A DNA stretch of 64,000 nucleotides, taken from NCBI RefSeq assembly GCF_030512175.1, contig NZ_JAULBL010000001.1, forward strand, positions 310,001-374,000, read 5' to 3'. Numbering within the stretch: position 1 is the first letter of the stretch; every line of letters begins with the position of its first letter. The translations under genes and the position numbers were made by a program. Shown here in pieces: positions 1 through 64,000 of the stretch. Under the pieces are notes generated by a model that saw nothing but the letters and a program-made list of their open reading frames with translations, did no database searches and was not told the origin of the DNA. The DNA is from Paeniglutamicibacter sulfureus. GTDB taxonomy: Bacteria > Actinomycetota > Actinomycetes > Actinomycetales > Micrococcaceae.

Positions 1-504
1 CGCGTCGATGACCGAGTCAAGCATCTGGCACGTTTCCAGAATGGTTACGTACGTATCAGCGGGAAGACGGTGCTTGTTCTGTTTGGCTTGCGTGCTCACC
101 CATGTCAGAGCGGTCGACAGTTCGTCCGACGCCCCGGCAACCGGAGTTGCTGCCGGGGACGGCTGGTAGAACTGGATCGGCGGCGCTGGTGCGGCCACTG
201 GCGCCGGTATCTGGACCGTCTCGCCACTGCGCAGTCTCCGAACCCGCCTGGGGAGCCAGAGATCGCGAAGCATGTAGGACCGCACGGCCGACAAGACCAT
301 GGATCCGAGACCGAGCATAGCGCCGCTGCCATTAGGGAGAGAGAAAGCACCAATAAAGAGGACAGCGTAGAGCCCACCTTCAAGCATGACCTTTTTGTTC
401 TTGGCGCCCATGCCGATGATGAGCACGTAAAAAGCGGCGAAAAGCCAAAATACGAAGGCAAGAACCACTTTGAAGATGTTCCCTCGAGTGAAGCGCGACA
501 GCAT
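1..504 (-). CDS. xpaC: XpaC-like membrane protein (C-terminus cut by window edge)
   Basis: The frame stays open for 168 codons from an ATG at 504 to the window edge, so the C-terminus is missing. Two hydrophobic helices lie near residues 11-30 and 44-58 (FKVVLAFVFWLFAAFYVLII is the first). A Pro/Ala linker and a soluble helical part follow, containing LPADTYVTILETCQMLDSV. The ATG shares a base with the telA stop (TAATG), so the two genes are translationally coupled. TelA-family genes are commonly paired with XpaC (5-bromo-4-chloroindolyl phosphate hydrolysis family) membrane proteins. The family call rests on that pairing, the topology and the C-terminal helical pattern; the biochemical role is not established. 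Confidence 0.6.
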   Translation of the reverse strand, partial: MLSRFTRGNIFKVVLAFVFWLFAAFYVLIIGMGAKNKKVMLEGGLYAVLFIGAFSLPNGSGAMLGLGSMVLSAVRSYMLRDLWLPRRVRRLRSGETVQIPAPVAAPAPPIQFYQPSPAATPVAGASDELSTALTWVSTQAKQNKHRLPADTYVTILETCQMLDSVIDA

Positions 505-1730
505 TATGCGCCCCGTGGGTGAGTAGTGGCGGCGTCAGAGGCATGACTACGCTCCAGCTGAAGTCGAGCCTGACCAACTTGGCCTTCAAGAACCTGCACT
601 GTCTGTTTCATCGACTGTGCGGCTTCGACCTTGAACCTATCGATCTCGTCCATGGCCTGGAAAACATTATCGAATGCTTGTTGCAACTTGGTGGAGTCGA
701 TCGAGGCTTGGGCGGAAGTCTTATGAATGGCTGCGCCCTGGGAGCGAAGAAGTTCCGAGGTCGAAACGATCAAGTCCGAGGTAGTTGAGTTGAGGGCATC
801 AATTTGCGCCAGCACGATCTTTTGCTGGGCCAGGGCCTGCGCAACGATCACCGCTACCCGAAGCGCCGCGAGTGTAGTGTCCAGCGCCCGATCCACACCC
901 TTGATCAGCTCGGAGTTGTTCTTCTTGACCACATCAAGAGCTAGGTACCCTTGGATGGATACCGCCATCTGGGTCATTAGATCTTGGTGGCGTTGGCGGA
1001 CGTAGAAGAGGGCGTCTGCTTCAAGTGTTGTGGCGTCGTCCGCTTTGCCCGTATTGCGCAGCTCTACGATCCGCTGCTCCAAACCGTTTCCAAGGTGGCT
1101 CGCGAGCACGGCGTAGTTCGCCAACTGCCCCATCGCCGCCCAGAGGGTATCGCGTTCGGTCTGGATGGCGGCGTTGTCCTGACGGAGATCGTCCTGCCCA
1201 CCCTTCAGAGCCTTGGTGATGGCGTCAAGTTGTTCTTGTGCCGATTCGTACCTCATGAAGTATCGCTGGATGGCGTTGCCTCCGGGAAGGAACCGCAGAA
1301 TGCGCTTCGCGCCAGTCAAATCATGGCGCTTGGGGTCTAGCTCGGTGACAATCTGTCGCAGTTCCGCCAGGGTGTTGCCGGTACGCGATGCAGGGTCGGC
1401 GCCGGTGGCTGCGAGGGCGGCTGCCGGTCTCCTCAACATGCGGTTGGATGCGGAGCTTGCCTGCTGCATCGTTCCCTCGCCCAGCCGGGTCAGCTGCGCC
1501 AACTTGGTCTGGAACTCCGGGCTCTGGAGGGGTGTGGCCAGCAGGTCATCAAGAAAGGTTTTGGCATTTTCGGCGTGCTTCTGCTGTGCGTCGGCATCCA
1601 CCAGGATCATGCCGCCGACCTTCTCCGGAGCGTGAACTACCACCTCAACTATTGGTTTCGGCGGCTCCAGCTCAAGTGGATTTCCAACCTGCGGGGACGA
1701 GGTCGCGCCGAGGTCGAGTGGGTTCAGCAT
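504..1730 (-). CDS. telA: Toxic anion resistance protein, TelA/KlaA family
   Basis: This 408-residue, highly helical protein matches the TelA/KlaA family, which is linked to tellurite and cell-envelope stress tolerance. The family core is visible: FLPGGNAIQRYFMRYESAQEQ is preceded by short helices, and long amphipathic helices follow (QRIVELRNTGKADDATTLEA, VKKNNSELIKGVDRALDTTL). There is no signal peptide or membrane segment, so it is cytoplasmic. The start is supported by AAGGAG six bases before the ATG. Its stop overlaps the start of the XpaC-like membrane protein, which suggests the two act together, with TelA probably binding at the membrane face. The substrate is unknown. Confidence 0.85.
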   Translation of the reverse strand: MLNPLDLGATSSPQVGNPLELEPPKPIVEVVVHAPEKVGGMILVDADAQQKHAENAKTFLDDLLATPLQSPEFQTKLAQLTRLGEGTMQQASSASNRMLRRPAAALAATGADPASRTGNTLAELRQIVTELDPKRHDLTGAKRILRFLPGGNAIQRYFMRYESAQEQLDAITKALKGGQDDLRQDNAAIQTERDTLWAAMGQLANYAVLASHLGNGLEQRIVELRNTGKADDATTLEADALFYVRQRHQDLMTQMAVSIQGYLALDVVKKNNSELIKGVDRALDTTLAALRVAVIVAQALAQQKIVLAQIDALNSTTSDLIVSTSELLRSQGAAIHKTSAQASIDSTKLQQAFDNVFQAMDEIDRFKVEAAQSMKQTVQVLEGQVGQARLQLERSHASDAATTHPRGA

Positions 1731-2097
1731 GATGTACTCCTTGGAAGGCTCTGGGACACTTGCAGTCTACTAGGGATTACTTGTAGGTAACAGTAAATGG
1801 CCTGTTTTAGCCGCGGCAATCACATTTAAATCTATCTCATCAGCCGGACCACAATCTTTGCGGAAAAGACAAACCTGTTCCTTTTTGCGGGCCCTTGACG
1901 GAATTGAGAATCGAGAAAACGTTGGCGTCCTTGCCCTCAAGCATCCTCGCTGTCATCGCATGTCTTGTTCGAGAAGATCGGCGACAACAGCATCCATGAC
2001 GCCCAGCGTGCCACTTCGTGAATCAGACTACGAAGCCATGGTCAGAATCTTTCATTCTAGAATTTTGGAAATACACCGAGAGTTCCTGGAAATTGAG
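1731..2097. other. Intergenic region upstream of telA, no convincing gene
   Basis: Short open frames on both strands here lack ribosome binding sites and recognisable products. On the minus strand, about 1972-2015 reads TLGVMDAVVADLLEQDMR before a stop. This resembles a real C-terminus, but the frame closes just upstream, so it could only be a small gene remnant. The telA promoter should lie near 1735-1800, which is AT-richer than its surroundings. Confidence 0.4.
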
Positions 2098-2141
2098 AAA
2101 AGGACCGTTTTTTCTTCCAAAGAAGCAAAAACGGTCCTTTT
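2098..2141. terminator. Strong hairpin terminator after the M16 peptidase gene
   Basis: A perfect 15-bp stem pairs 2098-2112 (AAAAGGACCGTTTTT) with 2127-2141 around a 14-base loop. It lies 18 bases beyond the stop of the minus-strand peptidase gene. A and T runs at both arms would let it work in both directions. Confidence 0.85.
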
Positions 2142-2159
2142 GACCAAAGGCCGGAAGGC

Positions 2160-3572
2160 CTACATTCCGAAGTCCGAAGGCTTATCAAACGGACCCACCA
2201 CGGTGATGGTGCGCGGACGGGACGCCAGCAGCGCCGCCAATTCCTGCACCTGTGCCGGGGTGACTGCCTTGACGCGTTCGAGCGACTCGTCGATGTCGTG
2301 GAAGACGCCGGTGACAAGCTCGGCGCGGCCCAGACGCGACATGCGCGATCCCGGATCCTCCAGTGCCAGCACCATGCCGCCGGAGAGCTGGCCAACGGCC
2401 TTGCGCAGCTCCTCGTCGGTGATGCCATCTGCCGCCAGCTTTTCCAGCTCTTCGCCCAGCAACTTGATCACGCGTTCGGTCTTGGCCGGGGCGCACCCGG
2501 CGTACATGCCGAAGTAGCCGGCGTCGGAGTACGCGGCGGAGAACGAGTAGGTGGAGTACACCAGCCCGCGCTTCTCGCGGATCTCCTGGAAAAGGCGCGA
2601 GGACATGCCGCCGCCGAGGATCGCATTCAGCACGCTCATCACGTGACGGCGCTCGTCGGTGGCCACGATGCCCGGGCAGCCCATGATGATGTTGACCTGC
2701 TCGACCGGCCTGCGGATCACATCGATGCGCTGCGAACCGGTGATCTCCACCGGGACGGTGGGACGGCGCGGAACCGGCGAAGCGCCTTCTTCCAGCTCCC
2801 AGCCCGCGGTGCGCAGGGCCTTGAGAACCAGGTCGCATACCTCGTCGTGGTCCAGTGAGCCCGCGGCGGTGATGACCAGTTCCTCGGGGGTGTAGAAGCG
2901 CTGGTAGTGCTCCCAGACGGCGTCGCGGCCGATGCCGGTGATGGCCTCGGGGGTGCCGCCGATGGGACGGCCCAAGGAATGGTGGCCCATGACGGCCTCG
3001 ACGAAACGCTCGTGCGCCACGTCCCCGGGATCGTCCGCGTCCATCGCGATTTCCTCGAGGATGACGTCGCGTTCCTGCTCGAGTTCATTGGGATCGATCA
3101 CCGCGGAGGTGACCATGTCGGCGATGACGTCGATGGCCATGGGCAGGTCGGAGTCCAGCACGCGGGCGAAGTAGCAGGTGCTTTCCTTCGCGGTGGCGGC
3201 GTTGGACTCGCCGCCTACCTCGTCAAAGGCGGAGGCGATTTCAAGCGCCGTGCGGCGCTTGGTGCCCTTGAACAGCAGGTGTTCCAGGAAGTGCGTGGAG
3301 CCGTGTTGACCGTCTTGTTCATCGCGGGAACCGACGGCCACCCAGAAACCAATGGTGGCCGAACGCTGTCCGGGCATGGCCTCGGTCAGCACGCGAACGC
3401 CACCGGGCAGGACCGAACGGCGTACCAGCGCCCCACCGGCTTCGCCGTGGACGATGGTAGGGTCCCCCGCCTCGATCGGGGCCGTGGCGCCAGTGGCGCC
3501 ACGCTCCCCCGCGGGAGCGGGAGACATTCCAAAGCCGTTGAGCGGCAGGGGAATCATGACCACAGAAAACAT
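2160..3572 (-). CDS. M16 family (pitrilysin-like) zinc metallopeptidase
   Basis: Inverted zinc motif HFLEH sits at residues 94-98 of the longest frame, with the third ligand Glu at about 174 in ILEEIAMD. This is the 76-residue spacing expected of M16 peptidases. The 470-residue length fits a single-chain, two-domain enzyme of the mitochondrial-processing-peptidase-like group that follows pnp in actinobacteria. The C-terminal half (KRGLVYSTYSFSAAYSDAG) is the inactive paired domain. The longest frame begins with ATG at 3572, but AAGGA is better spaced for GTG at 3563; ATG at 3557 is also possible. It lies downstream of pnp on the same strand, with a terminator between them. The physiological substrate is unknown. 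Confidence 0.9.
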   Translation of the reverse strand: MFSVVMIPLPLNGFGMSPAPAGERGATGATAPIEAGDPTIVHGEAGGALVRRSVLPGGVRVLTEAMPGQRSATIGFWVAVGSRDEQDGQHGSTHFLEHLLFKGTKRRTALEIASAFDEVGGESNAATAKESTCYFARVLDSDLPMAIDVIADMVTSAVIDPNELEQERDVILEEIAMDADDPGDVAHERFVEAVMGHHSLGRPIGGTPEAITGIGRDAVWEHYQRFYTPEELVITAAGSLDHDEVCDLVLKALRTAGWELEEGASPVPRRPTVPVEITGSQRIDVIRRPVEQVNIIMGCPGIVATDERRHVMSVLNAILGGGMSSRLFQEIREKRGLVYSTYSFSAAYSDAGYFGMYAGCAPAKTERVIKLLGEELEKLAADGITDEELRKAVGQLSGGMVLALEDPGSRMSRLGRAELVTGVFHDIDESLERVKAVTPAQVQELAALLASRPRTITVVGPFDKPSDFGM

Positions 3573-3748
3573 CCTTACTGTCCGCCTGACTGACCGCGGA
3601 GCATTGGGTTATTCGCGCGCAGTGGCGCGCGAAAGGCATTACTCCATTCTTCCACAGGGCCAACCAATCGCCGTCAGTACATGAGCGGTCTCTCACCGCT
3701 CGCTCCCCTGCGCCAGGAGACCGACGGGTCGGAGCCGTGCGGAGACAG

Positions 3749-3786
3749 AAAAATCCCGGCCCACCAAGTGGTGGACCGGGATTTTC
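3749..3786 (-). terminator. Terminator of pnp
   Basis: AAAATCCCGG (3750-3759) pairs with CCGGGATTTT (3776-3785). An inner CCACC/GGTGG stem gives a nearly continuous hairpin. Read on the minus strand it ends in a T run 20 bases after the pnp stop. Confidence 0.85.
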
Positions 3787-3804
3787 TAGCCTAGAAACCT
3801 AGGA

Positions 3805-6030
3805 TTACTCGGCTTCGACGAGGTCTTCCTCGGCTACAACCGGGGCAAGCGAAAGCTTTCCGCGATCGTCGACCTTGGTGATTTCGACCTGCAGCTTCTG
3901 GCCCACGGAGACAACGTCTTCGACGTCGTCAACGCGCTTGCCACCGGCGAGCTTGCGCAGCTCGGAGATGTGCAGCAGGCCGTCCTTGCCCGGGGTCAGC
4001 GAAACGAACGCACCGAAGGTGGTCAGCTTCACGATGGTGCCCATGTAGCGTTCGCCAACCTCGGGAACCATCGGGTTGGCAATGGCGTTGATCGCGGAGC
4101 GTGCTGCGTCTGCAGCTTCCCCGTTGGTGGCGCCGATGAGGACGGTTCCGTCGTCCTCGATGGAGATATCCGCTCCGGTATCCTCCTGGATCTGGTTGAT
4201 CATCTTGCCCTTCGGGCCGATGACCTCGCCGATCTTGTCTACGGGGATCTTCACGGAGATGATCCGCGGAGCGTAGGTGGAGAGCTCGTCCGGGGTGTCA
4301 ATGGCCTGGTTCAGGACATTGAGGATGTGCAGACGTGCCTCGCGGGCCTGGGTCAGCGCAGCTGCCAGGACCGATGCCGGGATGCCGTCGAGCTTGGTGT
4401 CAAGCTGGATGGCGGTGATGAACTCCGAGGTACCTGCAACCTTGAAGTCCATGTCGCCCATGGCGTCTTCGGCGCCGAGGATGTCGGTCAGGGCCGCGTA
4501 GCGGGTCTGGCCGTCAACTTCGTCGGACACCAGGCCCATGGCGATGCCGGCGACGGCTGCGCGCAGCGGCACACCGGCGTTCAGCAGCGACAGGGTCGAT
4601 GCGCAGACCGAGCCCATCGAGGTCGAGCCGTTGGAGCTCAATGCCTCGGAGACCTGGCGGATGGCGTACGGGAATTCCTCGCGCGACGGCAGCACCGGCA
4701 TGATGGCGCGTTCTGCAAGGGCACCGTGGCCGATTTCGCGGCGCTTGGGCGAACCCACGCGGCCGGTCTCACCGGTGGAGTACGGCGGGAAGTTGTAGTT
4801 GTGCATGTAGCGCTTGCGCGTCACCGGGCTCAACGAGTCGATCTGCTGTTCCATCTTGAGCATGTTCAAGGTGGTGACGCCCATGATCTGGGTTTCGCCA
4901 CGCTCGAAGATCGCCGAACCGTGGACGCGGGGAAGAACCTCGACCTCGGCGGTGAGCTTGCGGATGTCGGACAGGCCACGGCCGTCCATGCGGACCTGGT
5001 CGGTTAGGATGCGCTGGCGCACGACCTGCTTGGTGACAGCACCGAAGGCCTTGGAGACCTCGCCTGCGCGCTTCTCGAAGGCGGTGCCCTCGGCGGCGAG
5101 CTCGGCAACGACCTCGTCCTTGAAGGCGGAGGAAGCGTTGTCGCGCTCCTGCTTGCCGGCGATCTGGTAGATCTCGGTGAGCTTGGCGGCGGCCTTGGCC
5201 TCGACGGCTGCGAAGACGTCGTCCTCGAAGTCGCGGAAGACCGGGAACTCGACGGTCGGCTTGGCGGCGCGAGCTGCCAGGTCCGACTGTGCCTCGCACA
5301 GTGCCTTGATGAACGGCTTTGCAGCCTCAAGGCCCTGGGCAACAACCTCTTCGGTCGGGGCGGTAGCGCCCTGTTCCTTGATGAGGTTCCAGGAGTTGTC
5401 GGTGGCTTCGGCCTCGACCATCATGATGGCGACGTCGTCGCCAGCGATGCGGCCTGCAACAACCATGTTGAAGACTGCGTTTTCCAGCTGGCTGTGCTTC
5501 GGGAAGGCTACCCACTGGGCACCGTTTCCGTCGTCAACCAGGGCAACGCGGACGCCGCCGATCGGGCCGGAGAACGGCAGGCCCGAGAGCTGGGTCGACA
5601 TCGAGGAGGCGTTGATGGCCACCACGTCGTAGAGCTCGTCCGGATTGATCGCCAGAACGGTGACCACGATCTGGACCTCGTTGCGCAGGCCCTTGACGAA
5701 GGCCGGGCGCAGCGGGCGGTCCATCAGGCGGCAAGCCAGGATGGCTTCGGTCGACGGGCGACCTTCGCGACGGAAGAAGCTGCCCGGGATGCGGCCGGCA
5801 GCGTACATGCGCTCCTCGACGTCCACGGTCAGCGGGAAGAAGTCGAAGCCTTCGCGCGGGTGCTTGCCGGCCGTGGTGGCCGAGAGCAGTGCGGTTTCTT
5901 CGTCGATGTACACCATGGCCGCACCTGCGGCCTGCTGGGCCAGACGGCCGGTTTCGAAGCGGATAACGCGCTTGCCGTACCGACCGTTGTCGATCACGGC
6001 CTCTGCGAACTGAATTTCTGGACCCTCCAT
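3805..6030 (-). CDS. pnp: Polyribonucleotide nucleotidyltransferase (PNPase)
   Basis: PNPase degrades RNA 3' to 5' by phosphorolysis, releasing nucleoside diphosphates. The 741-residue protein has both RNase PH cores, the linking helical domain, a KH domain ([19 protein letters not shown]) and a C-terminal S1 domain ([26 protein letters not shown]). The family signatures [20 protein letters not shown] and [20 protein letters not shown] are intact, and length is normal for actinobacteria. AAGGA lies about ten bases before the ATG. rpsO, usually directly upstream, is instead at 50149, so this copy must be transcribed from its own leader at 6031-6416. Confidence 0.98.
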
Positions 6031-6416
6031 TTGGGGGCATTCCTTTCGATCGCTCCCAGGACACTTTGGATGCGTACCCAGTGTTCCGTACCCGGATCTG
6101 GTCTTCGATCGAGACTCGCGCTACTAAAAGGTAGATACCCTGAGCGAAAGCCACTACCGAGGACCGCGATCTGCGCGGCGTGGACCCTGATGCACACGGT
6201 CCGGGGAGTAATTGTTTGTTGTGGTTTTCCGCAATACACGGAGAACCACGTATAAGACTACCGGGAATCCTGGAAAGGTGCAGTTCTGCTTGATTTCCAG
6301 AGCGCATGGGTTAAATGCGATCCAAACCGGTGGGTACCGCTATGTTCGGCCGCATATCAGTAGCACGGCTTCCACATTCAACCCAAAGTCATGGTGTCTC
6401 TCCAACTTGATACAGT
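6031..6416. other. pnp leader and upstream region
   Basis: No gene is seen here. On the minus strand this is the pnp 5' region. It contains an inverted repeat, GTGGTTTTCCG (6221-6231) with CGGAGAACCAC (6239-6249), having one G/T mispair and a 7-base loop. The stretch CTACCTTTTAGTAG near 6121-6134 is a smaller palindrome. The plus-strand promoter at 6407-6435 lies at the far end. The pnp promoter itself could not be placed with confidence. Confidence 0.45.
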
Positions 6417-6435
6417 TTGCGGCTTAGCATAAGAA
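6407..6435 (+). promoter_or_regulatory. Candidate sigma-A-like promoter of the pore-loop membrane protein
   Basis: TTGATA at 6407-6412 is followed by a 17-base spacer and TAAGAA at 6430-6435. Transcription would start near 6442. That falls inside the longest reading frame downstream and argues for a later translation start. Confidence 0.45.
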
Positions 6436-6440
6436 TCACT

Positions 6441-7883
6441 TTGAGGAGCAGCCAGATCGTCAAACAACGGCCACAACGCAATCAGAAGGTTTATGCCCGC
6501 TCGGCTAATTTCCGAGACGATTCGCCTTCTCCACCACCCGCTCCGTCAAATGAAGTATGGGACCTCATCAACAAACTGGTTGCTGAGAACCCGAGTCCTG
6601 ACGCATCCGCAGATACACGAAAAGATCCAACGCGGCGTCGCCGTGGCCTTACTCGTCGTCGTAGGAAGCGCACGGACTGGCGTCGGGCCCTTGACGTCGT
6701 TGCATCCGCCGTTTGGACATTCATAGTTGTCAAATTGTTCATCGGTGACCTCGACAGAGTCATGCTCACCGCCATATGGCCAGAGGCAGTGTGGCTACTC
6801 GATTTTCGATGGCTACTCGTTCTGGTCTTGGCTGCCTTGCTTCTTTTACTTTTCAACTGGCGACGACTCGGGCTCAGCCTGGCATATGTGATTGGGTTTC
6901 CACTCGTGCTCACCTGCTGGAAATTCCCTAAGTTTCTGATCAAGAAACGTAGCTCACTATTTGTCGTTGGCTTTGCTGGCATCGTGATGAGCTTAGGATC
7001 AAAAGCACGCCCATTCATCATTGCACTGGCGATCGCGTGTCTGTCCGGTTTCATGATTACTTCAACTGAGCAGCCATGGGTCATAGCGGGGATCATCGCG
7101 ATGGTTCTGGTGCTGGTTTGGTGGCTTTCAATAACTGCCATCGACCTCTTACGTTCAACCGCCTTCATTCGTGCTCAAAAGAAGTTCATCAACTGGGCCC
7201 TGGAGAAGCGGTTTATTGACAAACTCCCCGCACCGATTGTCCCCAATCGTGTCACGATCCAGTCATGGACCATTGACGACGCAAGAAAATTCCGGGATAG
7301 CACAGGTTACAGCGTTCTCGTGACACGCGTATTGCAATTCTGGGCAGTTTGTATAGACCAGTACCGCAAAGGGCCGTCGGTCGTCCTACTAAATATCTTT
7401 GCCACCGTCGGCCTAACAATCCAAGTCATACTAGCTTTTACGTTTATTAACCTTGGCGTATATATACTCGCACCAGCCCAATTCTCCAGTTCATCCTCAA
7501 CAGAATGGTGGACTTTTGTCTACTATTCAGCCGCCGGAACATATTTTGGAGAGATCAGCGCTTTAGCACCCGTCGGCAGCTTCGCGATTATTTCGAAGCT
7601 GCTCAATGGCATCCTTGGTTTGCTCGTCGTTGGCACAGTCATTCTCTCTATCACGCTGAATTACCGAAGCGTACGAGCTGACATTGATGCCGACGGAGTC
7701 GTAGGCGCACTAACTGAGAAAGCATCCGAATTGGAGAAAATTTCTTCCGCACAGCATCAAATGTCACTACGAGACCTCGAGAACCGCCTTATCACCGCAG
7801 GATGGGGCTTTCTGGGGATAATGCAGTGGCTCTCGAACCATGCAGCGGGGCAAGAACAACGAACACCCACTGACAAATCGTAG
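6441..7883 (+). CDS. Multi-pass membrane protein with two-TM ion-channel-like pore module
   Basis: The frame is open from 6417 (488 codons), but the promoter at 6407-6435 makes TTG at 6441 or a later codon more likely, and no good ribosome site is visible. Residue numbers refer to the long frame. An Arg-rich segment (72-90) precedes about four membrane helices (95-240) and a soluble linker (250-320). Then comes a helix-loop-helix pair: TM 325-348, re-entrant segment WWTFVYYSAAGTYFGEISALAP at 364-385, TM 388-412. This matches the Ion_trans_2 pore layout, but the K+ filter TVGYGD is replaced by GTYFGE. The C-terminus may form a short coiled coil (430-465). GC content is visibly lower than in the core genes. 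Channel function is inference. Confidence 0.6.
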   Translation: MRSSQIVKQRPQRNQKVYARSANFRDDSPSPPPAPSNEVWDLINKLVAENPSPDASADTRKDPTRRRRGLTRRRRKRTDWRRALDVVASAVWTFIVVKLFIGDLDRVMLTAIWPEAVWLLDFRWLLVLVLAALLLLLFNWRRLGLSLAYVIGFPLVLTCWKFPKFLIKKRSSLFVVGFAGIVMSLGSKARPFIIALAIACLSGFMITSTEQPWVIAGIIAMVLVLVWWLSITAIDLLRSTAFIRAQKKFINWALEKRFIDKLPAPIVPNRVTIQSWTIDDARKFRDSTGYSVLVTRVLQFWAVCIDQYRKGPSVVLLNIFATVGLTIQVILAFTFINLGVYILAPAQFSSSSSTEWWTFVYYSAAGTYFGEISALAPVGSFAIISKLLNGILGLLVVGTVILSITLNYRSVRADIDADGVVGALTEKASELEKISSAQHQMSLRDLENRLITAGWGFLGIMQWLSNHAAGQEQRTPTDKS

Positions 7884-8494
7884 CTTTGGACTTTGCGGCA
7901 ATCATCCCTCAACAAGTTATATGGGAGGCATGATTTCATGGAGGGTTCAGTTCCAGATCTAATAGATGTGGCTATCCCGCCTAACCGTCCCCTCCCGTTA
8001 CCTTTTTCGTAGCCCCGCAACCGAGACTCATGGGTAAGGAGTGGGGTTGCTGGCCTGTCTGTGTCGGTCCCGGCATAATCCGCTCCCCCTGTCATTCATG
8101 ATCCAGGGGGCTGTCACCGGGACCGAAAGGCACCAAGGAAATAGGGCCGGATCCGGACAATCCACCACCCATCCATTTGCCGGTCGTAACGTGGATGCCG
8201 AGCTGCTAAATAGCCTCAGGAGTTAGTCCTGTTCCGGCTTATTGGTAGTGTCGTTCCGGCCACGCGAAAATCTCCGGGCCCTTCGCTGCTCTACCCGATC
8301 CGATCTCCCCGCAAGACGGGGGGCGACCACATCAGGCAGGCGATGGCTCAGTGGTGAGCCTCCACGGCAACCTTCGCTCCGGTCGGGACCAACACGCCAT
8401 GTCTCGACCGCGAAGAAGGCCATCCCAGCGGTTGGCAGCGCTACCATCCGCTGAGGTGCGCCGGCTACCCCAGCAATGCAACGTCGGGTCCCCC
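7884..8494. other. Gene-poor stretch before the insertion-sequence nest
   Basis: No supported gene. It holds the inverted repeat at 8064-8126. From about 8240 the composition rises in GC, and short frames are consistent with decayed 5' parts of the IS1380-type transposase. Similarity is too weak to place a boundary. Confidence 0.4.
8064..8126. repeat. Compound inverted repeat
   Basis: Outer arms TCGGTCCCGG (8064-8073) and CCGGGACCGA (8117-8126) enclose inner arms CCCCCTG (8085-8091) and CAGGGGG (8104-8110). It has no trailing T run. It could be a structured transcript end for 6441-7883 or a mobile-element remnant. Confidence 0.55.
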
Positions 8495-8747
8495 GACGCC
8501 CAGCACCGCGCCCGCAGATGCGAGAACAGCACCAGCCCCGAGGAACACGGGCCTCGGCAAGTGTCCCTACTTCTCGTTTGCCACCAACGAGGCGTGGGCC
8601 GACCTGGCGATGTTCGCAATGAACCTGGTGTCAAGGATCCAGCTCGCGGTCCTGCCGTGGGGGCACGCCGCCGGGGTCTGGGACGTGAAGCGGTAGCCTT
8701 ACCGGCTGTTTTCGATGGCCGGGAAACTGGTGCGCGGAGCACGGCAA
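8495..8747 (+). pseudogene. IS1380-family transposase relic, 5' part
   Basis: Fragments match the C-terminal third of IS1380-family transposases. HRARRCEN appears in one frame. After a frameshift come NTGLGKCPYFSFATNEAW, ADLAMFAMNLVSRIQL and, after a TAG at 8694-8696, YRLFSMAGKLVRGARQ. The frameshift and stop show the gene was already dead. The outer IS21-type element starts at 8748, directly after CGGCAA. The reading frame resumes at 14057 beyond that element. Confidence 0.75.
8742..8747. repeat. Target site duplication of outer IS21 element (left)
   Basis: CGGCAA here is repeated at 14051-14056, directly outside the two ends of the outer element. Confidence 0.85.
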
Positions 8748-8891
8748 TGTTTAGGCGGAGCTTTCGGTAGCGCATGTGGAACGAACCGGTAGCAAAAATG
8801 TAAGTATCCGGTAGCGCTTCGGGGGATTCAGAGTCAGGATTGCTTTCACCCACGGCAACAGGTCGTGGACAGTGAAAGGAAACCGACCGTA

Positions 8892-10544
8892 GTGGCTGAT
8901 TACAAACAAATCATGGCCCTGCTGGTGCAGGGCAATTCGTATCGGCAGGTCCAAGCGCGAGCCGGTTGCTCGCATCGAACGATCTCCAAGGCCCGCCAGG
9001 TCCTTGACGACCAGAAACTGACCACCCTTGATCAGGTCGGTGCGCTTAGCGATGAGGACCTTGACCGGCTTTTCAGCGATGGCCGCAAGAACGTGTCCAG
9101 CGAGTTCGTTCCCGTCAACATCGATGCCGTGGTGAAGGCCCGGATCGGCCGGAAAAAGCCACCGTTAAAGGTCATGTGGGCCCGCTACCTGGACACCCCG
9201 CACACGGGCTCCGCCCGGTTTTACGGGTATGAACGGTTCTGCCAGATCGTTGCCGAGCACGTGAAGGCCAACGACCTGACCAGCCCGCTTACGCACGAAC
9301 CCGGACGCACGATGCAGGTCGACTGGGCCGGGACCAAGATGCAGCTGACCGACCCCATCACCCGGGAAACCACGAAGGTCTCGGTCTTCGTGGCGTCGTT
9401 GCCGTATTCGGGCATGATCTTCGCGTACGGGTCCCTGGACGAGAAGCTTCCAGCGTGGTGCCAGATGCACCGCAGGGCCTTTGAATATTTTCAAGGCGTG
9501 ACCCAACTGGTCATTCCCGACAATGCCTCGACCGCCTCGAACCAGATCAGCCGCTATGAAAAGGCCCGGGACGTGAACCAGTCCTATGAGGCTTTCCTGG
9601 AGTATTACCAGAGCGCGGCAGTCCCGACCGGATCCTACAAGCCGCAAGAGAAAGGCCACGTCGAGGCCGGGGTGAAGATCGTGACGAACTGGATCATCCA
9701 CTATCTTGCCGACCGGCGCTTCACGACCCTGGATGAGCTCAATGAGGCCGTGGCCGAACAGATGGACATGATCAACGAACGGACGCCCTTCCGCGGTGAG
9801 CCCCGCTCCCGGCGTGAGTGGTTCGAGGAAGCCGAGCGCCCCGAGTTGATCGGCCTCCCGGATGAGCCGTGGCGGGAAGTTCAGTGGCGCAAGGCGAAGG
9901 TCTCGCGGGACTGGCACGTGCAGGTCGACACGATCAAATACTCGGTTCCGCACCAGCACGCCGGGCAGACCCTGGACGTGCGGGTGGTCGGTGAGCAGGT
10001 CACGATCCTTGCCGGCGGGGCAGTGATCGCTTCGCACCAGCGTGGGGCGCGGCGTCATTCCTACGTCACCGACGCCGACCATGCGCCGCACGGGTATGAG
10101 GACACCTCACTGCTATGGACCCGGGCCTATTTCATCCGGCAAGCGACCAAGGTCGGCCCCTACACGGTCCAGGCTTTGACCCGGTTGCTGGAGCGGAAGA
10201 AGATCGAAGCCCAGGGCTACCGGTCGTGCTTGAACATCCTCGAGCTGGGGAAAGGCAACAACCGCAGCCTGTTGGAACAGGCCTGCCACGACCTCTGCGT
10301 GCACGACGCGAGGAACCCGATCAGCTATACCGCGGTCAAGCATCGCATCGCCGTCCTGCGTGCGGACCATGCCGGGCGTCCTGCAACTCTCGCTCCTGGC
10401 CCGGGGCCGTCCGCTGCGACGGGGAGAACGGTGGGCGTCCGGGATACCAGCCGTGCCCACCTGGACGGGATCTCGCAGTTCAGTCTCGAGGCGCTGACCA
10501 ACGCAAGCCTGACCGAGCCGACGACGGGGGAAGGCCGTGCTTGA
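8892..10544 (+). CDS. istA: IS21-family transposase IstA (outer element)
   Basis: DDE transposase of the outer element. An N-terminal helix-turn-helix lies in IMALLVQGNSYRQVQARAGCS. The catalytic core shows Asp in QVDWAG, Asp in VIPDNAS and Glu in GHVEAGVK, and the frame is intact to the end. GTG at 8892 is chosen because AAAGGA lies about 11 bases before it; GTG at 8865 is an alternative in the same frame. The stop overlaps the istB start by 8 bases, the usual IS21 arrangement for coupled translation. The element looks functional except that its right end has been split. Confidence 0.92.
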   Translation: MADYKQIMALLVQGNSYRQVQARAGCSHRTISKARQVLDDQKLTTLDQVGALSDEDLDRLFSDGRKNVSSEFVPVNIDAVVKARIGRKKPPLKVMWARYLDTPHTGSARFYGYERFCQIVAEHVKANDLTSPLTHEPGRTMQVDWAGTKMQLTDPITRETTKVSVFVASLPYSGMIFAYGSLDEKLPAWCQMHRRAFEYFQGVTQLVIPDNASTASNQISRYEKARDVNQSYEAFLEYYQSAAVPTGSYKPQEKGHVEAGVKIVTNWIIHYLADRRFTTLDELNEAVAEQMDMINERTPFRGEPRSRREWFEEAERPELIGLPDEPWREVQWRKAKVSRDWHVQVDTIKYSVPHQHAGQTLDVRVVGEQVTILAGGAVIASHQRGARRHSYVTDADHAPHGYEDTSLLWTRAYFIRQATKVGPYTVQALTRLLERKKIEAQGYRSCLNILELGKGNNRSLLEQACHDLCVHDARNPISYTAVKHRIAVLRADHAGRPATLAPGPGPSAATGRTVGVRDTSRAHLDGISQFSLEALTNASLTEPTTGEGRA

Positions 10545-11310
10545 CCACCACCTGACGGAAGATGACATGGGGCTGTTTACCAGGTTGCGGATGACCGCGT
10601 TCGGCCAGGCTGTCATCGACATGGCCAACGATCCGGCCTATGACGAATGGACGTTCTCCCGCAAGGTCCGTCACGCCTTGGACCAGGAGACCACGGCCCG
10701 GGCCCAGCGTCGGGTGGTGAAACTGCTCAAGGAGTCGAAAACGCCCAACCCGGCCGCTTGCATTGAAGAGATCCACTATCTGCCCGATAGGACGCTGAAC
10801 CGGGAGGTCGTGGCACGGCTCGCGTCGTGCCAGTGGATTGAGCAGACGACGAATCTGGTGATCCTCGGGAAATCAAGTGTCGGCAAATCGTATTTGGCCC
10901 AGGCCTTGGTCAACGCGGCTTGCCGGCACGACCACACGGCACGCTACTTCCGGCTTGATGACCTGGCCAATAAGCTCGCGGTCTATCATCGGGCGGACTC
11001 CGAACGGCTGAAGTTCCTCGGAGACCTGCACGACTGCGATGTCCTGGTCCTGGATGATTTCCTGACCACGCCGATCAGCCCGGAGACTGCGAGCGAACTG
11101 CTCAATATCCTTGCAGGACGTGAACACCGGGGCGCCACGGTGGTGACGTCGCAGTTCGATCCCGAGGACTGGTACAAGTCGCTGCACGATGCGGTGATCG
11201 CCGAGTCAATCCTTAACCGCATTGTTTCCAGCAGTGAACTGATCCAGCTTGACGGGCCGAATATGCGCCGGCGCGCCCACGCCGATCAAGGAGCTGAGCC
11301 TGCAAGCTAA
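10537..11310 (+). CDS. istB: IS21-family helper ATPase IstB (outer element)
   Basis: AAA+ ATPase that assembles with IstA on target DNA. The Walker A motif GKSSVGKSYLAQAL and Walker B motif VLVLDDFL are intact, followed by the conserved GREHRGATVVTSQF segment. Length (257 residues) is normal for IstB. The GTG start overlaps the istA stop by 8 bases; ATG at 10567 with GGAAG five bases upstream is an alternative. The inner IS21-type element begins 47 bases after the stop. Confidence 0.92.
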   Translation: MLDHHLTEDDMGLFTRLRMTAFGQAVIDMANDPAYDEWTFSRKVRHALDQETTARAQRRVVKLLKESKTPNPAACIEEIHYLPDRTLNREVVARLASCQWIEQTTNLVILGKSSVGKSYLAQALVNAACRHDHTARYFRLDDLANKLAVYHRADSERLKFLGDLHDCDVLVLDDFLTTPISPETASELLNILAGREHRGATVVTSQFDPEDWYKSLHDAVIAESILNRIVSSSELIQLDGPNMRRRAHADQGAEPAS

Positions 11311-11351
11311 AGCGGTGGGGTGCTGGTGCGAGGGTTCGGGCACTACCGGGT

Positions 11352-11356
11352 CCTCG
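11352..11356. repeat. Target site duplication of inner IS21 element (left)
   Basis: CCTCG here matches CCTCG at 13993-13997. Removing one copy plus the inner element restores the 22-bp spacing of CCGGTAGY boxes in the outer element's right end. Confidence 0.85.
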
Positions 11357-11502
11357 TGGCAGATATGCCTAGTTGGTACGCCCATTCCACGTAGGTGGTA
11401 CCCCATTTCCGCGTAAGTGGTACCGCTTGGGGTTTCGCCGTGTTTCGCTGGACGGATTCACCGCGCATCCGGCGCCGTGAATCCGAGACAGGAGAAACGC
11501 AA

Positions 11503-13095
11503 ATGGTGGACCACAGGGCGATCATGTCGTTGCTGTTCAAGCACCGCAGCTACGCGGAGATCACGGTGTCGACGAAATGCTCACGCCGCGACGTGTCGAT
11601 GGTGAAGAAGGCTATCGAATCCGGCGGCATCACCGCGGAGCAGTGCGGGACCATGAGCGCGGCGGATATCGCCGCACTGTTCCCCGACGGGCGCAGCAAC
11701 GTTTCCTCGGAGTACGTGCAGCCCGACTTCGGACGGGTTGTCGCCGCGATGAAATCGAACCGGCACTTCACCATCCAGCAGGCCTGGACCCGCTACATGG
11801 ATGCCGCGCCAGGTGCCGGGAAGAAGTACCGGTACTCGCAGTTCGCCGAGCTCTTCGGCCGGTTCGCCGAGGCAAACGACGTCGTGGCGACGCTGCGCCA
11901 CGAGCCGGGCAAGTCGATGTTCGTCGACTGGGTCGGGGACACCCTGGACGTGCAGGACGCTGTCACCGGCCAGCTGCACAAGGCCTACCTCTTTGTTGCC
12001 TCGTTGCCGTTCTCGGGGCTGGTGTTCTGCGAGGCGTTTGCGAACATGAAGCAGGACGCCTGGAACCAGGCCCACGTGGACGCGCTGGCCTTCATCAACG
12101 GGGTCACGCAGATCATCGTGCCTGACAATGCTTCGACCGCGGTGCACCGGCGGCAGCGCGGGGACACCGAGCGGGTGGTGACCGCCAGATACCGGGAGCT
12201 GGCCGAGCACTACGGCACCGCGATCGTCCCGGCCGCACCGTACCGCCCGCGCCACAAGGCCCACGTCGAGTCGATGGTGAACACGGTCGAGAAGCGGGTC
12301 ATCGGCTACCTGGCCGAGGAAACCTGGACCACCTTCGCCGAGCTGAACGAGGCCATCGCCGAACGCCTGGTGGACATCAACGAACGCATCCACCGACCCG
12401 ACGGAACCACGCGGCAGGAACGCTTCGATGCGGAGGAATCTCCTTTCCTGCTGCCGCTGCCCGAGCTGCGGTTCGAGTCGGTGGAGTGGAAGGAACTCAA
12501 GGTCGGCAGAAATTACCATGTCGGCGCGGACTACCAGCAATATTCGGTGCCCTACCAGCTGGCGGGTAGGACGCTGCGGGTGCGGCTCACCGGCACCACC
12601 GTCACGATCTTCGACGGGCAGCAGATCGTTTGCGAGCACGCCCGCAAGCTCGGGCGCAAGGGCCAGTACTCCACGGTGCCGGAGCACGCCCCGGAGCAAC
12701 ACCGGAATATCGACGGGCTCTGGTCGCGGCAGTGGTTCCTGGATCTGGCACGCGGCTTCGGACCGGCCACCGTCCAGGTGATCACCCAGGTCCTGGACCG
12801 TTTCCCGATCGAGGCGCAGGGCTACCTGCCCTGCCAGAACATCCTCGGCGGGCTGGGCAAGAAGAACAAGGCACGCCTGGAGGCGGCCTGCCAGCAGGCG
12901 CTGAACCTGGGCGGGTATCCCACCTACAGCACGCTCAAGAGGATCATGGCCGCCATTGCCGGTGATGCCCAGGCCGGCGGCCCGCCGGTGCCGGCGGCAA
13001 GCAACGAGAAGAACACCACCTCGGACCCGGGCCAGCCCGGTGTCATGGTGCGCGGCGCGGACCACTACAAGATCGGCGGCCAGCGCAATGTTTAG
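11503..13095 (+). CDS. istA: IS21-family transposase IstA (inner element)
   Basis: This 530-residue DDE transposase starts at an ATG with AGGAG eight bases upstream. It has an N-terminal helix-turn-helix region (IMSLLFKHRSYAEITVSTKC), Asp in FVDWVGD, Asp in IVPDNAS and Glu in KAHVESMV. The frame extends upstream to 11395, but that part overlaps the terminal GGTAC boxes and is not expected to be translated. It resembles the outer IstA in layout, yet its sequence is clearly divergent. Overlaps istB by 8 bases. Confidence 0.93.
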   Translation: MVDHRAIMSLLFKHRSYAEITVSTKCSRRDVSMVKKAIESGGITAEQCGTMSAADIAALFPDGRSNVSSEYVQPDFGRVVAAMKSNRHFTIQQAWTRYMDAAPGAGKKYRYSQFAELFGRFAEANDVVATLRHEPGKSMFVDWVGDTLDVQDAVTGQLHKAYLFVASLPFSGLVFCEAFANMKQDAWNQAHVDALAFINGVTQIIVPDNASTAVHRRQRGDTERVVTARYRELAEHYGTAIVPAAPYRPRHKAHVESMVNTVEKRVIGYLAEETWTTFAELNEAIAERLVDINERIHRPDGTTRQERFDAEESPFLLPLPELRFESVEWKELKVGRNYHVGADYQQYSVPYQLAGRTLRVRLTGTTVTIFDGQQIVCEHARKLGRKGQYSTVPEHAPEQHRNIDGLWSRQWFLDLARGFGPATVQVITQVLDRFPIEAQGYLPCQNILGGLGKKNKARLEAACQQALNLGGYPTYSTLKRIMAAIAGDAQAGGPPVPAASNEKNTTSDPGQPGVMVRGADHYKIGGQRNV

Positions 13096-13855
13096 CCCCG
13101 AAGCCCATGAAAAGTTCAAGGCCCTGCGCATCACCCGCCTGGCCTCGAAGTTCGAGGAACTGGCCAACGACGAGGCCAACCACCGGCTCACCGCGGAGGA
13201 ACTGTTCCACGAGGCGGCCGACGACATGCTCACCGAGCGGCGGTCCGAAAGCATCGCCAAGCGCTCACGCCAGGCGGGATTCCCCATCCCCGGCGCCTCG
13301 CTGGCCGAGATCGACTACCTCGACGGCCGGTCCATCAGCGAGCGGAGCATGAACAAATATGCCACCCACCAGTGGAGCGCCGACCCGATGAACCTGATCG
13401 TCATCTCGCCCTCAGGCGGCGGAAAGACCTACCTGGTTTGCGCCATCGGAAACGCGGCCTGCCAGTCGGGGCACACCGTGTCCTATTCCAGGATGGACGA
13501 CCTGGCCCGCAAGCTCGTGGCGACCCGCAGCGATGCCATCGCGCACCAGGAACTGCTCAACAAGCTAACCGAGGTTGACCTGCTGGTTATAGATGATTTC
13601 CTCACCGTCGGGATCGACCAGAACGCGGCCAGCGACCTCTTCGCGATCCTCGCCGACCGCGAGCACCGTCTCCCGACCGTCATCGCCGCCCAAACCGATC
13701 CCAGCTACTGGGTCCAGGCCCTGCCCGACCGGGTGGCGGCGGACTCCATCGTCAACAGGCTGGCGAACAACACCCGCTGGATCCTGATGGGCGACCGCGA
13801 CATGCGCCGGACCAAGCACGACCAGGCCCGCGCCAGCGAGGAATTCTGGGAGTAA
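13088..13855 (+). CDS. istB: IS21-family helper ATPase IstB (inner element)
   Basis: This 255-residue AAA+ helper starts at the ATG inside the last codons of istA (CGCAATGTTTAG). The P-loop is SPSGGGKTYLV, with Gly-Gly-Gly in place of the more usual variable residues. Walker B is LLVIDDFLTVG, followed by REHRLPTVIAAQTD. The frame is complete and ends 137 bases before the element's right terminus. Confidence 0.92.
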   Translation: MFSPEAHEKFKALRITRLASKFEELANDEANHRLTAEELFHEAADDMLTERRSESIAKRSRQAGFPIPGASLAEIDYLDGRSISERSMNKYATHQWSADPMNLIVISPSGGGKTYLVCAIGNAACQSGHTVSYSRMDDLARKLVATRSDAIAHQELLNKLTEVDLLVIDDFLTVGIDQNAASDLFAILADREHRLPTVIAAQTDPSYWVQALPDRVAADSIVNRLANNTRWILMGDRDMRRTKHDQARASEEFWE

Positions 13856-13992
13856 ACACCGCCCGCACACCCACAAGCGGGAACACCGAGGTGGTGCCGG
13901 GAAAAGGATCAAGATCCGGTGCCCGGTACCACCTGTCCGGAAGGCCGGTACCACTTACGTGGAACATCCGTACCATCTAGGCATATTTGCCA

Positions 13993-13997
13993 CCTCG
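13993..13997. repeat. Target site duplication of inner IS21 element (right)
   Basis: CCTCG, matching 11352-11356. Confidence 0.85.
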
Positions 13998-14050
13998 CAC
14001 CAGTGCTACCGGTTCGTTCCACAGGCGTTACCGAAAGCTCCGTCCATACA

Positions 14051-14056
14051 CGGCAA
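14051..14056. repeat. Target site duplication of outer IS21 element (right)
   Basis: CGGCAA, matching 8742-8747. It lies in the IS1380-type reading frame as Arg-Gln. Confidence 0.85.
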
Positions 14057-14167
14057 ACCCGGCTGCTGCCCCCGTGCACGGCGCCCGAGGCGGAACTGGT
14101 CATGGGCCTGCACAACCGCATCACCCGTGCCCACCAGCACTTCAGGCACCGCAACGTGGCCGCCTAA
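14057..14167 (+). pseudogene. IS1380-family transposase relic, 3' end
   Basis: Joined to the fragment ending at 8747, the frame reads ...VRGARQ then TRLLPPC...NRITRAHQHFRHRNVAA and stop (14165-14167). This gives a continuous transposase C-terminus interrupted only by the outer IS21-type element. It confirms the insertion point and the order of events. Confidence 0.7.
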
Positions 14168-14447
14168 ACCCGCGGCCCGGCCCACCGCGACGAGACGAAA
14201 GGCCAAGACCCCGGGCAGTGGAACCCGGCACCACCGGCCGGCGACATGGCCGCCGGCGGGCTGCCCTAAAAACGGGACGGGCCGCCCATCCCGGGAAGTT
14301 CACGGAACCAGCGGCCGCCGGGCACCCGATGAAAGATCTGGACTAGCTGCCTAGTTCGGAAGAGCGTTGTTGACCTGCGCTGGCAGCTCGAACGCTAAAG
14401 AGGGCAGCTCTAGCCAGGTTGACTTCTACCAGCATGGAGCATTAGTC

Positions 14448-17120
14448 CTATTCGCCGACCTCGACTGCCTCCGCTCGGCGTCGACCGTTCGTATCGTTGC
14501 CAACCGAAAAAGCAACGTTTAGTCCAATGAGCAGTTGTGAGAAGGATGCTCCACCAACGAGACCGGTTTTGTGGAAGTAGATTGTTTCTTCCGTAACGTT
14601 GGTAAGGATAAATCCGAACCCTTCCTTGAGACTATGTATAGTTCCCAGCATTCGGCCGTCACCGGCTTCAATGGTAGGGTTCCGGCTCTCAGCATTCGAC
14701 TGGGTCGGTTCTGCCTCAATCAGCTCCATGTTCTTCAGCAATCTAGAAAAAGCATAGGGTTGGTTACCGGAAAAACTGTACTGGGAAGCAGTTTTCCGCA
14801 GAGCATGCCAAGCTTCAGCGCCAGAGATTTGTGACAACCGTTTGGTCAACTTGTCAAAGAAATCGGGCATTGTGTCAACTTCATGGCCAAATGCTTGGCA
14901 TCTCATGAGGTAATGAATCGCAGCATTTGCCGCTTGACAAGCCGTTTCTCTCAGTTTCTGATCCGCCGCCCCAATGTCTAGTTCGTCAGAGGCAAGTTCG
15001 TAGGCGCAGATGGCGTCATAGGCGGCCTGAACCGGATTTCGTGATTCTCTCAGCGACCAAGAAGCACGTCCCATATATGCTGCTGCCAAAGCAGTTGTGG
15101 CTATAAGTCTAAGTCGCCCCTCGGCAGCCGACGCCGCCTGCTCAAGAAGTTGGATCCCTTCATCGTATTGGTTATGCCAGACGAGAGCGGTACCCAACGT
15201 CGAGGCCGTATCAGGAAGCATCAATACTTCGTGGGCTTCTCTCGCGTACGGAATGGCAAGCCCTGGTTCCATCAAATTCCGAGCAAGCAACCCAGCAAAG
15301 TAGTGCGCGACTACCGCCTTATGCTCTTGCGTTTCTGCAAGGCGATATGCATCCAGGTAACTTTCCCTGGCCCCCAGCTTGTCTCCCTTGTTAGCGTGTA
15401 TGAATCCTTCGACTCGGTGGACTTCCCAAAATTCTGGGTTGAGTTGCTTAGCTTCCCCAACAAGTTCCAGCGCGCGGACATAGTCGCGGCCTTTAGATGA
15501 TTGGAGAGCTCTCCGTAGGATCTGGGCAGTAGGCGCATCAGTTTCGAAACGTGTTCGCACAACATTTGGCCCCAAGGAGCGACGGACTTTCTCTTCCGCT
15601 CGTCTTTCTTCATCCCGGAGAAAAGTTGTTTCATTCTCCTGGACTTGCTTACGCAGCGGATGGTCTCGGGGGATCACGAGGCTAGTAAATTCCCGGGCGG
15701 TATCGGTCAACTCGATAACCATCACGAGTGAACTATCGCCTGACAACCGTGCCCGAACCAATGCTCCACGTGTAAGTTCCCGAAGCGCAGAACGAACGTC
15801 AGCAACCGACCTGCCCAGCAGGAGAACAAGATCATCCGGAGTGACGGGACGGCGAAGCACCTCCATCGCAATGAAGACTTCCACAGAGTTTGCAGACAAA
15901 TTGTCGTAGACCGAACTCACGCAATAGCTCAGTAATTCGTCTTGATGCCGAATCACATCTAGAGGATTCTTTCCTGCCTCAGTCGATAAAATGAACCAAC
16001 GGATCGCCAGCGGTGAACAGCGGAGCTTCTGAACGATATTCTTACGGGCTTCTCCCGTAATGCTTTTGAGAGCAGGAACGTTACGATGGCGGATCATTTG
16101 ATTCAACAAGAGCAAAGCATCTTTGTCGGATAGGGGACCTACTTCTATTCGGCGTTCGAGTTGTCCAATACCCTCCCTACTAGTCACCAAAAAAGACGCG
16201 TTATCCGGGAGGTTCTCATAGAGTTCAACAAAATCAGACCCGTTGATTGTTTCTAGGTTGTCGATGACTATCAGAGGAGTGAACCCTTCAATGGCTGCTG
16301 CCAGGGCCGCTATGCCGCCGGCAAAATCAGCCGAAGTGCCAGATCCAAGCTGATTAGCGATTCCAATCAAATCTGTCGCAGAGTCCCTGAGCGCCTGTAC
16401 ACCAAGCCCAGTTAACCGTTCAGTTTTCAATGACGTCCATAAGACTAGATCAAAGGGCTCTTCTGGATCGTCCAGGAGTGTATAGGCAATTTCAACGGCC
16501 AAGGCTGTCTTTCCAATGCCTCCCTCGCCGCATAAGGTAACAACCGAATCACGCTTTCGCTTCAGCGTTTGGCAAATCTTTACAACTTCCTCGTCACGGC
16601 CGATAAGTCCTGTTTCATCGTGTTCCGACTGTGGAAGATTATGCCGCACCTTATCTTCGAGCGGTTCGAATGTATCTTCCGGCATCCAAGAATCATCGTC
16701 TTGGAGGAACCGCAAGATTTTTGCAGTTCCACGCCAAAACGTGAAATCAAACTTGACTAGGGAAGACATAATTTTGTCGAAATCGCCGGAGACAAGTGGC
16801 CGACTGTGCATGACCCTATGACGAATAGGAAGAATAGTGTCGAGTTCAGATGTCAGTTCCCTGACCTGGGTGGCCAAATCCGCCGGAAGATAGCGTCGAT
16901 GCTGGTTAAGAAGATCATAAGCTGGTCTTAGGTCGAGGTAGTCGACAAGATCGGCTCCAGTTCCCATCGGATCCGCATCGCGCCTTGCTTCCAAGTCAGT
17001 GAGCGCACCACCGAATATGACAGCATCGTCACCGACCTGCGATTTGATGAATCTACGCAAGTGCCCTCGAATGTCCCTTTCGAAAGCGTCGATTAGAGCG
17101 TACATCTGTTGAGAACTCAC
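14448..17120 (-). CDS. STAND NTPase: HEPN-like N-terminus, NB-ARC core, TPR-like repeats, cold-shock-like C-terminus
   Basis: The protein has 890 residues; GTG start with GGGAG six bases upstream. Residues 1-125 are helical and contain R100-x4-H105 (RHRVMH), the HEPN ribonuclease signature, in a layout like Swt1-type HEPN domains. The NTPase core follows: Walker A GEGGIGKTA (198-206), Walker B LIVIDNLE (283-290), sensor VTSRE (312-316) and a winged-helix region to about 500. Residues 560-770 form helical hairpins of TPR type. Residues 820-890 read as a cold-shock/S1-like fold (GTIHSLKEGFGFI, YFHKTGL, GLNVAFSV). GC is well below that of neighbours, suggesting transfer. It lies alone beside the IS nest. 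An RNA-targeting abortive-infection role is inference. Confidence 0.75.
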   Translation of the reverse strand: MSSQQMYALIDAFERDIRGHLRRFIKSQVGDDAVIFGGALTDLEARRDADPMGTGADLVDYLDLRPAYDLLNQHRRYLPADLATQVRELTSELDTILPIRHRVMHSRPLVSGDFDKIMSSLVKFDFTFWRGTAKILRFLQDDDSWMPEDTFEPLEDKVRHNLPQSEHDETGLIGRDEEVVKICQTLKRKRDSVVTLCGEGGIGKTALAVEIAYTLLDDPEEPFDLVLWTSLKTERLTGLGVQALRDSATDLIGIANQLGSGTSADFAGGIAALAAAIEGFTPLIVIDNLETINGSDFVELYENLPDNASFLVTSREGIGQLERRIEVGPLSDKDALLLLNQMIRHRNVPALKSITGEARKNIVQKLRCSPLAIRWFILSTEAGKNPLDVIRHQDELLSYCVSSVYDNLSANSVEVFIAMEVLRRPVTPDDLVLLLGRSVADVRSALRELTRGALVRARLSGDSSLVMVIELTDTAREFTSLVIPRDHPLRKQVQENETTFLRDEERRAEEKVRRSLGPNVVRTRFETDAPTAQILRRALQSSKGRDYVRALELVGEAKQLNPEFWEVHRVEGFIHANKGDKLGARESYLDAYRLAETQEHKAVVAHYFAGLLARNLMEPGLAIPYAREAHEVLMLPDTASTLGTALVWHNQYDEGIQLLEQAASAAEGRLRLIATTALAAAYMGRASWSLRESRNPVQAAYDAICAYELASDELDIGAADQKLRETACQAANAAIHYLMRCQAFGHEVDTMPDFFDKLTKRLSQISGAEAWHALRKTASQYSFSGNQPYAFSRLLKNMELIEAEPTQSNAESRNPTIEAGDGRMLGTIHSLKEGFGFILTNVTEETIYFHKTGLVGGASFSQLLIGLNVAFSVGNDTNGRRRAEAVEVGE

Positions 17121-17402
17121 GAATTTCTCCCGTAGTCGAAAAATTTATCCGATCATTCACATGTGAGGACGATAGGATAAATGTAAATGCCTAACTGGCA
17201 GTTTAGGGGCAATAAATATCCCTCTCTGCACATACTTCTAGACATGGATGGTCTTCGGCCAATTCTATCTCGGTTCAGATCGTCACCTAGCCGCTGTATC
17301 GACCAGCTTCTTGAACTCGGATATTAGCAAGTCAGTGGACAAGGAAAAGGTACGGTTTTACCGACAAACGTTCACAACGCAATCATCAGCATTATTAGGA
17401 AA
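17121..17402. other. AT-rich upstream region of the HEPN-STAND gene
   Basis: No gene is supported. The first 120 bases are AT-rich (TTTACATTTATCCTATC and GGATAAATTTTTC on the minus strand) and should hold the promoter of the STAND gene. No single -35/-10 pair stands out. Confidence 0.35.
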
Positions 17403-17795
17403 CTATGTCTTATCCCATAAGGCTTTATGAAAAGTCCGGTATCCGGTTACATCCTTGACGTTGTTATCTCGTGGCGTGAACGGGGTGGCTACTGTGAAAA
17501 GTGGAATATCAGACGTTAGCGCGATCTTCCGCTTGAAGTGTGCAGTGTTTTCCAGCAATTTATCCTGCTTTTCGCCCTGGACCGATCTTTGAAGATATTG
17601 TGTATCGCCAAGCCCGGTGGCCGTTACTTCGGCGCGTACACGGAAAGCGTTACAACGCGAACCGCTAGGATCCTGAGCTGCATGTGCGCCTCTGGCGGTG
17701 ACTTCCAAACGATCGTTACCGGACACCGAAATCCTTAGTCGCTTACTCGCATCCAGGACCACGCGCTTAGCACCAACCGCTGTACCGATTGGCAA
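17403..17795 (-). CDS. Hypothetical beta-rich protein or gene remnant
   Basis: A 130-codon frame opens after a stop at about 17817 and would have to start at TTG 17795. No ribosome site is visible. The composition looks protein-like, with alternating hydrophobic strands (KRVVLDASKRLRISVSGNDRLEVTARG), but no family is recognised. It may be the surviving 3' part of a longer gene. It lies between the HEPN-STAND gene and the YbdK-type ligase, all on the minus strand. Confidence 0.25.
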   Translation of the reverse strand: MPIGTAVGAKRVVLDASKRLRISVSGNDRLEVTARGAHAAQDPSGSRCNAFRVRAEVTATGLGDTQYLQRSVQGEKQDKLLENTAHFKRKIALTSDIPLFTVATPFTPRDNNVKDVTGYRTFHKALWDKT

Positions 17796-17840
17796 GTTGG
17801 TCTCGTCATCGACTTACGCGACCGCCAACTCAGTTTGCGG

Positions 17841-19010
17841 CTAAGCCACTGCCTCGGCCAATGGCTTCCATGTCCAGCTCGGTGAGCCGTTGCCCGAAGG
17901 GTTGTCATCGAAGGATTCTTGGTGCGTCAGGCCGATGGCGTGGGTGACGACGTCTGCCAGTCGCCCGTTTAGTTCGAAGGATTGCCGCTGCCGGCTTGCG
18001 CCTGTTCCGTTGCTGAGGATCCTTTCCAGGGCTTCCTCGACGTAATCCGCGTCCCCGGACTCGTTCAGGGCATCCCGCACATGGTCATGGAGTACCGAAA
18101 TGACGTGTCGTGCGTTGTCCGGCCTGTGGGTTACGGGGTGGAGCAGTTCGCCGCGGATGCCCCACCGGCTGGCCATCCAGACCCCTTGGCGCAGGACGAT
18201 GGCCGGAACCATGTCAGGTTCCATTCCGGCTTCCCATTCCCGGGCGGCGGTCTCCACCAGGGCCCGCACGAGGGCTGCGAGCAGGACGGTATCCCGGGGA
18301 TCAAGGCAGACATCGGACACCCTGATCTCGACGGTGGGGTGCCGGGCGGAGAGTCGGGCGTCAAAATCCGGGTTGATGACCACTGTCGTGGCTGATATGT
18401 CCGCCACCAGCGAGTGGTAGGCCCACGCCGACCCGAAGACCTCCATGGGACCGGCCGAGGACCACCGGTTCCAGGCCTGCGTGCGGTAACTGGCGTAGCC
18501 ACTGTCCTGGCCGTTCCAGAACGGGGAATTCGAGCTCAATGCCATGAGCGAAGGCAGCCAAGACCTGATGCGATCCAGGACAGCCACGCCCTCCTCGTCC
18601 GAGTCCACTGACACGTGGACATGGAGTCCACAGGTCAGCTGCTCGCGCGCCGTCAGGGCATACTTCTCCACCAGGGCGTCATAGCGTTCGTTCCTGGTGG
18701 GATGAGGCGAAACCGCCAGCGGAGACGTGGCCAGGGCGACGATCCTCGCACCCGCTTTTCGCGCGAGCGAGTCGGCGTAGGCGCGCCCCTCCAGTATCTC
18801 CGTGGCGAGACTCGCCAGGCTGCTGTGCGGGTGCGTGATGACTTCGAGCTGTTCCTGGTGCAGCTCTGCGGACAGCATTTGCCGGACGGACGAGCCGGAC
18901 GCCCGCGAACTTGCATCGTGGAGGCCCATCACCTCCGCGGACAGGGGCAAGGGGACCCCGTTGACGGGGTCCACGATCAGGAATTCTTCTTCAACACCAA
19001 AGGTACGCAC
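17841..19010 (-). CDS. ybdK: Carboxylate-amine ligase, YbdK/GCS2 family
   Basis: ATP-grasp-like glutamate-cysteine ligase family 2 protein of 389 residues. Signatures include the N-terminal FGVEEEFLIVD, LHQEQLEVIT, GLHVHVSVD, SSNSPFWNGQDSGYASYR and HPTVEIRVSDVC. E. coli YbdK has weak gamma-glutamylcysteine synthetase activity; the true substrate in actinobacteria is not certain. The start is GTG at 19010, which gives the conserved N-terminus. An in-frame TAG lies just before it and AGGAG abuts the start codon, so initiation may depend on coupling to the small upstream frame. Confidence 0.9.
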   Translation of the reverse strand: MRTFGVEEEFLIVDPVNGVPLPLSAEVMGLHDASSRASGSSVRQMLSAELHQEQLEVITHPHSSLASLATEILEGRAYADSLARKAGARIVALATSPLAVSPHPTRNERYDALVEKYALTAREQLTCGLHVHVSVDSDEEGVAVLDRIRSWLPSLMALSSNSPFWNGQDSGYASYRTQAWNRWSSAGPMEVFGSAWAYHSLVADISATTVVINPDFDARLSARHPTVEIRVSDVCLDPRDTVLLAALVRALVETAAREWEAGMEPDMVPAIVLRQGVWMASRWGIRGELLHPVTHRPDNARHVISVLHDHVRDALNESGDADYVEEALERILSNGTGASRQRQSFELNGRLADVVTHAIGLTHQESFDDNPSGNGSPSWTWKPLAEAVA

Positions 19011-19233
19011 CTCCTAAGTGTGGACTATGAAAGCGACAACTGAATCCACGCCTAACGACAGGCCGTCGCAGCGCCAGTGCACCGGAAGGATCTTCGCCTA
19101 AACGGGCCAAGACATAAAAGTAAACGGGCTCCTCGCCACCTCTTCGGGCGAGCTCGAAAGCGGGCGGTCCGTTCCGGTAAATGACGTCGAAAAGGTCAAC
19201 AGCCACATCGGTGCGGGCAATAGATAAGGGCAC
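18991..19233 (-). CDS. Small hypothetical ORF coupled to the YbdK-type ligase
   Basis: This 80-codon frame starts at GTG with a G-rich stretch upstream and ends 20 bases inside the ligase gene. It encodes DVAVDLFDVIYRNGPPAFELARRGGEEPVYFYVLARLGED and an Arg-rich tail. No family is recognised. The overlap and the poor independent start of the ligase make a leader role plausible, but it could be a chance frame. Confidence 0.35.
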   Translation of the reverse strand: MPLSIARTDVAVDLFDVIYRNGPPAFELARRGGEEPVYFYVLARLGEDPSGALALRRPVVRRGFSCRFHSPHLGGAYLWC

Positions 19234-19617
19234 CCCTTTGCCAATCCCCCATCGCGATGCTCCTCAACCAAAAATTACGACGATCAAGTACGCACGAGAA
19301 ATCAGGGCCGCAGAACTCCCATAGACTTTGCCCGCGATGCTGGCGCGGAACCTGACCCAAACGCTACGCCCAGATCATCCGGAATCGGATTGTTGGCATC
19401 GCCGTGCGCTCAGCGCTAGTAGTCGGCACCAGACCCGTAGATCTTAATGACCTTGTCAGCTGGGTCGGAATGACGATTTTCGGGAAGAAATGACTGGCCT
19501 AATTCTTGCCGCTCATTTGGCCTGAAATGATCCACCAACTTGGCATATATTCTTAGCTGAAACGTCCCACAGTAGGTCGATCGCACACAGACCCGCTGCT
19601 CCAACGTCTATCCTGGG
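19234..19617. other. Intergenic region between ligase and caspase-STAND genes
   Basis: No gene is supported; a 62-codon minus-strand frame (19416-19604) lacks recognisable features. A promoter for the YbdK-type ligase would be expected near 19240-19330. Confidence 0.35.
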
Positions 19618-22428
19618 TCACTTCGTCCAGGCGGCGAGGTTGCGGCGGGTTTTCAGGGTGGCCGGGTGATTCGGACCCAAGACCCGCAATCGATCCCCGA
19701 GCAGATTGTGAAACTGAGTGACAGCACCGGCTCTATCCCCGGATTTTCCGGTCCAAGAAGCCACATTACTACGCGCGCTCAGTGTCGCGGGATGGTCCTC
19801 CCCCAGCACACGGATCCGGGCTTCGAGCAGCGCAAGAAATTGCTCGAGAGCGCCGGCGATGTCCCCGGACTTACCGGCCCAAGAAGCCACGTTGCTACGG
19901 GTTTTAAGGGTGTCGGGATGATCTTCCCCCAGAACACGAATCCGGACTTCGAGAAGCGAGCGAAATTGCGCGAGAGCACCGGGCACATCCCCTGACTTAC
20001 CGGTCCAAGTGGCCAAGTTACTACGAACTTTTAGGGTGTCGGGATGCTCCTCCCCCATGACCCGCAATCGGTCCTGGAACAGATCCCGGTTCTGCGTGAT
20101 AGCCTCAGCGATATCTCCGGTTCTGCCGGTCCAGGTGGCCACGTTACTTCGGGTTTTCAATGTGGCCGGGTGATCGGCGCCCAGCACACGCACCTGGTCT
20201 GGAAGCAGGTTACTGAATTGGACGAGGGCCTCGGAAGCGTCCCCTAATTGGCCGGTCCAAAAGGCCAAATGATGGCGGGCGGTCAGCGTGGCGGGGTCAT
20301 CCGGCCCCAGCACGCGCAATCGATCCCGTAGGAGGTTCCCCGACTGGGTGAGGGCCGCGGAAATGTCTCCGGATTTGCCGGTCCATAGCGCAAGCCTGTC
20401 CATGAAATTCAGCCTAATCACTTCGTCTACTGGCAGCACACCCGAAGCGCGTTCTAACCATTCCTGTAGGAGCTCACGGTTGTCTGCGGCCCGGTGTCCG
20501 AGACTGGAGATCACGGCCGAGAGGGCTTCATGGTATCGTCCGAGCGCCCAAAGGTGATCGGCGGCCCGCTCCCTAGAGTAGTTCCGCGAAGCCTCTTCGC
20601 CGACGACTTCGATGGCTTCGAGGATGGCCTGGTGTGCGTGGCGGACCGTAATCGGCCAGTGTCCTTGATGTCGGACTTTTTGAACCAAGGTGTCGTGGAA
20701 AAACCCAATGATTTCGTTCGCGGTGCCCGGATTGGCACGGGCAACCAGGCCACCCAGCCTTGCCAATGTATTGCGGAACTCTAGTTCGTCGCCGGGACCA
20801 CCCATTTGCAAGGATGCCTCCACGGCGATATGGAGGGGCAGGACTGGCCCGCTTCCGGCGGCCGCGAGTACCGTCAGACAGACCATGGCATCCGTCATCT
20901 CTTCGTCCACTAGGGATGAAAGCAATGTCTGATAAATATCATCCAGACTGGCAGCGTCCTTCAAAACATCGGGTCCCAAAGTCAAAATAGCCTCAGTAAG
21001 GAGTCCCGCCTCTAGCCATGTGGATGAGTTCGCGGCCAGATCGGCGGCAACCGATCCGGGCAACCCTTTGGCGGCAAGATACTCGGAGATTTCATCCTCG
21101 CCCGGCCGGGCGAGCCGGATCGATTGCCCTGGGATGCTTTCTATTCCTTCACCTCGGGTGTTGACGAGAATACTCACCCGCTCGAGTCGCTCATCAACGC
21201 AAGCTTGAGCGATGACCGACATGAGCTCGCCACGCGCCACAGGTTCGAGCTGGTCGACACCGTCAATGGCTACGCGAATCCGTTTCCCCAACGGCACCTT
21301 CAACTGTCGCAGGGGCCCGAACACCAGACGCTGCAGTGCGGGCTGCCGATCCAAATCCTTCTTGTCGAATGCTCCGCTGTGGGCGACTGTTGCGGCGGCA
21401 AAACCAGAGATATCCCCTAGCTGTTTGGCGATGCTGGCGGCCAACATGGAAAGAGTGGGGGTCAGCGCGGTGAACGCCACGGCTGACAGGTACCGCTTGG
21501 GTAGGTCAGGAACGAGTTCCGGGCGGGCCAGAGCGGCAAGGAGAGCGGACTTGCCCGAGCCGGCTTTACCATGGATGACCACGAGGCGTTGCTGGGACAT
21601 GGCGAACGTGATGCGTTCAAGGTCATGGGTGATCTGAAAGGAGTTTGTCAGGGTCACTGCCAGAGCTCCTTCCGGTGTCCCGGACAAGGGCCAAAAATTA
21701 GGTGCAGCGATGTTCCGGGTCACCCACAGTCCTGGGTCACTGGCATTTGTTCCGGCGCCAGATCCGATATAGACGGGGGGATCCTGTTCTTTCCTGCAGA
21801 TGGCGTTTCCGAAGTTGGCGGCGTGGCGGATATCCAGATAATCCACCGAGGAATCCGGCTGACCGGATTCCATGAGTGTGATCAATGACTGGGAGAAACA
21901 GCCGTTCCGGGCTTCCCGATCGTAAGTGCCGGCGAGGAGCTCCAGCCGGACCTGCTCTCTCAAATCGAGTCCGTTCTTGATCACGTCTGCCACCCCGAGT
22001 CCGGCGTGGCAGACATCAAGGATGAGTATTAGCCCATCTAGGCTTCCCAACGCCATATTGCCAAGACGACGGCCGATCTCGTAAGCGGTGTCATCGTCGA
22101 GGTCCTTGTGATTGCCGTCCTTGGGCAGCAGAAATAGCGGAGCGGATACCTTGTTCTTGTTGATTTCCGCGTGGCCGATGAACGCGAAAACCAAAGTTGC
22201 CTTCGCCTCCGAAGCTCGAGTCACCGAAGCCATCACGGCCTCTTTCAGCTCCGCCATCGTCGGATCGAGCACCAGTGCACTGTTGGCCGGATCACAACCA
22301 CCCAGCCGGGGCTCAGTCAGCGCCCGGTGAAGATGCTGGGCGCGCTGCGGGAGGAAGGACAAACGCTGATTCCGCAGCGCGGCGCACTGCGACCCCACGA
22401 CGAGTGCATGACGGGAGCTCATGGCCAT
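19618..22428 (-). CDS. Caspase-like peptidase / STAND NTPase / TPR protein
   Basis: The protein has 936 residues. The N-terminal 235 residues have the caspase/metacaspase (C14) layout: a beta strand, His86 in FAFIGHAE, then Cys140 in ILILDVCHAG, the expected His/Cys dyad. A STAND-type NTPase follows, with Walker A HGKAGSGKSAL (286-296) and a Walker-B-like VAIDGVDQLEP. Residues 677-936 are six 42-residue TPR units of the actinobacterial RVLGxDHPATL type. It is divergent from the alpha/beta hydrolase at 22511, with 82 bases between. Start is ATG 22428 or the third codon. A protease effector, NTPase switch and repeat sensor fit a programmed-death immunity protein; this is inference. Confidence 0.8.
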   Translation of the reverse strand: MAMSSRHALVVGSQCAALRNQRLSFLPQRAQHLHRALTEPRLGGCDPANSALVLDPTMAELKEAVMASVTRASEAKATLVFAFIGHAEINKNKVSAPLFLLPKDGNHKDLDDDTAYEIGRRLGNMALGSLDGLILILDVCHAGLGVADVIKNGLDLREQVRLELLAGTYDREARNGCFSQSLITLMESGQPDSSVDYLDIRHAANFGNAICRKEQDPPVYIGSGAGTNASDPGLWVTRNIAAPNFWPLSGTPEGALAVTLTNSFQITHDLERITFAMSQQRLVVIHGKAGSGKSALLAALARPELVPDLPKRYLSAVAFTALTPTLSMLAASIAKQLGDISGFAAATVAHSGAFDKKDLDRQPALQRLVFGPLRQLKVPLGKRIRVAIDGVDQLEPVARGELMSVIAQACVDERLERVSILVNTRGEGIESIPGQSIRLARPGEDEISEYLAAKGLPGSVAADLAANSSTWLEAGLLTEAILTLGPDVLKDAASLDDIYQTLLSSLVDEEMTDAMVCLTVLAAAGSGPVLPLHIAVEASLQMGGPGDELEFRNTLARLGGLVARANPGTANEIIGFFHDTLVQKVRHQGHWPITVRHAHQAILEAIEVVGEEASRNYSRERAADHLWALGRYHEALSAVISSLGHRAADNRELLQEWLERASGVLPVDEVIRLNFMDRLALWTGKSGDISAALTQSGNLLRDRLRVLGPDDPATLTARHHLAFWTGQLGDASEALVQFSNLLPDQVRVLGADHPATLKTRSNVATWTGRTGDIAEAITQNRDLFQDRLRVMGEEHPDTLKVRSNLATWTGKSGDVPGALAQFRSLLEVRIRVLGEDHPDTLKTRSNVASWAGKSGDIAGALEQFLALLEARIRVLGEDHPATLSARSNVASWTGKSGDRAGAVTQFHNLLGDRLRVLGPNHPATLKTRRNLAAWTK
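19621..20400 (-). repeat. Six tandem 126-bp TPR-coding repeats
   Basis: Each unit encodes 42 residues following WTGKSGDxxxAL...RxRVLGxDHPATLKTRSNxAx. Several neighbouring units (for example 19660-20040) are very similar at DNA level, so copy number could vary by recombination. Confidence 0.85.
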
Positions 22429-22510
22429 GGTCTATCACAATTCCGATTGCGGGGATAGGATCTTGAGCCACAGATCCGCTGGCTTTGACCAACTGCAGGG
22501 AGAAGTTCCG

Positions 22511-23446
22511 ATGGCTGAAATTGTGCTGGTTCACGGTATGGCTCAGGAACAGGAGACCGCCGATTCCCTTGAACAGACGTGGCTCCCAGCCTTGGCCGGC
22601 GGCATCCGCACCGCAGGCTATGGCGATCTGGCCGACAGGATCTGGCGCAACCACCATTCGGAAGGCACCATCGATGTCCGGATGGCCGCTTACGGAGACC
22701 TGTTTACCACGCCCGATGCGCAGGGGTCCGATGATGGCTTGGACGCTCTAGATCCCGAAAAACTGACCCTGGCCGAATCCCTCGCCGCAGAATGGCTGAA
22801 CCGGGCTGCCGGGCGCGCGGATCACCCTGACCACGAGATCGCAGTTCGTGAGCTCGGATTTCTGGACCCGGCCCACGAAGCCATGGGAATCAAGGAAGAA
22901 GCAGTTCGGTCCATGATCAACGCTGCCACCCAACTGCCGTGGTTCGGTCTTCGGGCCATGGCAGTGGCCGAGCTCCTGAAGAGACCTTTGCGCCAAGTCA
23001 CCGCCTATATGACCGACCAGGCCCTGCACGACGAGATCCAGAGCCGTGTCCTGGCACATGTCGGACCGGAGACGAAGGTCATTGTCGGCCATTCCCTGGG
23101 ATCTGTCGTGGCCTACGAAGTGGCCGCCCAGCAGCTCACTAACAGGTTGCCTCTGCTGCTCACGATCGGCAGCCCCTTGGGACTGCGCAGCATCATCTAC
23201 GACCGGCTCCAACCCCGCCCGCCCGAATACCCGTCCGGGACCCGCCGATGGGTCAACATCGCCGATCGAAACGACCTCGTCGCTGCCGAACCAAATCTCA
23301 CAGGCCTCTTTGAACGAAACAGGCCTGCCGACGCCATCTTGGAATCTGGCTGGACAGTTAAAAACGGCGCCAAACCGCATCAGGGTGAGTACTATCTTGG
23401 AAAACGAGAAGTGGGTAAGCCCATTGCTGAAACCCTCAACAGTTAG
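22511..23446 (+). CDS. Alpha/beta hydrolase (esterase/lipase-like)
   Basis: Starts at ATG 22511 with GGGAGAAG six bases upstream, giving 311 residues. Family landmarks are the N-terminal strand and oxyanion loop (MAEIVLVHGMAQEQ), the nucleophile elbow VGHSLGSVVAYE, IGSPLGLRSIIYDRL and an acid/His region (VNIADRNDLVA, KPHQGEYYLG). It has no signal peptide, so it should act in the cytoplasm on a lipid or ester. It is divergent from the caspase-STAND gene over an 82-base shared upstream region. Alpha/beta hydrolases recur beside caspase/STAND proteins in bacterial conflict loci, so it may be an accessory effector. Substrate unknown. Confidence 0.85.
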   Translation: MAEIVLVHGMAQEQETADSLEQTWLPALAGGIRTAGYGDLADRIWRNHHSEGTIDVRMAAYGDLFTTPDAQGSDDGLDALDPEKLTLAESLAAEWLNRAAGRADHPDHEIAVRELGFLDPAHEAMGIKEEAVRSMINAATQLPWFGLRAMAVAELLKRPLRQVTAYMTDQALHDEIQSRVLAHVGPETKVIVGHSLGSVVAYEVAAQQLTNRLPLLLTIGSPLGLRSIIYDRLQPRPPEYPSGTRRWVNIADRNDLVAAEPNLTGLFERNRPADAILESGWTVKNGAKPHQGEYYLGKREVGKPIAETLNS

Positions 23447-23498
23447 GTACCACTCAGCCCTGCCACCAGATGAATAAGTCCTAATCGGTACCGAGGAC

Positions 23499-23541
23499 AT
23501 AAAGATCCCAGTCCATTTGGACTGAGGTCTTTATATTTTTT
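23499..23541 (+). terminator. Rho-independent terminator of the alpha/beta hydrolase gene
   Basis: A hairpin of ATAAAGA..AGTCC (23499-23514) with GGACT..TCTTTAT (23519-23534) is followed by a T6 run at 23536-23541. Confidence 0.88.
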
Positions 23542-23918
23542 GTCGGAGAGCGTCAATGGGCTTTGGCAGACATTTTGGTGGTTACAGTTTTCGGCCCGAA
23601 ATGGACAAACACCGCGGAACCATGCGGTTTCGAAGCAAGCCGGGATCACCAAGGGCAGAGTATGGATCCGACCATGCCACAAAGATCTTTCCCTGCTTGT
23701 GAATAGCCGGCGCCTGCTGCTCGTCTGGGACAACCGTGAGGACATGACGCAGCCGGTGGCGAGACTGATCGGGGTGTTTCTGAGAAGAGGTTCTAGGATC
23801 CGGATCCTAGCAGCCAGCAGGAAGCCCTTGGGGCTCATCTAAGAACCCTTACGGCACCATGCTTCGCCATGAAGACCACGCAAAGTGCCGCTCCCCCGGC
23901 AGCCGCAGCTGGTAGCGG
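23542..23918. other. Relic-bearing intergenic stretch
   Basis: Apart from the ATPase fragment at 23708-23842 nothing is recognisable. Upstream bases keep a weakly protein-like frame (VWIRPCHKDLSLLV) that probably belonged to the same lost gene. Confidence 0.4.
23708..23842 (+). pseudogene. Fragment of LuxR/AfsR-type ATPase regulator
   Basis: RRLLLVWDNREDMTQP, then VARLIGVFLRRGSRIRIL and AASRKPLGL, align by eye with the Walker B region (RLLLVLDNCEH...VARLV...RILATSREPLG) of MalT/AfsR-like STAND regulators. A stop follows directly. Walker A and all other domains are missing. Confidence 0.55.
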
Positions 23919-24944
23919 CTACGGCGCGGGATCGACGTTGTCTTTCCCCGGCCGGAAGCCGGCGATGGCTGCACGGACGTCGCCCTCCTCGTGGTGCCCG
24001 CCTTTCTTCTTGCCGAACGGCAGCACCTTGAGCAGCGGGTGGAGGATGGCCATGACGACACTGCCCCAGATGATTCCGAGAATGGCCGAGCACAGGGTGT
24101 TCACGAGCCAGGCCAGGAAGCCGCCCACTACGGGGATCCCGGCGAAGGGTGTCTCGAGGGCATGGACCAAGTCATAGGGAGCGTGCCACCCCAGATCGTG
24201 GGCCCCCTGCAGCATGATGTGGCCACCGACCCACAGCATGGCGATCGTTCCGACAAAGGTGATCGCTGCCAGCACGGCGGGCATGCCCTTGACCAGCATC
24301 TCGCCGAAGCGCTTTGTCCCTGCGGAGTCCTTGGTGGCCAGGTGCAGGCCGATGTCGTCCATCTTCACAATGAGTCCGACGGCCCCGTACACGAGCACCG
24401 TGATCGCGAGCGCCACGACGACAAGGATGATGGCCCGCGACAGCAGGGACTCGGTGGCCACCTCGTTCATGGAGATGACCATGATTTCGCAGGACAGGAT
24501 GAAGTCGGTGGTGATGGCGCCCTTGATGACCTTGGCCTCGGCCGCCGGGCCGCGTTCGACCGCCGGGGACTTCTCGGCCTCGTGGTGGCCGCGGAGCTTG
24601 TGCCAGACCTTCTCGGCACCCTCGTAACAGAGGTAGGTGCCGCCGAGCATGAGGATGAAGGGAATGGCCCCCGGAAGGAACGCGCTGACCAGCAGCAGCG
24701 CCGGCAGGATGATCAACAGCTTGTTGCGCAGCGAGCCCCAAAAGATCTTCTTGATCATCGGCAGTTCGCGGGACGGGTCGGCCCCGGAAACGTACTGCGG
24801 GGTGACGGCGGCGTCGTCGATGACCACGCCGGCGGCCTTGGCCCCCGCCTTCGCGGCTCCGGCGGCGACGTCGTCCACCGAGGCGGCCGCGATGCGGGCC
24901 AGGGCCGCGACATCGTCCAGCAGGGCGACGAGACCGCCGCTCAC
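23919..24944 (-). CDS. DUF808 family inner-membrane protein (YedI-like)
   Basis: The 341-residue protein begins with the diagnostic SGGLVALLDDVAALARIAA. KAAGVVIDDAAVTPQYVSG and KKIFWGSLRNKLLIILPAL follow, then about seven further membrane helices. A soluble insert (HKLRGHHEAEKSP) is rich in His and charged residues. Length and order match E. coli YedI. Function is unknown in the family; a transporter role is sometimes suggested. It is a single gene, with the MGMT-like cluster upstream on the same strand. Confidence 0.92.
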   Translation of the reverse strand: MSGGLVALLDDVAALARIAAASVDDVAAGAAKAGAKAAGVVIDDAAVTPQYVSGADPSRELPMIKKIFWGSLRNKLLIILPALLLVSAFLPGAIPFILMLGGTYLCYEGAEKVWHKLRGHHEAEKSPAVERGPAAEAKVIKGAITTDFILSCEIMVISMNEVATESLLSRAIILVVVALAITVLVYGAVGLIVKMDDIGLHLATKDSAGTKRFGEMLVKGMPAVLAAITFVGTIAMLWVGGHIMLQGAHDLGWHAPYDLVHALETPFAGIPVVGGFLAWLVNTLCSAILGIIWGSVVMAILHPLLKVLPFGKKKGGHHEEGDVRAAIAGFRPGKDNVDPAP

Positions 24945-25118
24945 AGGGCGCCCCGCTGTTGCTCGGGGGCGGACGGCTGAGCGTGGAAGCCTCTGTCAAG
25001 GCGCATCATTGGCATGCTCCGAGTATAGGGCGGCGAGCAGACCTGCGACGAGTGAAACGGGGGTCGGCGGTACAGGAAAGGCTGACCCGGCCGGACTTTC
25101 CCCAGCGCACCGAGGCTG

Positions 25119-25403
25119 TTAGCGGTTGCCGGTACGGCGGATCCTGGCCATGTCGACGTGGCCGTTGAGGAACGGAACGCCTTCGGCCTCAAGCAACGCC
25201 CGGGCTTCCCCGCCGTGGCATGTCGCCGGCGTGCCGTCGGCATAGACGATCCGCCACCACGGCACGTCGTGGTCCAGGGCCGACACCGCGCGACCCGCCT
25301 GCCGGGGACCGATTCCCACCGCCCTCCCGATCTCCCCATAGGTCGCGACGGAACCGGCAGGAATCGCCACCACCACTTCCCTGACTTCCTCGCCCACGTC
25401 CAT
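25119..25403 (-). CDS. Alkyltransferase-like protein (ATL), DNA damage recognition
   Basis: This 94-residue protein consists of the MGMT C-terminal DNA-binding domain only: VATYGEIGRAVGIGPRQAGRAV carries the helix-turn-helix and Arg finger. The active-site PCHR of true O6-alkylguanine transferases is replaced by PWWRIV, as in ATL proteins. These flip out O6-alkylguanine and hand it to nucleotide excision repair. ATG at 25403 is preferred because GGGGAAGG lies six bases upstream; ATG 25409 overlaps the DUF488 stop. Co-directional and overlapping with DUF488. Confidence 0.88.
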   Translation of the reverse strand: MDVGEEVREVVVAIPAGSVATYGEIGRAVGIGPRQAGRAVSALDHDVPWWRIVYADGTPATCHGGEARALLEAEGVPFLNGHVDMARIRRTGNR

Positions 25404-25405
25404 GC

Positions 25406-25963
25406 TCATCCTTCCCCGGATGCGGGATAGGTGATTTTCCCTCCGTGCACCTTGGCGAACACTGTCATGCTGGCCGGCCTGGTCGAGGAGGGTGACATGA
25501 TGTCGGAGACCTCCACGCCGGAGGCAAGGAGCGCATCGGTGACCAACCTCCGGTGGCACCTCCAGGGCACGGCCTCGCTGCACATAATGGCCGGCACGGA
25601 TTCGTCCGCGACCTTCAACAGCTCGGCGAGCCCGGACCCGAACTCGGCACTCGACATGTAATCGGCGTAGTCACGGAAGGCCTTGACCCTCCACCCCGTG
25701 TTCGGACTGGCCACGCCGGTCGGCGTGTGCCTGCGACCGCCCAGATTCCGGATCCACCGGTACCCGATACCCTCGGGCAACGCTTCCTTGATCGCGTCCT
25801 GGTTCCACTGCGGAAACTTCCGTGACGCCGGAAACGAACGGACGTCCACCAATTCGCTCACCCCGTTGGTGCGCAACATCTCCAGCACCTCGTCAAAGCC
25901 ACGGGTGGAATGGCCAATCGTGAAGACGTGCGGCTTGCCGCGGCCGGCTGCCCGATTCTCCAT
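25406..25963 (-). CDS. DUF488 family protein
   Basis: Starts at ATG 25963 with GGGAGG seven bases upstream and encodes 185 residues. Family motifs are FTIGHSTRGFDEVLEML, ELVDVRSFPASRKFPQWN, YRWIRNLGGRR and the Cys-bearing IMCSEAVPWRCHRRLVTDAL. The biochemical function is unestablished. The stop overlaps the ATL start region, so the two genes are co-translated, which hints at a shared link to DNA damage. Confidence 0.9.
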   Translation of the reverse strand: MENRAAGRGKPHVFTIGHSTRGFDEVLEMLRTNGVSELVDVRSFPASRKFPQWNQDAIKEALPEGIGYRWIRNLGGRRHTPTGVASPNTGWRVKAFRDYADYMSSAEFGSGLAELLKVADESVPAIMCSEAVPWRCHRRLVTDALLASGVEVSDIMSPSSTRPASMTVFAKVHGGKITYPASGEG

Positions 25964-26326
25964 CGTCGAACCTCCCTCACGTGGGCCTGTGGATTCCGTA
26001 CCGCGTGGGCATCCTTCCGCCCTGTACCAACGTTCCCCTTCAGTCTGGCATGGCACTGCGGCTTGCTGGCAAGGACGAATGATCGGAGCCCCATAAGCGG
26101 GTACCTCGTTGTCAAAGCGTCGTAGCGGGCAGATTCCACCCCGAAGCCGTCGGCCTTGTGCTCATCGATCCGGTCGAACAACGCGTCCACGCTCGCCTAG
26201 AAGGGATGCTCCTCCATACGATCGACATCCCGACCCGGATGTCCGCATGGTGTCTGACCACCATGTTCTAGCCGGGTTTCGCGATATAGGAGGCGATCTT
26301 CCCCACCCATATGACAAGATGTTCGA
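25964..26326. other. Intergenic, no gene seen
   Basis: Lies between the divergent DUF488 gene and the helical protein gene at 26327. It should carry promoters for both. No convincing coding frame or hairpin was found. Confidence 0.4.
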
Positions 26327-27583
26327 ATGGATGAGTTAACGCAGGAATTAGCAGTACATGTTGCCGAGCGACGCGCTTTGATTTCCGGTGACCCTGAGCT
26401 GCTTCAAACCTTGTTCCAGGAGATAGGCGTCGATTCTTCCCACACATCGCGCGTTGGACAGGGCACCACCGACTTGGCAGCCATGACAGCCGGCCTTACC
26501 GCGCTGTCGACTTCAATAGACAGCGCATGGGTACAGTTGACGCCCGATTCACATATGCGTCTTTTGGAGCTGCTCAAGCACAACGTACCTATCGACGGCC
26601 TTTTCAGTGGGGTTATCCGGGGCGAAAAAGGACGCATCGACTCGTTCATGCAGTTCACAACTGGCGGCATCAATCCAGCGGCGATGGCAAACATTGCTAC
26701 GTTGGCTGCCACAATTGCCCTCCGCAGCGCGATTGCTCAGCTGGAAACCTTGGTCCAGTCCATGGACGTCAAGCTTGACCAGCTGCTCCAGGACAATCGT
26801 GCCAAAGCGTTGGGCGATATCAACGGACTAACCCAGGTCTTGGCCCGGGCGGTCGATCTGTTCGACGAGGCCGGCCTGGTTACGGATACTGCGTGGTCAC
26901 AGATCGCTGGCCACGCTACGGCGTTGGCTCAAGTCAGCTCCCATGCTCTCGCTCAGATCGATGCGATGACAAAGTCAATTCCGACGGGGACTTTTGCGAG
27001 ACAGGCCGATGCCTTGAAATCACTTACAGATTCCGAATTACGGCCTTGGCTGATCATTCTGGCAGCGGCCCAAGCCAACCAACTTCGTCTAGAGACCCTT
27101 GAACTGGCCCACCTCGGATCGCGTACCCCCGAGGCTGTTCCGGCCCACGCCGCAGCCATCAAATTGACTTCCGAACGGCGCCAGCGAACTGCCATTCACC
27201 ACCTACAAGCACTGCTTGACGTCATTGGCACCATGGCAGATGTCAGCGACTTAAACCGCATCAAGAATCCACTTAAGAGTCGTATCGTGTTGGACTCCGC
27301 GGAGCGAGCCATCCAACTTATCGCCGTCTTCGGTGAAATCTATGATCTTCAGGATCTCGTCTTTCAAGATGTGGAGCGTGAGTCCTGGCGAAAGTCACTC
27401 AGCGACCTGGGCAAATCGACGACCACAGTAGTTGCTTCCGCAGCAAAGAGCGTTCCCGTTGGTATCGCTAAGGCCAGTGGCGACGCTGTCATAAAGGCCG
27501 CCAGCCAGATTGAGGCAAAACGCGAGCCCGATACTCGGACTGAATCTGATTCCGATCCAAACACAGGGTCCCAGCTGGTCTAG
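26327..27583 (+). CDS. Hypothetical helix-rich protein
   Basis: This 418-residue protein has no recognised domain. It is predominantly helical and rich in Ala, Leu and Gln. A weakly hydrophobic stretch (NIATLAATIALRSAIAQLETL, about 118-138) runs into a likely coiled coil (QSMDVKLDQLLQDNRAKAL). The C-terminus has a small-residue segment (SAAKSVPVGIAKASGDAVIKAAS) and an acidic, disordered tail. There is no signal peptide. It is a single gene in the accessory tract, with GC somewhat below the core. Helical-bundle proteins of this kind can be membrane-associated or pore-forming; nothing here proves that. Confidence 0.6.
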   Translation: MDELTQELAVHVAERRALISGDPELLQTLFQEIGVDSSHTSRVGQGTTDLAAMTAGLTALSTSIDSAWVQLTPDSHMRLLELLKHNVPIDGLFSGVIRGEKGRIDSFMQFTTGGINPAAMANIATLAATIALRSAIAQLETLVQSMDVKLDQLLQDNRAKALGDINGLTQVLARAVDLFDEAGLVTDTAWSQIAGHATALAQVSSHALAQIDAMTKSIPTGTFARQADALKSLTDSELRPWLIILAAAQANQLRLETLELAHLGSRTPEAVPAHAAAIKLTSERRQRTAIHHLQALLDVIGTMADVSDLNRIKNPLKSRIVLDSAERAIQLIAVFGEIYDLQDLVFQDVERESWRKSLSDLGKSTTTVVASAAKSVPVGIAKASGDAVIKAASQIEAKREPDTRTESDSDPNTGSQLV

Positions 27584-27841
27584 GGATAACGCTGTCTTTG
27601 GATTCGGGCAAAACGGCTTTCCGGCATTTAGCCGGGCGACAATTTTGTACAGCAAGCATTTTGGGGAGGCTGTAGCCGGCAGGTGTCAAAACAACACGTC
27701 AGCGGTGCGAATACCACTCAGATAGGACGCAACTCGACGTGACTGGCCACTGGCTGTTCAGTGATTGCGGGTGGCACGAACGATCCTTCTCCCGGCCACA
27801 GGCAATGCCGCACGTCGGATAACCAAAGCCTGCACGCGGGC

Positions 27842-29305
27842 TCAGGTTCCGCAGAAGGTCCGGTAGGGGCCGAAGTCTTCCGGGGCCGCGGCGGCGTACC
27901 GCTCGAAGCCGGGACGCTCCTCGAAGGGTGCGGTGACCGCAGCCAGGAGCTTCGAGAACGGCTCCAGGTCGCCGTCGACGGCGGCAGCGAGCGCCTCCTC
28001 GACGAGGTGGTTCCGCGGGATGTAGACGGGATTGGCCCGGTCCATGAGCTCCGCATCCGGATCCAGTGCCCGCCAGCGCTGAACCCAGGCATCGAATGCG
28101 GCCGGGTTCGAGAACATGGAGCGCGCGGGTTCGGCATTCCCGCGCGCGGCCGTGCCCAGGCTCCGGAAGAAGGACGTGTAATCGACGCGGTCTTCCTGCA
28201 GGAGGGTGAACAGTTCCTCGGTGAGTGATGTGGCTGCTTGATCCGCGAGGCCGTCGGCCAAGCCGAGCTTGGTTTTCATTCCGGCCAACCACTCGGCGCT
28301 GTACTTGCTGTGGAAGGCGCCGAGCGATTCCTGTGCCAAGGCAACGGCCTGCTCCTGGTCCTCGTGGAAGAGGGGAAGGAGGGCCTCCGCGAGACGGGCG
28401 AGGTTCCACTGCGCCACGATGGGCTGGTGGCCATAGGCATAGCGGCCGGCTTCGTCGATCGAGCTGTAGACCGTGGCCGGATCGAATACGTCCATGAAGG
28501 CGCACGGCCCGTAGTCGATGCTCTCCCCCGAGATGGTCATGTTGTCCGTATTCATGACGCCGTGGATGAAACCCACCAGCATCCACCGGGCCAGCAGCGA
28601 TGCCTGGGCCTCGACCACGGCTTCGAAGAGCGCGAGGTAGGGGTTCTGCGCCTGGGCTGCTCCCGGATAATGGCGCGCGATCGCATGGTCTGCGAGACGA
28701 CGCAGCAGGTCCTGATTGTCCATGGCCCGGGCATACTGGAAGCTCCCTACCCGCAGATGGCTGCTCGCCACCCGGGTCAGCACGGCCCCGGGAAGCATGG
28801 TCTCGCGGCGAATTTGCTGTCCTGTCGCCACCACGGCCAGGGAGCGTGTGGTGGGAATGCCCAAGGCGTGCATCGCCTCACTGATCACGTATTCGCGCAG
28901 CATCGGACCGACTGCGGCGAACCCGTCACCGCCGCGGGCAAACGGGGTGCGTCCGGAACCCTTGAGGTGGATGTCCCGAAGTCGGCCGTCGGCATCCAGA
29001 ATCTCGCCGAGCAGCAGCGCCCTGCCGTCGCCCAGACGCGGCGAGTAGGAGCCGAACTGGTGGCCGGCATATCCCTGCGCAACGGGAGTGGCCCCATGGG
29101 GTAGCGCGTTGCCGATCAGCAGCCCCAGGCCCCCTGCATTGCGCAGGGACGCGGGGTCGAAGCCCAGCTGGGCGGCCAGCGGCTCGTTGAGCACCAGCAG
29201 CTGCGGATCCGGGGCCTGCTCCGCCTGCCAGGGAATGGCCAGCTCGGGAAGTTCACGGGCAAATTGGCCGTCAAAGGTGACGGCGGCTTGTGCTTCGACG
29301 CTCAT
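27842..29305 (-). CDS. selO: Protein adenylyltransferase SelO (YdiU)
   Basis: This pseudokinase-fold enzyme transfers AMP from ATP to Ser/Thr/Tyr of target proteins and is linked to redox stress. The 487 residues contain [57 protein letters not shown] and the metal-binding [12 protein letters not shown] followed by [10 protein letters not shown], all intact. It ends in the conserved YRTFCGT, whose Cys is redox-active in homologues. ATG at 29305 gives the usual N-terminus; an upstream extension to 29374 is unlikely to be translated. Confidence 0.95.
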
Positions 29306-29543
29306 CTTCCAAGGATACCGTCGAGGTGGTGCCGTCGGTGGGGGACGTTCGTCACCAGGCAACGCCCACGGCACCGATCTTTCACATGGCCGTCGGCTCG
29401 CTCATGCCCGGGTGCCGGTGCCAGGTCGGTGAACCCAATTCGCGGAACCGCATTGCAAAAGAGTTCCCTCATCGGGTCCGATGATGCAACATGTGAGAAC
29501 GCAGCAGGTCGCTGCAGCCACGATCCTCGGAAAGGGCCACACC

Positions 29544-30029
29544 ATGACCAGCCACACTGCACGTACAGGCACAGAGCGCACCAATGTCCAGAAGGCGGCA
29601 TTGGCCGTCGGCGCAGTCTTTCTACTCGTCGGGATCCTGGGATTTGTTCCGGGGATCACCTCCAACTACGACCAGCTTTCCTTCGCCGGCCACGACTCCG
29701 ACGCAATGCTGATGGGCGTGTTCCAGGTTTCCATCCTGCACAACGTCGTTCACCTGCTCTTCGGCATCGGAGGCATTGCAATGGCCCGAACCCCCGGCAC
29801 GGCCAAGAACTACTTGCTGTGGGGCGGGGTGGTTTATCTCGTGTTGTGGATCTACGGGTTGCTCATCGACCACGACACCGAAGCCAATTTCGTGCCGGTG
29901 AACGATGCGGACAACTGGCTGCACCTGGTCTTGGGTCTGGGCATGGTTGCCCTCGCCCTGTTGCTGACCCGCACCGCGGATGCGGGCACCCGCAGGCCCG
30001 GACACGGAGATCCCCACAAGAACCTGTGA
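29544..30029 (+). CDS. DUF4383 family membrane protein
   Basis: This 161-residue protein has four predicted membrane helices: AALAVGAVFLLVGILGFVP, VSILHNVVHLLFGIGGIAM, YLLWGGVVYLVLWIYGLLI and LHLVLGLGMVALALLL. The HNVVHLLFG and NWLHLVLG motifs fit the DUF4383 family of actinobacterial membrane proteins of unknown function. The start has GGAAAGG seven bases upstream. A small soluble protein follows after 14 bases, probably in the same operon. Confidence 0.88.
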   Translation: MTSHTARTGTERTNVQKAALAVGAVFLLVGILGFVPGITSNYDQLSFAGHDSDAMLMGVFQVSILHNVVHLLFGIGGIAMARTPGTAKNYLLWGGVVYLVLWIYGLLIDHDTEANFVPVNDADNWLHLVLGLGMVALALLLTRTADAGTRRPGHGDPHKNL

Positions 30030-30043
30030 ATGGAGGTGCCACA

Positions 30044-30412
30044 ATGAGCAGACACGAAGAACTCGAGCCACTGCGCATCGACGGACTCGAAGCCCTCCCA
30101 ACCGGGCGTTTCCAGTACTCCGTCCGCGTTGTCCGTAGCGGAAGGGAGCTGGGTGCAGTCCGCCTCTGCGACGACCACCGCTTCGAGGCCACTACCCGGA
30201 CAGGAAGCTTCGCCGGGGTGCACAGGACATTGGCCGAGGCCATGGAGGCCTTGGCCTCGGGGGCGATGGACGACACCGCCCAGGTGCCCGAAGCACGCCC
30301 TGCCCCGGATCCTGCCCCGGTCCATCGGAATCCGACACCCTTGGGGCGCATCCGTCCGGTCCGCCGCGGCGTCTACATTGGTCTCAAGGCCAGCCGCAGC
30401 GCTGCCCCGTGA
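30044..30412 (+). CDS. Hypothetical protein downstream of DUF4383
   Basis: A 122-residue frame starts at ATG 30044 with GGAGG seven bases upstream. Residues 1-75 (FQYSVRVVRSGRELGAVRLCDDHRFEA) look like a small beta-rich domain. The rest is Pro-rich and basic. No family is recognised. The close spacing to the DUF4383 gene indicates co-transcription. Confidence 0.75.
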   Translation: MSRHEELEPLRIDGLEALPTGRFQYSVRVVRSGRELGAVRLCDDHRFEATTRTGSFAGVHRTLAEAMEALASGAMDDTAQVPEARPAPDPAPVHRNPTPLGRIRPVRRGVYIGLKASRSAAP

Positions 30413-30497
30413 TCAGGCGCACAGCTCTCCCCGAACGCCGAGACCCGGATGGCACACCGGGTCTCGGCGCGGTGCCGGGTGGTCACCGGATCGACGT

Positions 30498-30869
30498 TTA
30501 GAGGTTTCCGGATCCCTCGATGAAGGCCTTGGCGTGGTCGACTGCCTTCTTGAAGGCGTCGTTGCGCAAGCTAATACTTCGCAGGTTCTCCGATTCGATG
30601 TAATCAGGGATACCCGGGCGCAGCAGCCAAATGTCGCCGGCCGGTGGCAGGTAAAACATGGCGAAAGACCTGCGATGCTCGTCGTCTGTCCATACGGGGA
30701 CGACCGCCAGCGCGGCACCCGTGTCAATGTTGATCCACTGGGCCCGCGGCATGGGCTGTTCATGGACTTCCGGGTCCAAGAAAGGGGCGGTGCCCTCGCC
30801 CCAACGTTTCTCGAACCGTTCATGGAAGGCCGGCAGTAACGGCGAATCGTAGCGACGCCATGCGCTCAT
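30498..30869 (-). CDS. Hypothetical protein
   Basis: A 123-residue soluble protein with a strong AGGAGG site seven bases before its ATG. It contains AWRRYDSPLLPAFHERF, QWINIDTGAALAVVPVW and FYLPPAGDIWLLRPGIPDYIE. No domain is recognised. It is convergent with the gene at 30044. Confidence 0.75.
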   Translation of the reverse strand: MSAWRRYDSPLLPAFHERFEKRWGEGTAPFLDPEVHEQPMPRAQWINIDTGAALAVVPVWTDDEHRRSFAMFYLPPAGDIWLLRPGIPDYIESENLRSISLRNDAFKKAVDHAKAFIEGSGNL

Positions 30870-31206
30870 CTAAAAACACCTCCTGGCGGCGGTCCGACAA
30901 CGGGACCGATGATCCTCGACTGGCCCTGCGCCCGCGCGAGCCAGGCGGCCCGCGGAACGGAAGGGACATCGTGTTCGACGAGAACCCTTCGGTTCCCCTC
31001 GAAGATGTCCTCCCCTTTGGGCTGTCTTTGAATGTGAGTTGGTCCCCGGCCGTGGGCCGGGGACCAAGGAGCGGAAGGCAATTCGAACGGACAACCGTGG
31101 CCCTTGCTGCGCCGTGACGTGTCCTATGGCAACCGCCTATGCCCAGGCACGGCAGGCCGTCGGCGTGCCTTCCAACTGCGGAACGTGGAACCTTGGGTAT
31201 CGCGGC
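30870..31206. other. Intergenic between hypothetical gene and Hsp20
   Basis: The only clear element is the hairpin at 31039-31067. A 71-codon minus-strand frame ending at 30866 (GEDIFEGNRRVLVEHDVPSV) is protein-like but has no start signal and is not called. Confidence 0.4.
31039..31067. terminator. Perfect GC-rich hairpin downstream of Hsp20
   Basis: TTGGTCCCCGGCC (31039-31051) pairs perfectly with GGCCGGGGACCAA (31055-31067) around a 3-base loop. No T run follows, so termination strength is uncertain. Confidence 0.6.
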
Positions 31207-31629
31207 CTAGCTTCTAATGGCCTGGCGCTCCCCGTCCTTGCTGGTGATGGCAATCTTGCGCGGCTTGGCCTGCTCGGCCACCGGGATGCGCAAGCTCAGC
31301 ACGCCGGAGTCGTAACTGGCTTGGATGTTCTCCGTATCCAGGTTTTCCCCCAGGACCAGCTGGCGGCTGAACACGCCCCGGGGCCGCTCGGCGGCAAGCA
31401 TCTCCACGTTCTCGTCCACATCGGGGCGTTCGGCCCTGATGGTCACCACATTGCGTTCCACGTCCAGGTTGATCGAGTCCGGGCTGACCCCGGGCAAGTC
31501 AAACTGAACCTCGAAGGTATCGCCGTCACGCCAAGCGTCCATGGTCATGGTGGTCGGTCGGGCTGAGGTCCCCAAAACCTGCTGGGCGAGCCGGTCGATT
31601 TCACGGAAAGGATCTGTTCGCATCAACAT
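31207..31629 (-). CDS. Small heat shock protein, Hsp20/alpha-crystallin family
   Basis: ATP-independent holdase of 140 residues. The alpha-crystallin domain spans about 28-130, with [29 protein letters not shown] and the closing [15 protein letters not shown] containing the G-V-L motif. The C-terminus carries no clear I-x-I/V motif. GGAG lies eight bases before the ATG. It is divergent from an HspR-like MerR regulator across 150 bases, the usual sign of direct heat-shock control. Confidence 0.93.
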
Positions 31630-31690
31630 GGCTTTCTCTCCTTTGTGGTGTCATTTGATGCCGTTTTGGGTGGTGGATCCCCACCAAAAC

Positions 31691-31708
31691 CTATATCGGT
31701 GGAGATAG
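31691..31708. promoter_or_regulatory. Candidate operator in the hsp20/merR intergenic region
   Basis: The imperfect dyad CTATATC-N4-GAGATAG lies between the divergent genes. It sits beside an AT-rich patch (TTTTTTATAG) suited to a -10 element. It does not match the classical HAIR sequence. Confidence 0.35.
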
Positions 31709-31779
31709 ATTTTTTATAGCATGCGTGACAGTCTGGGGCAAGAGGTTTTTTTGGAATTGAGTCTGGAAGGGGATCGACC

Positions 31780-32100
31780 ATGGTCATCGGGGATCCAGGG
31801 GCGCGCGGGGTCTATGCCATCTCGGTCGCGGCCGAACTGGTGGGGATGGGGCAGCAAAACCTGCGACTGTACGAACGGGCGGGACTGTTGGAGCCGGGAC
31901 GCACCGAAGGAGGAACCCGCCGCTATAGCGACAACGACATAGTGATCCTGCGAAGGATTGCCGAACTCCTTGCCCTCGGCCTCAACCTCTCCGGCATCCG
32001 TTTGGCCCTGGCCCTCGAGGCGGAAAACACGGCCTTGCGCCAGGAACTCTCACGGTACAGCGATGGTCCCGACGACGCGGAACCTGCAGCACAACCCTAG
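31780..32100 (+). CDS. MerR-family regulator, HspR-like
   Basis: This 106-residue protein has the HspR arrangement: VYAISVAAELVGMGQQNLRLYERAGLLEPGRT, then TRRYSDNDIVILRRI and a short C-terminal coiled coil (LEAENTALRQEL). There is no metal-binding Cys set, so it is not a metal sensor. HspR represses chaperone genes with DnaK as partner; here the divergent hsp20 is the obvious target. GGAAGGGG lies seven bases before the ATG. Confidence 0.85.
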   Translation: MVIGDPGARGVYAISVAAELVGMGQQNLRLYERAGLLEPGRTEGGTRRYSDNDIVILRRIAELLALGLNLSGIRLALALEAENTALRQELSRYSDGPDDAEPAAQP

Positions 32101-32269
32101 GGCCAGCCTCACCCACCACCACTCATCCAAGAGGCCAACGGCCGTTATCCAGGCATCGATGCCATGGGACACGGGCTGACCCCTCCCCCCAACATCGCGG
32201 CCCAACCCCAGCACAGAGCATGGACTACAGGAGCAGGCACGGCTACTGTTTTCCCGAAGAGGACCGGTC

Positions 32270-33256
32270 ATGGGCAAGAAACGAGGGGCTGGCATGTCCA
32301 CAATTGCTGCAACGAACGCCGGCAACCGGGAAACTGCGTCCAAGACATTCATTGGGCCCGACATCGTTCCCGGTGTCCTCTTGGGCATGGGTCTTGGCTT
32401 GGTCGTCGGCGGAATCTTGTTGCACCGACGGACGGACTCGGGGGCATCCCGAGGGACTGACCGCGGCCGTGGTCCGAGGTTCCATGTGGCGGGACGGCCC
32501 GGCACCCAGGTGCACGTGCATAGCGAGGGAACCGGCCCGGACACCTATGTCCTGATTCACGGCATCGGCGTCTCGTCGCGCTATTTTCGCCCACTCGCCA
32601 AGGAATTGGCACGCACCGCCACGGTCCACAACATCGAATTGCCAGGCCACGGAAGCACGCCGAAACCACGTCGAACCTTGAGCGTGCCGGATTACGCACG
32701 CGCCGTGTGGGACGCCCTTGACGAATTGGGGGCAGATCGGCCCATCCTGGTCGGGCACTCCATGGGGTGCCAGATAGCAGTGGAGATGGTGAACATGCGC
32801 GCGACTGCGGCTCCCCGCCTCGTGCTGCTGGGGCCCACCAATTACCCGCCCGAGCGCGGATTCTGGCTCCAGGCCCTCCGGCTGGGGCAGGACACCCTCC
32901 GAGAGCCATGGCGAATCAACGCCGTCGTACTGAGCGACTACATTTTCCGTTGCCGCCCGCCCTGGTACTTCAGGACAGTTCCAGCGATGCTTTCGAATCA
33001 CATCGAAAACGGAATCGCCAATGTACAGGTGCCCGTGGTGGTTGTCCGCGGTATAAAGGATCCAATCGTCCCGACAGCATGGACCTCCGCCCTCGCGCAC
33101 CTGGCGCCGCAGGGCTCGATGGCGCAGATCGACGACGAGAGCCACGTCATGATGTACCGTTCCGCAGCCGAGGTTGCAGCGCTGTGTCGCGCGCCGGCTT
33201 CGCACGGTAGCTCCCGGCCAGGCGATGCACGGCGGAAATCGGGTGCCGCAATTTGA
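32270..33256 (+). CDS. Membrane-anchored alpha/beta hydrolase
   Basis: The 328-residue protein has one N-terminal membrane helix (DIVPGVLLGMGLGLVVGGILL, about 31-51), then an alpha/beta-hydrolase domain. Motifs are VLIHGIGVSSRYF, IELPGHGSTPKP, nucleophile elbow LVGHSMGCQ, VRGIKDPIVP with the acidic residue, and the C-terminal DDESHVMMY with the catalytic His. AGAGGA lies six bases before the ATG. It is downstream of merR but 169 bases away, probably a separate unit. Substrate unknown. Confidence 0.88.
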   Translation: MGKKRGAGMSTIAATNAGNRETASKTFIGPDIVPGVLLGMGLGLVVGGILLHRRTDSGASRGTDRGRGPRFHVAGRPGTQVHVHSEGTGPDTYVLIHGIGVSSRYFRPLAKELARTATVHNIELPGHGSTPKPRRTLSVPDYARAVWDALDELGADRPILVGHSMGCQIAVEMVNMRATAAPRLVLLGPTNYPPERGFWLQALRLGQDTLREPWRINAVVLSDYIFRCRPPWYFRTVPAMLSNHIENGIANVQVPVVVVRGIKDPIVPTAWTSALAHLAPQGSMAQIDDESHVMMYRSAAEVAALCRAPASHGSSRPGDARRKSGAAI

Positions 33257-33662
33257 GTTTCCAGCTGTTTCCAGTGCGGCCCAATGCCTCGTGTGCCTGA
33301 ACGTCCAGAACCGTCCCATGAGTGTCGCCATTGTCTGATGTCTGGCGGCCCACAGGCGCCCTACCCCTCCCCCGGACGAAGGGACAGAGACTTCCAGCCC
33401 GCGGATTGGCTTGTCAGGTGAAGTTCACCAATAGGGCATCAACTGATGGTTTCAAAGGTACTGGTCTGTGCGTGTCGGGTTTTCGGCGGACAGCGAAAAT
33501 TCAAAACCCATAAGGTCTGGTCACGGTAAAAATATGGATAAGCGCTCCGGCGCCACACTTGCAGATGACTGTCCTGTTCATTTTCATTTACAACGCCTTA
33601 CCTGGACCAAGGCGATGAAACGTTCGTCTTGGGGCCTGGGATGGCAATGGAGGTGTAGTGGT
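33257..33662. other. Intergenic, no gene seen
   Basis: The frame of the following acetyltransferase gene extends back to 33468, but codons before 33663 do not fit the family. AT-rich patches near 33520-33600 may carry its promoter. Confidence 0.4.
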
Positions 33663-34076
33663 GTGTTTGTGATCCAGAACAATACCGAGGCTCAGAGGTA
33701 CGAATTTTTTGAGGCCGGAAGTCGTATTGGATTTGTGCAGTACGAAATGCACGAGAAGCAGATGTGGGTGCTCTACACCGAAATGCGGCGCAAGTTCAAG
33801 AGCGCTGCTCGGGCGAATAGGGCGATGGGTTTCATCCTGGAGGATGCCAGGCGCAGCCGTATCGAGGTGGTTCCGTTCTGTCCCGCCTTTCGGGTCTTCA
33901 TGTGCCAGAACCCGGTCAAACCCGCGTTGGTGCCGGAGGAGTGGCACGAACGGGTCGACGGTGCGATCAATGGCGAGCAGGACGAGCCCGATCGGGCGGT
34001 ATTGAAGTACATCCGCTTCACCGGGAGCCCTTGGCGAAAATCATCGTCTGCGCAAGCTGCAGCCCTCGCCTCCTAA
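33663..34076 (+). CDS. Small GNAT-fold N-acetyltransferase (YidJ/YjdJ type)
   Basis: Starts at GTG 33663 with GGAGG nine bases upstream, giving 137 residues. It matches the short GNAT family: VIQNNTEAQRYEFFEAGSRI, GFVQYEMHEKQMWVLYTEM, a shortened acetyl-CoA loop (KSAARANRAMGFILEDARR) and IEVVPFCPAFRVFM with the conserved CP. The usual G-x-G in the acetyl-CoA loop is replaced by AARANRA, so activity could be altered. Single gene. Confidence 0.75.
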   Translation: MFVIQNNTEAQRYEFFEAGSRIGFVQYEMHEKQMWVLYTEMRRKFKSAARANRAMGFILEDARRSRIEVVPFCPAFRVFMCQNPVKPALVPEEWHERVDGAINGEQDEPDRAVLKYIRFTGSPWRKSSSAQAAALAS

Positions 34077-34401
34077 ACAGCGGATCGCTTTTCCCTCCCC
34101 CTCGGCGTGTGCCGTTTCTGTCTGCGCAGGCGAAGCACGCACGATACCTGCACGAAAATGCGGCACAACGTCGAGGGGGTGTGGGTTCGATCCCCACATG
34201 TATCCCGTCGAAGGCCAAGCCCGAGGAGCCAAATCGGTCCGCGCCGACGCGCTGCGCAATGCCCGCCGCGGCGCCCAGCGAGCCGCCGTGGATTTACGGG
34301 ACAAAGACCTCCATCTTGGTGCCAGGTCGCGTACGTTTTGCTTCTCCCGTAGGTGCTGAGTTGGTAGTCTTCCAGCAATCGCAAAGACCGCAGAATGAGG
34401 G
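34077..34401. other. Intergenic with tRNA-like fragment
   Basis: No gene. The T-arm-like element at 34181-34204 lies here. Overlapping minus-strand frames encode the GIEPTP/GDRTHTP strings typical of spurious tRNA-derived ORFs. Confidence 0.4.
34181..34204 (+). other. tRNA T-arm-like remnant
   Basis: GTGGG-TTCGATC-CCCAC forms a perfect T-arm (34181-34197) followed by ATGTATC, which pairs partly with GATACCT at 34143-34149. The span between is 62 bases, too short for a tRNA, and no anticodon arm forms. It is best read as a degraded tRNA or an attachment-site-like fragment. Confidence 0.3.
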
Positions 34402-35187
34402 GTGGTTTCCTTGAATGAAGGTGGGCTGACGGACGCTGTGCAGGAAGCGGGAGCGGTGGAGTTGCTCTTGATCCGGCACGGAGAGAGCGAAGGCAACGTT
34501 GCTGCCACCGCCGCGCGCCTGGCGGGTGCGGAGGTCATCGAGGTCCCCGCGCGGGATGCCGACGTGTATTTGTCCGGCACCGGGCAGCAACAGGCCACGG
34601 CGTTGGGAGCCGCACTGGCCCGGGTCGATGACGATGTCCGGCCCGATACGGTGGTGTCCTCGCCCTACACACGAGCCAAGCAAACAGCGGAAATCGCTGT
34701 GCAGACAGCCAATTGGCCGCTGGCGGTGCGCACCGATGAACGGCTACGGGACCGCGAGCTGGGCATCCTGGACCGGCTGACGAGGCTGGGCGTGGACAGG
34801 CGTTTCCCGGAGGAGGCCGAGCGGCGGCGCTGGTTGGGCAAGCTGTACTACCGTCCTCCAGGCGGTGAGTCGTGGGCCGATGTGGCGCTCCGGCTGAGAT
34901 CCGTCCTGGAAGAGCTGAACAGGCTCGGAAATGGACGCAGGGTGGTGCTGGTATGCCACGACGCAGTGATCATGTTGTTCCGATACATCCTGGAGGGCAT
35001 GACGGAGGAAGAGCTTCTGGACCTTGCCGCAAGTACGTCCATACTCAATGCCTCGACCACACGCTACGTGCGTCCCTCCGGCTCCGGGCCGTGGACATTG
35101 GAGAGCTTCAACGTAGCCGACCATCTCATTGAGCAGGGCGTGACGGTTACCGAGCACGCAGGAGACACCAATGTCCACCCGCATTGA
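34402..35187 (+). CDS. Histidine phosphatase family protein
   Basis: Phosphoglycerate-mutase-like phosphatase of 261 residues. The catalytic RHGESEGN motif is near residue 25, SSPYTRAKQTAE carries the second Arg, ELGILDRL follows, and the second catalytic His is in VLVCHDAVIMLF. The start is GTG 34402 or TTG 34411; GAGGGG suits the latter. Its last 17 bases overlap the NAD(P)HX dehydratase gene, so both are translated from one mRNA. Substrate unknown. Confidence 0.88.
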   Translation: MVSLNEGGLTDAVQEAGAVELLLIRHGESEGNVAATAARLAGAEVIEVPARDADVYLSGTGQQQATALGAALARVDDDVRPDTVVSSPYTRAKQTAEIAVQTANWPLAVRTDERLRDRELGILDRLTRLGVDRRFPEEAERRRWLGKLYYRPPGGESWADVALRLRSVLEELNRLGNGRRVVLVCHDAVIMLFRYILEGMTEEELLDLAASTSILNASTTRYVRPSGSGPWTLESFNVADHLIEQGVTVTEHAGDTNVHPH

Positions 35188-36100
35188 TCGCAAAGGCGGG
35201 GATCCCACGCCAGTGACACCGTCGCTGCTGCGCGATTGGCCGCTGCCGGCACCCGGGGAAGACAAGTACTCCCGCGGCACAGTCCTGGTCATCGGCGGTG
35301 GACGAACGACGCCCGGGGCCGCGGTGCTTGCCGGAACCGCGGCACTTCGTGCAGGTGCAGGAAAGCTCACGCTGGCAGTTGCCGAGTCCGTGGCAGTGCA
35401 GGTGGGAGTCGCGCTGCCGGAATGCGGGGCCATGGGCTTGCCGGAAAACGCCAACGGGTCCGTCACTGGAGAAGGGCTGGACCGGATTTCCTCTGCTCTG
35501 GATCGGGCCGACACCATCCTGGTCGGTCCCGGTTTGGACGATCTGGACCTGGCCGAGGAGTTGTTGCGCAGGCTGCTCGAGCGAGAGAATTCGGTCGGTA
35601 GGTCGGAAGACGCACACCGGCCCGCCATTGTCATCGACGCCTACGCGTTGGCTGGGCTGCTCAAACTCGAAGAGAGACTGGACCCGTGGCGGGGCCGGCT
35701 CATCCTGACGCCCAACATGCCCGAGGCGGAAATCCTGTTGGGCCGGGGACTGAAGGACCTGGAATCCGATGTGATGTCCATAGCCCGCCGTTTCGACGCC
35801 GTGGTGAGCTGTCAAGGCGTGATCGCAGGCTCCCCCGGCGATGGGTCCGGGAACGCCGAACTGTGGAAGATCACGACGGGATACGGGGGGCTGGGGACTT
35901 CAGGAAGCGGAGACGTTTTGGCAGGTGCCATCGCCGGGGTCCGGGCACGCGGAACCAGCGGCCCCCAAGCCGCCTGCTGGGGAACCCATCTTCACGCGGC
36001 CGCAGCCGACCGCTTGGCCAGCAAACTCGGGCCTCTTGGATTCCTGGCGCGTGAACTGGCCGATGAACTCCCCGCGCTGATGCTGGAACTAAACACCTGA
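35171..36100 (+). CDS. nnrD: ADP/ATP-dependent NAD(P)H-hydrate dehydratase
   Basis: Repairs hydrated NAD(P)H by ATP/ADP-dependent dehydration. The 309 residues correspond to the YjeF C-terminal (ribokinase-like) domain only; the N-terminal epimerase domain is absent. Motifs are RGTVLVIGGGRTTPGAAVLA, AGKLTLAVAES, TPNMPEAEILLG and the nucleotide/catalytic GLGTSGSGDVLAGAIAG. Starts inside the phosphatase gene. A separate epimerase (nnrE) would be needed elsewhere. Confidence 0.93.
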   Translation: MSTRIDRKGGDPTPVTPSLLRDWPLPAPGEDKYSRGTVLVIGGGRTTPGAAVLAGTAALRAGAGKLTLAVAESVAVQVGVALPECGAMGLPENANGSVTGEGLDRISSALDRADTILVGPGLDDLDLAEELLRRLLERENSVGRSEDAHRPAIVIDAYALAGLLKLEERLDPWRGRLILTPNMPEAEILLGRGLKDLESDVMSIARRFDAVVSCQGVIAGSPGDGSGNAELWKITTGYGGLGTSGSGDVLAGAIAGVRARGTSGPQAACWGTHLHAAAADRLASKLGPLGFLARELADELPALMLELNT

Positions 36101-36199
36101 CACCGCCCCCGATGGGGACGAGACACCCGGCTCACCTCGTGCTGCCGCACCCGATTCCGGATGCCGGGCATTCGGCCTGTTCGCCACCGGGCCCACCGG

Positions 36200-38284
36200 T
36201 CAGGAAAGGAACTTGTCCGGGGTCAGCGGCAACTCGCGAACCCGGATTCCGGTGGCGTTGTAGGTGGCGTTGGCTATGGCCGCGGCCGCACCCACGATGC
36301 CGATTTCACCAATCCCCCGGGCCCCGAGGGGACCGGCGCGGTGGTCGGTTTCCTCGAGCCAGATGGCATCCACGTCCTCTATGTCCGCGTTGGCGGGTAT
36401 GTGGTATTCGGCCAGGTCGTGGTTCATCACTTTCCCGAACCGGGCATCCATGAGCCCGTCCTCGTGCAGCGCCATGCCAATACCCATGGTCATGCCGCCG
36501 ATGAATTGGGAGCGCGCCGTGCGGGGGTTGATGATCCGTCCGGCGGAGAACACCCCGAGCATCCTCGAGACCCGCACCTCCCCTGTGTCCGCATGCACGC
36601 GGGCTTCAGCGAATTGCGCGCCAAAGGAGTGCATCGCGTAGCGCTCGGTGTCAGGGTCCTTCATCCCCTGGGCCTGCGCCTGCGCCCCGGCCTCCGGATT
36701 GTCGCCATGCTGGGTGCGGAAGGCCGCGGCTGCGGCGATGATCGCACCTCCCCAGCTCGCGGTGCCCGAGGACCCGCCGGCCACCGAGGCAACGGGCAGG
36801 GAGGTGTCGCCGATTTCAAGTCGTATTCGCTCCACCGGGCAATCCAGCGCGTCAGCCGCGATCTGGGTCAACGTGGTCCAGGTCCCGGTGCCCAGATCCG
36901 CCGCACCGATTTGCACCGCGTAGTTGCCGTCGGCATTGAAGCGAATCCGCGCGGTGTTCTCGGGAACGCGGGAGAACGGGTAGGTCGAACTGGCCACGCC
37001 CAACCCCACGAGCCAACCGTCTTCTTCCCGGCTGCCCGGACGGGCATTGCGCCGGTCCCAACCGAAACGCTCGGCGCCCTTGGCCAGGCACTCCAGCAGA
37101 TGGCGGCTGGAGAACGGCTTCCCGGAATCCGGATCGAGCTGCGGTTCGTTGCGGACCCGCAGCTCGATGGGGTCCAGCCCGCAGGCCTCGGCCAATTCAT
37201 CCATGGCAACTTCTGGGCCGAACATGCCAGGACATTCCCCTGGCCCGCGCATCCACGACGGGACGGGGATGTCCAACTTGGCCAGGCGGTGGGTGGTCTT
37301 GCGGTTCGGCGACGCGTACATCATCCGTGCCGGCACGCCCGTTTGCTCGGCGAACTCCTTGATCCGGGAAGTCGGCTCCACCACGTCCTGGCAGACCGCG
37401 GTGAGGTGGCCGTCCTCGGTGGCGCCCAGGCGCACATGCTGGATGGTGGGGGTCCGGTAGCCGGCGAGGGAAAACATCTGCTGGCGGGTCAGGGCGAACT
37501 TCACCGGCCGGCCGTCGCTGCATTGGGCGGCCAGTGCTGCCAGGACCACGTGTGCGTGCGGCAGGCCCTTGGATCCGAAGCCGCCGCCCACATGGGGTGC
37601 AATGACACGGACGTTTTCGGGTTCCAATCCGAAGATCGGCGCAATGGTCTTCCGCACCGGATGCACACCCTGGGTCGAGTCGTACAGCGTCAGCGCACCG
37701 CCCTCCCACACCGCCACGGTGGCGTGCGGCTCCATGGGGTTGTTGTGCTCGGCCGGGGTCGTGTAGACGTGGTCAATGACCACTGCGGCCTCGGCGAGCG
37801 CTGCCTCGACGTCGCCTTCGGCGGTATCGGTGTCAAACCCCCCGTTGACCTCTTCGGGTGCATAGAGGCCCGGATGGTCGGATGTCAGCAGGGCGTCGTG
37901 CTCGTCCGCTTCGTATTCCACGGCCACCAATCCGGCCGCGTGACGCGCGGTTTCCAAGCTCTCGGCAATCACCGCGCCCACGAACTGGCCGCGGAACCCC
38001 ACCTCGGGGCCCTGCAGCACGGTGTATTCGGCATCGTCGGTCTGGGCCAGCTTCGGTGCGTTCAGATGGGTGATGACGGCAATCACGCCGTCAAGGGCCT
38101 CGGCAGCACCCGTGTCGATCCGGCTGACCTTGCCCAGCGCGATGGTCGCCTGCACCGGGTAGAGGTAGGCAGGGTTCTCCACCGGCTGGTCGAAGGCGTA
38201 GGGCGCGGTGCCGCGCACCTTGGCCAGGCCGTCAAGGCGACGCAGGTCGGTGCCGATGGCCCTGGATTCAATCAATTCAGACAT
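36200..38284 (-). CDS. paoC: Aldehyde oxidoreductase molybdenum-binding subunit (PaoC/YagR-like)
   Basis: Large subunit of a xanthine-oxidase-family enzyme (694 residues) that binds molybdenum cofactor and oxidises the substrate. Domains run from an N-terminal aldehyde oxidase a/b hammerhead ([17 protein letters not shown]) to the Mo-binding domains with [30 protein letters not shown] and the C-terminal [20 protein letters not shown], where the catalytic Glu is expected. The start overlaps the FAD-subunit stop by 8 bases. No MoCo-insertion chaperone gene (xdhC/paoD type) lies in the visible operon. Confidence 0.92.
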
Positions 38285-39272
38285 TGCTTATCCCTCCGGT
38301 GACCTCGCGCAGCACGGCTACCATGGTGTTGCGGGCCATGGGTATCTTGAAGGCGTTGTCCCCGAGCGCCGAGGTCGATTCAAGTTCCGCCTCGGCTGCC
38401 CGGCGAAAATTCTCCTCCGAGGCCTGCGCCCCGCGCAGGATCGCCTCGGCGCGTTCTGCCCGCCAGGGCTTGTGTGCCACTCCCCCCAGCGCCATGCGGA
38501 CCTCGCGGATGGTTCCGTCCCCGTTCATGGAAACCACTGCAGCCACGGACACCAGGGCGAAGGCGTATGAGGCGCGGTCCCGCACCTTCCGGTATGCCGA
38601 GTGGCTCTGCGTGGCCGGCGGCAGCAGCACCGCGGTGACCAGCTCCCCATGTTCCAGGACGGTGTCGCGTTCCGGTTCGTCGCCGGGAAGCCGGTGGAAC
38701 CCCGCCAGCGGAATGTTGCGTTCCCCGCTGGGTCCCCGGACCACGACCTCGGCATTCAGTGCCGCCATCGCGACCGCCATGTCCGAGGGGTGGACGGCCA
38801 CGCAGGCTTCCGAGGCGCCGAGGATGGCGTGGTTGCGGGTGTAGCCCCCAATGGCCGAGCAACCGGTACCGGGCTCGCGCTTGTTGCACGGGGTGCTCAC
38901 GTCCTGGAAGTAGAGGCATCGGGTGCGCTGGAGCAGGTTCCCTCCGGTGGTGGCCATGTTGCGCAGTTGGCCGGAAGCCCCGGCCAGCAGTGCCTGGGAA
39001 AGCACCCGGTAGCGTTCCCGGATGAGTGGATGGGCGGCAAGGTCGCTGTTGCGCACCGTCGCGCCGATCCGCACGCGGCCATCGGGCAGCTCTTCCACGC
39101 CATCCAAGGGGAGCCTGCTGATATCCACCAGCAGGTCCGGGTTGGCAATGCCAAGCTTCAGGTGGTCCACGAGGTTGGTGCCGCCTGCCAGGAACATGGC
39201 GTCGGGTTCTCCGGCCACCGCGGCCACCGCATCGGCCGGGTCCTCGGCACGCCGGTACTCGAAGGGCTTCAT
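38277..39272 (-). CDS. paoB: Aldehyde oxidoreductase FAD-binding subunit (PaoB/YagS-like)
   Basis: The medium subunit (331 residues) passes electrons from the Fe-S subunit to FAD. The FAD motifs [15 protein letters not shown] and [13 protein letters not shown] are present. A Cys-rich insert ([26 protein letters not shown]) carries Cys at three of the positions that ligate the extra [4Fe-4S] cluster in E. coli PaoB. ATG 39272 overlaps the 2Fe-2S gene stop (ATGA), so a longer frame to 39386 is rejected. Confidence 0.92.
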
Positions 39273-39832
39273 GATCCTGCACTTCCCTTCGGTGCCGGGG
39301 CTGCGACGCCGGTTGTGGACGCCGCTTCCTTCGCCGCCACGTCCCTGATGGCGGCAACGATGTTCACGTAGGCGCCGCAGCGGCAAAGGTTCCCGCTCAT
39401 GCGTTCACGGATTTCTTCATCGGTGAGTTCCACCGGGGCGCCGGCATCTGCGGTGACGTGGCTTGGGTGGCCCTGGGCTGCTTCCCTCAGCATTCCCACG
39501 GCGGAACACACCTGGCCGGGGGTGCAGAACCCGCACTGGAAACCGTCCCTGTCCAGGAAGGCCTCTTGCATGGGATGCAGCTGCTCTCCCTCGCCCAGCC
39601 CCTGGGCCGTGGTCACGTCCGCGCCGTCCTGGGCCACGGCGAGCACCAGGCAGGAGGTCACGCGCCGTCCCTCGAGCAGCACCGTGCAGGAGCCGCACTG
39701 TCCGTGGTCGCAGCCCTTCTTGGGAGACGTGACCGCCAATCTGTCCCGCAGGGCGTCCAGGAGGGTCGTGCGGGTGTCAACGGTCAATGACCGCTTGGCA
39801 CCGTCTACCAGCAGGGTGATCTGAACGTTCAT
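39269..39832 (-). CDS. paoA: Aldehyde oxidoreductase 2Fe-2S subunit (PaoA/YagT-like)
   Basis: Small subunit of 187 residues with two [2Fe-2S] clusters: CDHGQCGSC in the plant-type ferredoxin domain, then [10 protein letters not shown] and CRCGAY in the helical domain. The N-terminus ([15 protein letters not shown]) has no Tat signal, unlike E. coli PaoA, so the complex should be cytoplasmic. GGAG lies ten bases before the ATG. First gene of paoABC. Confidence 0.92.
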
Positions 39833-40396
39833 GGATGAGCAACTCCGTTGGTCCGAGCGGATTTTTCGGCCATTCGGACTCGCGCCGAATGCCAAACGTG
39901 CTTGTCCCGAACCTATCCCAGCGCTCCGGGGCGGACAACCCCTTTGTGCATGGACCCGGTTGGCCCCGACCCGGCGCCGGCAGTGCGGAGTGCGCCGCGG
40001 AAAGCTCCTTGTTTCCCGGGTTCCAGCGTCGCTGCGCTCGCCGGTGGGTGTTCATGGGCAACGCGACAAAACCTGCCCACCGATCCTCCATGGGGGGTCC
40101 GGTCGAAACCGAAGGGACGATCTCTGGTACATCCCGGCAACCACCTTCACGTCCACGGGATTGGTGCCCGGAATTGGTGCCCGGACAGTGTCCGCTATCG
40201 ATGACGCACCCCGCTCTTGTGTGACGGGCCCCGGTACGTATACTCCGAAAGGACAGCAGCGAAAAAGGGATGGTTCCGATGCCCGTTCCGCGATTCGCCG
40301 GAGGGAACCTTGTCAGATCCCCGCCACCCGGGCGGGAAGTAGATGATGCATTGCTCTTTCAGTCCAGGAAGTGCGTGACCAAGCAAGGAGCCGCCG
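39833..40396. other. Intergenic between pao operon and antiporter
   Basis: Divergent promoters are expected. A plus-strand promoter candidate is listed at 40217-40244. No coding frame with a start signal and recognisable product was found. The roughly 150-base antiporter leader has no riboswitch that I recognise. Confidence 0.4.
40217..40244 (+). promoter_or_regulatory. Candidate sigma-A-like promoter of the antiporter gene
   Basis: TTGTGT (40217-40222), a 16-base spacer and TATACT (40239-40244). Confidence 0.45.
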
Positions 40397-41695
40397 GTGT
40401 TCGAACCTCCCAGCATTGTCTTCGCCGCGGCGGGGGTCGCCGTCTTCGCCGCCGCTGTGCTGCCGCGGATACTGCGAAAAGTCCCGGTATCCATGCCGAT
40501 GGTCTTCCTTGCGGCCGGGCTACTGGCCTTTACCGCGATCGGAACCCTGCCGGACCCCGATCCGGTCAAGTACGGGGAATTCACCACGCACTTGACCGAA
40601 ATCTGCGTCATTGTCTCGCTGATGGGTGCCGGCCTGGCCCTTGACCGTCCCGTGGGCTGGCGGCGGTGGTCCACCACCTGGCGGATGCTGGGTGTGGCGA
40701 TGCCGTTGTGCATCGCGGGCTTGGCACTGCTGGGGTTGTGGGTACTGGGGCTCGGGCTGGCGGCTGCCGTGCTGGTCGCCGCCGCTCTTGCGCCCACGGA
40801 CCCGGTACTGGCGTCAGAGGTCCAGGTCGGGGAACCAGCGGATGACGATTCAGAAGCCGATCAGGAGGACGAAGTCCGTTTCGGGCTCACGTCCGAGGCC
40901 GGAATGAATGACGGACTGGCCTTCCCTTTCGTGTATCTGGCCATTGCGCTCAGCATGGCCGGGGCCTCCCCGGCAGAATGGTTTCCGCAGTGGTTCGCCG
41001 TGGATGTGGTGTGGCGGATCGGCATCGGAATCCTGGCGGGCCTTGGAACCGGAAAGCTGCTGGGGCGGATTTTCTTTACGGCAAGGCACGGCAGTATCCG
41101 TCTGGCTGAGCATTCGGAGGGGTTCGTGGCCTTGGCGGCAACGTTCCTGGCCTATGGCGTGACCGAGATGGTCGAAGGCTATGGCTTCGTCGCCGTCTTC
41201 ATCTGCGCGGTCACCATCCGGGCCGCCGAGCACACCCACGGCTACCACCGGGTGTTGCATAGCTACGTCGAGCAGTTGGAACGACTGATGACAGTCATCA
41301 TCCTGGTCCTGCTCGGTGGTGCCATCGCGCGGGGGCTGTTGCACGGCATCGGGTGGGCGGAAGTGCTGGTGGCCCTCACTTTTCTTCTTCTTATCCGGCC
41401 GGTGGCGGGCTGGATTGGTCTTGCCGGAGGCAGGACCGGTCCGCGGGACCGCATCGCGCTTTCGTTTTTCGGCGTTCGTGGCATCGGTTCGTTGTACTAC
41501 CTGGGCTACGCGCTGGGGGAAGGGAACTTCGAGGGCCAAGCCGAAAGGCTGTGGGCGATCGTCGGGTTGGTTGTGACACTGTCCATTGTCCTGCACGGGG
41601 TTTCCGCCGGACCGGTCATGACCTCGCTGGACCGACTCCGCGAACGGCGTGCCCAGCAGCAGTTCGGGGACCAAGGACAGGCCCCGACCGTCTAG
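40397..41695 (+). CDS. Cation/proton antiporter (CPA1/NhaP-type)
   Basis: The 432-residue membrane protein has about 12 helices. LAPTDPVLASEVQVG carries the TDP motif of CPA1 exchangers, and LTSEAGMNDGLAFPFVYLAIA has the paired Asn-Asp of the ion site. An acidic loop (EPADDDSEADQEDE) separates them. The last helices read SFFGVRGIGSLYYLGYAL. The start is GTG 40397 with AGGAG about six bases upstream. It exchanges Na+ or K+ for protons; ion choice cannot be read from sequence. Confidence 0.9.
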   Translation: MFEPPSIVFAAAGVAVFAAAVLPRILRKVPVSMPMVFLAAGLLAFTAIGTLPDPDPVKYGEFTTHLTEICVIVSLMGAGLALDRPVGWRRWSTTWRMLGVAMPLCIAGLALLGLWVLGLGLAAAVLVAAALAPTDPVLASEVQVGEPADDDSEADQEDEVRFGLTSEAGMNDGLAFPFVYLAIALSMAGASPAEWFPQWFAVDVVWRIGIGILAGLGTGKLLGRIFFTARHGSIRLAEHSEGFVALAATFLAYGVTEMVEGYGFVAVFICAVTIRAAEHTHGYHRVLHSYVEQLERLMTVIILVLLGGAIARGLLHGIGWAEVLVALTFLLLIRPVAGWIGLAGGRTGPRDRIALSFFGVRGIGSLYYLGYALGEGNFEGQAERLWAIVGLVVTLSIVLHGVSAGPVMTSLDRLRERRAQQQFGDQGQAPTV

Positions 41696-41789
41696 CGGCA
41701 GTCAATCGTCGGGGTGAATCAGCCTCTGGCACATCCATCCACGGCGCAAAATGATGCGGCAGCCCAAGCTTCTGGGCAAAATTGGTGTC

Positions 41790-42444
41790 ATGGACATCAG
41801 CGACGAAGTTACCACCCAAGGATCAACGGTTGAGGACTGGACGCGGGCCTTGGCGCAATCCACCGGCTCCCCCGGCGGGGGCGCCGGGACTGATGCTCGC
41901 CATCGCCGCTTCGCTGACTTCCATGGTGGCCGGCTACACCGAAGCCGAAGAACATGAGCGCGGGGAGCTAGACAGCATTCGGGCACGGGCCCGGTCCCTC
42001 CGGAATGACTCTCTCGAATTGGCCGATCAGGATGCGTCTGCGTCCCGCGCCTTTGGAGCCGCATTTCGCCTGGAACCCGGAACGGAACGGGAAGCGGCCA
42101 TATCCCGGGCATCAGTCGATGCTGCGAAGGCATCCGCCGTGCTCGGCAAACGAGCCATGGACGCCATCAACGATTTGGCGTGGCTCGCCGCCAACGGCAA
42201 CCCCGCACTTGTTGCCGACGTCGTCGTCGCATTCGGCGCCCTCAGGGCAACGGTGGCCGGCGCGCGCACCAACGTCAGTTTCGACCTCGCTTCGCTCACT
42301 TCCGGCGGCAGCACCATGGAGCAGATCCGCGAGGAACATCCCGCCCTCTGGGCGATGGTCGGCGATCTCAACGACGCCAGCGAACGGATCGACGCACTCA
42401 CGGCCGAGATCGATCACCATGCCGCCCCAACCGACGCCGTCTAA
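41790..42444 (+). pseudogene. Frameshifted FTCD C-terminal-like (cyclodeaminase/methenyl-THF cyclohydrolase family) gene
   Basis: The family's N-terminus, ISDEVTTQGSTVEDWTRALAQSTGSPGGGAG, is read from ATG 41790. The rest, LMLAIAASLTSMVAGYTEAEEHE through to EIDHHAAPTDAV, lies in the next frame. The switch falls in the G/C run at 41876-41890, where one extra base would explain it. Joined, the protein is about 217 residues and typical of stand-alone cyclodeaminase-like proteins. It is either a recent pseudogene, a sequencing error or a frameshifting site. Confidence 0.75.
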
Positions 42445-42589
42445 GCCGGCCACCCTTGGATCCGTCCTGAACGCTTAGCTGCTGTGTCGGATCGAGGATG
42501 GCCCGACCACCGGCCGCCAACACTGCAACCTCCGCCCAAAACATCCCGGTAGTCTGGGAGGGCAGACTAACGATGGAAAGGTGGTACAC

Positions 42590-43048
42590 ATGGGCACCGG
42601 CAGAGCACCGCGCCGCCATCCCATTGCGGCTTTCCTCCCTTTACCTGCCCTTCTGGGAATGGTCCTGCTCATCCTCGGGCTCATGGGGATGCACACCATC
42701 TCCGGCGGCCACGCCGAAACATCCAAGCCCACCTCTTCGGTGTCGGCTTCCACGGTTGGCGAAGGCCATCACCATTCCGGCCCAGCGGACCACACCCACG
42801 TTCCGTCGGCGTCTTCCCCCGCGTCAGCATGGGCGGACTTGCCTTGCCTCAGCTGCTGCGGCGACATGTCGCAGGCCTCGGCGTGCGACCTGGTGCCGGT
42901 GGCCAGTGGCCTGTCGTGGCTTTTCCTCCCGGTACTCATGGTCATGCCCGGCGGCCTGGGATTGCGCGGACCGCCAATGGTCACCGGAGCCACAAATCAC
43001 GTCCCACCTCCTCCTTCACTGATCGAACTGTCCATCAGCCGTACGTAA
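42590..43048 (+). CDS. DUF6153-like small membrane protein
   Basis: The 152-residue protein has an N-terminal membrane helix (AFLPLPALLGMVLLILGLMGM). A His-rich extracytoplasmic stretch follows (GHAETS, GEGHHHSGPADHTHV), then a Cys motif (LPCLSCCGDMSQASAC) and a second helix. The His and Cys clusters suggest metal binding. GGAAAGGTGG lies five bases before ATG 42590. It heads a cluster with the DUF305 and BNR-repeat lipoproteins, an association typical of actinobacterial copper or envelope loci. The metal role is inference. Confidence 0.75.
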   Translation: MGTGRAPRRHPIAAFLPLPALLGMVLLILGLMGMHTISGGHAETSKPTSSVSASTVGEGHHHSGPADHTHVPSASSPASAWADLPCLSCCGDMSQASACDLVPVASGLSWLFLPVLMVMPGGLGLRGPPMVTGATNHVPPPPSLIELSISRT

Positions 43049-43150
43049 GACACCGGTCCCCCGCCACAGCGGACGGGCCAGCTTGCGCATGCCCGCACCG
43101 CCGCGGGCCGATAGACAGAATCCAATCGATTTTTGAAGGAAAACTCTCCC

Positions 43151-43756
43151 ATGAAACGCCTTACCCTTATTTCAGCGACGGCCGTTGCAGCCACCTTGGC
43201 ACTTGGCGGGTGTGCCTCGGAGACCGGATCGGAATCCACCATGCCGGGCATGGACCACGGCACCGCTTCCGCATCCCCGTCCGCCGAATCATCCGCAGCC
43301 GCAGAGCACAACAGCGCCGATGTGATGTTCGCCCAAATGATGATTCCGCACCACGAGCAGGCCGTGGAAATGAGCGACATGGTGTTGGCCAAGGACGGCA
43401 TCGACCCGTCGGTCACCGAGCTGGCCGAAGATATCAAGTCAGCCCAAGGCCCGGAAATCAAGACCATGACCGGCTGGCTCAACGCCTGGGGTGAACCGGT
43501 CGCCATGTCCGGGGACCACGGGATGGAGGGCATGATGACCGAGGACGACATGGCCGCCCTTGAAGCAGCCCAGGGAACCGAGGCAGCCAGGCTCTTCCTG
43601 ACGCAGATGGTCAAGCACCACGAGGGCGCCGTCAAGATGGCCCAGGAAGAAACCGCCAACGGGTCCAACCCGGACGCCGTCGCCCAGGCGGAAAAGATGG
43701 CCAAGGACCAGAGCGGAGAAATCGACAAGATGAAGGAACTGCTGGCCGGCCTCTAA
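43151..43756 (+). CDS. DUF305 family lipoprotein
   Basis: The 201-residue protein has a lipoprotein signal peptide with lipobox LGGC (Cys21). The ferritin-like four-helix DUF305 domain has two repeats of the His motif: FAQMMIPHHEQAVEMSD and FLTQMVKHHEGAVKMAQ. Intervening Met/His-rich stretches (MPGMDHG, HGMEGMM) could bind copper. AAGGAAAA precedes the ATG. It sits in a co-directional cluster between DUF6153 and the BNR protein. Confidence 0.92.
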   Translation: MKRLTLISATAVAATLALGGCASETGSESTMPGMDHGTASASPSAESSAAAEHNSADVMFAQMMIPHHEQAVEMSDMVLAKDGIDPSVTELAEDIKSAQGPEIKTMTGWLNAWGEPVAMSGDHGMEGMMTEDDMAALEAAQGTEAARLFLTQMVKHHEGAVKMAQEETANGSNPDAVAQAEKMAKDQSGEIDKMKELLAGL

Positions 43757-43773
43757 GGAAGCATGCCGTTTGG

Positions 43774-43798
43774 TTGCGGGGCGCGATGCGCCCCGCAA
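43774..43798 (+). terminator. Hairpin between DUF305 and BNR-lipoprotein genes
   Basis: TTGCGGGGCGC (43774-43784) pairs perfectly with GCGCCCCGCAA (43788-43798) with a 3-base loop. The T-rich run only follows 12 bases later, so it may attenuate rather than stop transcription. Confidence 0.65.
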
Positions 43799-43839
43799 CA
43801 CCCTCGTCATTTCTTTTTTCTGTTCTGGAGACTCCATTC

Positions 43840-44703
43840 ATGATCCGCCCTGCCCTTTCCCCTGCCCGCACTAGGGGCCGTGCGGCTGCTGCCGCCGCCG
43901 CCCTTCTCCTCCTGCTGACCTCCTGCACCCCGGCGTCCCCCCAAGGCCCGCAACCCGAAGCGCCTGCCCAACCCTACGCCCACATCCATGGCATGGCTGT
44001 CGATTCCGAGACCGGAAAAGTCATGCTGGCCACTCATGACGGGCTCTTCGGCCTCGGCTCCGGATCCCCGGAAAAGATTGGCCCCGCCATCGACCTGATG
44101 GGCTTCGCACCCGCCGGCAATGACCACTACTACGCCTCCGGACACCCGGCACCGGACACCGGTCTGCCCGAACCGGCAGGACTGCTCCGCTCCCAGGATG
44201 GCGGGGAAACCTGGCAACAGGTCTCCTTGGGCGGCGTCTCCGATTTCCACGCCCTGGCGGTCACCCGCAGCGGAATCATCGGTTTTGACGGAACCCTGAA
44301 GACCACCGCGGACCTGGAAACCTGGACCACCCGCGAGGTCGGGTTCGACCCCTATCACCTGTCTGGGACACCGACCGGCGATGTCGTCCTGGCCACCACG
44401 GCTGCCGGCGTGCACCGTTCCACCGACGGCGGTAAAACCTGGGCGGCACCCTCGACCGGGCCGGTCCTGCTGCTGACAGCCTTTGCCACCGCTTCAACGG
44501 TCATCGGCGTGGCACCGGACGGGGCAGTGCATGTCAGCTCGGACGCGGGCCGGACCTGGCGGGCAACCGGGACCGTCACCGGCCACCCCTCGGCACTGAC
44601 CGCCGCCGGCCCGGATGAGCGCCCGCAGATATGGGTTGCCACGCCCACCGGCATCGAGCATTCCGTCGACGGCGGAGAAACCTTCAGCACGGAGACCAAG
44701 TGA
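43840..44703 (+). CDS. F510_1955-type BNR/sialidase-like repeat lipoprotein
   Basis: The 287-residue exported lipoprotein has signal peptide ALLLLLTSC (Cys29) and a beta-propeller built from Asp-box repeats: SQDGGETWQQ, STDGGKTWAA, SSDAGRTWRA, SVDGGETFS. It begins the mature part with HIHGMAVDSETGKVMLATHDGL, the family hallmark. No sialidase activity is expected from the motif alone. The stop overlaps the GNAT gene start (GTGA). Confidence 0.85.
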   Translation: MIRPALSPARTRGRAAAAAAALLLLLTSCTPASPQGPQPEAPAQPYAHIHGMAVDSETGKVMLATHDGLFGLGSGSPEKIGPAIDLMGFAPAGNDHYYASGHPAPDTGLPEPAGLLRSQDGGETWQQVSLGGVSDFHALAVTRSGIIGFDGTLKTTADLETWTTREVGFDPYHLSGTPTGDVVLATTAAGVHRSTDGGKTWAAPSTGPVLLLTAFATASTVIGVAPDGAVHVSSDAGRTWRATGTVTGHPSALTAAGPDERPQIWVATPTGIEHSVDGGETFSTETK

Positions 44704-45476
44704 ATCCGTTCGGTAACCGCCCCAAAAGCCGGAGGAACACCAAGCCAATGCCCCTTCCTGCAGGCGTCACGATTCGCCGCGCCTCATCCTCCGATCTTTC
44801 CCTGACGGGCCACTGGCAATGCCGGTACCTCCGCGACGGGTTGTTTCCCCGGCTGGGTCCCAGGTTCGTCCGGCACTGGCATGCGACCTTCCTCGACGCA
44901 CCGCGCGGGTTCGCATTCATCGCCGAAGCCCAGGGCCCGGACGGCCGGGTACCGTTGGGCTTCCTCTTCGGCTCCAGCGACCAGCTCCGCCACGTCGATG
45001 ACGTGCTCCGAGTGCACCGGACGCGGCTGGCCGTCCAGGGCGGCCTCGCCCTGGTGATTCGGCCCAAGCTGTTCCTGGGATTCTTGCGCACCCGCGGCAG
45101 GTCCTACCTCAGACGACTGCTCAAGCGACCGGTCACCGTGGTGGCTCCTGCGGCCCCCCGTGTGCCTGTGTCCGTGCCTCGTGTCGCTGTCATCACCGCT
45201 CTTGTGGTGCATCCGGAATCCCGGGGCCACGGCGTGGGCGAACGGCTGGTGAAACATTTCCTCTCCCAGGCTTCGGACGCTGGGGCGCCGTTGGCCGAAC
45301 TGGTGACCAAGGCAGGTCCGGGCGGAGCCGGGCGCTTCTACGAACGGCTCGGATGGGCACCCGTGCATGCACATACAACTAAGGACGGAGAAACAGCGAA
45401 GACCTATCGTGTCGATTTGTCCCAGGGGAAACCCGAGGGGGATCGCCCTTCAGCGCAGGAGTTGCCGCCGGAGTAG
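44700..45476 (+). CDS. GNAT family N-acetyltransferase
   Basis: GTG 44700 overlaps the preceding stop and has GGAG five bases upstream, giving 258 residues; ATG 44748 is an alternative. The acetyl-CoA-binding motif A is VHPESRGHGVGERLVKHFLSQA, and the C-terminal RFYERLGWAPV is the usual beta-bulge region. A central insert (FLGFLRTRGRSYLRRLLKRP) is basic. It is the last gene of the DUF6153-DUF305-BNR cluster. Substrate unknown. Confidence 0.85.
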   Translation: MNPFGNRPKSRRNTKPMPLPAGVTIRRASSSDLSLTGHWQCRYLRDGLFPRLGPRFVRHWHATFLDAPRGFAFIAEAQGPDGRVPLGFLFGSSDQLRHVDDVLRVHRTRLAVQGGLALVIRPKLFLGFLRTRGRSYLRRLLKRPVTVVAPAAPRVPVSVPRVAVITALVVHPESRGHGVGERLVKHFLSQASDAGAPLAELVTKAGPGGAGRFYERLGWAPVHAHTTKDGETAKTYRVDLSQGKPEGDRPSAQELPPE

Positions 45477-45773
45477 TCACCGAGCAGTCATTGGCCGAAC
45501 CTTGGTTTGTGCCCGGACCCCGCCCTTCGTGATCTCCGTGCGAGCGCCCATCGTCCACTGGTATCCGCTCGCCCAAGAACACCATCGTGTCCAACAGCCG
45601 GATAGGGTTTGGCGAGCATCTGCTACATGAGGCACCGATCGAATGTGCGAGTGCTCTCGAAGAGTTCCGGCGAAGTCTTCATAAATGGCCATGAGGCTCA
45701 CATACTGATTTGACGGGACCGTCCCCGTTGCGGGGCGGCCGAAATGCTGGACGCGTCAGAGCAGGAGTCCCTC

Positions 45774-47237
45774 ATGAATTCCAAAGACAGATCGCAGTCA
45801 ATCATGCGGCGGAAGCCCATCGACGAGATCGAGGAAGAGAACAAACACAGCGGCCTGCACAAGTCTCTCGGACTGTGGCAACTGACCGCAATCGGCGTCG
45901 GCGGCATCATCGGCGTCGGCATCTTCTCCTTGGCGGGCCTGGTGGCCCACGGCAGCGATACCGAGCCCGGCGTCGGCCCCGCCGTGCTGATCTCCTTCCT
46001 GATCGCCGGCCTGGCATCTGCGGCTGCGGCCCTGTCATACGCCGAGTTCGCCGGCATGATCCCGCGCGCCGGCTCGGCCTACACCTACGGGTACGTGGCC
46101 CTCGGGGAAATCATCGGCTGGTTCATCGGCTGGGACCTGTTGCTCGAATACATCGCCATCGTGGCGGTGGTGGCCATCGGCATCTCCGGATACTTCGATG
46201 CCTTCCTCGCCGGCATCGGCATCGACCTGCCAGACTGGGCCGCCTCCACCGCCGACGAAGGCCGCGGCGGCATCGTCAACATCCCCGCCATCGTCGTCTG
46301 CGTCCTGGTGACCTGGATCCTCTCCCGCGGGACGCGCACCTTCGGGCGCTTCGAACTGGTCGCCGTCGCCATCAAGGTCGTGCTGATCCTGTTCATCATC
46401 GGCTTGGGCATCTTCTACATCAACACCCAGAACTACGACCCGTTCATGCCCAGCGGATTCGGCCCAGTCGTGGCCGGCGCCGCTACCGTGTTCTTCGCGG
46501 TCTTCGGCTACGACGCCATGAGCACGGCGGCAGAGGAGTCCACCGACGGCAAGAAACACATGCCCAAGGCCATCATCTTCTCCCTGATCATCGCCATGCT
46601 CCTCTACGTCGCCGCAACGCTGGTGCTCACCGGCATGCAGAACTACCAGGACATCGACCCGACCGCCGGATTCGCCTCCGCATTCAACGGCGTGGGGCTC
46701 CCGGTCATCGCGACGATCATCTCAGTCTTTGCTGTCCTGTCCATCCTCACCGTGATGCTCACATTCCTGCTGGGCGTCACCCGCGTCTGGTTCTCCATGA
46801 GCCGCGACGGTCTGCTTCCGGGCTGGTTCTCCAAGACCGACCGCCACGGAACCCCTCAACGCGTCACTTGGATCGCCGGCATCGCCTCCGCCTTCCTGGC
46901 CGGCGTCTTCCCCATCAAGGCCGTCGCGGACCTGACCAACATCGGCATCCTGGCCGCCTTCGTGGTGGTCTGCCTCGCCGTCATCATCTTCCGCTACAAG
47001 AAGCCCGACGCCCACCGCACCTTCCGGCTCCCCTTCATGCCGGTGGTCCCGGCCTTCGGGGTGCTGGCCTCCGGATTCCTGATGCTGCAGCTGCACTGGG
47101 AAACCTGGCTCAGGTTCGGCGTCTGGCTCGTGGTCGGCCTGGCCATCTACTTCTTCTACGGCCGCAAGCACTCCCTCATGAACCCGAACAGCCCGCGACA
47201 CGACGAACGCGTGGTCCTGCCCCACGGGGATACCTAG
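45774..47237 (+). CDS. APC family amino acid permease
   Basis: The 487-residue transporter has about 12 membrane helices. The conserved GVGGIIGVGIFSLAGLVA in TM1 and the FAVFGYDAMSTAAEE region in TM6 identify the cationic-amino-acid-transporter branch (YfnA/CAT-like). VTRVWFSMSRDGLLPGWF is a further APC signature. AGGAG lies six bases before ATG 45774. Single gene; the substrate is probably an amino acid or polyamine. Confidence 0.92.
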   Translation: MNSKDRSQSIMRRKPIDEIEEENKHSGLHKSLGLWQLTAIGVGGIIGVGIFSLAGLVAHGSDTEPGVGPAVLISFLIAGLASAAAALSYAEFAGMIPRAGSAYTYGYVALGEIIGWFIGWDLLLEYIAIVAVVAIGISGYFDAFLAGIGIDLPDWAASTADEGRGGIVNIPAIVVCVLVTWILSRGTRTFGRFELVAVAIKVVLILFIIGLGIFYINTQNYDPFMPSGFGPVVAGAATVFFAVFGYDAMSTAAEESTDGKKHMPKAIIFSLIIAMLLYVAATLVLTGMQNYQDIDPTAGFASAFNGVGLPVIATIISVFAVLSILTVMLTFLLGVTRVWFSMSRDGLLPGWFSKTDRHGTPQRVTWIAGIASAFLAGVFPIKAVADLTNIGILAAFVVVCLAVIIFRYKKPDAHRTFRLPFMPVVPAFGVLASGFLMLQLHWETWLRFGVWLVVGLAIYFFYGRKHSLMNPNSPRHDERVVLPHGDT

Positions 47238-47614
47238 GCCGCCACGGAGCAGTATTTTGCAGACCCATCCCCACCGCGAAGACGTGCTCCGAAGAAGCCG
47301 GGCACTACCTGAACGACAAGATGCAGCCCTGGTGGGATCACCAGGTTGGTGCCATGTGCCGACGCTGCGCCCACAAGCCGATGAGCTGGCTGTGGGTTGT
47401 CCCCGTCCACGGCGGCAGGGGACATCTTGGCCCGAGCGAAACGGGCGGGAAGTGAAATCCGTTGAGCCATTCTCTATCAGATAGTTTGATAAGTGAGAGA
47501 ACCCGGTTCGGAGTCCTGCAGATATTGAAGGGTCTCCGCAGCCGAGGATGCCAGCAGGGGGTGCCCATCAACTGGAACTCATTGAACCAACACCTACTCC
47601 GGCAGGCCCCTGAA
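47238..47614. other. Intergenic between convergent genes, no gene seen
   Basis: Lies between the permease (+) and a membrane protein (-). Short frames lack start signals; no clear terminator hairpin was recognised. Confidence 0.4.
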
Positions 47615-48199
47615 TCATCCTCTGCGTGTCAGTCTAGGCAGCACATCGGTGACGTCGTCCTGGGCCCGGAAGGCAGGGACAGGGAAATTGCCGGCAGCGA
47701 TCTGTAACTTGACCTGCTCAAGCTCAATTTTGAGCTGGTCAACGGTGGCACGGTACTTTTCGAAGTCCGCTTTCCGGCGCCGGGCACGGTTGAAACTGAT
47801 GATGGCTGCGACGACCGCCAACGGGAATGACACCAGCAGGGCCCAGCCGGACGTGGCAAAGAATTCAAGCGCTACGGGAACTGCCTGCTTGAACGCCAGG
47901 AATTCGTTCACCCCGCCAATCACTGACTGCAGAGCCGAATCCAAGGGGGCCAAATACTCCCCCACGACGGGCGTCCCGGAAAACGACGGAGCGCTCAGCG
48001 ACGGTTCTGCCCCGGCAGACCAGCGCGAATCACCAATATGGCCTAGGACGTACATCCCGGCACCAGCATTGAGTGCCGCGAAAAGCACGACGGAACCGAG
48101 CGCGGTCCAATGGAGACTGCGCCAGCGCAAGATTCCGAACACAAGCAAGTAGGCGGCGGCGATACCCCACGAATAGATGTGGAACTGATCGCGGCTCAT
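47615..48199 (-). CDS. Hypothetical membrane protein with C-terminal coiled coil
   Basis: The 194-residue protein has helices at IAAAYLLVFGILRW, LGSVVLFAALNAGAGMYV and SGWALLVSFPLAVVAAIISF. A long extracytoplasmic loop lies between the second and third. The C-terminal part (RARRRKADFEKYRATVDQLKIELEQVKLQ) is a probable coiled coil. No family is recognised. ATG 48199 is chosen; TTG 48217 with GGGGAAG is possible. Confidence 0.7.
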   Translation of the reverse strand: MSRDQFHIYSWGIAAAYLLVFGILRWRSLHWTALGSVVLFAALNAGAGMYVLGHIGDSRWSAGAEPSLSAPSFSGTPVVGEYLAPLDSALQSVIGGVNEFLAFKQAVPVALEFFATSGWALLVSFPLAVVAAIISFNRARRRKADFEKYRATVDQLKIELEQVKLQIAAGNFPVPAFRAQDDVTDVLPRLTRRG

Positions 48200-48708
48200 G
48201 CTGCCCAGTAGATCCAATGACTTCCCCGCCCGTTGCCGTTGGAGTCAAGGTTTGCTCCAGACCGAAGCGATCCTATCCCAGTCATCCCCGGAATGCCGCG
48301 GAGGTTACTGGCGCAGAGACCTGAAGTTTGCAAGTGTCATCGATGCCTGGTTCTCGCAGGTTTCGTGAGCACCAGTGCGTTCACGAAACGGAGGACTGTC
48401 ACCTCCCGAGCCAAAGGACCTAGTGACATCTTCGACGCGGCCAGGAGGGTGGCCGATATGGATTGGCGCGCCAACGCACTTGATAATGCAAACATCACAG
48501 AGCTTCGAGATCGGCACATCCGAGTCCGGCACCGTCGTGCGTGGGCAAGAAGCCGCAAAAATCATGGCCGCTCCATCCAGCATCCGGCACTTGTATATGT
48601 GCAGTATTCAAAATTCGCGGCGGCGCAGATCCGACGGGGGCCCTGCATTCGGCTAGCCACGTTGTCGGGCACTCGCTTAGGGTGGAAAGTGGACGAAAGG
48701 AGCACTTC
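48200..48708. other. Intergenic, no gene seen
   Basis: Upstream of both divergent neighbours. A plus-strand frame (48233-48712) has a mixed composition and no start signal, and is not called. Confidence 0.35.
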
Positions 48709-49488
48709 ATGAAGAAAATCCTCATGGTTCTTACCAGCGTTTCCGAGCTCGGCGATACGGGAGAGAAGACCGGCTACAACGTGGCCGAGGCCGCACATCC
48801 CTGGAAGGTTTTCAAGGATTCCGGGCATTTCGTCGACTTCGCCTCGATCAAGGGCGGCCAGCCACCGCGCGACGAGGTCGATACCGAAGATCCCATCCAG
48901 GTTGCCTTCACGGAAGACGAGACCACCCGCGCCGGCCTCTACAACACGGCCCGGGTCGACGTCGTTGATCCCGAACAGTACGACGCGGTGTACCTCGTGG
49001 GAGGCCACGGCACCATGTGGGACTTCCCGGACAGCGAGGGCCTGCAGAACCTGGTGGCCAGCGTCTACAACACGGGCGGAGTGGTCGGCGCGGTCTGCCA
49101 CGGACCAGCAGGCTTGGTGAACGTGGAACTGCAGAACGGGCTTCGCCTCGTCGAAGGCCGAAGGGTGGCTGCCTTTACCAACGACGAAGAGGTTGCCGCG
49201 GGGAAGGACAAGGTCATCCCATTCTTCCTGGCAGACCGGCTGGAGGAACAGGGTGCCACCCACGTATCCGCGGGCGTCTGGGCGGAAAACGTAGTGGTGG
49301 ACGAACGCCTGGTGACCGGCCAGAACCCGGCCTCCGCTGCAGGCGTCGCCAAGGAAATGGAAAAGCTTCTGGCACAGATCATCCACCGGGAAAAGGCCGA
49401 GGAACAACATGAAGCCGAGGCCCTTCGCGCCGAGCATGACGCCGAGAAGGCCGCCAAGAAGGCGTCCGACGCAGCCACCGAGCACTGA
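48709..49488 (+). CDS. DJ-1/PfpI superfamily protein (Hsp31-like)
   Basis: The 259-residue protein matches the Hsp31/YDR533C branch, which has glyoxalase III, deglycase-like or chaperone activity. Landmarks are Glu27 in TGYNVAEAAHPW, VYLVGGHGTMWDFP, and the nucleophile elbow GAVCHGPAGL with Cys130-His131. The C-terminal 30 residues (REKAEEQHEAEALRAEHDAEKA) form a charged helix not usual for the family. AAGGAG precedes the ATG by six bases. Single gene. Confidence 0.9.
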   Translation: MKKILMVLTSVSELGDTGEKTGYNVAEAAHPWKVFKDSGHFVDFASIKGGQPPRDEVDTEDPIQVAFTEDETTRAGLYNTARVDVVDPEQYDAVYLVGGHGTMWDFPDSEGLQNLVASVYNTGGVVGAVCHGPAGLVNVELQNGLRLVEGRRVAAFTNDEEVAAGKDKVIPFFLADRLEEQGATHVSAGVWAENVVVDERLVTGQNPASAAGVAKEMEKLLAQIIHREKAEEQHEAEALRAEHDAEKAAKKASDAATEH

Positions 49489-50094
49489 CCTCAAGAACGC
49501 ACCACAGCTGGCGGCCACCCCGGACAACGGGCGCCCGCCAGCCGTCTTTTCCGACAAGTCCGCGCATCGCCAGGCCGGGATTGGACTGCGGTTTCCAATA
49601 TTTGTTGTCGTCCTCTTCGCGAAGCTAAACGTCACTGCGCCACTCATCAGGGGGGCCAGGGTGCCGGAATCTTTTAGCAGTGTCCGCAATAAAGGAACCT
49701 TGCCGTGCCACTCATTCCCAACAAGGCACGCCGGCTGCAAGCAGCACCGGAACGGACTCCCAGGAAGCCCGTCTCGGATCGGAAAAGGAAGGCTGTCGGC
49801 TGACTTCCTGTCTGCAGAGGGACATGCCAAAGTCTGTCGCTGCCACGAACATGGCCAACAGCTCCTTGGCAGAGGCTTCCCCACACTTCGAGGAATTGAT
49901 TCGGTTAAGCATGATCGGCATGTGGCATTTTGCCGGGTCCTTCGCCCAGAATTCGTCGCCTTGTGCTGTGTCGTCAGAGAACTCCCTTACAGTGAGCAGT
50001 GCTCACAGCGGTCCACCGGCTGTCCTGAACGATGCTGCGAGAGTCACTACTAGTTGCGCGTCGATAACCAGAGCCCCTTGGAGTTCTGATTTCG
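49489..50094. other. Intergenic at the accessory/core boundary
   Basis: No supported gene. A minus-strand frame at 49712-49921 (AKELLAMFVAATDFGMSLC) looks protein-like, but no family is recognised and it has no ribosome site. It may hold remnants of lost genes between the accessory block and rpsO. Confidence 0.4.
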
Positions 50095-50140
50095 GGCAAA
50101 AAAATTCCCCGGTTCCCTTTGACGGGAACCGGGGAATTTC
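50095..50140 (-). terminator. Terminator of rpsO
   Basis: A perfect 16-bp stem pairs AAATTCCCCGGTTCCC (50103-50118) with 50125-50140 around a 6-base loop. It is followed on the minus strand by a run of Ts, 9 bases after the rpsO stop. pnp is therefore not co-transcribed. Confidence 0.93.
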
Positions 50141-50148
50141 AATCAAAC

Positions 50149-50418
50149 CTAGCGACGCAGGCCGAGGCGCTCGATCAGCGCACGGTAACGCTCGATGTCG
50201 GCACCCTTGAGGTACGCGAGCATACGACGACGACGACCAACCAGGGCCATCAGGCCGCGGCGGGTGTGGTGGTCATGCTTGTGCATCTTCAGGTGCTCCG
50301 TCAGATCCAGGATGCGGCGCGACATCACGGCGATCTGGACCTCGGGGGAACCGGTGTCGCCTTCGCTGGTGGCGTAGGCCTTCATGATTTCCTGCTTGAT
50401 AGCGGCGTCTAATGCCAC
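50149..50418 (-). CDS. rpsO: 30S ribosomal protein S15
   Basis: An 89-residue S15 that binds 16S rRNA early in small-subunit assembly. GTG 50418 with AGGAG five bases upstream gives the standard (M)[16 protein letters not shown] start. [17 protein letters not shown] and [20 protein letters not shown] are intact. In most bacteria it directly precedes pnp; here a terminator and about 44 kb intervene. Confidence 0.98.
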
Positions 50419-50587
50419 AATAACTCCTAGAGTTGTACCGCGTTTCAAAACACCGTCACCGGCAGGTGCACTCGCAACCGCGGACTGCAGCGGGCACCGC
50501 AGATAAGTCTAGCAAACGGATGCCCGCCCTCGGCACCCTTGCGACCCAAGCCACATGAGTGCTGGTGTCCGTCTTCGTGCTTGAACC

Positions 50588-51403
50588 TTAGGCGCGCAGG
50601 CGGGCCCGCCATGCATGGGTCAGGTACGGCAGGCCAAAGGGGACGCCGGGGACATGCCCGAGGTGGTCGAAGAGATACCACGTCAGGTTGTGTTCCACGC
50701 GGGCCCTCGTCGCCGCCCCGGCGCGCAGGTAGTAGCTGCGGGACTTGGCCAACGCAATGACCTGCTCAGGGGTCAACGCCTGTTCCCAGGTCCAGGCCCC
50801 GGATTCGGGCGCGTGGAACTCGGGACCCAGAGGAGGTACGAAGTCGGGGCGGTGCACATCCCCGGCATGCATGATCCGTGCCAATCGGTGGACCCAGGGC
50901 ACCGAGACATCAAGTTGGTTCCAGACCAAGGCGAGCTGGCCGTTGGGGCGCAACAACCGGGAGGCCTCGGCGCTGGCGGCCTTCGGATCCACCCAGTGCC
51001 ACGCCTGGGCATAGGTGATGACATCCGCACTCGAAGCATCCAGCCCCGTCTCTTCCCCGGTGCCGGGAACGGCGTCAACCTCGGGCAGCCGTTCGCGCAG
51101 CACGGCAAGCATGTCCTCGGAGGGTTCCACGGCGCCGACCTTCAGGCCGCGGCCCAGCAGCTGCGCGGTGAAGATCCCGGTGCCGGCCCCCACGTCCACG
51201 GCATCGCGCGCGGCCGGCGGCACCATGAAGTCCAGGGCGGCATCCGGATAGGACGGGCGCACGGCGTCGTAGTGCGCTCCCCCGGCCTTGAACGCCCTGG
51301 CCAGTTCCCGGCGGCGCTTGGCATCCATGGTGAACGCGCGGGCGGGCAACCCGGGGACCGGCCGCGGGGTTGCCCCGGTTGGCCCTGGGCCCGAATCAGG
51401 CAT
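50588..51403 (-). CDS. Class I SAM-dependent methyltransferase
   Basis: Motif I is DAVDVGAGTGIFTAQLLGRG and the post-I acidic residue is in VGAVEPSEDM. DVITYAQAWHWVD is the motif seen in the Methyltransf_11 group related to yeast Crg1. ATG 51403 lies inside the end of ribF and suggests translational coupling (271 residues); ATG 51328 (MDAKRRRELARAF) is the more conserved-looking start. Small-molecule substrate unknown. Confidence 0.85.
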   Translation of the reverse strand: MPDSGPGPTGATPRPVPGLPARAFTMDAKRRRELARAFKAGGAHYDAVRPSYPDAALDFMVPPAARDAVDVGAGTGIFTAQLLGRGLKVGAVEPSEDMLAVLRERLPEVDAVPGTGEETGLDASSADVITYAQAWHWVDPKAASAEASRLLRPNGQLALVWNQLDVSVPWVHRLARIMHAGDVHRPDFVPPLGPEFHAPESGAWTWEQALTPEQVIALAKSRSYYLRAGAATRARVEHNLTWYLFDHLGHVPGVPFGLPYLTHAWRARLRA

Positions 51404-52343
51404 CAAGAAGGACGGTACGGGTGCGTGCCACGTCCTCACGCATCTGTTCGATCAGTGCCTCGATACCGCGGTAGGCCACCATCGGTCGCAGGTGCTCGAC
51501 GAACTCCACCGCGACCTGCTGCCCGTACAAGTCGAAGTCCTCCACGCCCTCGGCCGGGCGGTCGATCACGTGGGCCTCCACCTGGCGGCTGACCCCCTCG
51601 AAGGTCGGGTTCGATCCCACGGAGATGGCGGCGGGCCAGCGCACCTGGGCCTCATCGACCAGCCACCCGGCGTACACGCCGTCGGCGGGGATGATGCCCG
51701 AGGCCGAAGGGTCAAGATTTGCGGTGGGGAATCCGAGTTCGCGGCCGCGCGCGGCCCCGTGCACTACCTCGCCGCGCATCCGGTGCGGGCGGCCGAGGAT
51801 CTGGGTGGCGGTGGCAACTTCCCCGCGGTTCAGCGCCTCGCGCACCCAGGTGGAGGACCAGCGGCGGTGCTCTCCCACGTCTTCGACGCCAATGACGTCA
51901 AACGCGTACTGCTTGCCCAATTCGACCATCGCGTCGAAGTCCCCGGTGTTGTTGCGCCCAAAGCGCACGTCGTGGCCAACCACCACGGTGCAGGCGTTCA
52001 GCGCGCCGACAATGACCTTGGCGACGAATTCCTCGGCGGTGGCCCGGGCAAAGTCCAGGGTGTAGCGGATCATGAGCAGTCCGTCGAGGCCCTCCTCGGC
52101 GAGGGTCTCGATGCGATCCTCGAGTCCCATGATGAGTTCGGGGGCGTCGTCGGGGCGGTGCACCTGGGACGGGTGCGGGTCAAAACTGATGGCAACGGCC
52201 TTGGCCTTGCGCTCCCGGGCGGTGGCCACCACGGCGGCGAGTACCTCGCGGTGCCCGCGGTGGACGCCGTCGAAGTTGCCGATGGTCACTACCGAGGGGC
52301 CGATGCCGGGCGGTACGGCTTCGAGGCCTTTCCAATAGTGCAC
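51396..52343 (-). CDS. ribF: Bifunctional riboflavin kinase / FAD synthetase
   Basis: Makes FMN, then FAD. The 315 residues from GTG 52343 comprise an N-terminal adenylyltransferase domain (VVTIGNFDGVHRGHREVL, AISFDPHPSQV, VVGHDVRFGRNNTGD) and a C-terminal kinase domain (VHGAARGRELGFPTANLD, PADGVYAGWL). GGAG lies four bases before the start; longer frames upstream are non-coding. Its position between truB and rpsO is standard for actinobacteria. Confidence 0.96.
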   Translation of the reverse strand: MHYWKGLEAVPPGIGPSVVTIGNFDGVHRGHREVLAAVVATARERKAKAVAISFDPHPSQVHRPDDAPELIMGLEDRIETLAEEGLDGLLMIRYTLDFARATAEEFVAKVIVGALNACTVVVGHDVRFGRNNTGDFDAMVELGKQYAFDVIGVEDVGEHRRWSSTWVREALNRGEVATATQILGRPHRMRGEVVHGAARGRELGFPTANLDPSASGIIPADGVYAGWLVDEAQVRWPAAISVGSNPTFEGVSRQVEAHVIDRPAEGVEDFDLYGQQVAVEFVEHLRPMVAYRGIEALIEQMREDVARTRTVLLDA

Positions 52344-52519
52344 GTTGCTCCTTCGCTGGTCATCCGGGCGGCCGCGTTGAGAGCGGCCATAACCATTATG
52401 AACGACAAATACGCCAAGTGCCGATTCCTGTGTCCACCTTGCGCCCATTGACGTGGCGTGGGACATAGGATGGGCGCGTGGCCGCAAATCCGACCGGCCC
52501 GTTTGGCAAAGGAGCCCTG

Positions 52520-53134
52520 ATGGCCGACTTGAATGAACTGCTTGACATGATCCCCCTTGACCAGCTCGGCGCGAAGCTGGGCGTCGATCGCGACACCGCC
52601 CGCGCCACGGCAGCCACGGCACTTCCCTCGCTGCTGGCCGGGCTGCAAAACAATGCCGCCTCCCCCGAGGGCGAGGACGCCTTGGCTTCGGCCATCAAGC
52701 AGCACGACGCGACATTCCTGGACGGCGGGGTCGACATCGACGCCGTTGACACCGCGGACGGCCAAAAGATCGTGCAGCACGCCCTGGGAGAGAACCAGCC
52801 GGCGCTTGCCTCACAGCTCAACGGCGCAGCACCGGGCGGAGTCGACCTGGGATCGCTGGTGCAAAAGGCGTTGCCGATCCTGGCCCCGATCGTCATGTCC
52901 TATCTGGCCAAGAAGCTGTCCTCCTCGCAGGGCGGGCTGGGCGGCATGCTCGGCGGGCTACTGGGCGGCCAAGGCGGGGCCGCAGGACAACAGCCCGGCG
53001 GCCTTGACCTCGGCGGGATCCTGGGCGGACTGATCGGCGGCGGAAACACCCAGCAACAGCAGCCCCAGCAGGGCCAGGCTGCCGGAAGCCTTGACCTCGG
53101 TGGAATCCTCGGCGGGCTTTTCGGCAAAAAGTAG
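52520..53134 (+). CDS. DUF937 domain protein with Gly-rich tail
   Basis: The 204-residue protein starts at ATG 52520 with GGAG five bases upstream. The N-terminal DUF937 domain (LDQLGAKLGVDRDTARATAATALPSLLAGL) is followed by DLGSLVQKALPILAPIVMSYLAKKL and Gly/Gln low-complexity repeats of the type LDLGGILGGLxGG. Function unknown. A long hairpin follows. Confidence 0.88.
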   Translation: MADLNELLDMIPLDQLGAKLGVDRDTARATAATALPSLLAGLQNNAASPEGEDALASAIKQHDATFLDGGVDIDAVDTADGQKIVQHALGENQPALASQLNGAAPGGVDLGSLVQKALPILAPIVMSYLAKKLSSSQGGLGGMLGGLLGGQGGAAGQQPGGLDLGGILGGLIGGGNTQQQQPQQGQAAGSLDLGGILGGLFGKK

Positions 53135-53153
53135 CCCGGTCTCCACAAACACG

Positions 53154-53209
53154 GGAGCCGGAGTTCCCTCGCGCTGCCCCCATGGGCGGGGCGAGGGAAC
53201 TCCGGCTCC
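53154..53209. terminator. Long bidirectional hairpin between convergent genes
   Basis: A perfect 19-bp stem pairs 53154-53172 (GGAGCCGGAGTTCCCTCGC) with 53191-53209. It lies between the DUF937 gene (+) and a membrane protein gene (-). Confidence 0.88.
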
Positions 53210-53225
53210 TTGCATCTGTGTGGAA

Positions 53226-53723
53226 CTAGGCCGCGGGCTGCGCCTGTCCGCCGTTCATGCGGTGGCGCGCCAGCCACCACAAGCCGATCAGCGGCAGCAC
53301 CAGCGGCACGTAGCCGTAGCCGGAACCGAAGTGTGACCATACGGCGGGGTGGGCAAAGAGGCTCGGCAGGACGAAGCTCAGCGTCCCGACCACCAGCACG
53401 CCGATGAGCTCAAAGAGCACCGCGTACCACGACAGCCTCCAGCTGCCCGGCTTCTTCGAGGCCATTGCGAGGGTCGCCACGATGTAGACCAGCCCGGCCA
53501 GGGCGCTGAGCAGGTAGGCCAGCGGGGCCTCGGAGAAGTCCATCAGGATCTGGTAGACGGCACGGACCGTGGCCGAGAGTGCCAGCACCCCGTAGACAGC
53601 GATGATGATCCGGCCCAGCCCGGAGCTGCGCCCTCCGTTGGAGCGCTGCTTTTTTCCCGCGCTGCGGGTCGCCGCGTCGGCAATGCGCGAACGCTTCGCC
53701 GTGTTCTTTCCCTGCTCGCTCAT
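53226..53723 (-). CDS. Conserved hypothetical membrane protein near truB
   Basis: The 165-residue protein has a basic N-terminus (KNTAKRSRIADAATRSAGKKQR) and four membrane helices: IIIAVYGVLALSATVRAVY, LAYLLSALAGLVYIVATLAM, WYAVLFELIGVLVVGTLSFVL and YVPLVLPLIGLWWLARH. ATG 53723 overlaps the previous stop (ATGA), so the pair is co-translated. Function unknown. Confidence 0.85.
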   Translation of the reverse strand: MSEQGKNTAKRSRIADAATRSAGKKQRSNGGRSSGLGRIIIAVYGVLALSATVRAVYQILMDFSEAPLAYLLSALAGLVYIVATLAMASKKPGSWRLSWYAVLFELIGVLVVGTLSFVLPSLFAHPAVWSHFGSGYGYVPLVLPLIGLWWLARHRMNGGQAQPAA

Positions 53724-54094
53724 GCCGGCAGTGCTCCGTCCCAAATTTGTTCCATCCTGTACAGCATGACAAAGACGATCGCCCCGGAGACCGCCAACAC
53801 CGTGTTCGAGTACCGCGACTTGTCGGTGACCGCCCAGATGAACGCGAGCGCCGGTATCAGCAGCGCCGTAAGCAGGTAACCCCAGAATTCCCACGGTTCC
53901 CCGCTGATCGGCTGTCCCCCGGCCTGTCGGATGGCCGCGGCGATCCCGTAGACCACCAGGAACACCTCCAGCAGCGCCACCGACACCAGGGCAAAGTCGT
54001 CCGGGTAGGTGCGGATGATGGTTGCCACCACGCCCAGCAGCACGGCCACGGCACACAGGATGGCCCCGGCAATAAAGAATCCGTCAACGATCAC
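53720..54094 (-). CDS. Conserved hypothetical membrane protein near truB
   Basis: The 124-residue protein has four hydrophobic helices, including GFFIAGAILCAVAVLLGVVATII and LVSVALLEVFLVVYGIAAAI. It lies between truB and the next membrane protein, whose start overlaps its stop. AAGGAGC before the ATG supports the start. Function unknown. Confidence 0.85.
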   Translation of the reverse strand: MIVDGFFIAGAILCAVAVLLGVVATIIRTYPDDFALVSVALLEVFLVVYGIAAAIRQAGGQPISGEPWEFWGYLLTALLIPALAFIWAVTDKSRYSNTVLAVSGAIVFVMLYRMEQIWDGALPA

Positions 54095-54168
54095 GGCGGA
54101 AGTTGCTCCTTAGAAGATATTCGTTCATCCAATACCCCGGCCACCGGTACCTTCCGGTGCGTGGGCAC

Positions 54169-55080
54169 CTAGGATGCGGTGGCAAACACCAGTTCGGGCT
54201 TGGCGTTCTCGCCCTTGTTCTTCAGCAGCGCCACCAGGGTCCCGTCCGGGGCAAACGCCGCGGTCACGTCCTCGGTCTCGTTCAGGCCGATCCTCCGGCC
54301 GAAGGAGAGCTCGGTGCGCTCGTGCTCGGTGAGGTCGCGCCGGGTGAAGAGCGCATCGGCGGCCTTTTCCAGGGGCAGGTACTCGAAGTCCTTGGCCAGC
54401 TGTTCCAGCGTGCGCGCCCGTTCCAGCGTGTAGGGCCCGACCTCGGTGCGTCGCAGCGCGGTCAGGTGTCCGCCCACCGCCAGGTCCTCGCCCAGGTCGC
54501 GGGCCAGCGCCCGGATGTAGGTGCCCGAGGAGCATTCGACGGTCACGTCGATGTCCAGCACCTTGCCGCCGCGTTCGCGGCGGATGTCGTGCACCTCGAA
54601 GCGGTGGATGGTGACCGGGCGGGAGGCCAGCTTCACATCTTCCCCGGCACGCACGCGGGCATAGGCCCGCTCGCCATTGACCTTGATGGCACTGACCGAG
54701 GAGGGCACCTGCTCAATGGGGCCGGTGAGCTTGGCAATGGAGTCGCGGATCGCGTCCTCGGTGACGGCAGCGGCGATCCGCACCTGCACGATCTCGCCCT
54801 CGGCGTCGTCGGTGACTGTCGACTCACCCAGGCGGATGGTGGCGGTGTAGGTCTTGTTGGCGCCCACGATGTAGGTCAGCAGGCGGGTGGCCTTGTTGAT
54901 GCCCAGCACCAACACGCCGGTGGCCATCGGGTCCAGCGTGCCCGCGTGACCGACCTTGCGGGTGCCGGCCAGGCGGCGCGTACGGCCCACCACATCGTGG
55001 CTCGTCCAACCCTGCGGTTTGTCGACAATGACCAGACCTGAGCCAATGGGTTCCGTGGGGTTCTGCGCGGCTGTTTTCAC
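54169..55080 (-). CDS. truB: tRNA pseudouridine(55) synthase
   Basis: Converts U55 in the T-arm of tRNAs to pseudouridine. The 303 residues contain GLVIVDKPQGWTSHDVV, the catalytic motif GHAGTLDPMATGVLVLG, YTATIRLGESTVTDDAEG and CSSGTYIRALARDLGE. The C-terminal PUA-like part (TLVALLKNKGENAKPELVF) is present. GTG/ATG start at 55080 is near GGAGGGC, with tight spacing. OsmC and an MFS gene separate it from rbfA. Confidence 0.96.
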   Translation of the reverse strand: MKTAAQNPTEPIGSGLVIVDKPQGWTSHDVVGRTRRLAGTRKVGHAGTLDPMATGVLVLGINKATRLLTYIVGANKTYTATIRLGESTVTDDAEGEIVQVRIAAAVTEDAIRDSIAKLTGPIEQVPSSVSAIKVNGERAYARVRAGEDVKLASRPVTIHRFEVHDIRRERGGKVLDIDVTVECSSGTYIRALARDLGEDLAVGGHLTALRRTEVGPYTLERARTLEQLAKDFEYLPLEKAADALFTRRDLTEHERTELSFGRRIGLNETEDVTAAFAPDGTLVALLKNKGENAKPELVFATAS

Positions 55081-55164
55081 GCCCTCCAGTATAGGCCGGT
55101 TCCCTGGGGGCTTTTGCCTTGCCTAGTTCCACGCCACGGCCCATCGCCGGTGTCGCGCCTGGAC

Positions 55165-55599
55165 TCAGTCCTGCTGCACGACGGTGCTGGTGACAGCCGC
55201 ACCCAATTCGACGGTTCGTGAGACGGTGCAGTACTTGTCGTGGGAGAGCTTCACGATCCGCTCGACCATGCCGGCGGCCTTGCGGCCTTCCTCCGAATCC
55301 GGGAACGCCAAATCGAAGGACATGCGGATATCGTCCATCCGGCCGGCGCCGTCCTCGACAATCTTGTTCCCCTGGGCAGCCACCACGAAGCGCTCCGGTT
55401 CGGTGCGGCGCGTCGTGGCAGCGTCAACGTCGATCGAGGAACAGCCGGCAATGGCCGCCAACAGCAGCTCCACCGGGGTCATCAGCCCCTCGCCCTGCCC
55501 GAACTCGACGGAGGCTCCCTCGGGGTTCGTCGCGCGGTAGTGCATGGAGGAGAGCCGTTCGAGGCTGATCTGTCGAAGTTCTTTGCTGTTTTCGCTCAT
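55165..55599 (-). CDS. OsmC/Ohr family protein
   Basis: The 144-residue protein belongs to the peroxide-reducing OsmC group. Both family Cys residues are visible, in AIAGCSSIDVDAA and LSHDKYCTVSRT, with a Glu in the MTPVELLLAA helix. It probably removes organic hydroperoxides. ATG 55599 has GAGGAT upstream. Divergent from the MFS gene at 55744. Confidence 0.9.
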   Translation of the reverse strand: MSENSKELRQISLERLSSMHYRATNPEGASVEFGQGEGLMTPVELLLAAIAGCSSIDVDAATTRRTEPERFVVAAQGNKIVEDGAGRMDDIRMSFDLAFPDSEEGRKAAGMVERIVKLSHDKYCTVSRTVELGAAVTSTVVQQD

Positions 55600-55743
55600 G
55601 AAACCATCCTCGCATGAAGGCCCGCCCGCAATGTCGCACTGCGCGGCCTCGTAGTCGATCCAGCGGGGGCATTGACTTGCCTTGGGCCCGGCCCCTACCG
55701 TCGGGGCAAGTGATGCCGGGGAATCACAAGGGGGATGGAGATC

Positions 55744-57180
55744 ATGAGTGGGCACGAGCGCACCGTGCTGTGGGTCGCCGTCCTCGCATCCTTTGTCGCC
55801 TTCCTGGACGGCTCAATCGTCAATGTGGCCCTGCCGGCCATGGCCAGGGAGCTGGGAGGAGGCATCACCACCCAGCAATGGGTACTTGACGGATACCTGC
55901 TCACTCTAGGTTCGCTGATCATGGTCGCCGGAAGCCTGTCAGACATTTTCGGGCGGGTGCGGATCCTGCGGATCGGGCTGGTCTTTTTCGGAATCGCTTC
56001 GCTCCTGTGTGCCGCGGCGCCGACCGGGGCCGTGTTGATTGCAGCGCGCCTGCTGCAGGGTGCCGCAGCAGCGTTGCTGGTCCCCAGCTCGCTGGCCTTG
56101 ATCACCTCCACCTTTCAGGAGGGACCCCGGGCGCGGGCCATCGGAAACTGGACCGGGTGGACGGGCACCGCGTTTGTTGCCGGTCCACTACTCGGCGGGC
56201 TGCTGGTGGACACCGTCTCCTGGCGCCTGGTGTTCGCCATCAACGTCCTGCCGATCACCCTCACCATGCTCCTGTTGGCCAGGCTTCACGACCCCGCCGG
56301 GGACGGCACCCGAAGGTCGATCGACATCCCCGGCGCCCTGTTGGCGGCCTTCGGGCTTGGCGGAACCGTGTTTGCCTTGATCTTCCAGCACGAGCGGGGC
56401 TGGGGAGATCCGATCGTCTATGTGCCGTTCGTTGCGGGCCTGGCGTGCCTAGCCGCTTTCATCCGGCGCGAGGGCAGGATCCCGCATCCGATGATGCCGT
56501 TGCATCTGTTCCGGGAGCGGAACTTCGGCATCGGGAACCTGGCCACCGCGGCGTTTTATGCCGGCATCACGCTGGGGACGTTCATCATTCCGGTCTTCCT
56601 GCAGGAGGCTGCGGGCTTCACCGCGTTTGCCGCGGGGATGGCAACCATCCCGCTGACACTCATGTCGCTGGCCCTGTCCGCATTCTTTGGGACGTTGTCT
56701 GGCAAGTACGGGCCAAGGCTGTTCATGTCCGTGGGACCGGTGATCGGTGGAATCGGCTTCCTGCTGATGCTCGCCGCCGAGGACCCGGTGGACTACTGGC
56801 GGCAGATCCTGCCCGGTGTCGTGGTGTTCGGGCTTGGCCTCGCGGTGACCGTTGCCCCGCTGACCGCCGCCATCCTCGGTGCTGTCGATCCGGCGCAGAG
56901 CGGCATCGGTTCGGCCATCAACAATGCGGTGTCCCGGGTGGCGGGGCTGCTGGCCATTGCCGCCGTCGGCCTGATCGCGGGCCCGGTGCTGGACTACACG
57001 GCCTTCCACCGTGTCGTATGGGTGGCCGCGTTGCTCATGATCGGTTCCGGCATTGTCTCGGCCCTGGGCATCAGCAATGCCAGGCCCGCCGGCGCCCCAC
57101 CCGTTCCGCCCGAGGCCACTGCCGCCTGTCATGACCGTGTGGTGCCGGACGGGCCCCTTCCGGGACACCACCACACCTGA
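55744..57180 (+). CDS. MFS drug efflux transporter, DHA2 (14-TM) type
   Basis: The 478-residue proton-driven exporter has motif A in GSLSDIFGRVRILRIGL and motif C-like GNWTGWTGTAFVAGPLLGGLL. VAFLDGSIVNVALPAM is the TM1 signature with the family Asp. About 14 helices follow, ending in a Pro/His-rich tail. ATG 55744 has a G-rich site upstream; ATG 55735 is in the same frame. Substrate unknown. Confidence 0.92.
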   Translation: MSGHERTVLWVAVLASFVAFLDGSIVNVALPAMARELGGGITTQQWVLDGYLLTLGSLIMVAGSLSDIFGRVRILRIGLVFFGIASLLCAAAPTGAVLIAARLLQGAAAALLVPSSLALITSTFQEGPRARAIGNWTGWTGTAFVAGPLLGGLLVDTVSWRLVFAINVLPITLTMLLLARLHDPAGDGTRRSIDIPGALLAAFGLGGTVFALIFQHERGWGDPIVYVPFVAGLACLAAFIRREGRIPHPMMPLHLFRERNFGIGNLATAAFYAGITLGTFIIPVFLQEAAGFTAFAAGMATIPLTLMSLALSAFFGTLSGKYGPRLFMSVGPVIGGIGFLLMLAAEDPVDYWRQILPGVVVFGLGLAVTVAPLTAAILGAVDPAQSGIGSAINNAVSRVAGLLAIAAVGLIAGPVLDYTAFHRVVWVAALLMIGSGIVSALGISNARPAGAPPVPPEATAACHDRVVPDGPLPGHHHT

Positions 57181-57247
57181 GATCGCACGTCGAGGCACTG
57201 ACGCCCTCCGGAAAGCTGGTGATCGCCCGGTTCAAGTAGCCACAACG

Positions 57248-57302
57248 AGGAAACCCCGCAGCGGGAACCCTGTCGAAACAGGGCACCGCAACGGGGTTTC
57301 CT
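57248..57302. terminator. Bidirectional hairpin between MFS gene and rbfA
   Basis: AGGAAACCCCG (57248-57258) pairs with CGGGGTTTCCT (57292-57302) and encloses CCCTGT/ACAGGG. Confidence 0.82.
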
Positions 57303-57337
57303 TGTGCCCGGGACTCCGGGCGGAAGAGACGGAGGAC

Positions 57338-57772
57338 TTAGGCGTCTTCGTCTTCCTCGTCATGCTTGTACGGATCTGCGTCGCCGGCGAAGTTCTTGCC
57401 TGCGGCCAGTGCTGCAACCTCTGCGTCCTTGGCCTTGGCCACGCGCAGCAGCGCCTCGAGGTTCGAGGCGTTGACTGGGATCTCGTCGGCAACGAATTCC
57501 AGGGTGGGGGTGAGGCGAACGGTCACGTTCTTGCCGACCTCCTTGCGCAGGACGCCCTTGGACTTCTCCAGGGCGGCTGCCGCGTCGGACTTCGCTTCGT
57601 CGTCGCCGAAGACCGTGTAGTAGATGGTTGCGTGCTGCAGGTCGTTGGTCACGCGCGCATCGGTGACCGTGATGGCCTCCACGCGGGGATCCTTGACGGC
57701 CTTGCCCAGTGCCTGGGCCACGACCACCTTGATGCGTTGGGCCAGTTTTGCGGCGCGAGCTGAGTCAGCCAC
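57338..57772 (-). CDS. rbfA: Ribosome-binding factor A
   Basis: KH-fold 30S maturation factor that acts on helix 1 of 16S rRNA. GTG 57772 (AAGGAG five bases upstream) gives 144 residues beginning ADSARAAKLAQRIKVVVAQAL. The family motif is RVTNDLQHATIYYTVFGDD, then LRKEVGKNVTVRLTPTLEFV. It has an acidic C-terminal tail. Directly downstream of infB. Confidence 0.95.
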   Translation of the reverse strand: MADSARAAKLAQRIKVVVAQALGKAVKDPRVEAITVTDARVTNDLQHATIYYTVFGDDEAKSDAAAALEKSKGVLRKEVGKNVTVRLTPTLEFVADEIPVNASNLEALLRVAKAKDAEVAALAAGKNFAGDADPYKHDEEDEDA

Positions 57773-57889
57773 GTTCACTCCTTTTCCCGGCACCCGCCAA
57801 GGGTGCCGCTTAATGCGCTTCGACGGCGGGGAGCCGCAACCCCTGTGAGGTTGCGGCCCCCACCGTCGATGAGCAGCGCTTGATAATGA

Positions 57890-60778
57890 CTAAGCGCGCG
57901 GCTTTTCGCGCATCTCGTAGGTCTCGATCGTGTCGCCGTCCTTGACGTCGTTGAACGAGCCCAGGCCGATACCACATTCGAAGCCCTCGCGGACCTCGGT
58001 GGCGTCGTCCTTGAACCGCTTCAGCGAATCCACGGTCAGGCCCTCGCCGATGACCTTGCCATCGCGCAGGACGCGTGCCTTGGTGTTTCGGCGGATGGTG
58101 CCCGAGCGGACGATGGATCCGGCAATGTTGCCGAACTTCGAGGAACGGAAGACCTCGCGGACCTCCGCGGTGCCCAGCTGGGCCTCCTCGTATTCCGGCT
58201 TGAGCATGCCCTTGAGAGCCAGCTCGATGTCATCGATGGCGCCGTAGATGACCGAGTAGAAGCGCATGTCGACGCCTTCCTTGTCGGCCATGTCTGCAAC
58301 GCGCTCGGCAGGCTTGACGTTGAAGCCAATGATGATGGCATTGTCAACGGTCGCCAGGTTGACGTCGTTCTGGGTGATCGCACCCACGCCGCGGTGGATG
58401 ACGCGCAGCTGCACGCCTTCTCCCACGTCGATCTTGAGCAGCGAGTCTTCCAGGGCTTCCACGGCACCGGAAACGTCACCCTTGAGGATGAGGTTGAGGG
58501 TGTCGATCTTGCCGTCGGCAACAGCCTGGTCGAAGTCTTCCAGGGTGATGCGCTTGCGACGCTTGGCCAGGGCCGCGTTGCGGTCCGCTGCTTCGCGCTT
58601 CTCGGCGATCTGGCGGGCGGTGCGCTCGTCGTCGGTCACCAGGAAGGTGTCACCTGCACGCGGCACCGAGGACAGGCCGAGGACCTGGACCGGGCGCGAG
58701 GGCAGTGCAACGTCGAGGTTCTCGCCGTTCTCGTCGAACATGGCACGCACACGGCCGTGTGCGGTGCCGGCGACGATGGTGTCGCCGACGGCCAGGGTAC
58801 CGGACTGGACCAGCACGGTCGCAACCGCACCGCGGCCCTTGTCCAGGTTCGCCTCGATGGCGATGCCGCGGGCGTCCTTGTCCGGGTTGGCACGCATGTC
58901 CAACGCGGCGTCGGCGGTCAGCAGCACTGCGTCAAGCAGTTCGTCGATGCCCATCTTCTGCAGGGCGGAGACGTGGATGAACATGGTGTCGCCACCGTAT
59001 TCCTCCGGAACCAGGCCGTATTCGGCCAGCTGGCCCTTGACCTTGTCAGGGTTCGCCGCGTCCTTGTCGACCTTGTTCACTGCGACGACGATCGGAACAC
59101 CGGCGGCCTTGGCGTGGTTCAACGCCTCAACCGTCTGCGGCATGACGCCGTCATCCGCTGCAACCACGAGCACGGCGATGTCGGTGACCTTGGCACCACG
59201 GGCACGCATGGCGGTGAACGCCTCGTGGCCCGGGGTGTCAATGAAGGTGATCGCGCGATCGATGTCTTCGTGGATGTGGTGGATCTGGTACGCACCGATG
59301 TGCTGGGTGATGCCGCCGGCTTCGCCCTCGATGACGTTGGACTTGCGGATCGCATCGAGCAGGCGGGTCTTACCATGGTCGACGTGACCCATGATGGTGA
59401 CCACCGGCGGACGTGCCTCAAGCATGTCTTCGGTTTCGGCATCAAGCTCGGCGTCAAAGTCGATCGAGAACGAGGCGAGCAATTCGCGCTCTTCGTCCTC
59501 GGGGGACACGACGGTGACAACGTAGCCGAGCTCGGCACCCAAGACGTCAAAGGTCGCCTCATCCAGGGACTGGGTGGCGGTAGCCATTTCGCCCAAGTGG
59601 AAGAGCACGGTGACCAATGCTGCCGGGTTGGCGTTGATCTTGTCGGCGAAGTCGGTGATCGAGGCACCACGACGCAGACGGATCTCGGTGGTTCCGTTGC
59701 CGCGGGGCACGCTCACGCCGCCGAGGCTCGGAGCACTCATCTGCTCCAATTCCTGGCGCTTTGCGCGCTTGGACTTGCGCTGCTTGCCGCGGCCTGCGCC
59801 GCCCTTGCCGAAGGCACCCTGGGTTCCACCGCGACCGCGGTTGGGACCGCCGCCGCCCTTGTAACCGCCGCCGCCACCGGCTGCACCGGGAGCTGCGCCC
59901 GGGGCGCCGCCCGGACGTGCCGGACCGCCGCGGCCGCCCGCTGCCGGACGTCCTCCGGCCGGAGCCGGACGTTCGGTGCGGTTGGGCATCATGCCGGGAG
60001 TAGCGCGAGCGCCTCCCGGGGTGCGCGGGCCTGCACCGGGGGCACCGGCCGGACGCGGTGCGCCCGGACGTGCTCCACCGGCACCTGCCGGGCGGGGACC
60101 GCCGGCACCTGCTGCGGGACGGGGTCCACCGGCACCTGCCGCGGGACGCGGGCCACCGGGACGGGGACCGCCCGGACGGGGGCCTCCGGCGCCGGGACCT
60201 GCAGCGCGCATGCCCTGCTGGGATGCGAACGGGTTGTTGCCCGGACGCGGTCCGCCGGGCTTGGCACCCGGACGCGGGGCTGCTGAACGATCGGAACGCT
60301 CGGGGCGGTCCGTACGCTCGGTGCGCTCGGGACGTGCGTTCTCACCGGCCGGGCGCATGCCCTGCTGGGAGGAGAACGGGTTGTTGCCCGGACGCGGTGC
60401 GCCGGGCTTGGCACCCGGACGCGGTGCGGCCGGAGCCGAGGCTGCCGGAGCGGCCGGGGCCGCCGGGGCCGAAGCAGCAGGTGCCTCGGGAGCGGCAGGG
60501 GCCGGGCTCGGCGTGGTGCCGGCCGGCTTGGGTGCGGAAACGGCAGGGGCTGCAGGCGCTGCGGCCGGAGCCTTCGCTGCCGGTGCTGCCTTGGGTGCTG
60601 CCTTTGGAGCTGCCGGGGCAGCGTCGGGGAACGCGGAGCGCAACTTGCGCACTACCGGTGCCTCGATGGTTGAGGATGCGGAACGGACGAATTCGCCCAT
60701 TTCCTGCAGTTTGGCAACTGCATCCTTTGAAGTGATTCCGAGCTCTTTGGCGAGCTCGTGTACGCGGACCTTAGCCAC
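57890..60778 (-). CDS. infB: Translation initiation factor IF-2
   Basis: The 962-residue GTPase places initiator tRNA on the ribosome. The IF2_N domain is at the start ([20 protein letters not shown]). A 300-residue Ala/Pro/Gly/Arg linker contains a duplicated block ([22 protein letters not shown]). The G domain has GHVDHGKT (G1), DTPGHEAF (G3) and NKVDKD (G4), followed by domains II-IV. Length is normal for actinobacteria. Preceded by ylxR and followed by rbfA. Confidence 0.98.
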
Positions 60779-60939
60779 ATTTCTCCTGTCTGAAGGTCCG
60801 CACCACTTCTAAAAAGTTTCTGGCACGAACCAACGTTTGCTGTCTAGCCCAGCATCCAAAACGGATGCCACAGGCGCTGCGACGCATAACCGATTCATCA
60901 TCGTTAGGCGCTCATCGCTTGGAACTCATCGGGTTTCCA

Positions 60940-61269
60940 TCAGATTTCTGACCCGCTTTCAGGTTGGACGTTTATACAGGCAGGTTTCCCAGGTTGGGCC
61001 CTTGCCTTGGCCCGCTGCTCCGCCACAAGTGCGGAAACATCCACGTTGGTCCGAAAGGACCGTGCGAATGCCCCGCGTTGCACGGCGCGTTGGGCACATT
61101 CCGGATGGGGGTGCAGCCAAGCACCCCGACCGGGGAAGCTCCGGGTGGGATCGGGAACCGGAACGAATTTTCCGTCCCTTGCCCTCAACACCCAGCGCTC
61201 CAGCTGGTTCTGGTCCGCCACCACGCGGCAACCAATGCACGTGCGCTGCGGCTGTTGCTGCAATGACAC
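60940..61269 (-). CDS. ylxR: YlxR-family RNA-binding protein (DUF448)
   Basis: The 109-residue protein has the family signature RTCIGCRVVADQNQLERWV and GRGAWLHPHPECAQRAVQRGAFARSF. YlxR/RnpM proteins bind RNA (RNase P RNA in some bacteria) and sit between nusA and infB. The start is GTG 61269. It keeps the canonical order nusA-ylxR-infB. Confidence 0.93.
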   Translation of the reverse strand: MSLQQQPQRTCIGCRVVADQNQLERWVLRARDGKFVPVPDPTRSFPGRGAWLHPHPECAQRAVQRGAFARSFRTNVDVSALVAEQRAKARAQPGKPACINVQPESGSEI

Positions 61270-61418
61270 GTTGGTTCTTCTTCCGACATTGATTTACCAC
61301 GATGCATAGTGGACCACAGACAAGTCTAGCGCGTTTCGTCAATCCGTGGAGCGTGCCGTGGAACACTAGGGACCGGCTCCCGGGTCGGGCCTGCGGGGCC
61401 GGGAAACGGGAAGCAAAA

Positions 61419-61481
61419 GGCCGTCGGCCCGTGGACTTTTGGCACCCAGGCGGTGCCGAAAGTCCACGGGGCGCGACGGCC
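61419..61481 (-). terminator. Long hairpin after nusA
   Basis: GGCCGTCG..CCCGTGGACTT..GGCACC pairs with GGTGCC..AAGTCCACGGG..CGACGGCC over 63 bases. It has small internal bulges and starts 19 bases after the nusA stop. With no strong T run it may only partly stop transcription into ylxR-infB. Confidence 0.75.
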
Positions 61482-61499
61482 CTGTTGCGGGGGGTGCGG

Positions 61500-62474
61500 C
61501 TACTTGGCGTCGACCGCGTCCGAGATGATGTCGATGCGCCAGCCGGTGAGCTTGGCAGCCAGTCGGGCGTTCTGCCCTTCCTTGCCGATGGCCAGCGAAA
61601 GCTGGTAGTCGGGAACCACGACGCGCGCCGAACGGGTTGCCTCGTCGGTGATGGTCACCGAGACGACCTTCGACGGGGAGAGCGCCGAGGCGATGAACTT
61701 CGCCGGATCCTCGTTGAAGTCGACGATGTCGATCTTCTCCTCGCCCAACTCGTTCATGACTGCCCGCACGCGCGAACCCATCTCGCCGATGCAGGCACCC
61801 TTGGCGTTGACGCCCGTGATGTTGCCCTGCACGGCGATCTTGGTGCGGTGTCCGGCCTCGCGGGCCAGGGCGATGATTTCCACGGCTCCGTCGGCGATCT
61901 CCGGGACCTCAAGCTCGAAGAGGCGGCGCACCAGGTTCGGGTGCGAACGCGACAGCGTGACGGCCGGGCCCTTGGGGCCGCGGTTGACATCCACCACGTA
62001 GCAGCGGATGCGGTTGCCGTGGGTGTACTTCTCCCCCGGCACCTGCTCCGGCGGCGGCAGCAGGGCCTCGACGGTGCCCAGGTTCACCTGGATCATGATC
62101 GGGTTGTTGCCCTGCTGGATCTGTCCGGAGACGATCTCGCCGATCTTGTTCTTGAACTCGCCTACGACGTTGTCGTCCTCGGCATCGCGCAGGCGCTGCA
62201 GGATGATCTGGCGTGCCGTCGAGGCCGCGATGCGGCCGAACCCGCTGGGGGTGTCGTCGAACTCGCCAATGACCGTGCCGTCTTCCTCGGTCTCGGTGGC
62301 GAAGATCGTCACGTGGCCGTTGCGGCGGTCGACCTCGGCGCGTGCCTGCGGCATCGCGCCCGGGGACTTCTGGTAGGCAATGAGCAGTGCCTGCTCAATG
62401 GTGGGGATCAGCACCTCGAGCGGGATTTCGCGTTCTTTTTCGAGCATGCGCAGCGCGCTCATATCAATGTCCAA
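61500..62474 (-). CDS. nusA: Transcription termination/antitermination protein NusA
   Basis: Binds RNA polymerase and modulates pausing, termination and antitermination. TTG 62474 (GAGG six bases upstream) gives the usual (M)[19 protein letters not shown] start and 324 residues. The N-terminal domain, S1 domain ([19 protein letters not shown]) and two KH domains ([22 protein letters not shown] in the second) are present. Like other actinobacterial NusA it lacks the C-terminal acidic repeats. Starts one base after the rimP stop. Confidence 0.96.
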
Positions 62475-62475
62475 C

Positions 62476-63054
62476 TCAGGCCTCCACGTTTTCGTCGTCT
62501 TCGTCGTCAAGTTCTAATTCAGTCAGGTCCGCGCTCTCGGCACGGGCAAACTCCACCTCGACGTTGCCGCGGCGGATCGATCCAAATTCAATGGTGCGTG
62601 GTTCGCCGACCTTGGGCTTCATGCCCTTCTTCACGGTGATCTCCGGGACGATGGTGATTCCCGTTTCGGTGACCTCCATGAGACGTCCGAGCAGGTTGTC
62701 CTCGCCAATCACGTTGACCTTCACCATGCGCCCGACATTGCGGCGCCAGTGGCGCGGCAGGGTCAGCGGGCGGGACGTGCCCGGAGAGGAAACCTCGAGC
62801 TCGTAGGGGTCGGCGGTGTCGTGCGGGTCCTTGTCCAGGGCCTCGGAAATGGAGCGGGAGACCTCGGCCACCTGGTCGAGCAGGATGCCCTCGGTGCCTT
62901 CGGTAACGTCGACCACCACGTGCACGATGCGCTGGTCCCCGGCGCGGCGGACCTCGACTTCTTCAAGCACCAATTGGTGGGAGGCAACGGTGGGCTCCAG
63001 TAGTTCGGTGAGGCGGGCCGCCTCGAGCTGGATGTCTGCCGGCTTGCCGGTCAT
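62476..63054 (-). CDS. rimP: Ribosome maturation factor RimP
   Basis: Required for 30S subunit maturation. The 192 residues contain the N-terminal RimP domain ([28 protein letters not shown]) and the [20 protein letters not shown] motif, then an SH3-like C-terminal domain and an acidic tail. GGGAGG lies six bases before the ATG. First gene of the rimP-nusA operon; the promoter lies in the 63055-63172 divergent region. Confidence 0.95.
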
Positions 63055-63172
63055 GAAAGTCCTCCCACATTATTCGATGTTGTGAATCCTAGGGTAGCGA
63101 CTTTTGGGGTCATCCGTCTGCCCGATTCATCACGGGCATGCCCACGGCCGGGTCCATGGGATGATCAAGGTG

Positions 63173-64000
63173 ATGGATCAGCACCCAATTGACCCCAGTG
63201 ATCGCGTTTCCCGCCGACCCCGCCGCGGTGCCGCCCGGCGGCTCCTGGTGGCCCTGGCGGCGATGCTTGCCGTGGCCGCCGGAACGCTCGGCACGGCGGT
63301 CTACCTGAACCGTGATTCCCCTACATGGCAGGCGATCCTGGGCACCGAGCCGGTCATCGAGGCGGCCCCTGATCCGGCCGCGGACCTGCCCGTCCTGCTT
63401 GATGCGCTGGAGAACATGACGGCCACCCCGGAGGCCTCCGGAACCGCCAGGTTGGCCACTGCGCTGCAGGGCACACGCACCATGCTGGCGGAGCATGTCG
63501 AATTACTCACACCCGGGATCCCGGCGACCTCCCAGGCCGCCGCCGAGGGTGACGCAACGGAAACCTCGGCCAACGATCCGGCTGCGGTCGCGCTGGATGC
63601 CGCCGATTTTTCCCGGCGCCTGGCGCAGACCGGCAACGCCCTGCTGACCCAGTCGCTGGGGGCCCCCGAACAGGAAGCCCGCAGGCTTTCCGGGGCCGGG
63701 ATTGAGCTGCTGGTCCAGGCCCGCACCGTGCTCTCCGCCTCCGGGGCAACGCAGGCGGCCCTCGATGCCCTCCCCGCTCCCGGCATCGCCGAAGAGTCCG
63801 CAGCGGCTGCGACGGCAACGAAGGATTCTTCCACCGAATCCGCGCCGGCCGCCGACGGCGCCACCACCAGCCGCGCCGCCTTGGCGACGATGCCCGAATT
63901 CGCCGCCTCCGCCTGCCCCTCCCCCGCACCGTCGAATCCCGAGGCACCTGACTCCGGCCAGCTGCTGGGCAAGGTAGCCGACGCCGCCTATCGGATGGGC
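63173..64000 (+). CDS. DUF4439-like ferritin-fold membrane-anchored protein (C-terminus cut by window edge)
   Basis: The frame runs 276 codons to the window edge. The start is ATG 63173 or 63161 in the same frame. A basic N-terminus precedes one membrane helix (RLLVALAAMLAVAAGTLGTAVY). An extracytoplasmic Ala-rich helical region follows, and the last visible residues (GQLLGKVADAAYRMG) resemble the start of the DUF4439 ferritin-like domain, which often lies beside rimP in actinobacteria. The domain call depends on sequence beyond the window. Confidence 0.6.
   Translation, partial: MDQHPIDPSDRVSRRPRRGAARRLLVALAAMLAVAAGTLGTAVYLNRDSPTWQAILGTEPVIEAAPDPAADLPVLLDALENMTATPEASGTARLATALQGTRTMLAEHVELLTPGIPATSQAAAEGDATETSANDPAAVALDAADFSRRLAQTGNALLTQSLGAPEQEARRLSGAGIELLVQARTVLSASGATQAALDALPAPGIAEESAAAATATKDSSTESAPAADGATTSRAALATMPEFAASACPSPAPSNPEAPDSGQLLGKVADAAYRMG

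What the first reader, a model, noticed from the sequence alone, without database searches (positions are those of the whole stretch)
14448..17120. HEPN-like / NB-ARC STAND / TPR / cold-shock-like fusion: candidate RNA-targeting immune sensor
Seen: an RHRVMH HEPN motif near the N-terminus, intact Walker A/B and sensor motifs, a TPR-like region and a C-terminal cold-shock-type fold in one 890-residue protein with lower GC than its surroundings. Known: HEPN domains are common RNase effectors, and STAND proteins act as oligomerising switches in bacterial immunity. Inference: a phage signal sensed through the TPR/CSD half could trigger RNA cleavage. I do not recall a described system with a nucleic-acid-binding cold-shock domain at the sensor end.
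Basis: partly seen in the sequence, partly recalled or inferred. Interest (0 to 1): 0.8.

Follow-up and report, generated by a model that had tools for sequence, protein, structure and literature searches.

The report
Predicted RNA-cutting bacterial immune switch
The gene encodes a bacterial cousin of animal and plant immune receptors, joining a predicted RNA-cutting domain, an ATP-driven switch and an RNA-binding cold-shock domain; it sits where a sister strain carries other anti-virus genes, and the design was noted in print in 2013 but I found no test of it.

Summary
Window 14448-17120 (-) is an 890-residue ORF; NB-ARC and CSD pass Pfam cut-offs. The N-terminus is a Swt1-like HEPN: below the Pfam cut-off, inconclusive by structure prediction, but supported by profile-profile comparison. 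The CSD also matches CspA/UNR structures. Relatives of the same plan occur in Actinomycetota, Rhizobium, Planococcus and (divergent) Acinetobacter. Of 16 full-length members the HEPN Arg is kept in 16, the His in 15, Walker A in 16, the CSD in 15. A same-species genome lacks the gene and has, in the same pnp-YbdK slot, a type III-A retron, two GmrSD-type proteins and a GIY-YIG/Schlafen-type helicase; three other congeners show no known defence gene there. Three of 13 relative loci lie near BREX, type I R-M or OLD/Gabija-like genes. Reading: a single-gene, STAND-gated HEPN RNase of abortive-infection type; the CSD is either nucleic-acid sensor or substrate-targeting arm. The novelty claim fails: Anantharaman et al. 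2013 (PMC3710099) already describe bacterial HEPN + STAND proteins, some with C-terminal cold-shock-like OB-folds. New member of a known kind for which my searches found no experiment. No activity was shown here.

The parts
14448..17120 (-). 890-aa HEPN - NB-ARC/STAND - TPR-like - CSD protein (whole gene)
16611..17120 (-). residues 1-170: Swt1-like HEPN domain (aligned core about 9-117) and linker; R100 to H105 of R-x4-H lie at 16806-16823
15981..16595 (-). residues 176-380: NB-ARC/STAND NTPase; Walker A 198-205 (K204), DNLE 287-290, TSR 313-315
14700..15461 (-). residues about 554-807, limits by eye: TPR-like helical region (TPR_2 at 566-596, below Pfam cut-off in this protein; TPR_2 matches 11 of 12 members of A2 at E<=1)
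14463..14648 (-). residues 825-886: cold-shock (CSD) OB-fold
14273..14293 (-). terminator-like hairpin downstream of the gene
   Evidence: 7 found, 4.5 expected by chance in the region
6170..17789 (.). variable slot: no match longer than 150 bp in the same-species genome G795, which carries 19.3 kb of other DNA there

Best explanation
A single-gene, NLR-like immune switch. At rest the NB-ARC ATPase holds the protein inactive. During infection the C-terminal half (TPR-like repeats plus cold-shock domain) meets a phage-linked signal, the STAND module exchanges nucleotide and oligomerises, and the N-terminal HEPN domains are brought together as dimers that cut RNA, stopping growth or phage production (abortive infection). 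The cold-shock domain binds single-stranded nucleic acid, most likely RNA, and either reports the signal or brings RNA to the HEPN sites. Shown here by sequence: domain make-up, conservation of the HEPN and Walker residues, conservation of the CSD, patchy distribution, defence-gene context in part of the cases. Inferred from family knowledge (recalled): oligomerisation, dimeric RNA cleavage, abortive outcome, nucleic-acid binding by the CSD. Open: which part senses what.
For: HEPN: the profile of 14 family N-termini (A5) against L068, a 48.1-bit Pfam HEPN_Swt1 hit that I picked by eye as the most similar of the hits: prob 90%, E 1.7e-6 for that single comparison, score 42.0 against a maximum of 23.5 in 200 shuffles, R and H in register. 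Against all 14 usable Swt1-like hits together: prob 44%, E 2.3e-4, 0 of 200 column shuffles as high, reversed control E 0.52. Arg kept in 16 of 16 and His in 15 of 16 full-length members, Walker A GGxGKT in 16 of 16. CSD in 15 of 16, CspA/UNR fold match. Slot swap: same-species G795 matches window 1967-6169 at 95.6% and 17790-26062 at 96.3%, with 19.3 kb of other DNA between that encodes RT_III-A (E 3e-80), a PRTase_III-A effector (7e-31), two GmrSD-type proteins and a GIY-YIG/Schlafen-helicase protein. Relatives near BREX (L028), OLD/GajA-like ATPase and PD-T4-6-like kinase (L055), annotated type I R-M (L020). No neighbour gene shared by three or more of 16 loci within 6 kb. Rare and patchy: 8 of 395 family genomes, this one and one fragment included.
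Against: No activity data. The HEPN fold model was inconclusive and the Pfam HEPN score is below cut-off in this protein (13.3 against 27.5; best E 0.022 among the 7 of 12 members that match at E<=1). Three other congeners have metabolic genes, transposases or unknowns beside pnp and no PADLOC hit among the 10 proteins chosen, so the slot is variable rather than dedicated to defence. Of 13 relative loci whose neighbours I looked at, 10 show no clear defence system. L014 has Lys in place of the HEPN His; L009 lacks the CSD; the N-terminus of L023 is not recognised by the family HMM. No PADLOC model fits the protein (best Avs4, E 0.077).
Confidence: 0.72

Rival explanations
1. A sub-reading of the best explanation: the TPR region senses a phage protein, as the C-terminal part does in Avs proteins, and the CSD is not a sensor but a targeting arm that delivers or orients RNA for the HEPN nuclease.
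For: L009 keeps HEPN, STAND and repeats but has no CSD. In Avs2 the C-terminal sensor domain recognises the viral protein (PMC12724215 passage), and TPRs are proposed as sensor in a TIR-STAND-TPR protein (PMC9122126 passage). In CoCoNuT systems CSDs are read as RNA-binding parts (PMC11090510 passages).
Against: The CSD is retained in 15 of 16 full-length members across three phyla at the C-terminus, the usual sensor end; L009 may be a truncated copy (sequence after its stop looks transposase-like by eye; not tested).
Confidence: 0.4
2. The HEPN domain is an RNA-binding, non-cutting module and the protein is a STAND regulator of host transcripts or translation (in the sense of MalT-type STAND regulators, recalled), not an immune effector.
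For: Some Swt1-like HEPN domains are inactive (PMC3710099 Table 1 passage); L014 has lost the His.
Against: R-x4-H is kept in 15 of 16 full-length members, although the 11 compared are only 19-61% identical to the window protein; patchy presence and defence neighbours are unlike a housekeeping regulator.
Confidence: 0.12
3. Plasmid or mobile-element maintenance or competition module rather than anti-phage.
For: Relatives sit on Rhizobium, Planococcus and Acinetobacter plasmids; IS21 elements lie next to the window gene.
Against: No antitoxin-like partner is conserved; at least six members (window, L001, L009, L010, L033, L035) lie on contigs over 1.5 Mb, so most likely chromosomes.
Confidence: 0.15

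Closest known systems
Bacterial HEPN (Swt1-like) + STAND (+TPR, +S1 or cold-shock OB-fold) proteins listed by Anantharaman et al. 2013 (PMC3710099: gi 229028907 of Bacillus cereus; Npun_F6454, MED222_16016, Desac_1927)
   Same: Same order of parts: N-terminal HEPN, STAND NTPase, TPR, C-terminal OB-fold RNA-binding domain; the text names cold-shock-like OB-folds for some members and calls the STAND-TPR-S1 group mostly active
Avs/AVAST and bNACHT STAND defence proteins
   Same: Works like them in plan: N-terminal effector, STAND switch, C-terminal sensing half
   Different: No PADLOC Avs or other STAND model reaches a meaningful score (best Avs4 E 0.077); effector is HEPN; C-terminal CSD
CoCoNuT type IV restriction systems (PMC11090510, passages)
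   Same: Combine HEPN and cold-shock domains in systems predicted to target RNA
   Different: Multi-gene, McrBC GTPase-based, with coiled-coils; no STAND-TPR core named in the passages seen
Ava_2192 / DUF499 Swt1-HEPN-AAA ATPases (Hma / BREX-related systems)
   Same: Swt1-like HEPN at the N-terminus of a large ATPase in defence loci
   Different: Different ATPase, with methyltransferase and helicase partners (passages of PMC3710099 and PMC12839542)

Membership tests
HEPN superfamily (Swt1-like) | R-x4-6-H motif | tested here: met
   RHRVMH at 100-105; Arg 16 of 16, His 15 of 16 full-length members
HEPN superfamily (Swt1-like) | Pfam HEPN_Swt1 above curated cut-off | tested here: not met
   13.3 bits against 27.5 for this protein; 7 of 12 members match at E<=1, best 0.022
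HEPN superfamily (Swt1-like) | Profile homology to accepted Swt1-like HEPN | tested here: met
   hhalign to L068 prob 90%, E 1.7e-6, 0 of 200 shuffles; to 14 hits together prob 44%, E 2.3e-4, 0 of 200
HEPN superfamily (Swt1-like) | Four-helix HEPN fold | tested here: inconclusive
   all-helical model, pLDDT 57; best HEPN structure 8yuf rank 3 with E 1.4
HEPN superfamily (Swt1-like) | RNase activity | not testable with these tools
   needs bench assay
STAND NTPase, NB-ARC type | NB-ARC domain with Walker A/B | tested here: met
   PF00931 29.7 bits over 23.5; NB-ARC at E<=1 in 12 of 12 members of A2
Cold-shock domain | CSD profile and five-strand OB barrel | tested here: met
   PF00313 27.8 over 27, 7 of 12 members at E<=1; model pLDDT 77 with five strands, CspA E 2.4e-5 and target TM 0.84
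2013 HEPN-STAND-TPR-OB architecture class | HEPN, STAND, TPR, C-terminal cold-shock/S1 OB-fold in that order | tested here: met
   domain order in this protein (TPR below cut-off); text of PMC3710099; direct comparison with the named sequences was not made
Avs (AVAST) | PADLOC or NCBIfam Avs model | tested here: not met
   Avs4 E 0.25 (NCBIfam) and 0.077 (PADLOC), about 8 bits
Anti-phage defence system | Occurs in defence islands or a variable slot | tested here: met
   slot swap with retron III-A and GmrSD-type proteins in the same species but no known defence gene in three congeners; 3 of 13 relative loci with clear defence neighbours
Anti-phage defence system | Protects against phage | not testable with these tools
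   needs bench assay

The most novel reading that the evidence does not exclude
The cold-shock domain is itself the pathogen sensor: a bacterial NLR that recognises single-stranded phage nucleic acid (for example abnormal RNA pools or ssDNA) through a C-terminal CSD and answers by HEPN RNA cleavage, a compact one-gene parallel to RIG-I- or OAS/RNase L-like sensing, spread across Actinomycetota, Bacillota and Pseudomonadota.
Probability: 0.3. Interest if true: 0.75.

Novelty: new member of a known kind. Interest (0 to 1): 0.45.

Why it matters
The STAND defence proteins whose triggers I know of recognise phage proteins (recalled; Avs example in the passage). A STAND switch with a conserved nucleic-acid-binding domain at one end and a predicted RNase at the other makes nucleic-acid sensing by bacterial NLR relatives directly testable in one gene. 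The architecture was named in 2013 and my searches found no experiment on it; the slot swap with a retron and restriction-type genes gives a reason to test it.

Tried and rejected
Rejected: 'an undescribed architecture' (PMC3710099). Rejected as relatives: L004-L006 (short TPR matches), L008 (71-residue P-loop match), L015 and L016 (other N-termini, match only over NB-ARC), L017-L019 (27-residue P-loop matches in viral contigs). No match in 50,697 phage records with the window protein or with L021. The promoter scan found no sigma-70-like site, 2.4 expected. L036 (359 aa: HEPN and a short NTPase part without Walker A) was dropped from the 16 full-length members. Of 12 plasmid records I fetched four; R. 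etli CP020909 gives the same scores as L022, five more Acinetobacter records the same scores as L023, and Stanieria and Anabaena match over NB-ARC only and were not examined. The idea that the slot is always a defence hotspot was not borne out in three congeners. HEPN fold by structure: inconclusive.

Literature: nine searches showed no experiment on a HEPN-STAND-CSD protein; the library lacks most subscription papers and preprints. DefensePredictor (PMC13092281, passages) reports that 4 of 31 additional validated systems have HEPN domains; the passages do not say whether any has a STAND part, and supplements could not be read. Papers seen: PMC3710099 passages and all of section 16; PMC7159879 passages and all of section 11; PMC11090510, PMC9122126, PMC8195603, PMC12839542, PMC13092281 and PMC12724215 passages only; others in search listings only.

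Full report
What is there. Window 14448-17120 (-) is one open frame of 890 residues. Pfam places NB-ARC at 176-380 and CSD at 825-886 above curated cut-offs (the CSD narrowly, 27.8 against 27), with weak TPR at 566-596 and a sub-threshold HEPN_Swt1 at 22-121. GC of the gene is about 0.50-0.57 per kb, lower than most of the window.

Is the N-terminus HEPN? Pfam alone does not say so (13.3 bits, cut-off 27.5). I searched 197 class genomes for HEPN_Swt1 (17 have a match at E<=0.001, 14 over the cut-off) and compared a profile of 14 family N-termini (16 full-length members less L014 and L023) with the hits. Fifteen hits were extracted; L069 was left out because the stretch taken was out of frame with a stop, leaving 14; L071-L073, below the cut-off, were only read by eye. 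Against the 14 together hhalign gives prob 44%, E 2.3e-4 over 54 columns, 0 of 200 column shuffles as high, reversed alignment E 0.52. Against L068 alone (48.1 bits, picked by eye as the most similar of the hits) it gives prob 90%, E 1.7e-6, 110 columns, with Arg and His of R-x4-H in register; the best of 200 shuffles scores 23.5 against 42.0. These E-values are for single comparisons. The AlphaFold model from four sequences is all-helical but poor (pLDDT 57) and its Foldseek hits are not significant, a HEPN toxin (8yuf, E 1.4) being third. I accept HEPN on sequence evidence.

Is the C-terminus a cold-shock fold? Yes. The model has pLDDT 77 and five strands; the best PDB matches are UNR CSD 4qqb (E 2.6e-6) and, third, CspA 1mjc (E 2.4e-5, TM 0.84 by target), and the 40 matches at E<=0.001 are, by their titles, nearly all cold-shock domains.

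Family. Relatives: L001-L003 in Arthrobacter (59-61%); L009, L010; L012-L014; L033-L035 and a fragment L036; plasmid copies in Rhizobium (L020, L022), Planococcus (L021) and a divergent one in Acinetobacter (L023). Of 16 full-length members, Arg is kept in 16, His in 15 (Lys in L014), Walker A GGxGKT in 16. Leave-one-out HMMs find the CSD in 15 of 16 (not L009) and the HEPN region in 15 of 16 (not L023, which still shows RNAISH), each hit above the best of 200 shuffles; three groups of close kin (window with L001-L003; L020 with L022; L010 with L012) were kept out of each other's training, other kin were not. The tree puts the 8 Micrococcaceae members in two separate groups, each with members of other families: 5 label changes, at least 2 forced by starred branches, and 205 of 500 shuffles of the label are as low, so the label is not clustered; three rows are on long branches. 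This agrees with horizontal spread or old paralogy. Frequency: 3 of 297 order genomes, 6 of 394 class genomes of which 2 match only in NB-ARC, 8 of 395 family genomes including the window's own and the fragment; the 14 other same-genus genomes listed, one of them the same species, have none.

Context. The same-species genome G795 aligns with window 1967-6169 (95.6%) and 17790-26062 (96.3%); the 11.6 kb between, which holds this gene, two IS21 istA/istB pairs and a membrane-type protein gene, has no G795 match over 150 bp and is replaced there by 19.3 kb of other DNA. Of nine proteins that I chose from that DNA, five are known or likely defence parts: a type III-A retron reverse transcriptase and its PRTase effector, two GmrSD-type proteins (both by Pfam, one also by PADLOC) and a GIY-YIG/Schlafen-helicase protein; the other four are a permease fragment, a hydrolase and two without a telling match. 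In three other congeners the DNA beside pnp carries metabolic genes, transposases or unknowns and no PADLOC hit at E<=1e-5 among 10 proteins chosen. Twenty neighbour proteins chosen from nine relative loci were scanned against PADLOC: L028 carries BrxHI/II, BrxD and PglZ starting 1.8 kb from the member; L055 a PD-T4-6-like kinase 0.3 kb on one side and an OLD/GajA/AriA-like ATPase 1 kb on the other; L002 a partial SNF2-helicase match, L003 a TnsB-like and L001 a subtilase match, which I do not count; the proteins chosen from L025, L026, L027 and L054 gave none. L020 has an annotated type I R-M operon 0.8 kb away; in L021-L023 no restriction or abortive-infection system is annotated, though L021 and L023 have toxin-antitoxin genes. 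So 3 of 13 relative loci have clear defence neighbours; L024 and L056 were not scanned. No neighbour gene is shared by three or more of 16 loci within 6 kb, which fits a one-gene system.

How it most likely works. By the rules known for STAND proteins, the C-terminal half detects a signal, the ATPase assembles, and the N-terminal effector is switched on; HEPN domains cut RNA as dimers, which assembly would provide (both recalled general knowledge). The CSD should bind single-stranded nucleic acid. I give 0.72 to a STAND-gated HEPN RNase in defence; the CSD as sensor (0.3) and the CSD as targeting arm (0.4) are sub-readings that my data do not separate. RNase activity, protection and trigger are not shown.

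Prior art. Anantharaman et al. 2013 state that bacterial proteins such as gi 229028907 of B. [quoted passage not shown] Kaur et al. 2020 list cold-shock and S1 domains among RNA-binding domains in NTP-dependent conflict systems (PMC7159879). CoCoNuTs join HEPN and CSD in another frame (PMC11090510). Hence new member of a known kind, with interest resting on its untested function.

Noticed in passing
window 19618-22428 (-): A 936-aa protein with a weak caspase (EACC1-type) match at its N-terminus (33.3 bits, cut-off 140), a P-loop/NPHP3-type NTPase region and strong TPR_10/TPR_12 repeats lies about 2.5 kb from the finding, in flank shared with the same-species genome G795: a second possible conflict gene.
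   Followed up: partly
L048:1824-13099: In the same slot of the same-species genome: two GmrSD-type proteins, a GIY-YIG/Schlafen helicase, a type III-A retron RT and PRTase effector.
   Followed up: partly
L014 (G514), residues 113-118: Natural family member with Lys replacing the HEPN His (RNRVMK), encoded near BREX genes (L028:13266-19407): a possible inactive or re-purposed HEPN.
   Followed up: partly
L009 / L024:9895-12360: Member without the cold-shock domain; no CSD remnant seen by eye in the three frames of that strand after the stop.
   Followed up: partly
window 8865-13855 (+): Two successive IS21-type istA/istB pairs downstream of the finding.
   Followed up: no
window 6417-7883 (+): 488-aa hydrophobic, membrane-type protein in the variable slot, no Pfam family; 68% identical over 81% of its length to a stretch of an Arthrobacter plasmid.
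   Followed up: no
window 17403-17795 (-): 130-aa ORF at the right edge of the slot without a Pfam hit; may be a gene remnant.
   Followed up: no
window 26063-27838: A second stretch, about 1.8 kb with a 418-aa ORF (26327-27583 +, no Pfam hit at E<=0.001), absent from the same-species genome, whose flanks there nearly abut.
   Followed up: no
L070 (G000:C9:848272-848607 +): The window's own genome has another Swt1-like HEPN match just over cut-off (29.0 bits) in a 2129-aa frame, apparently without the His.
   Followed up: no
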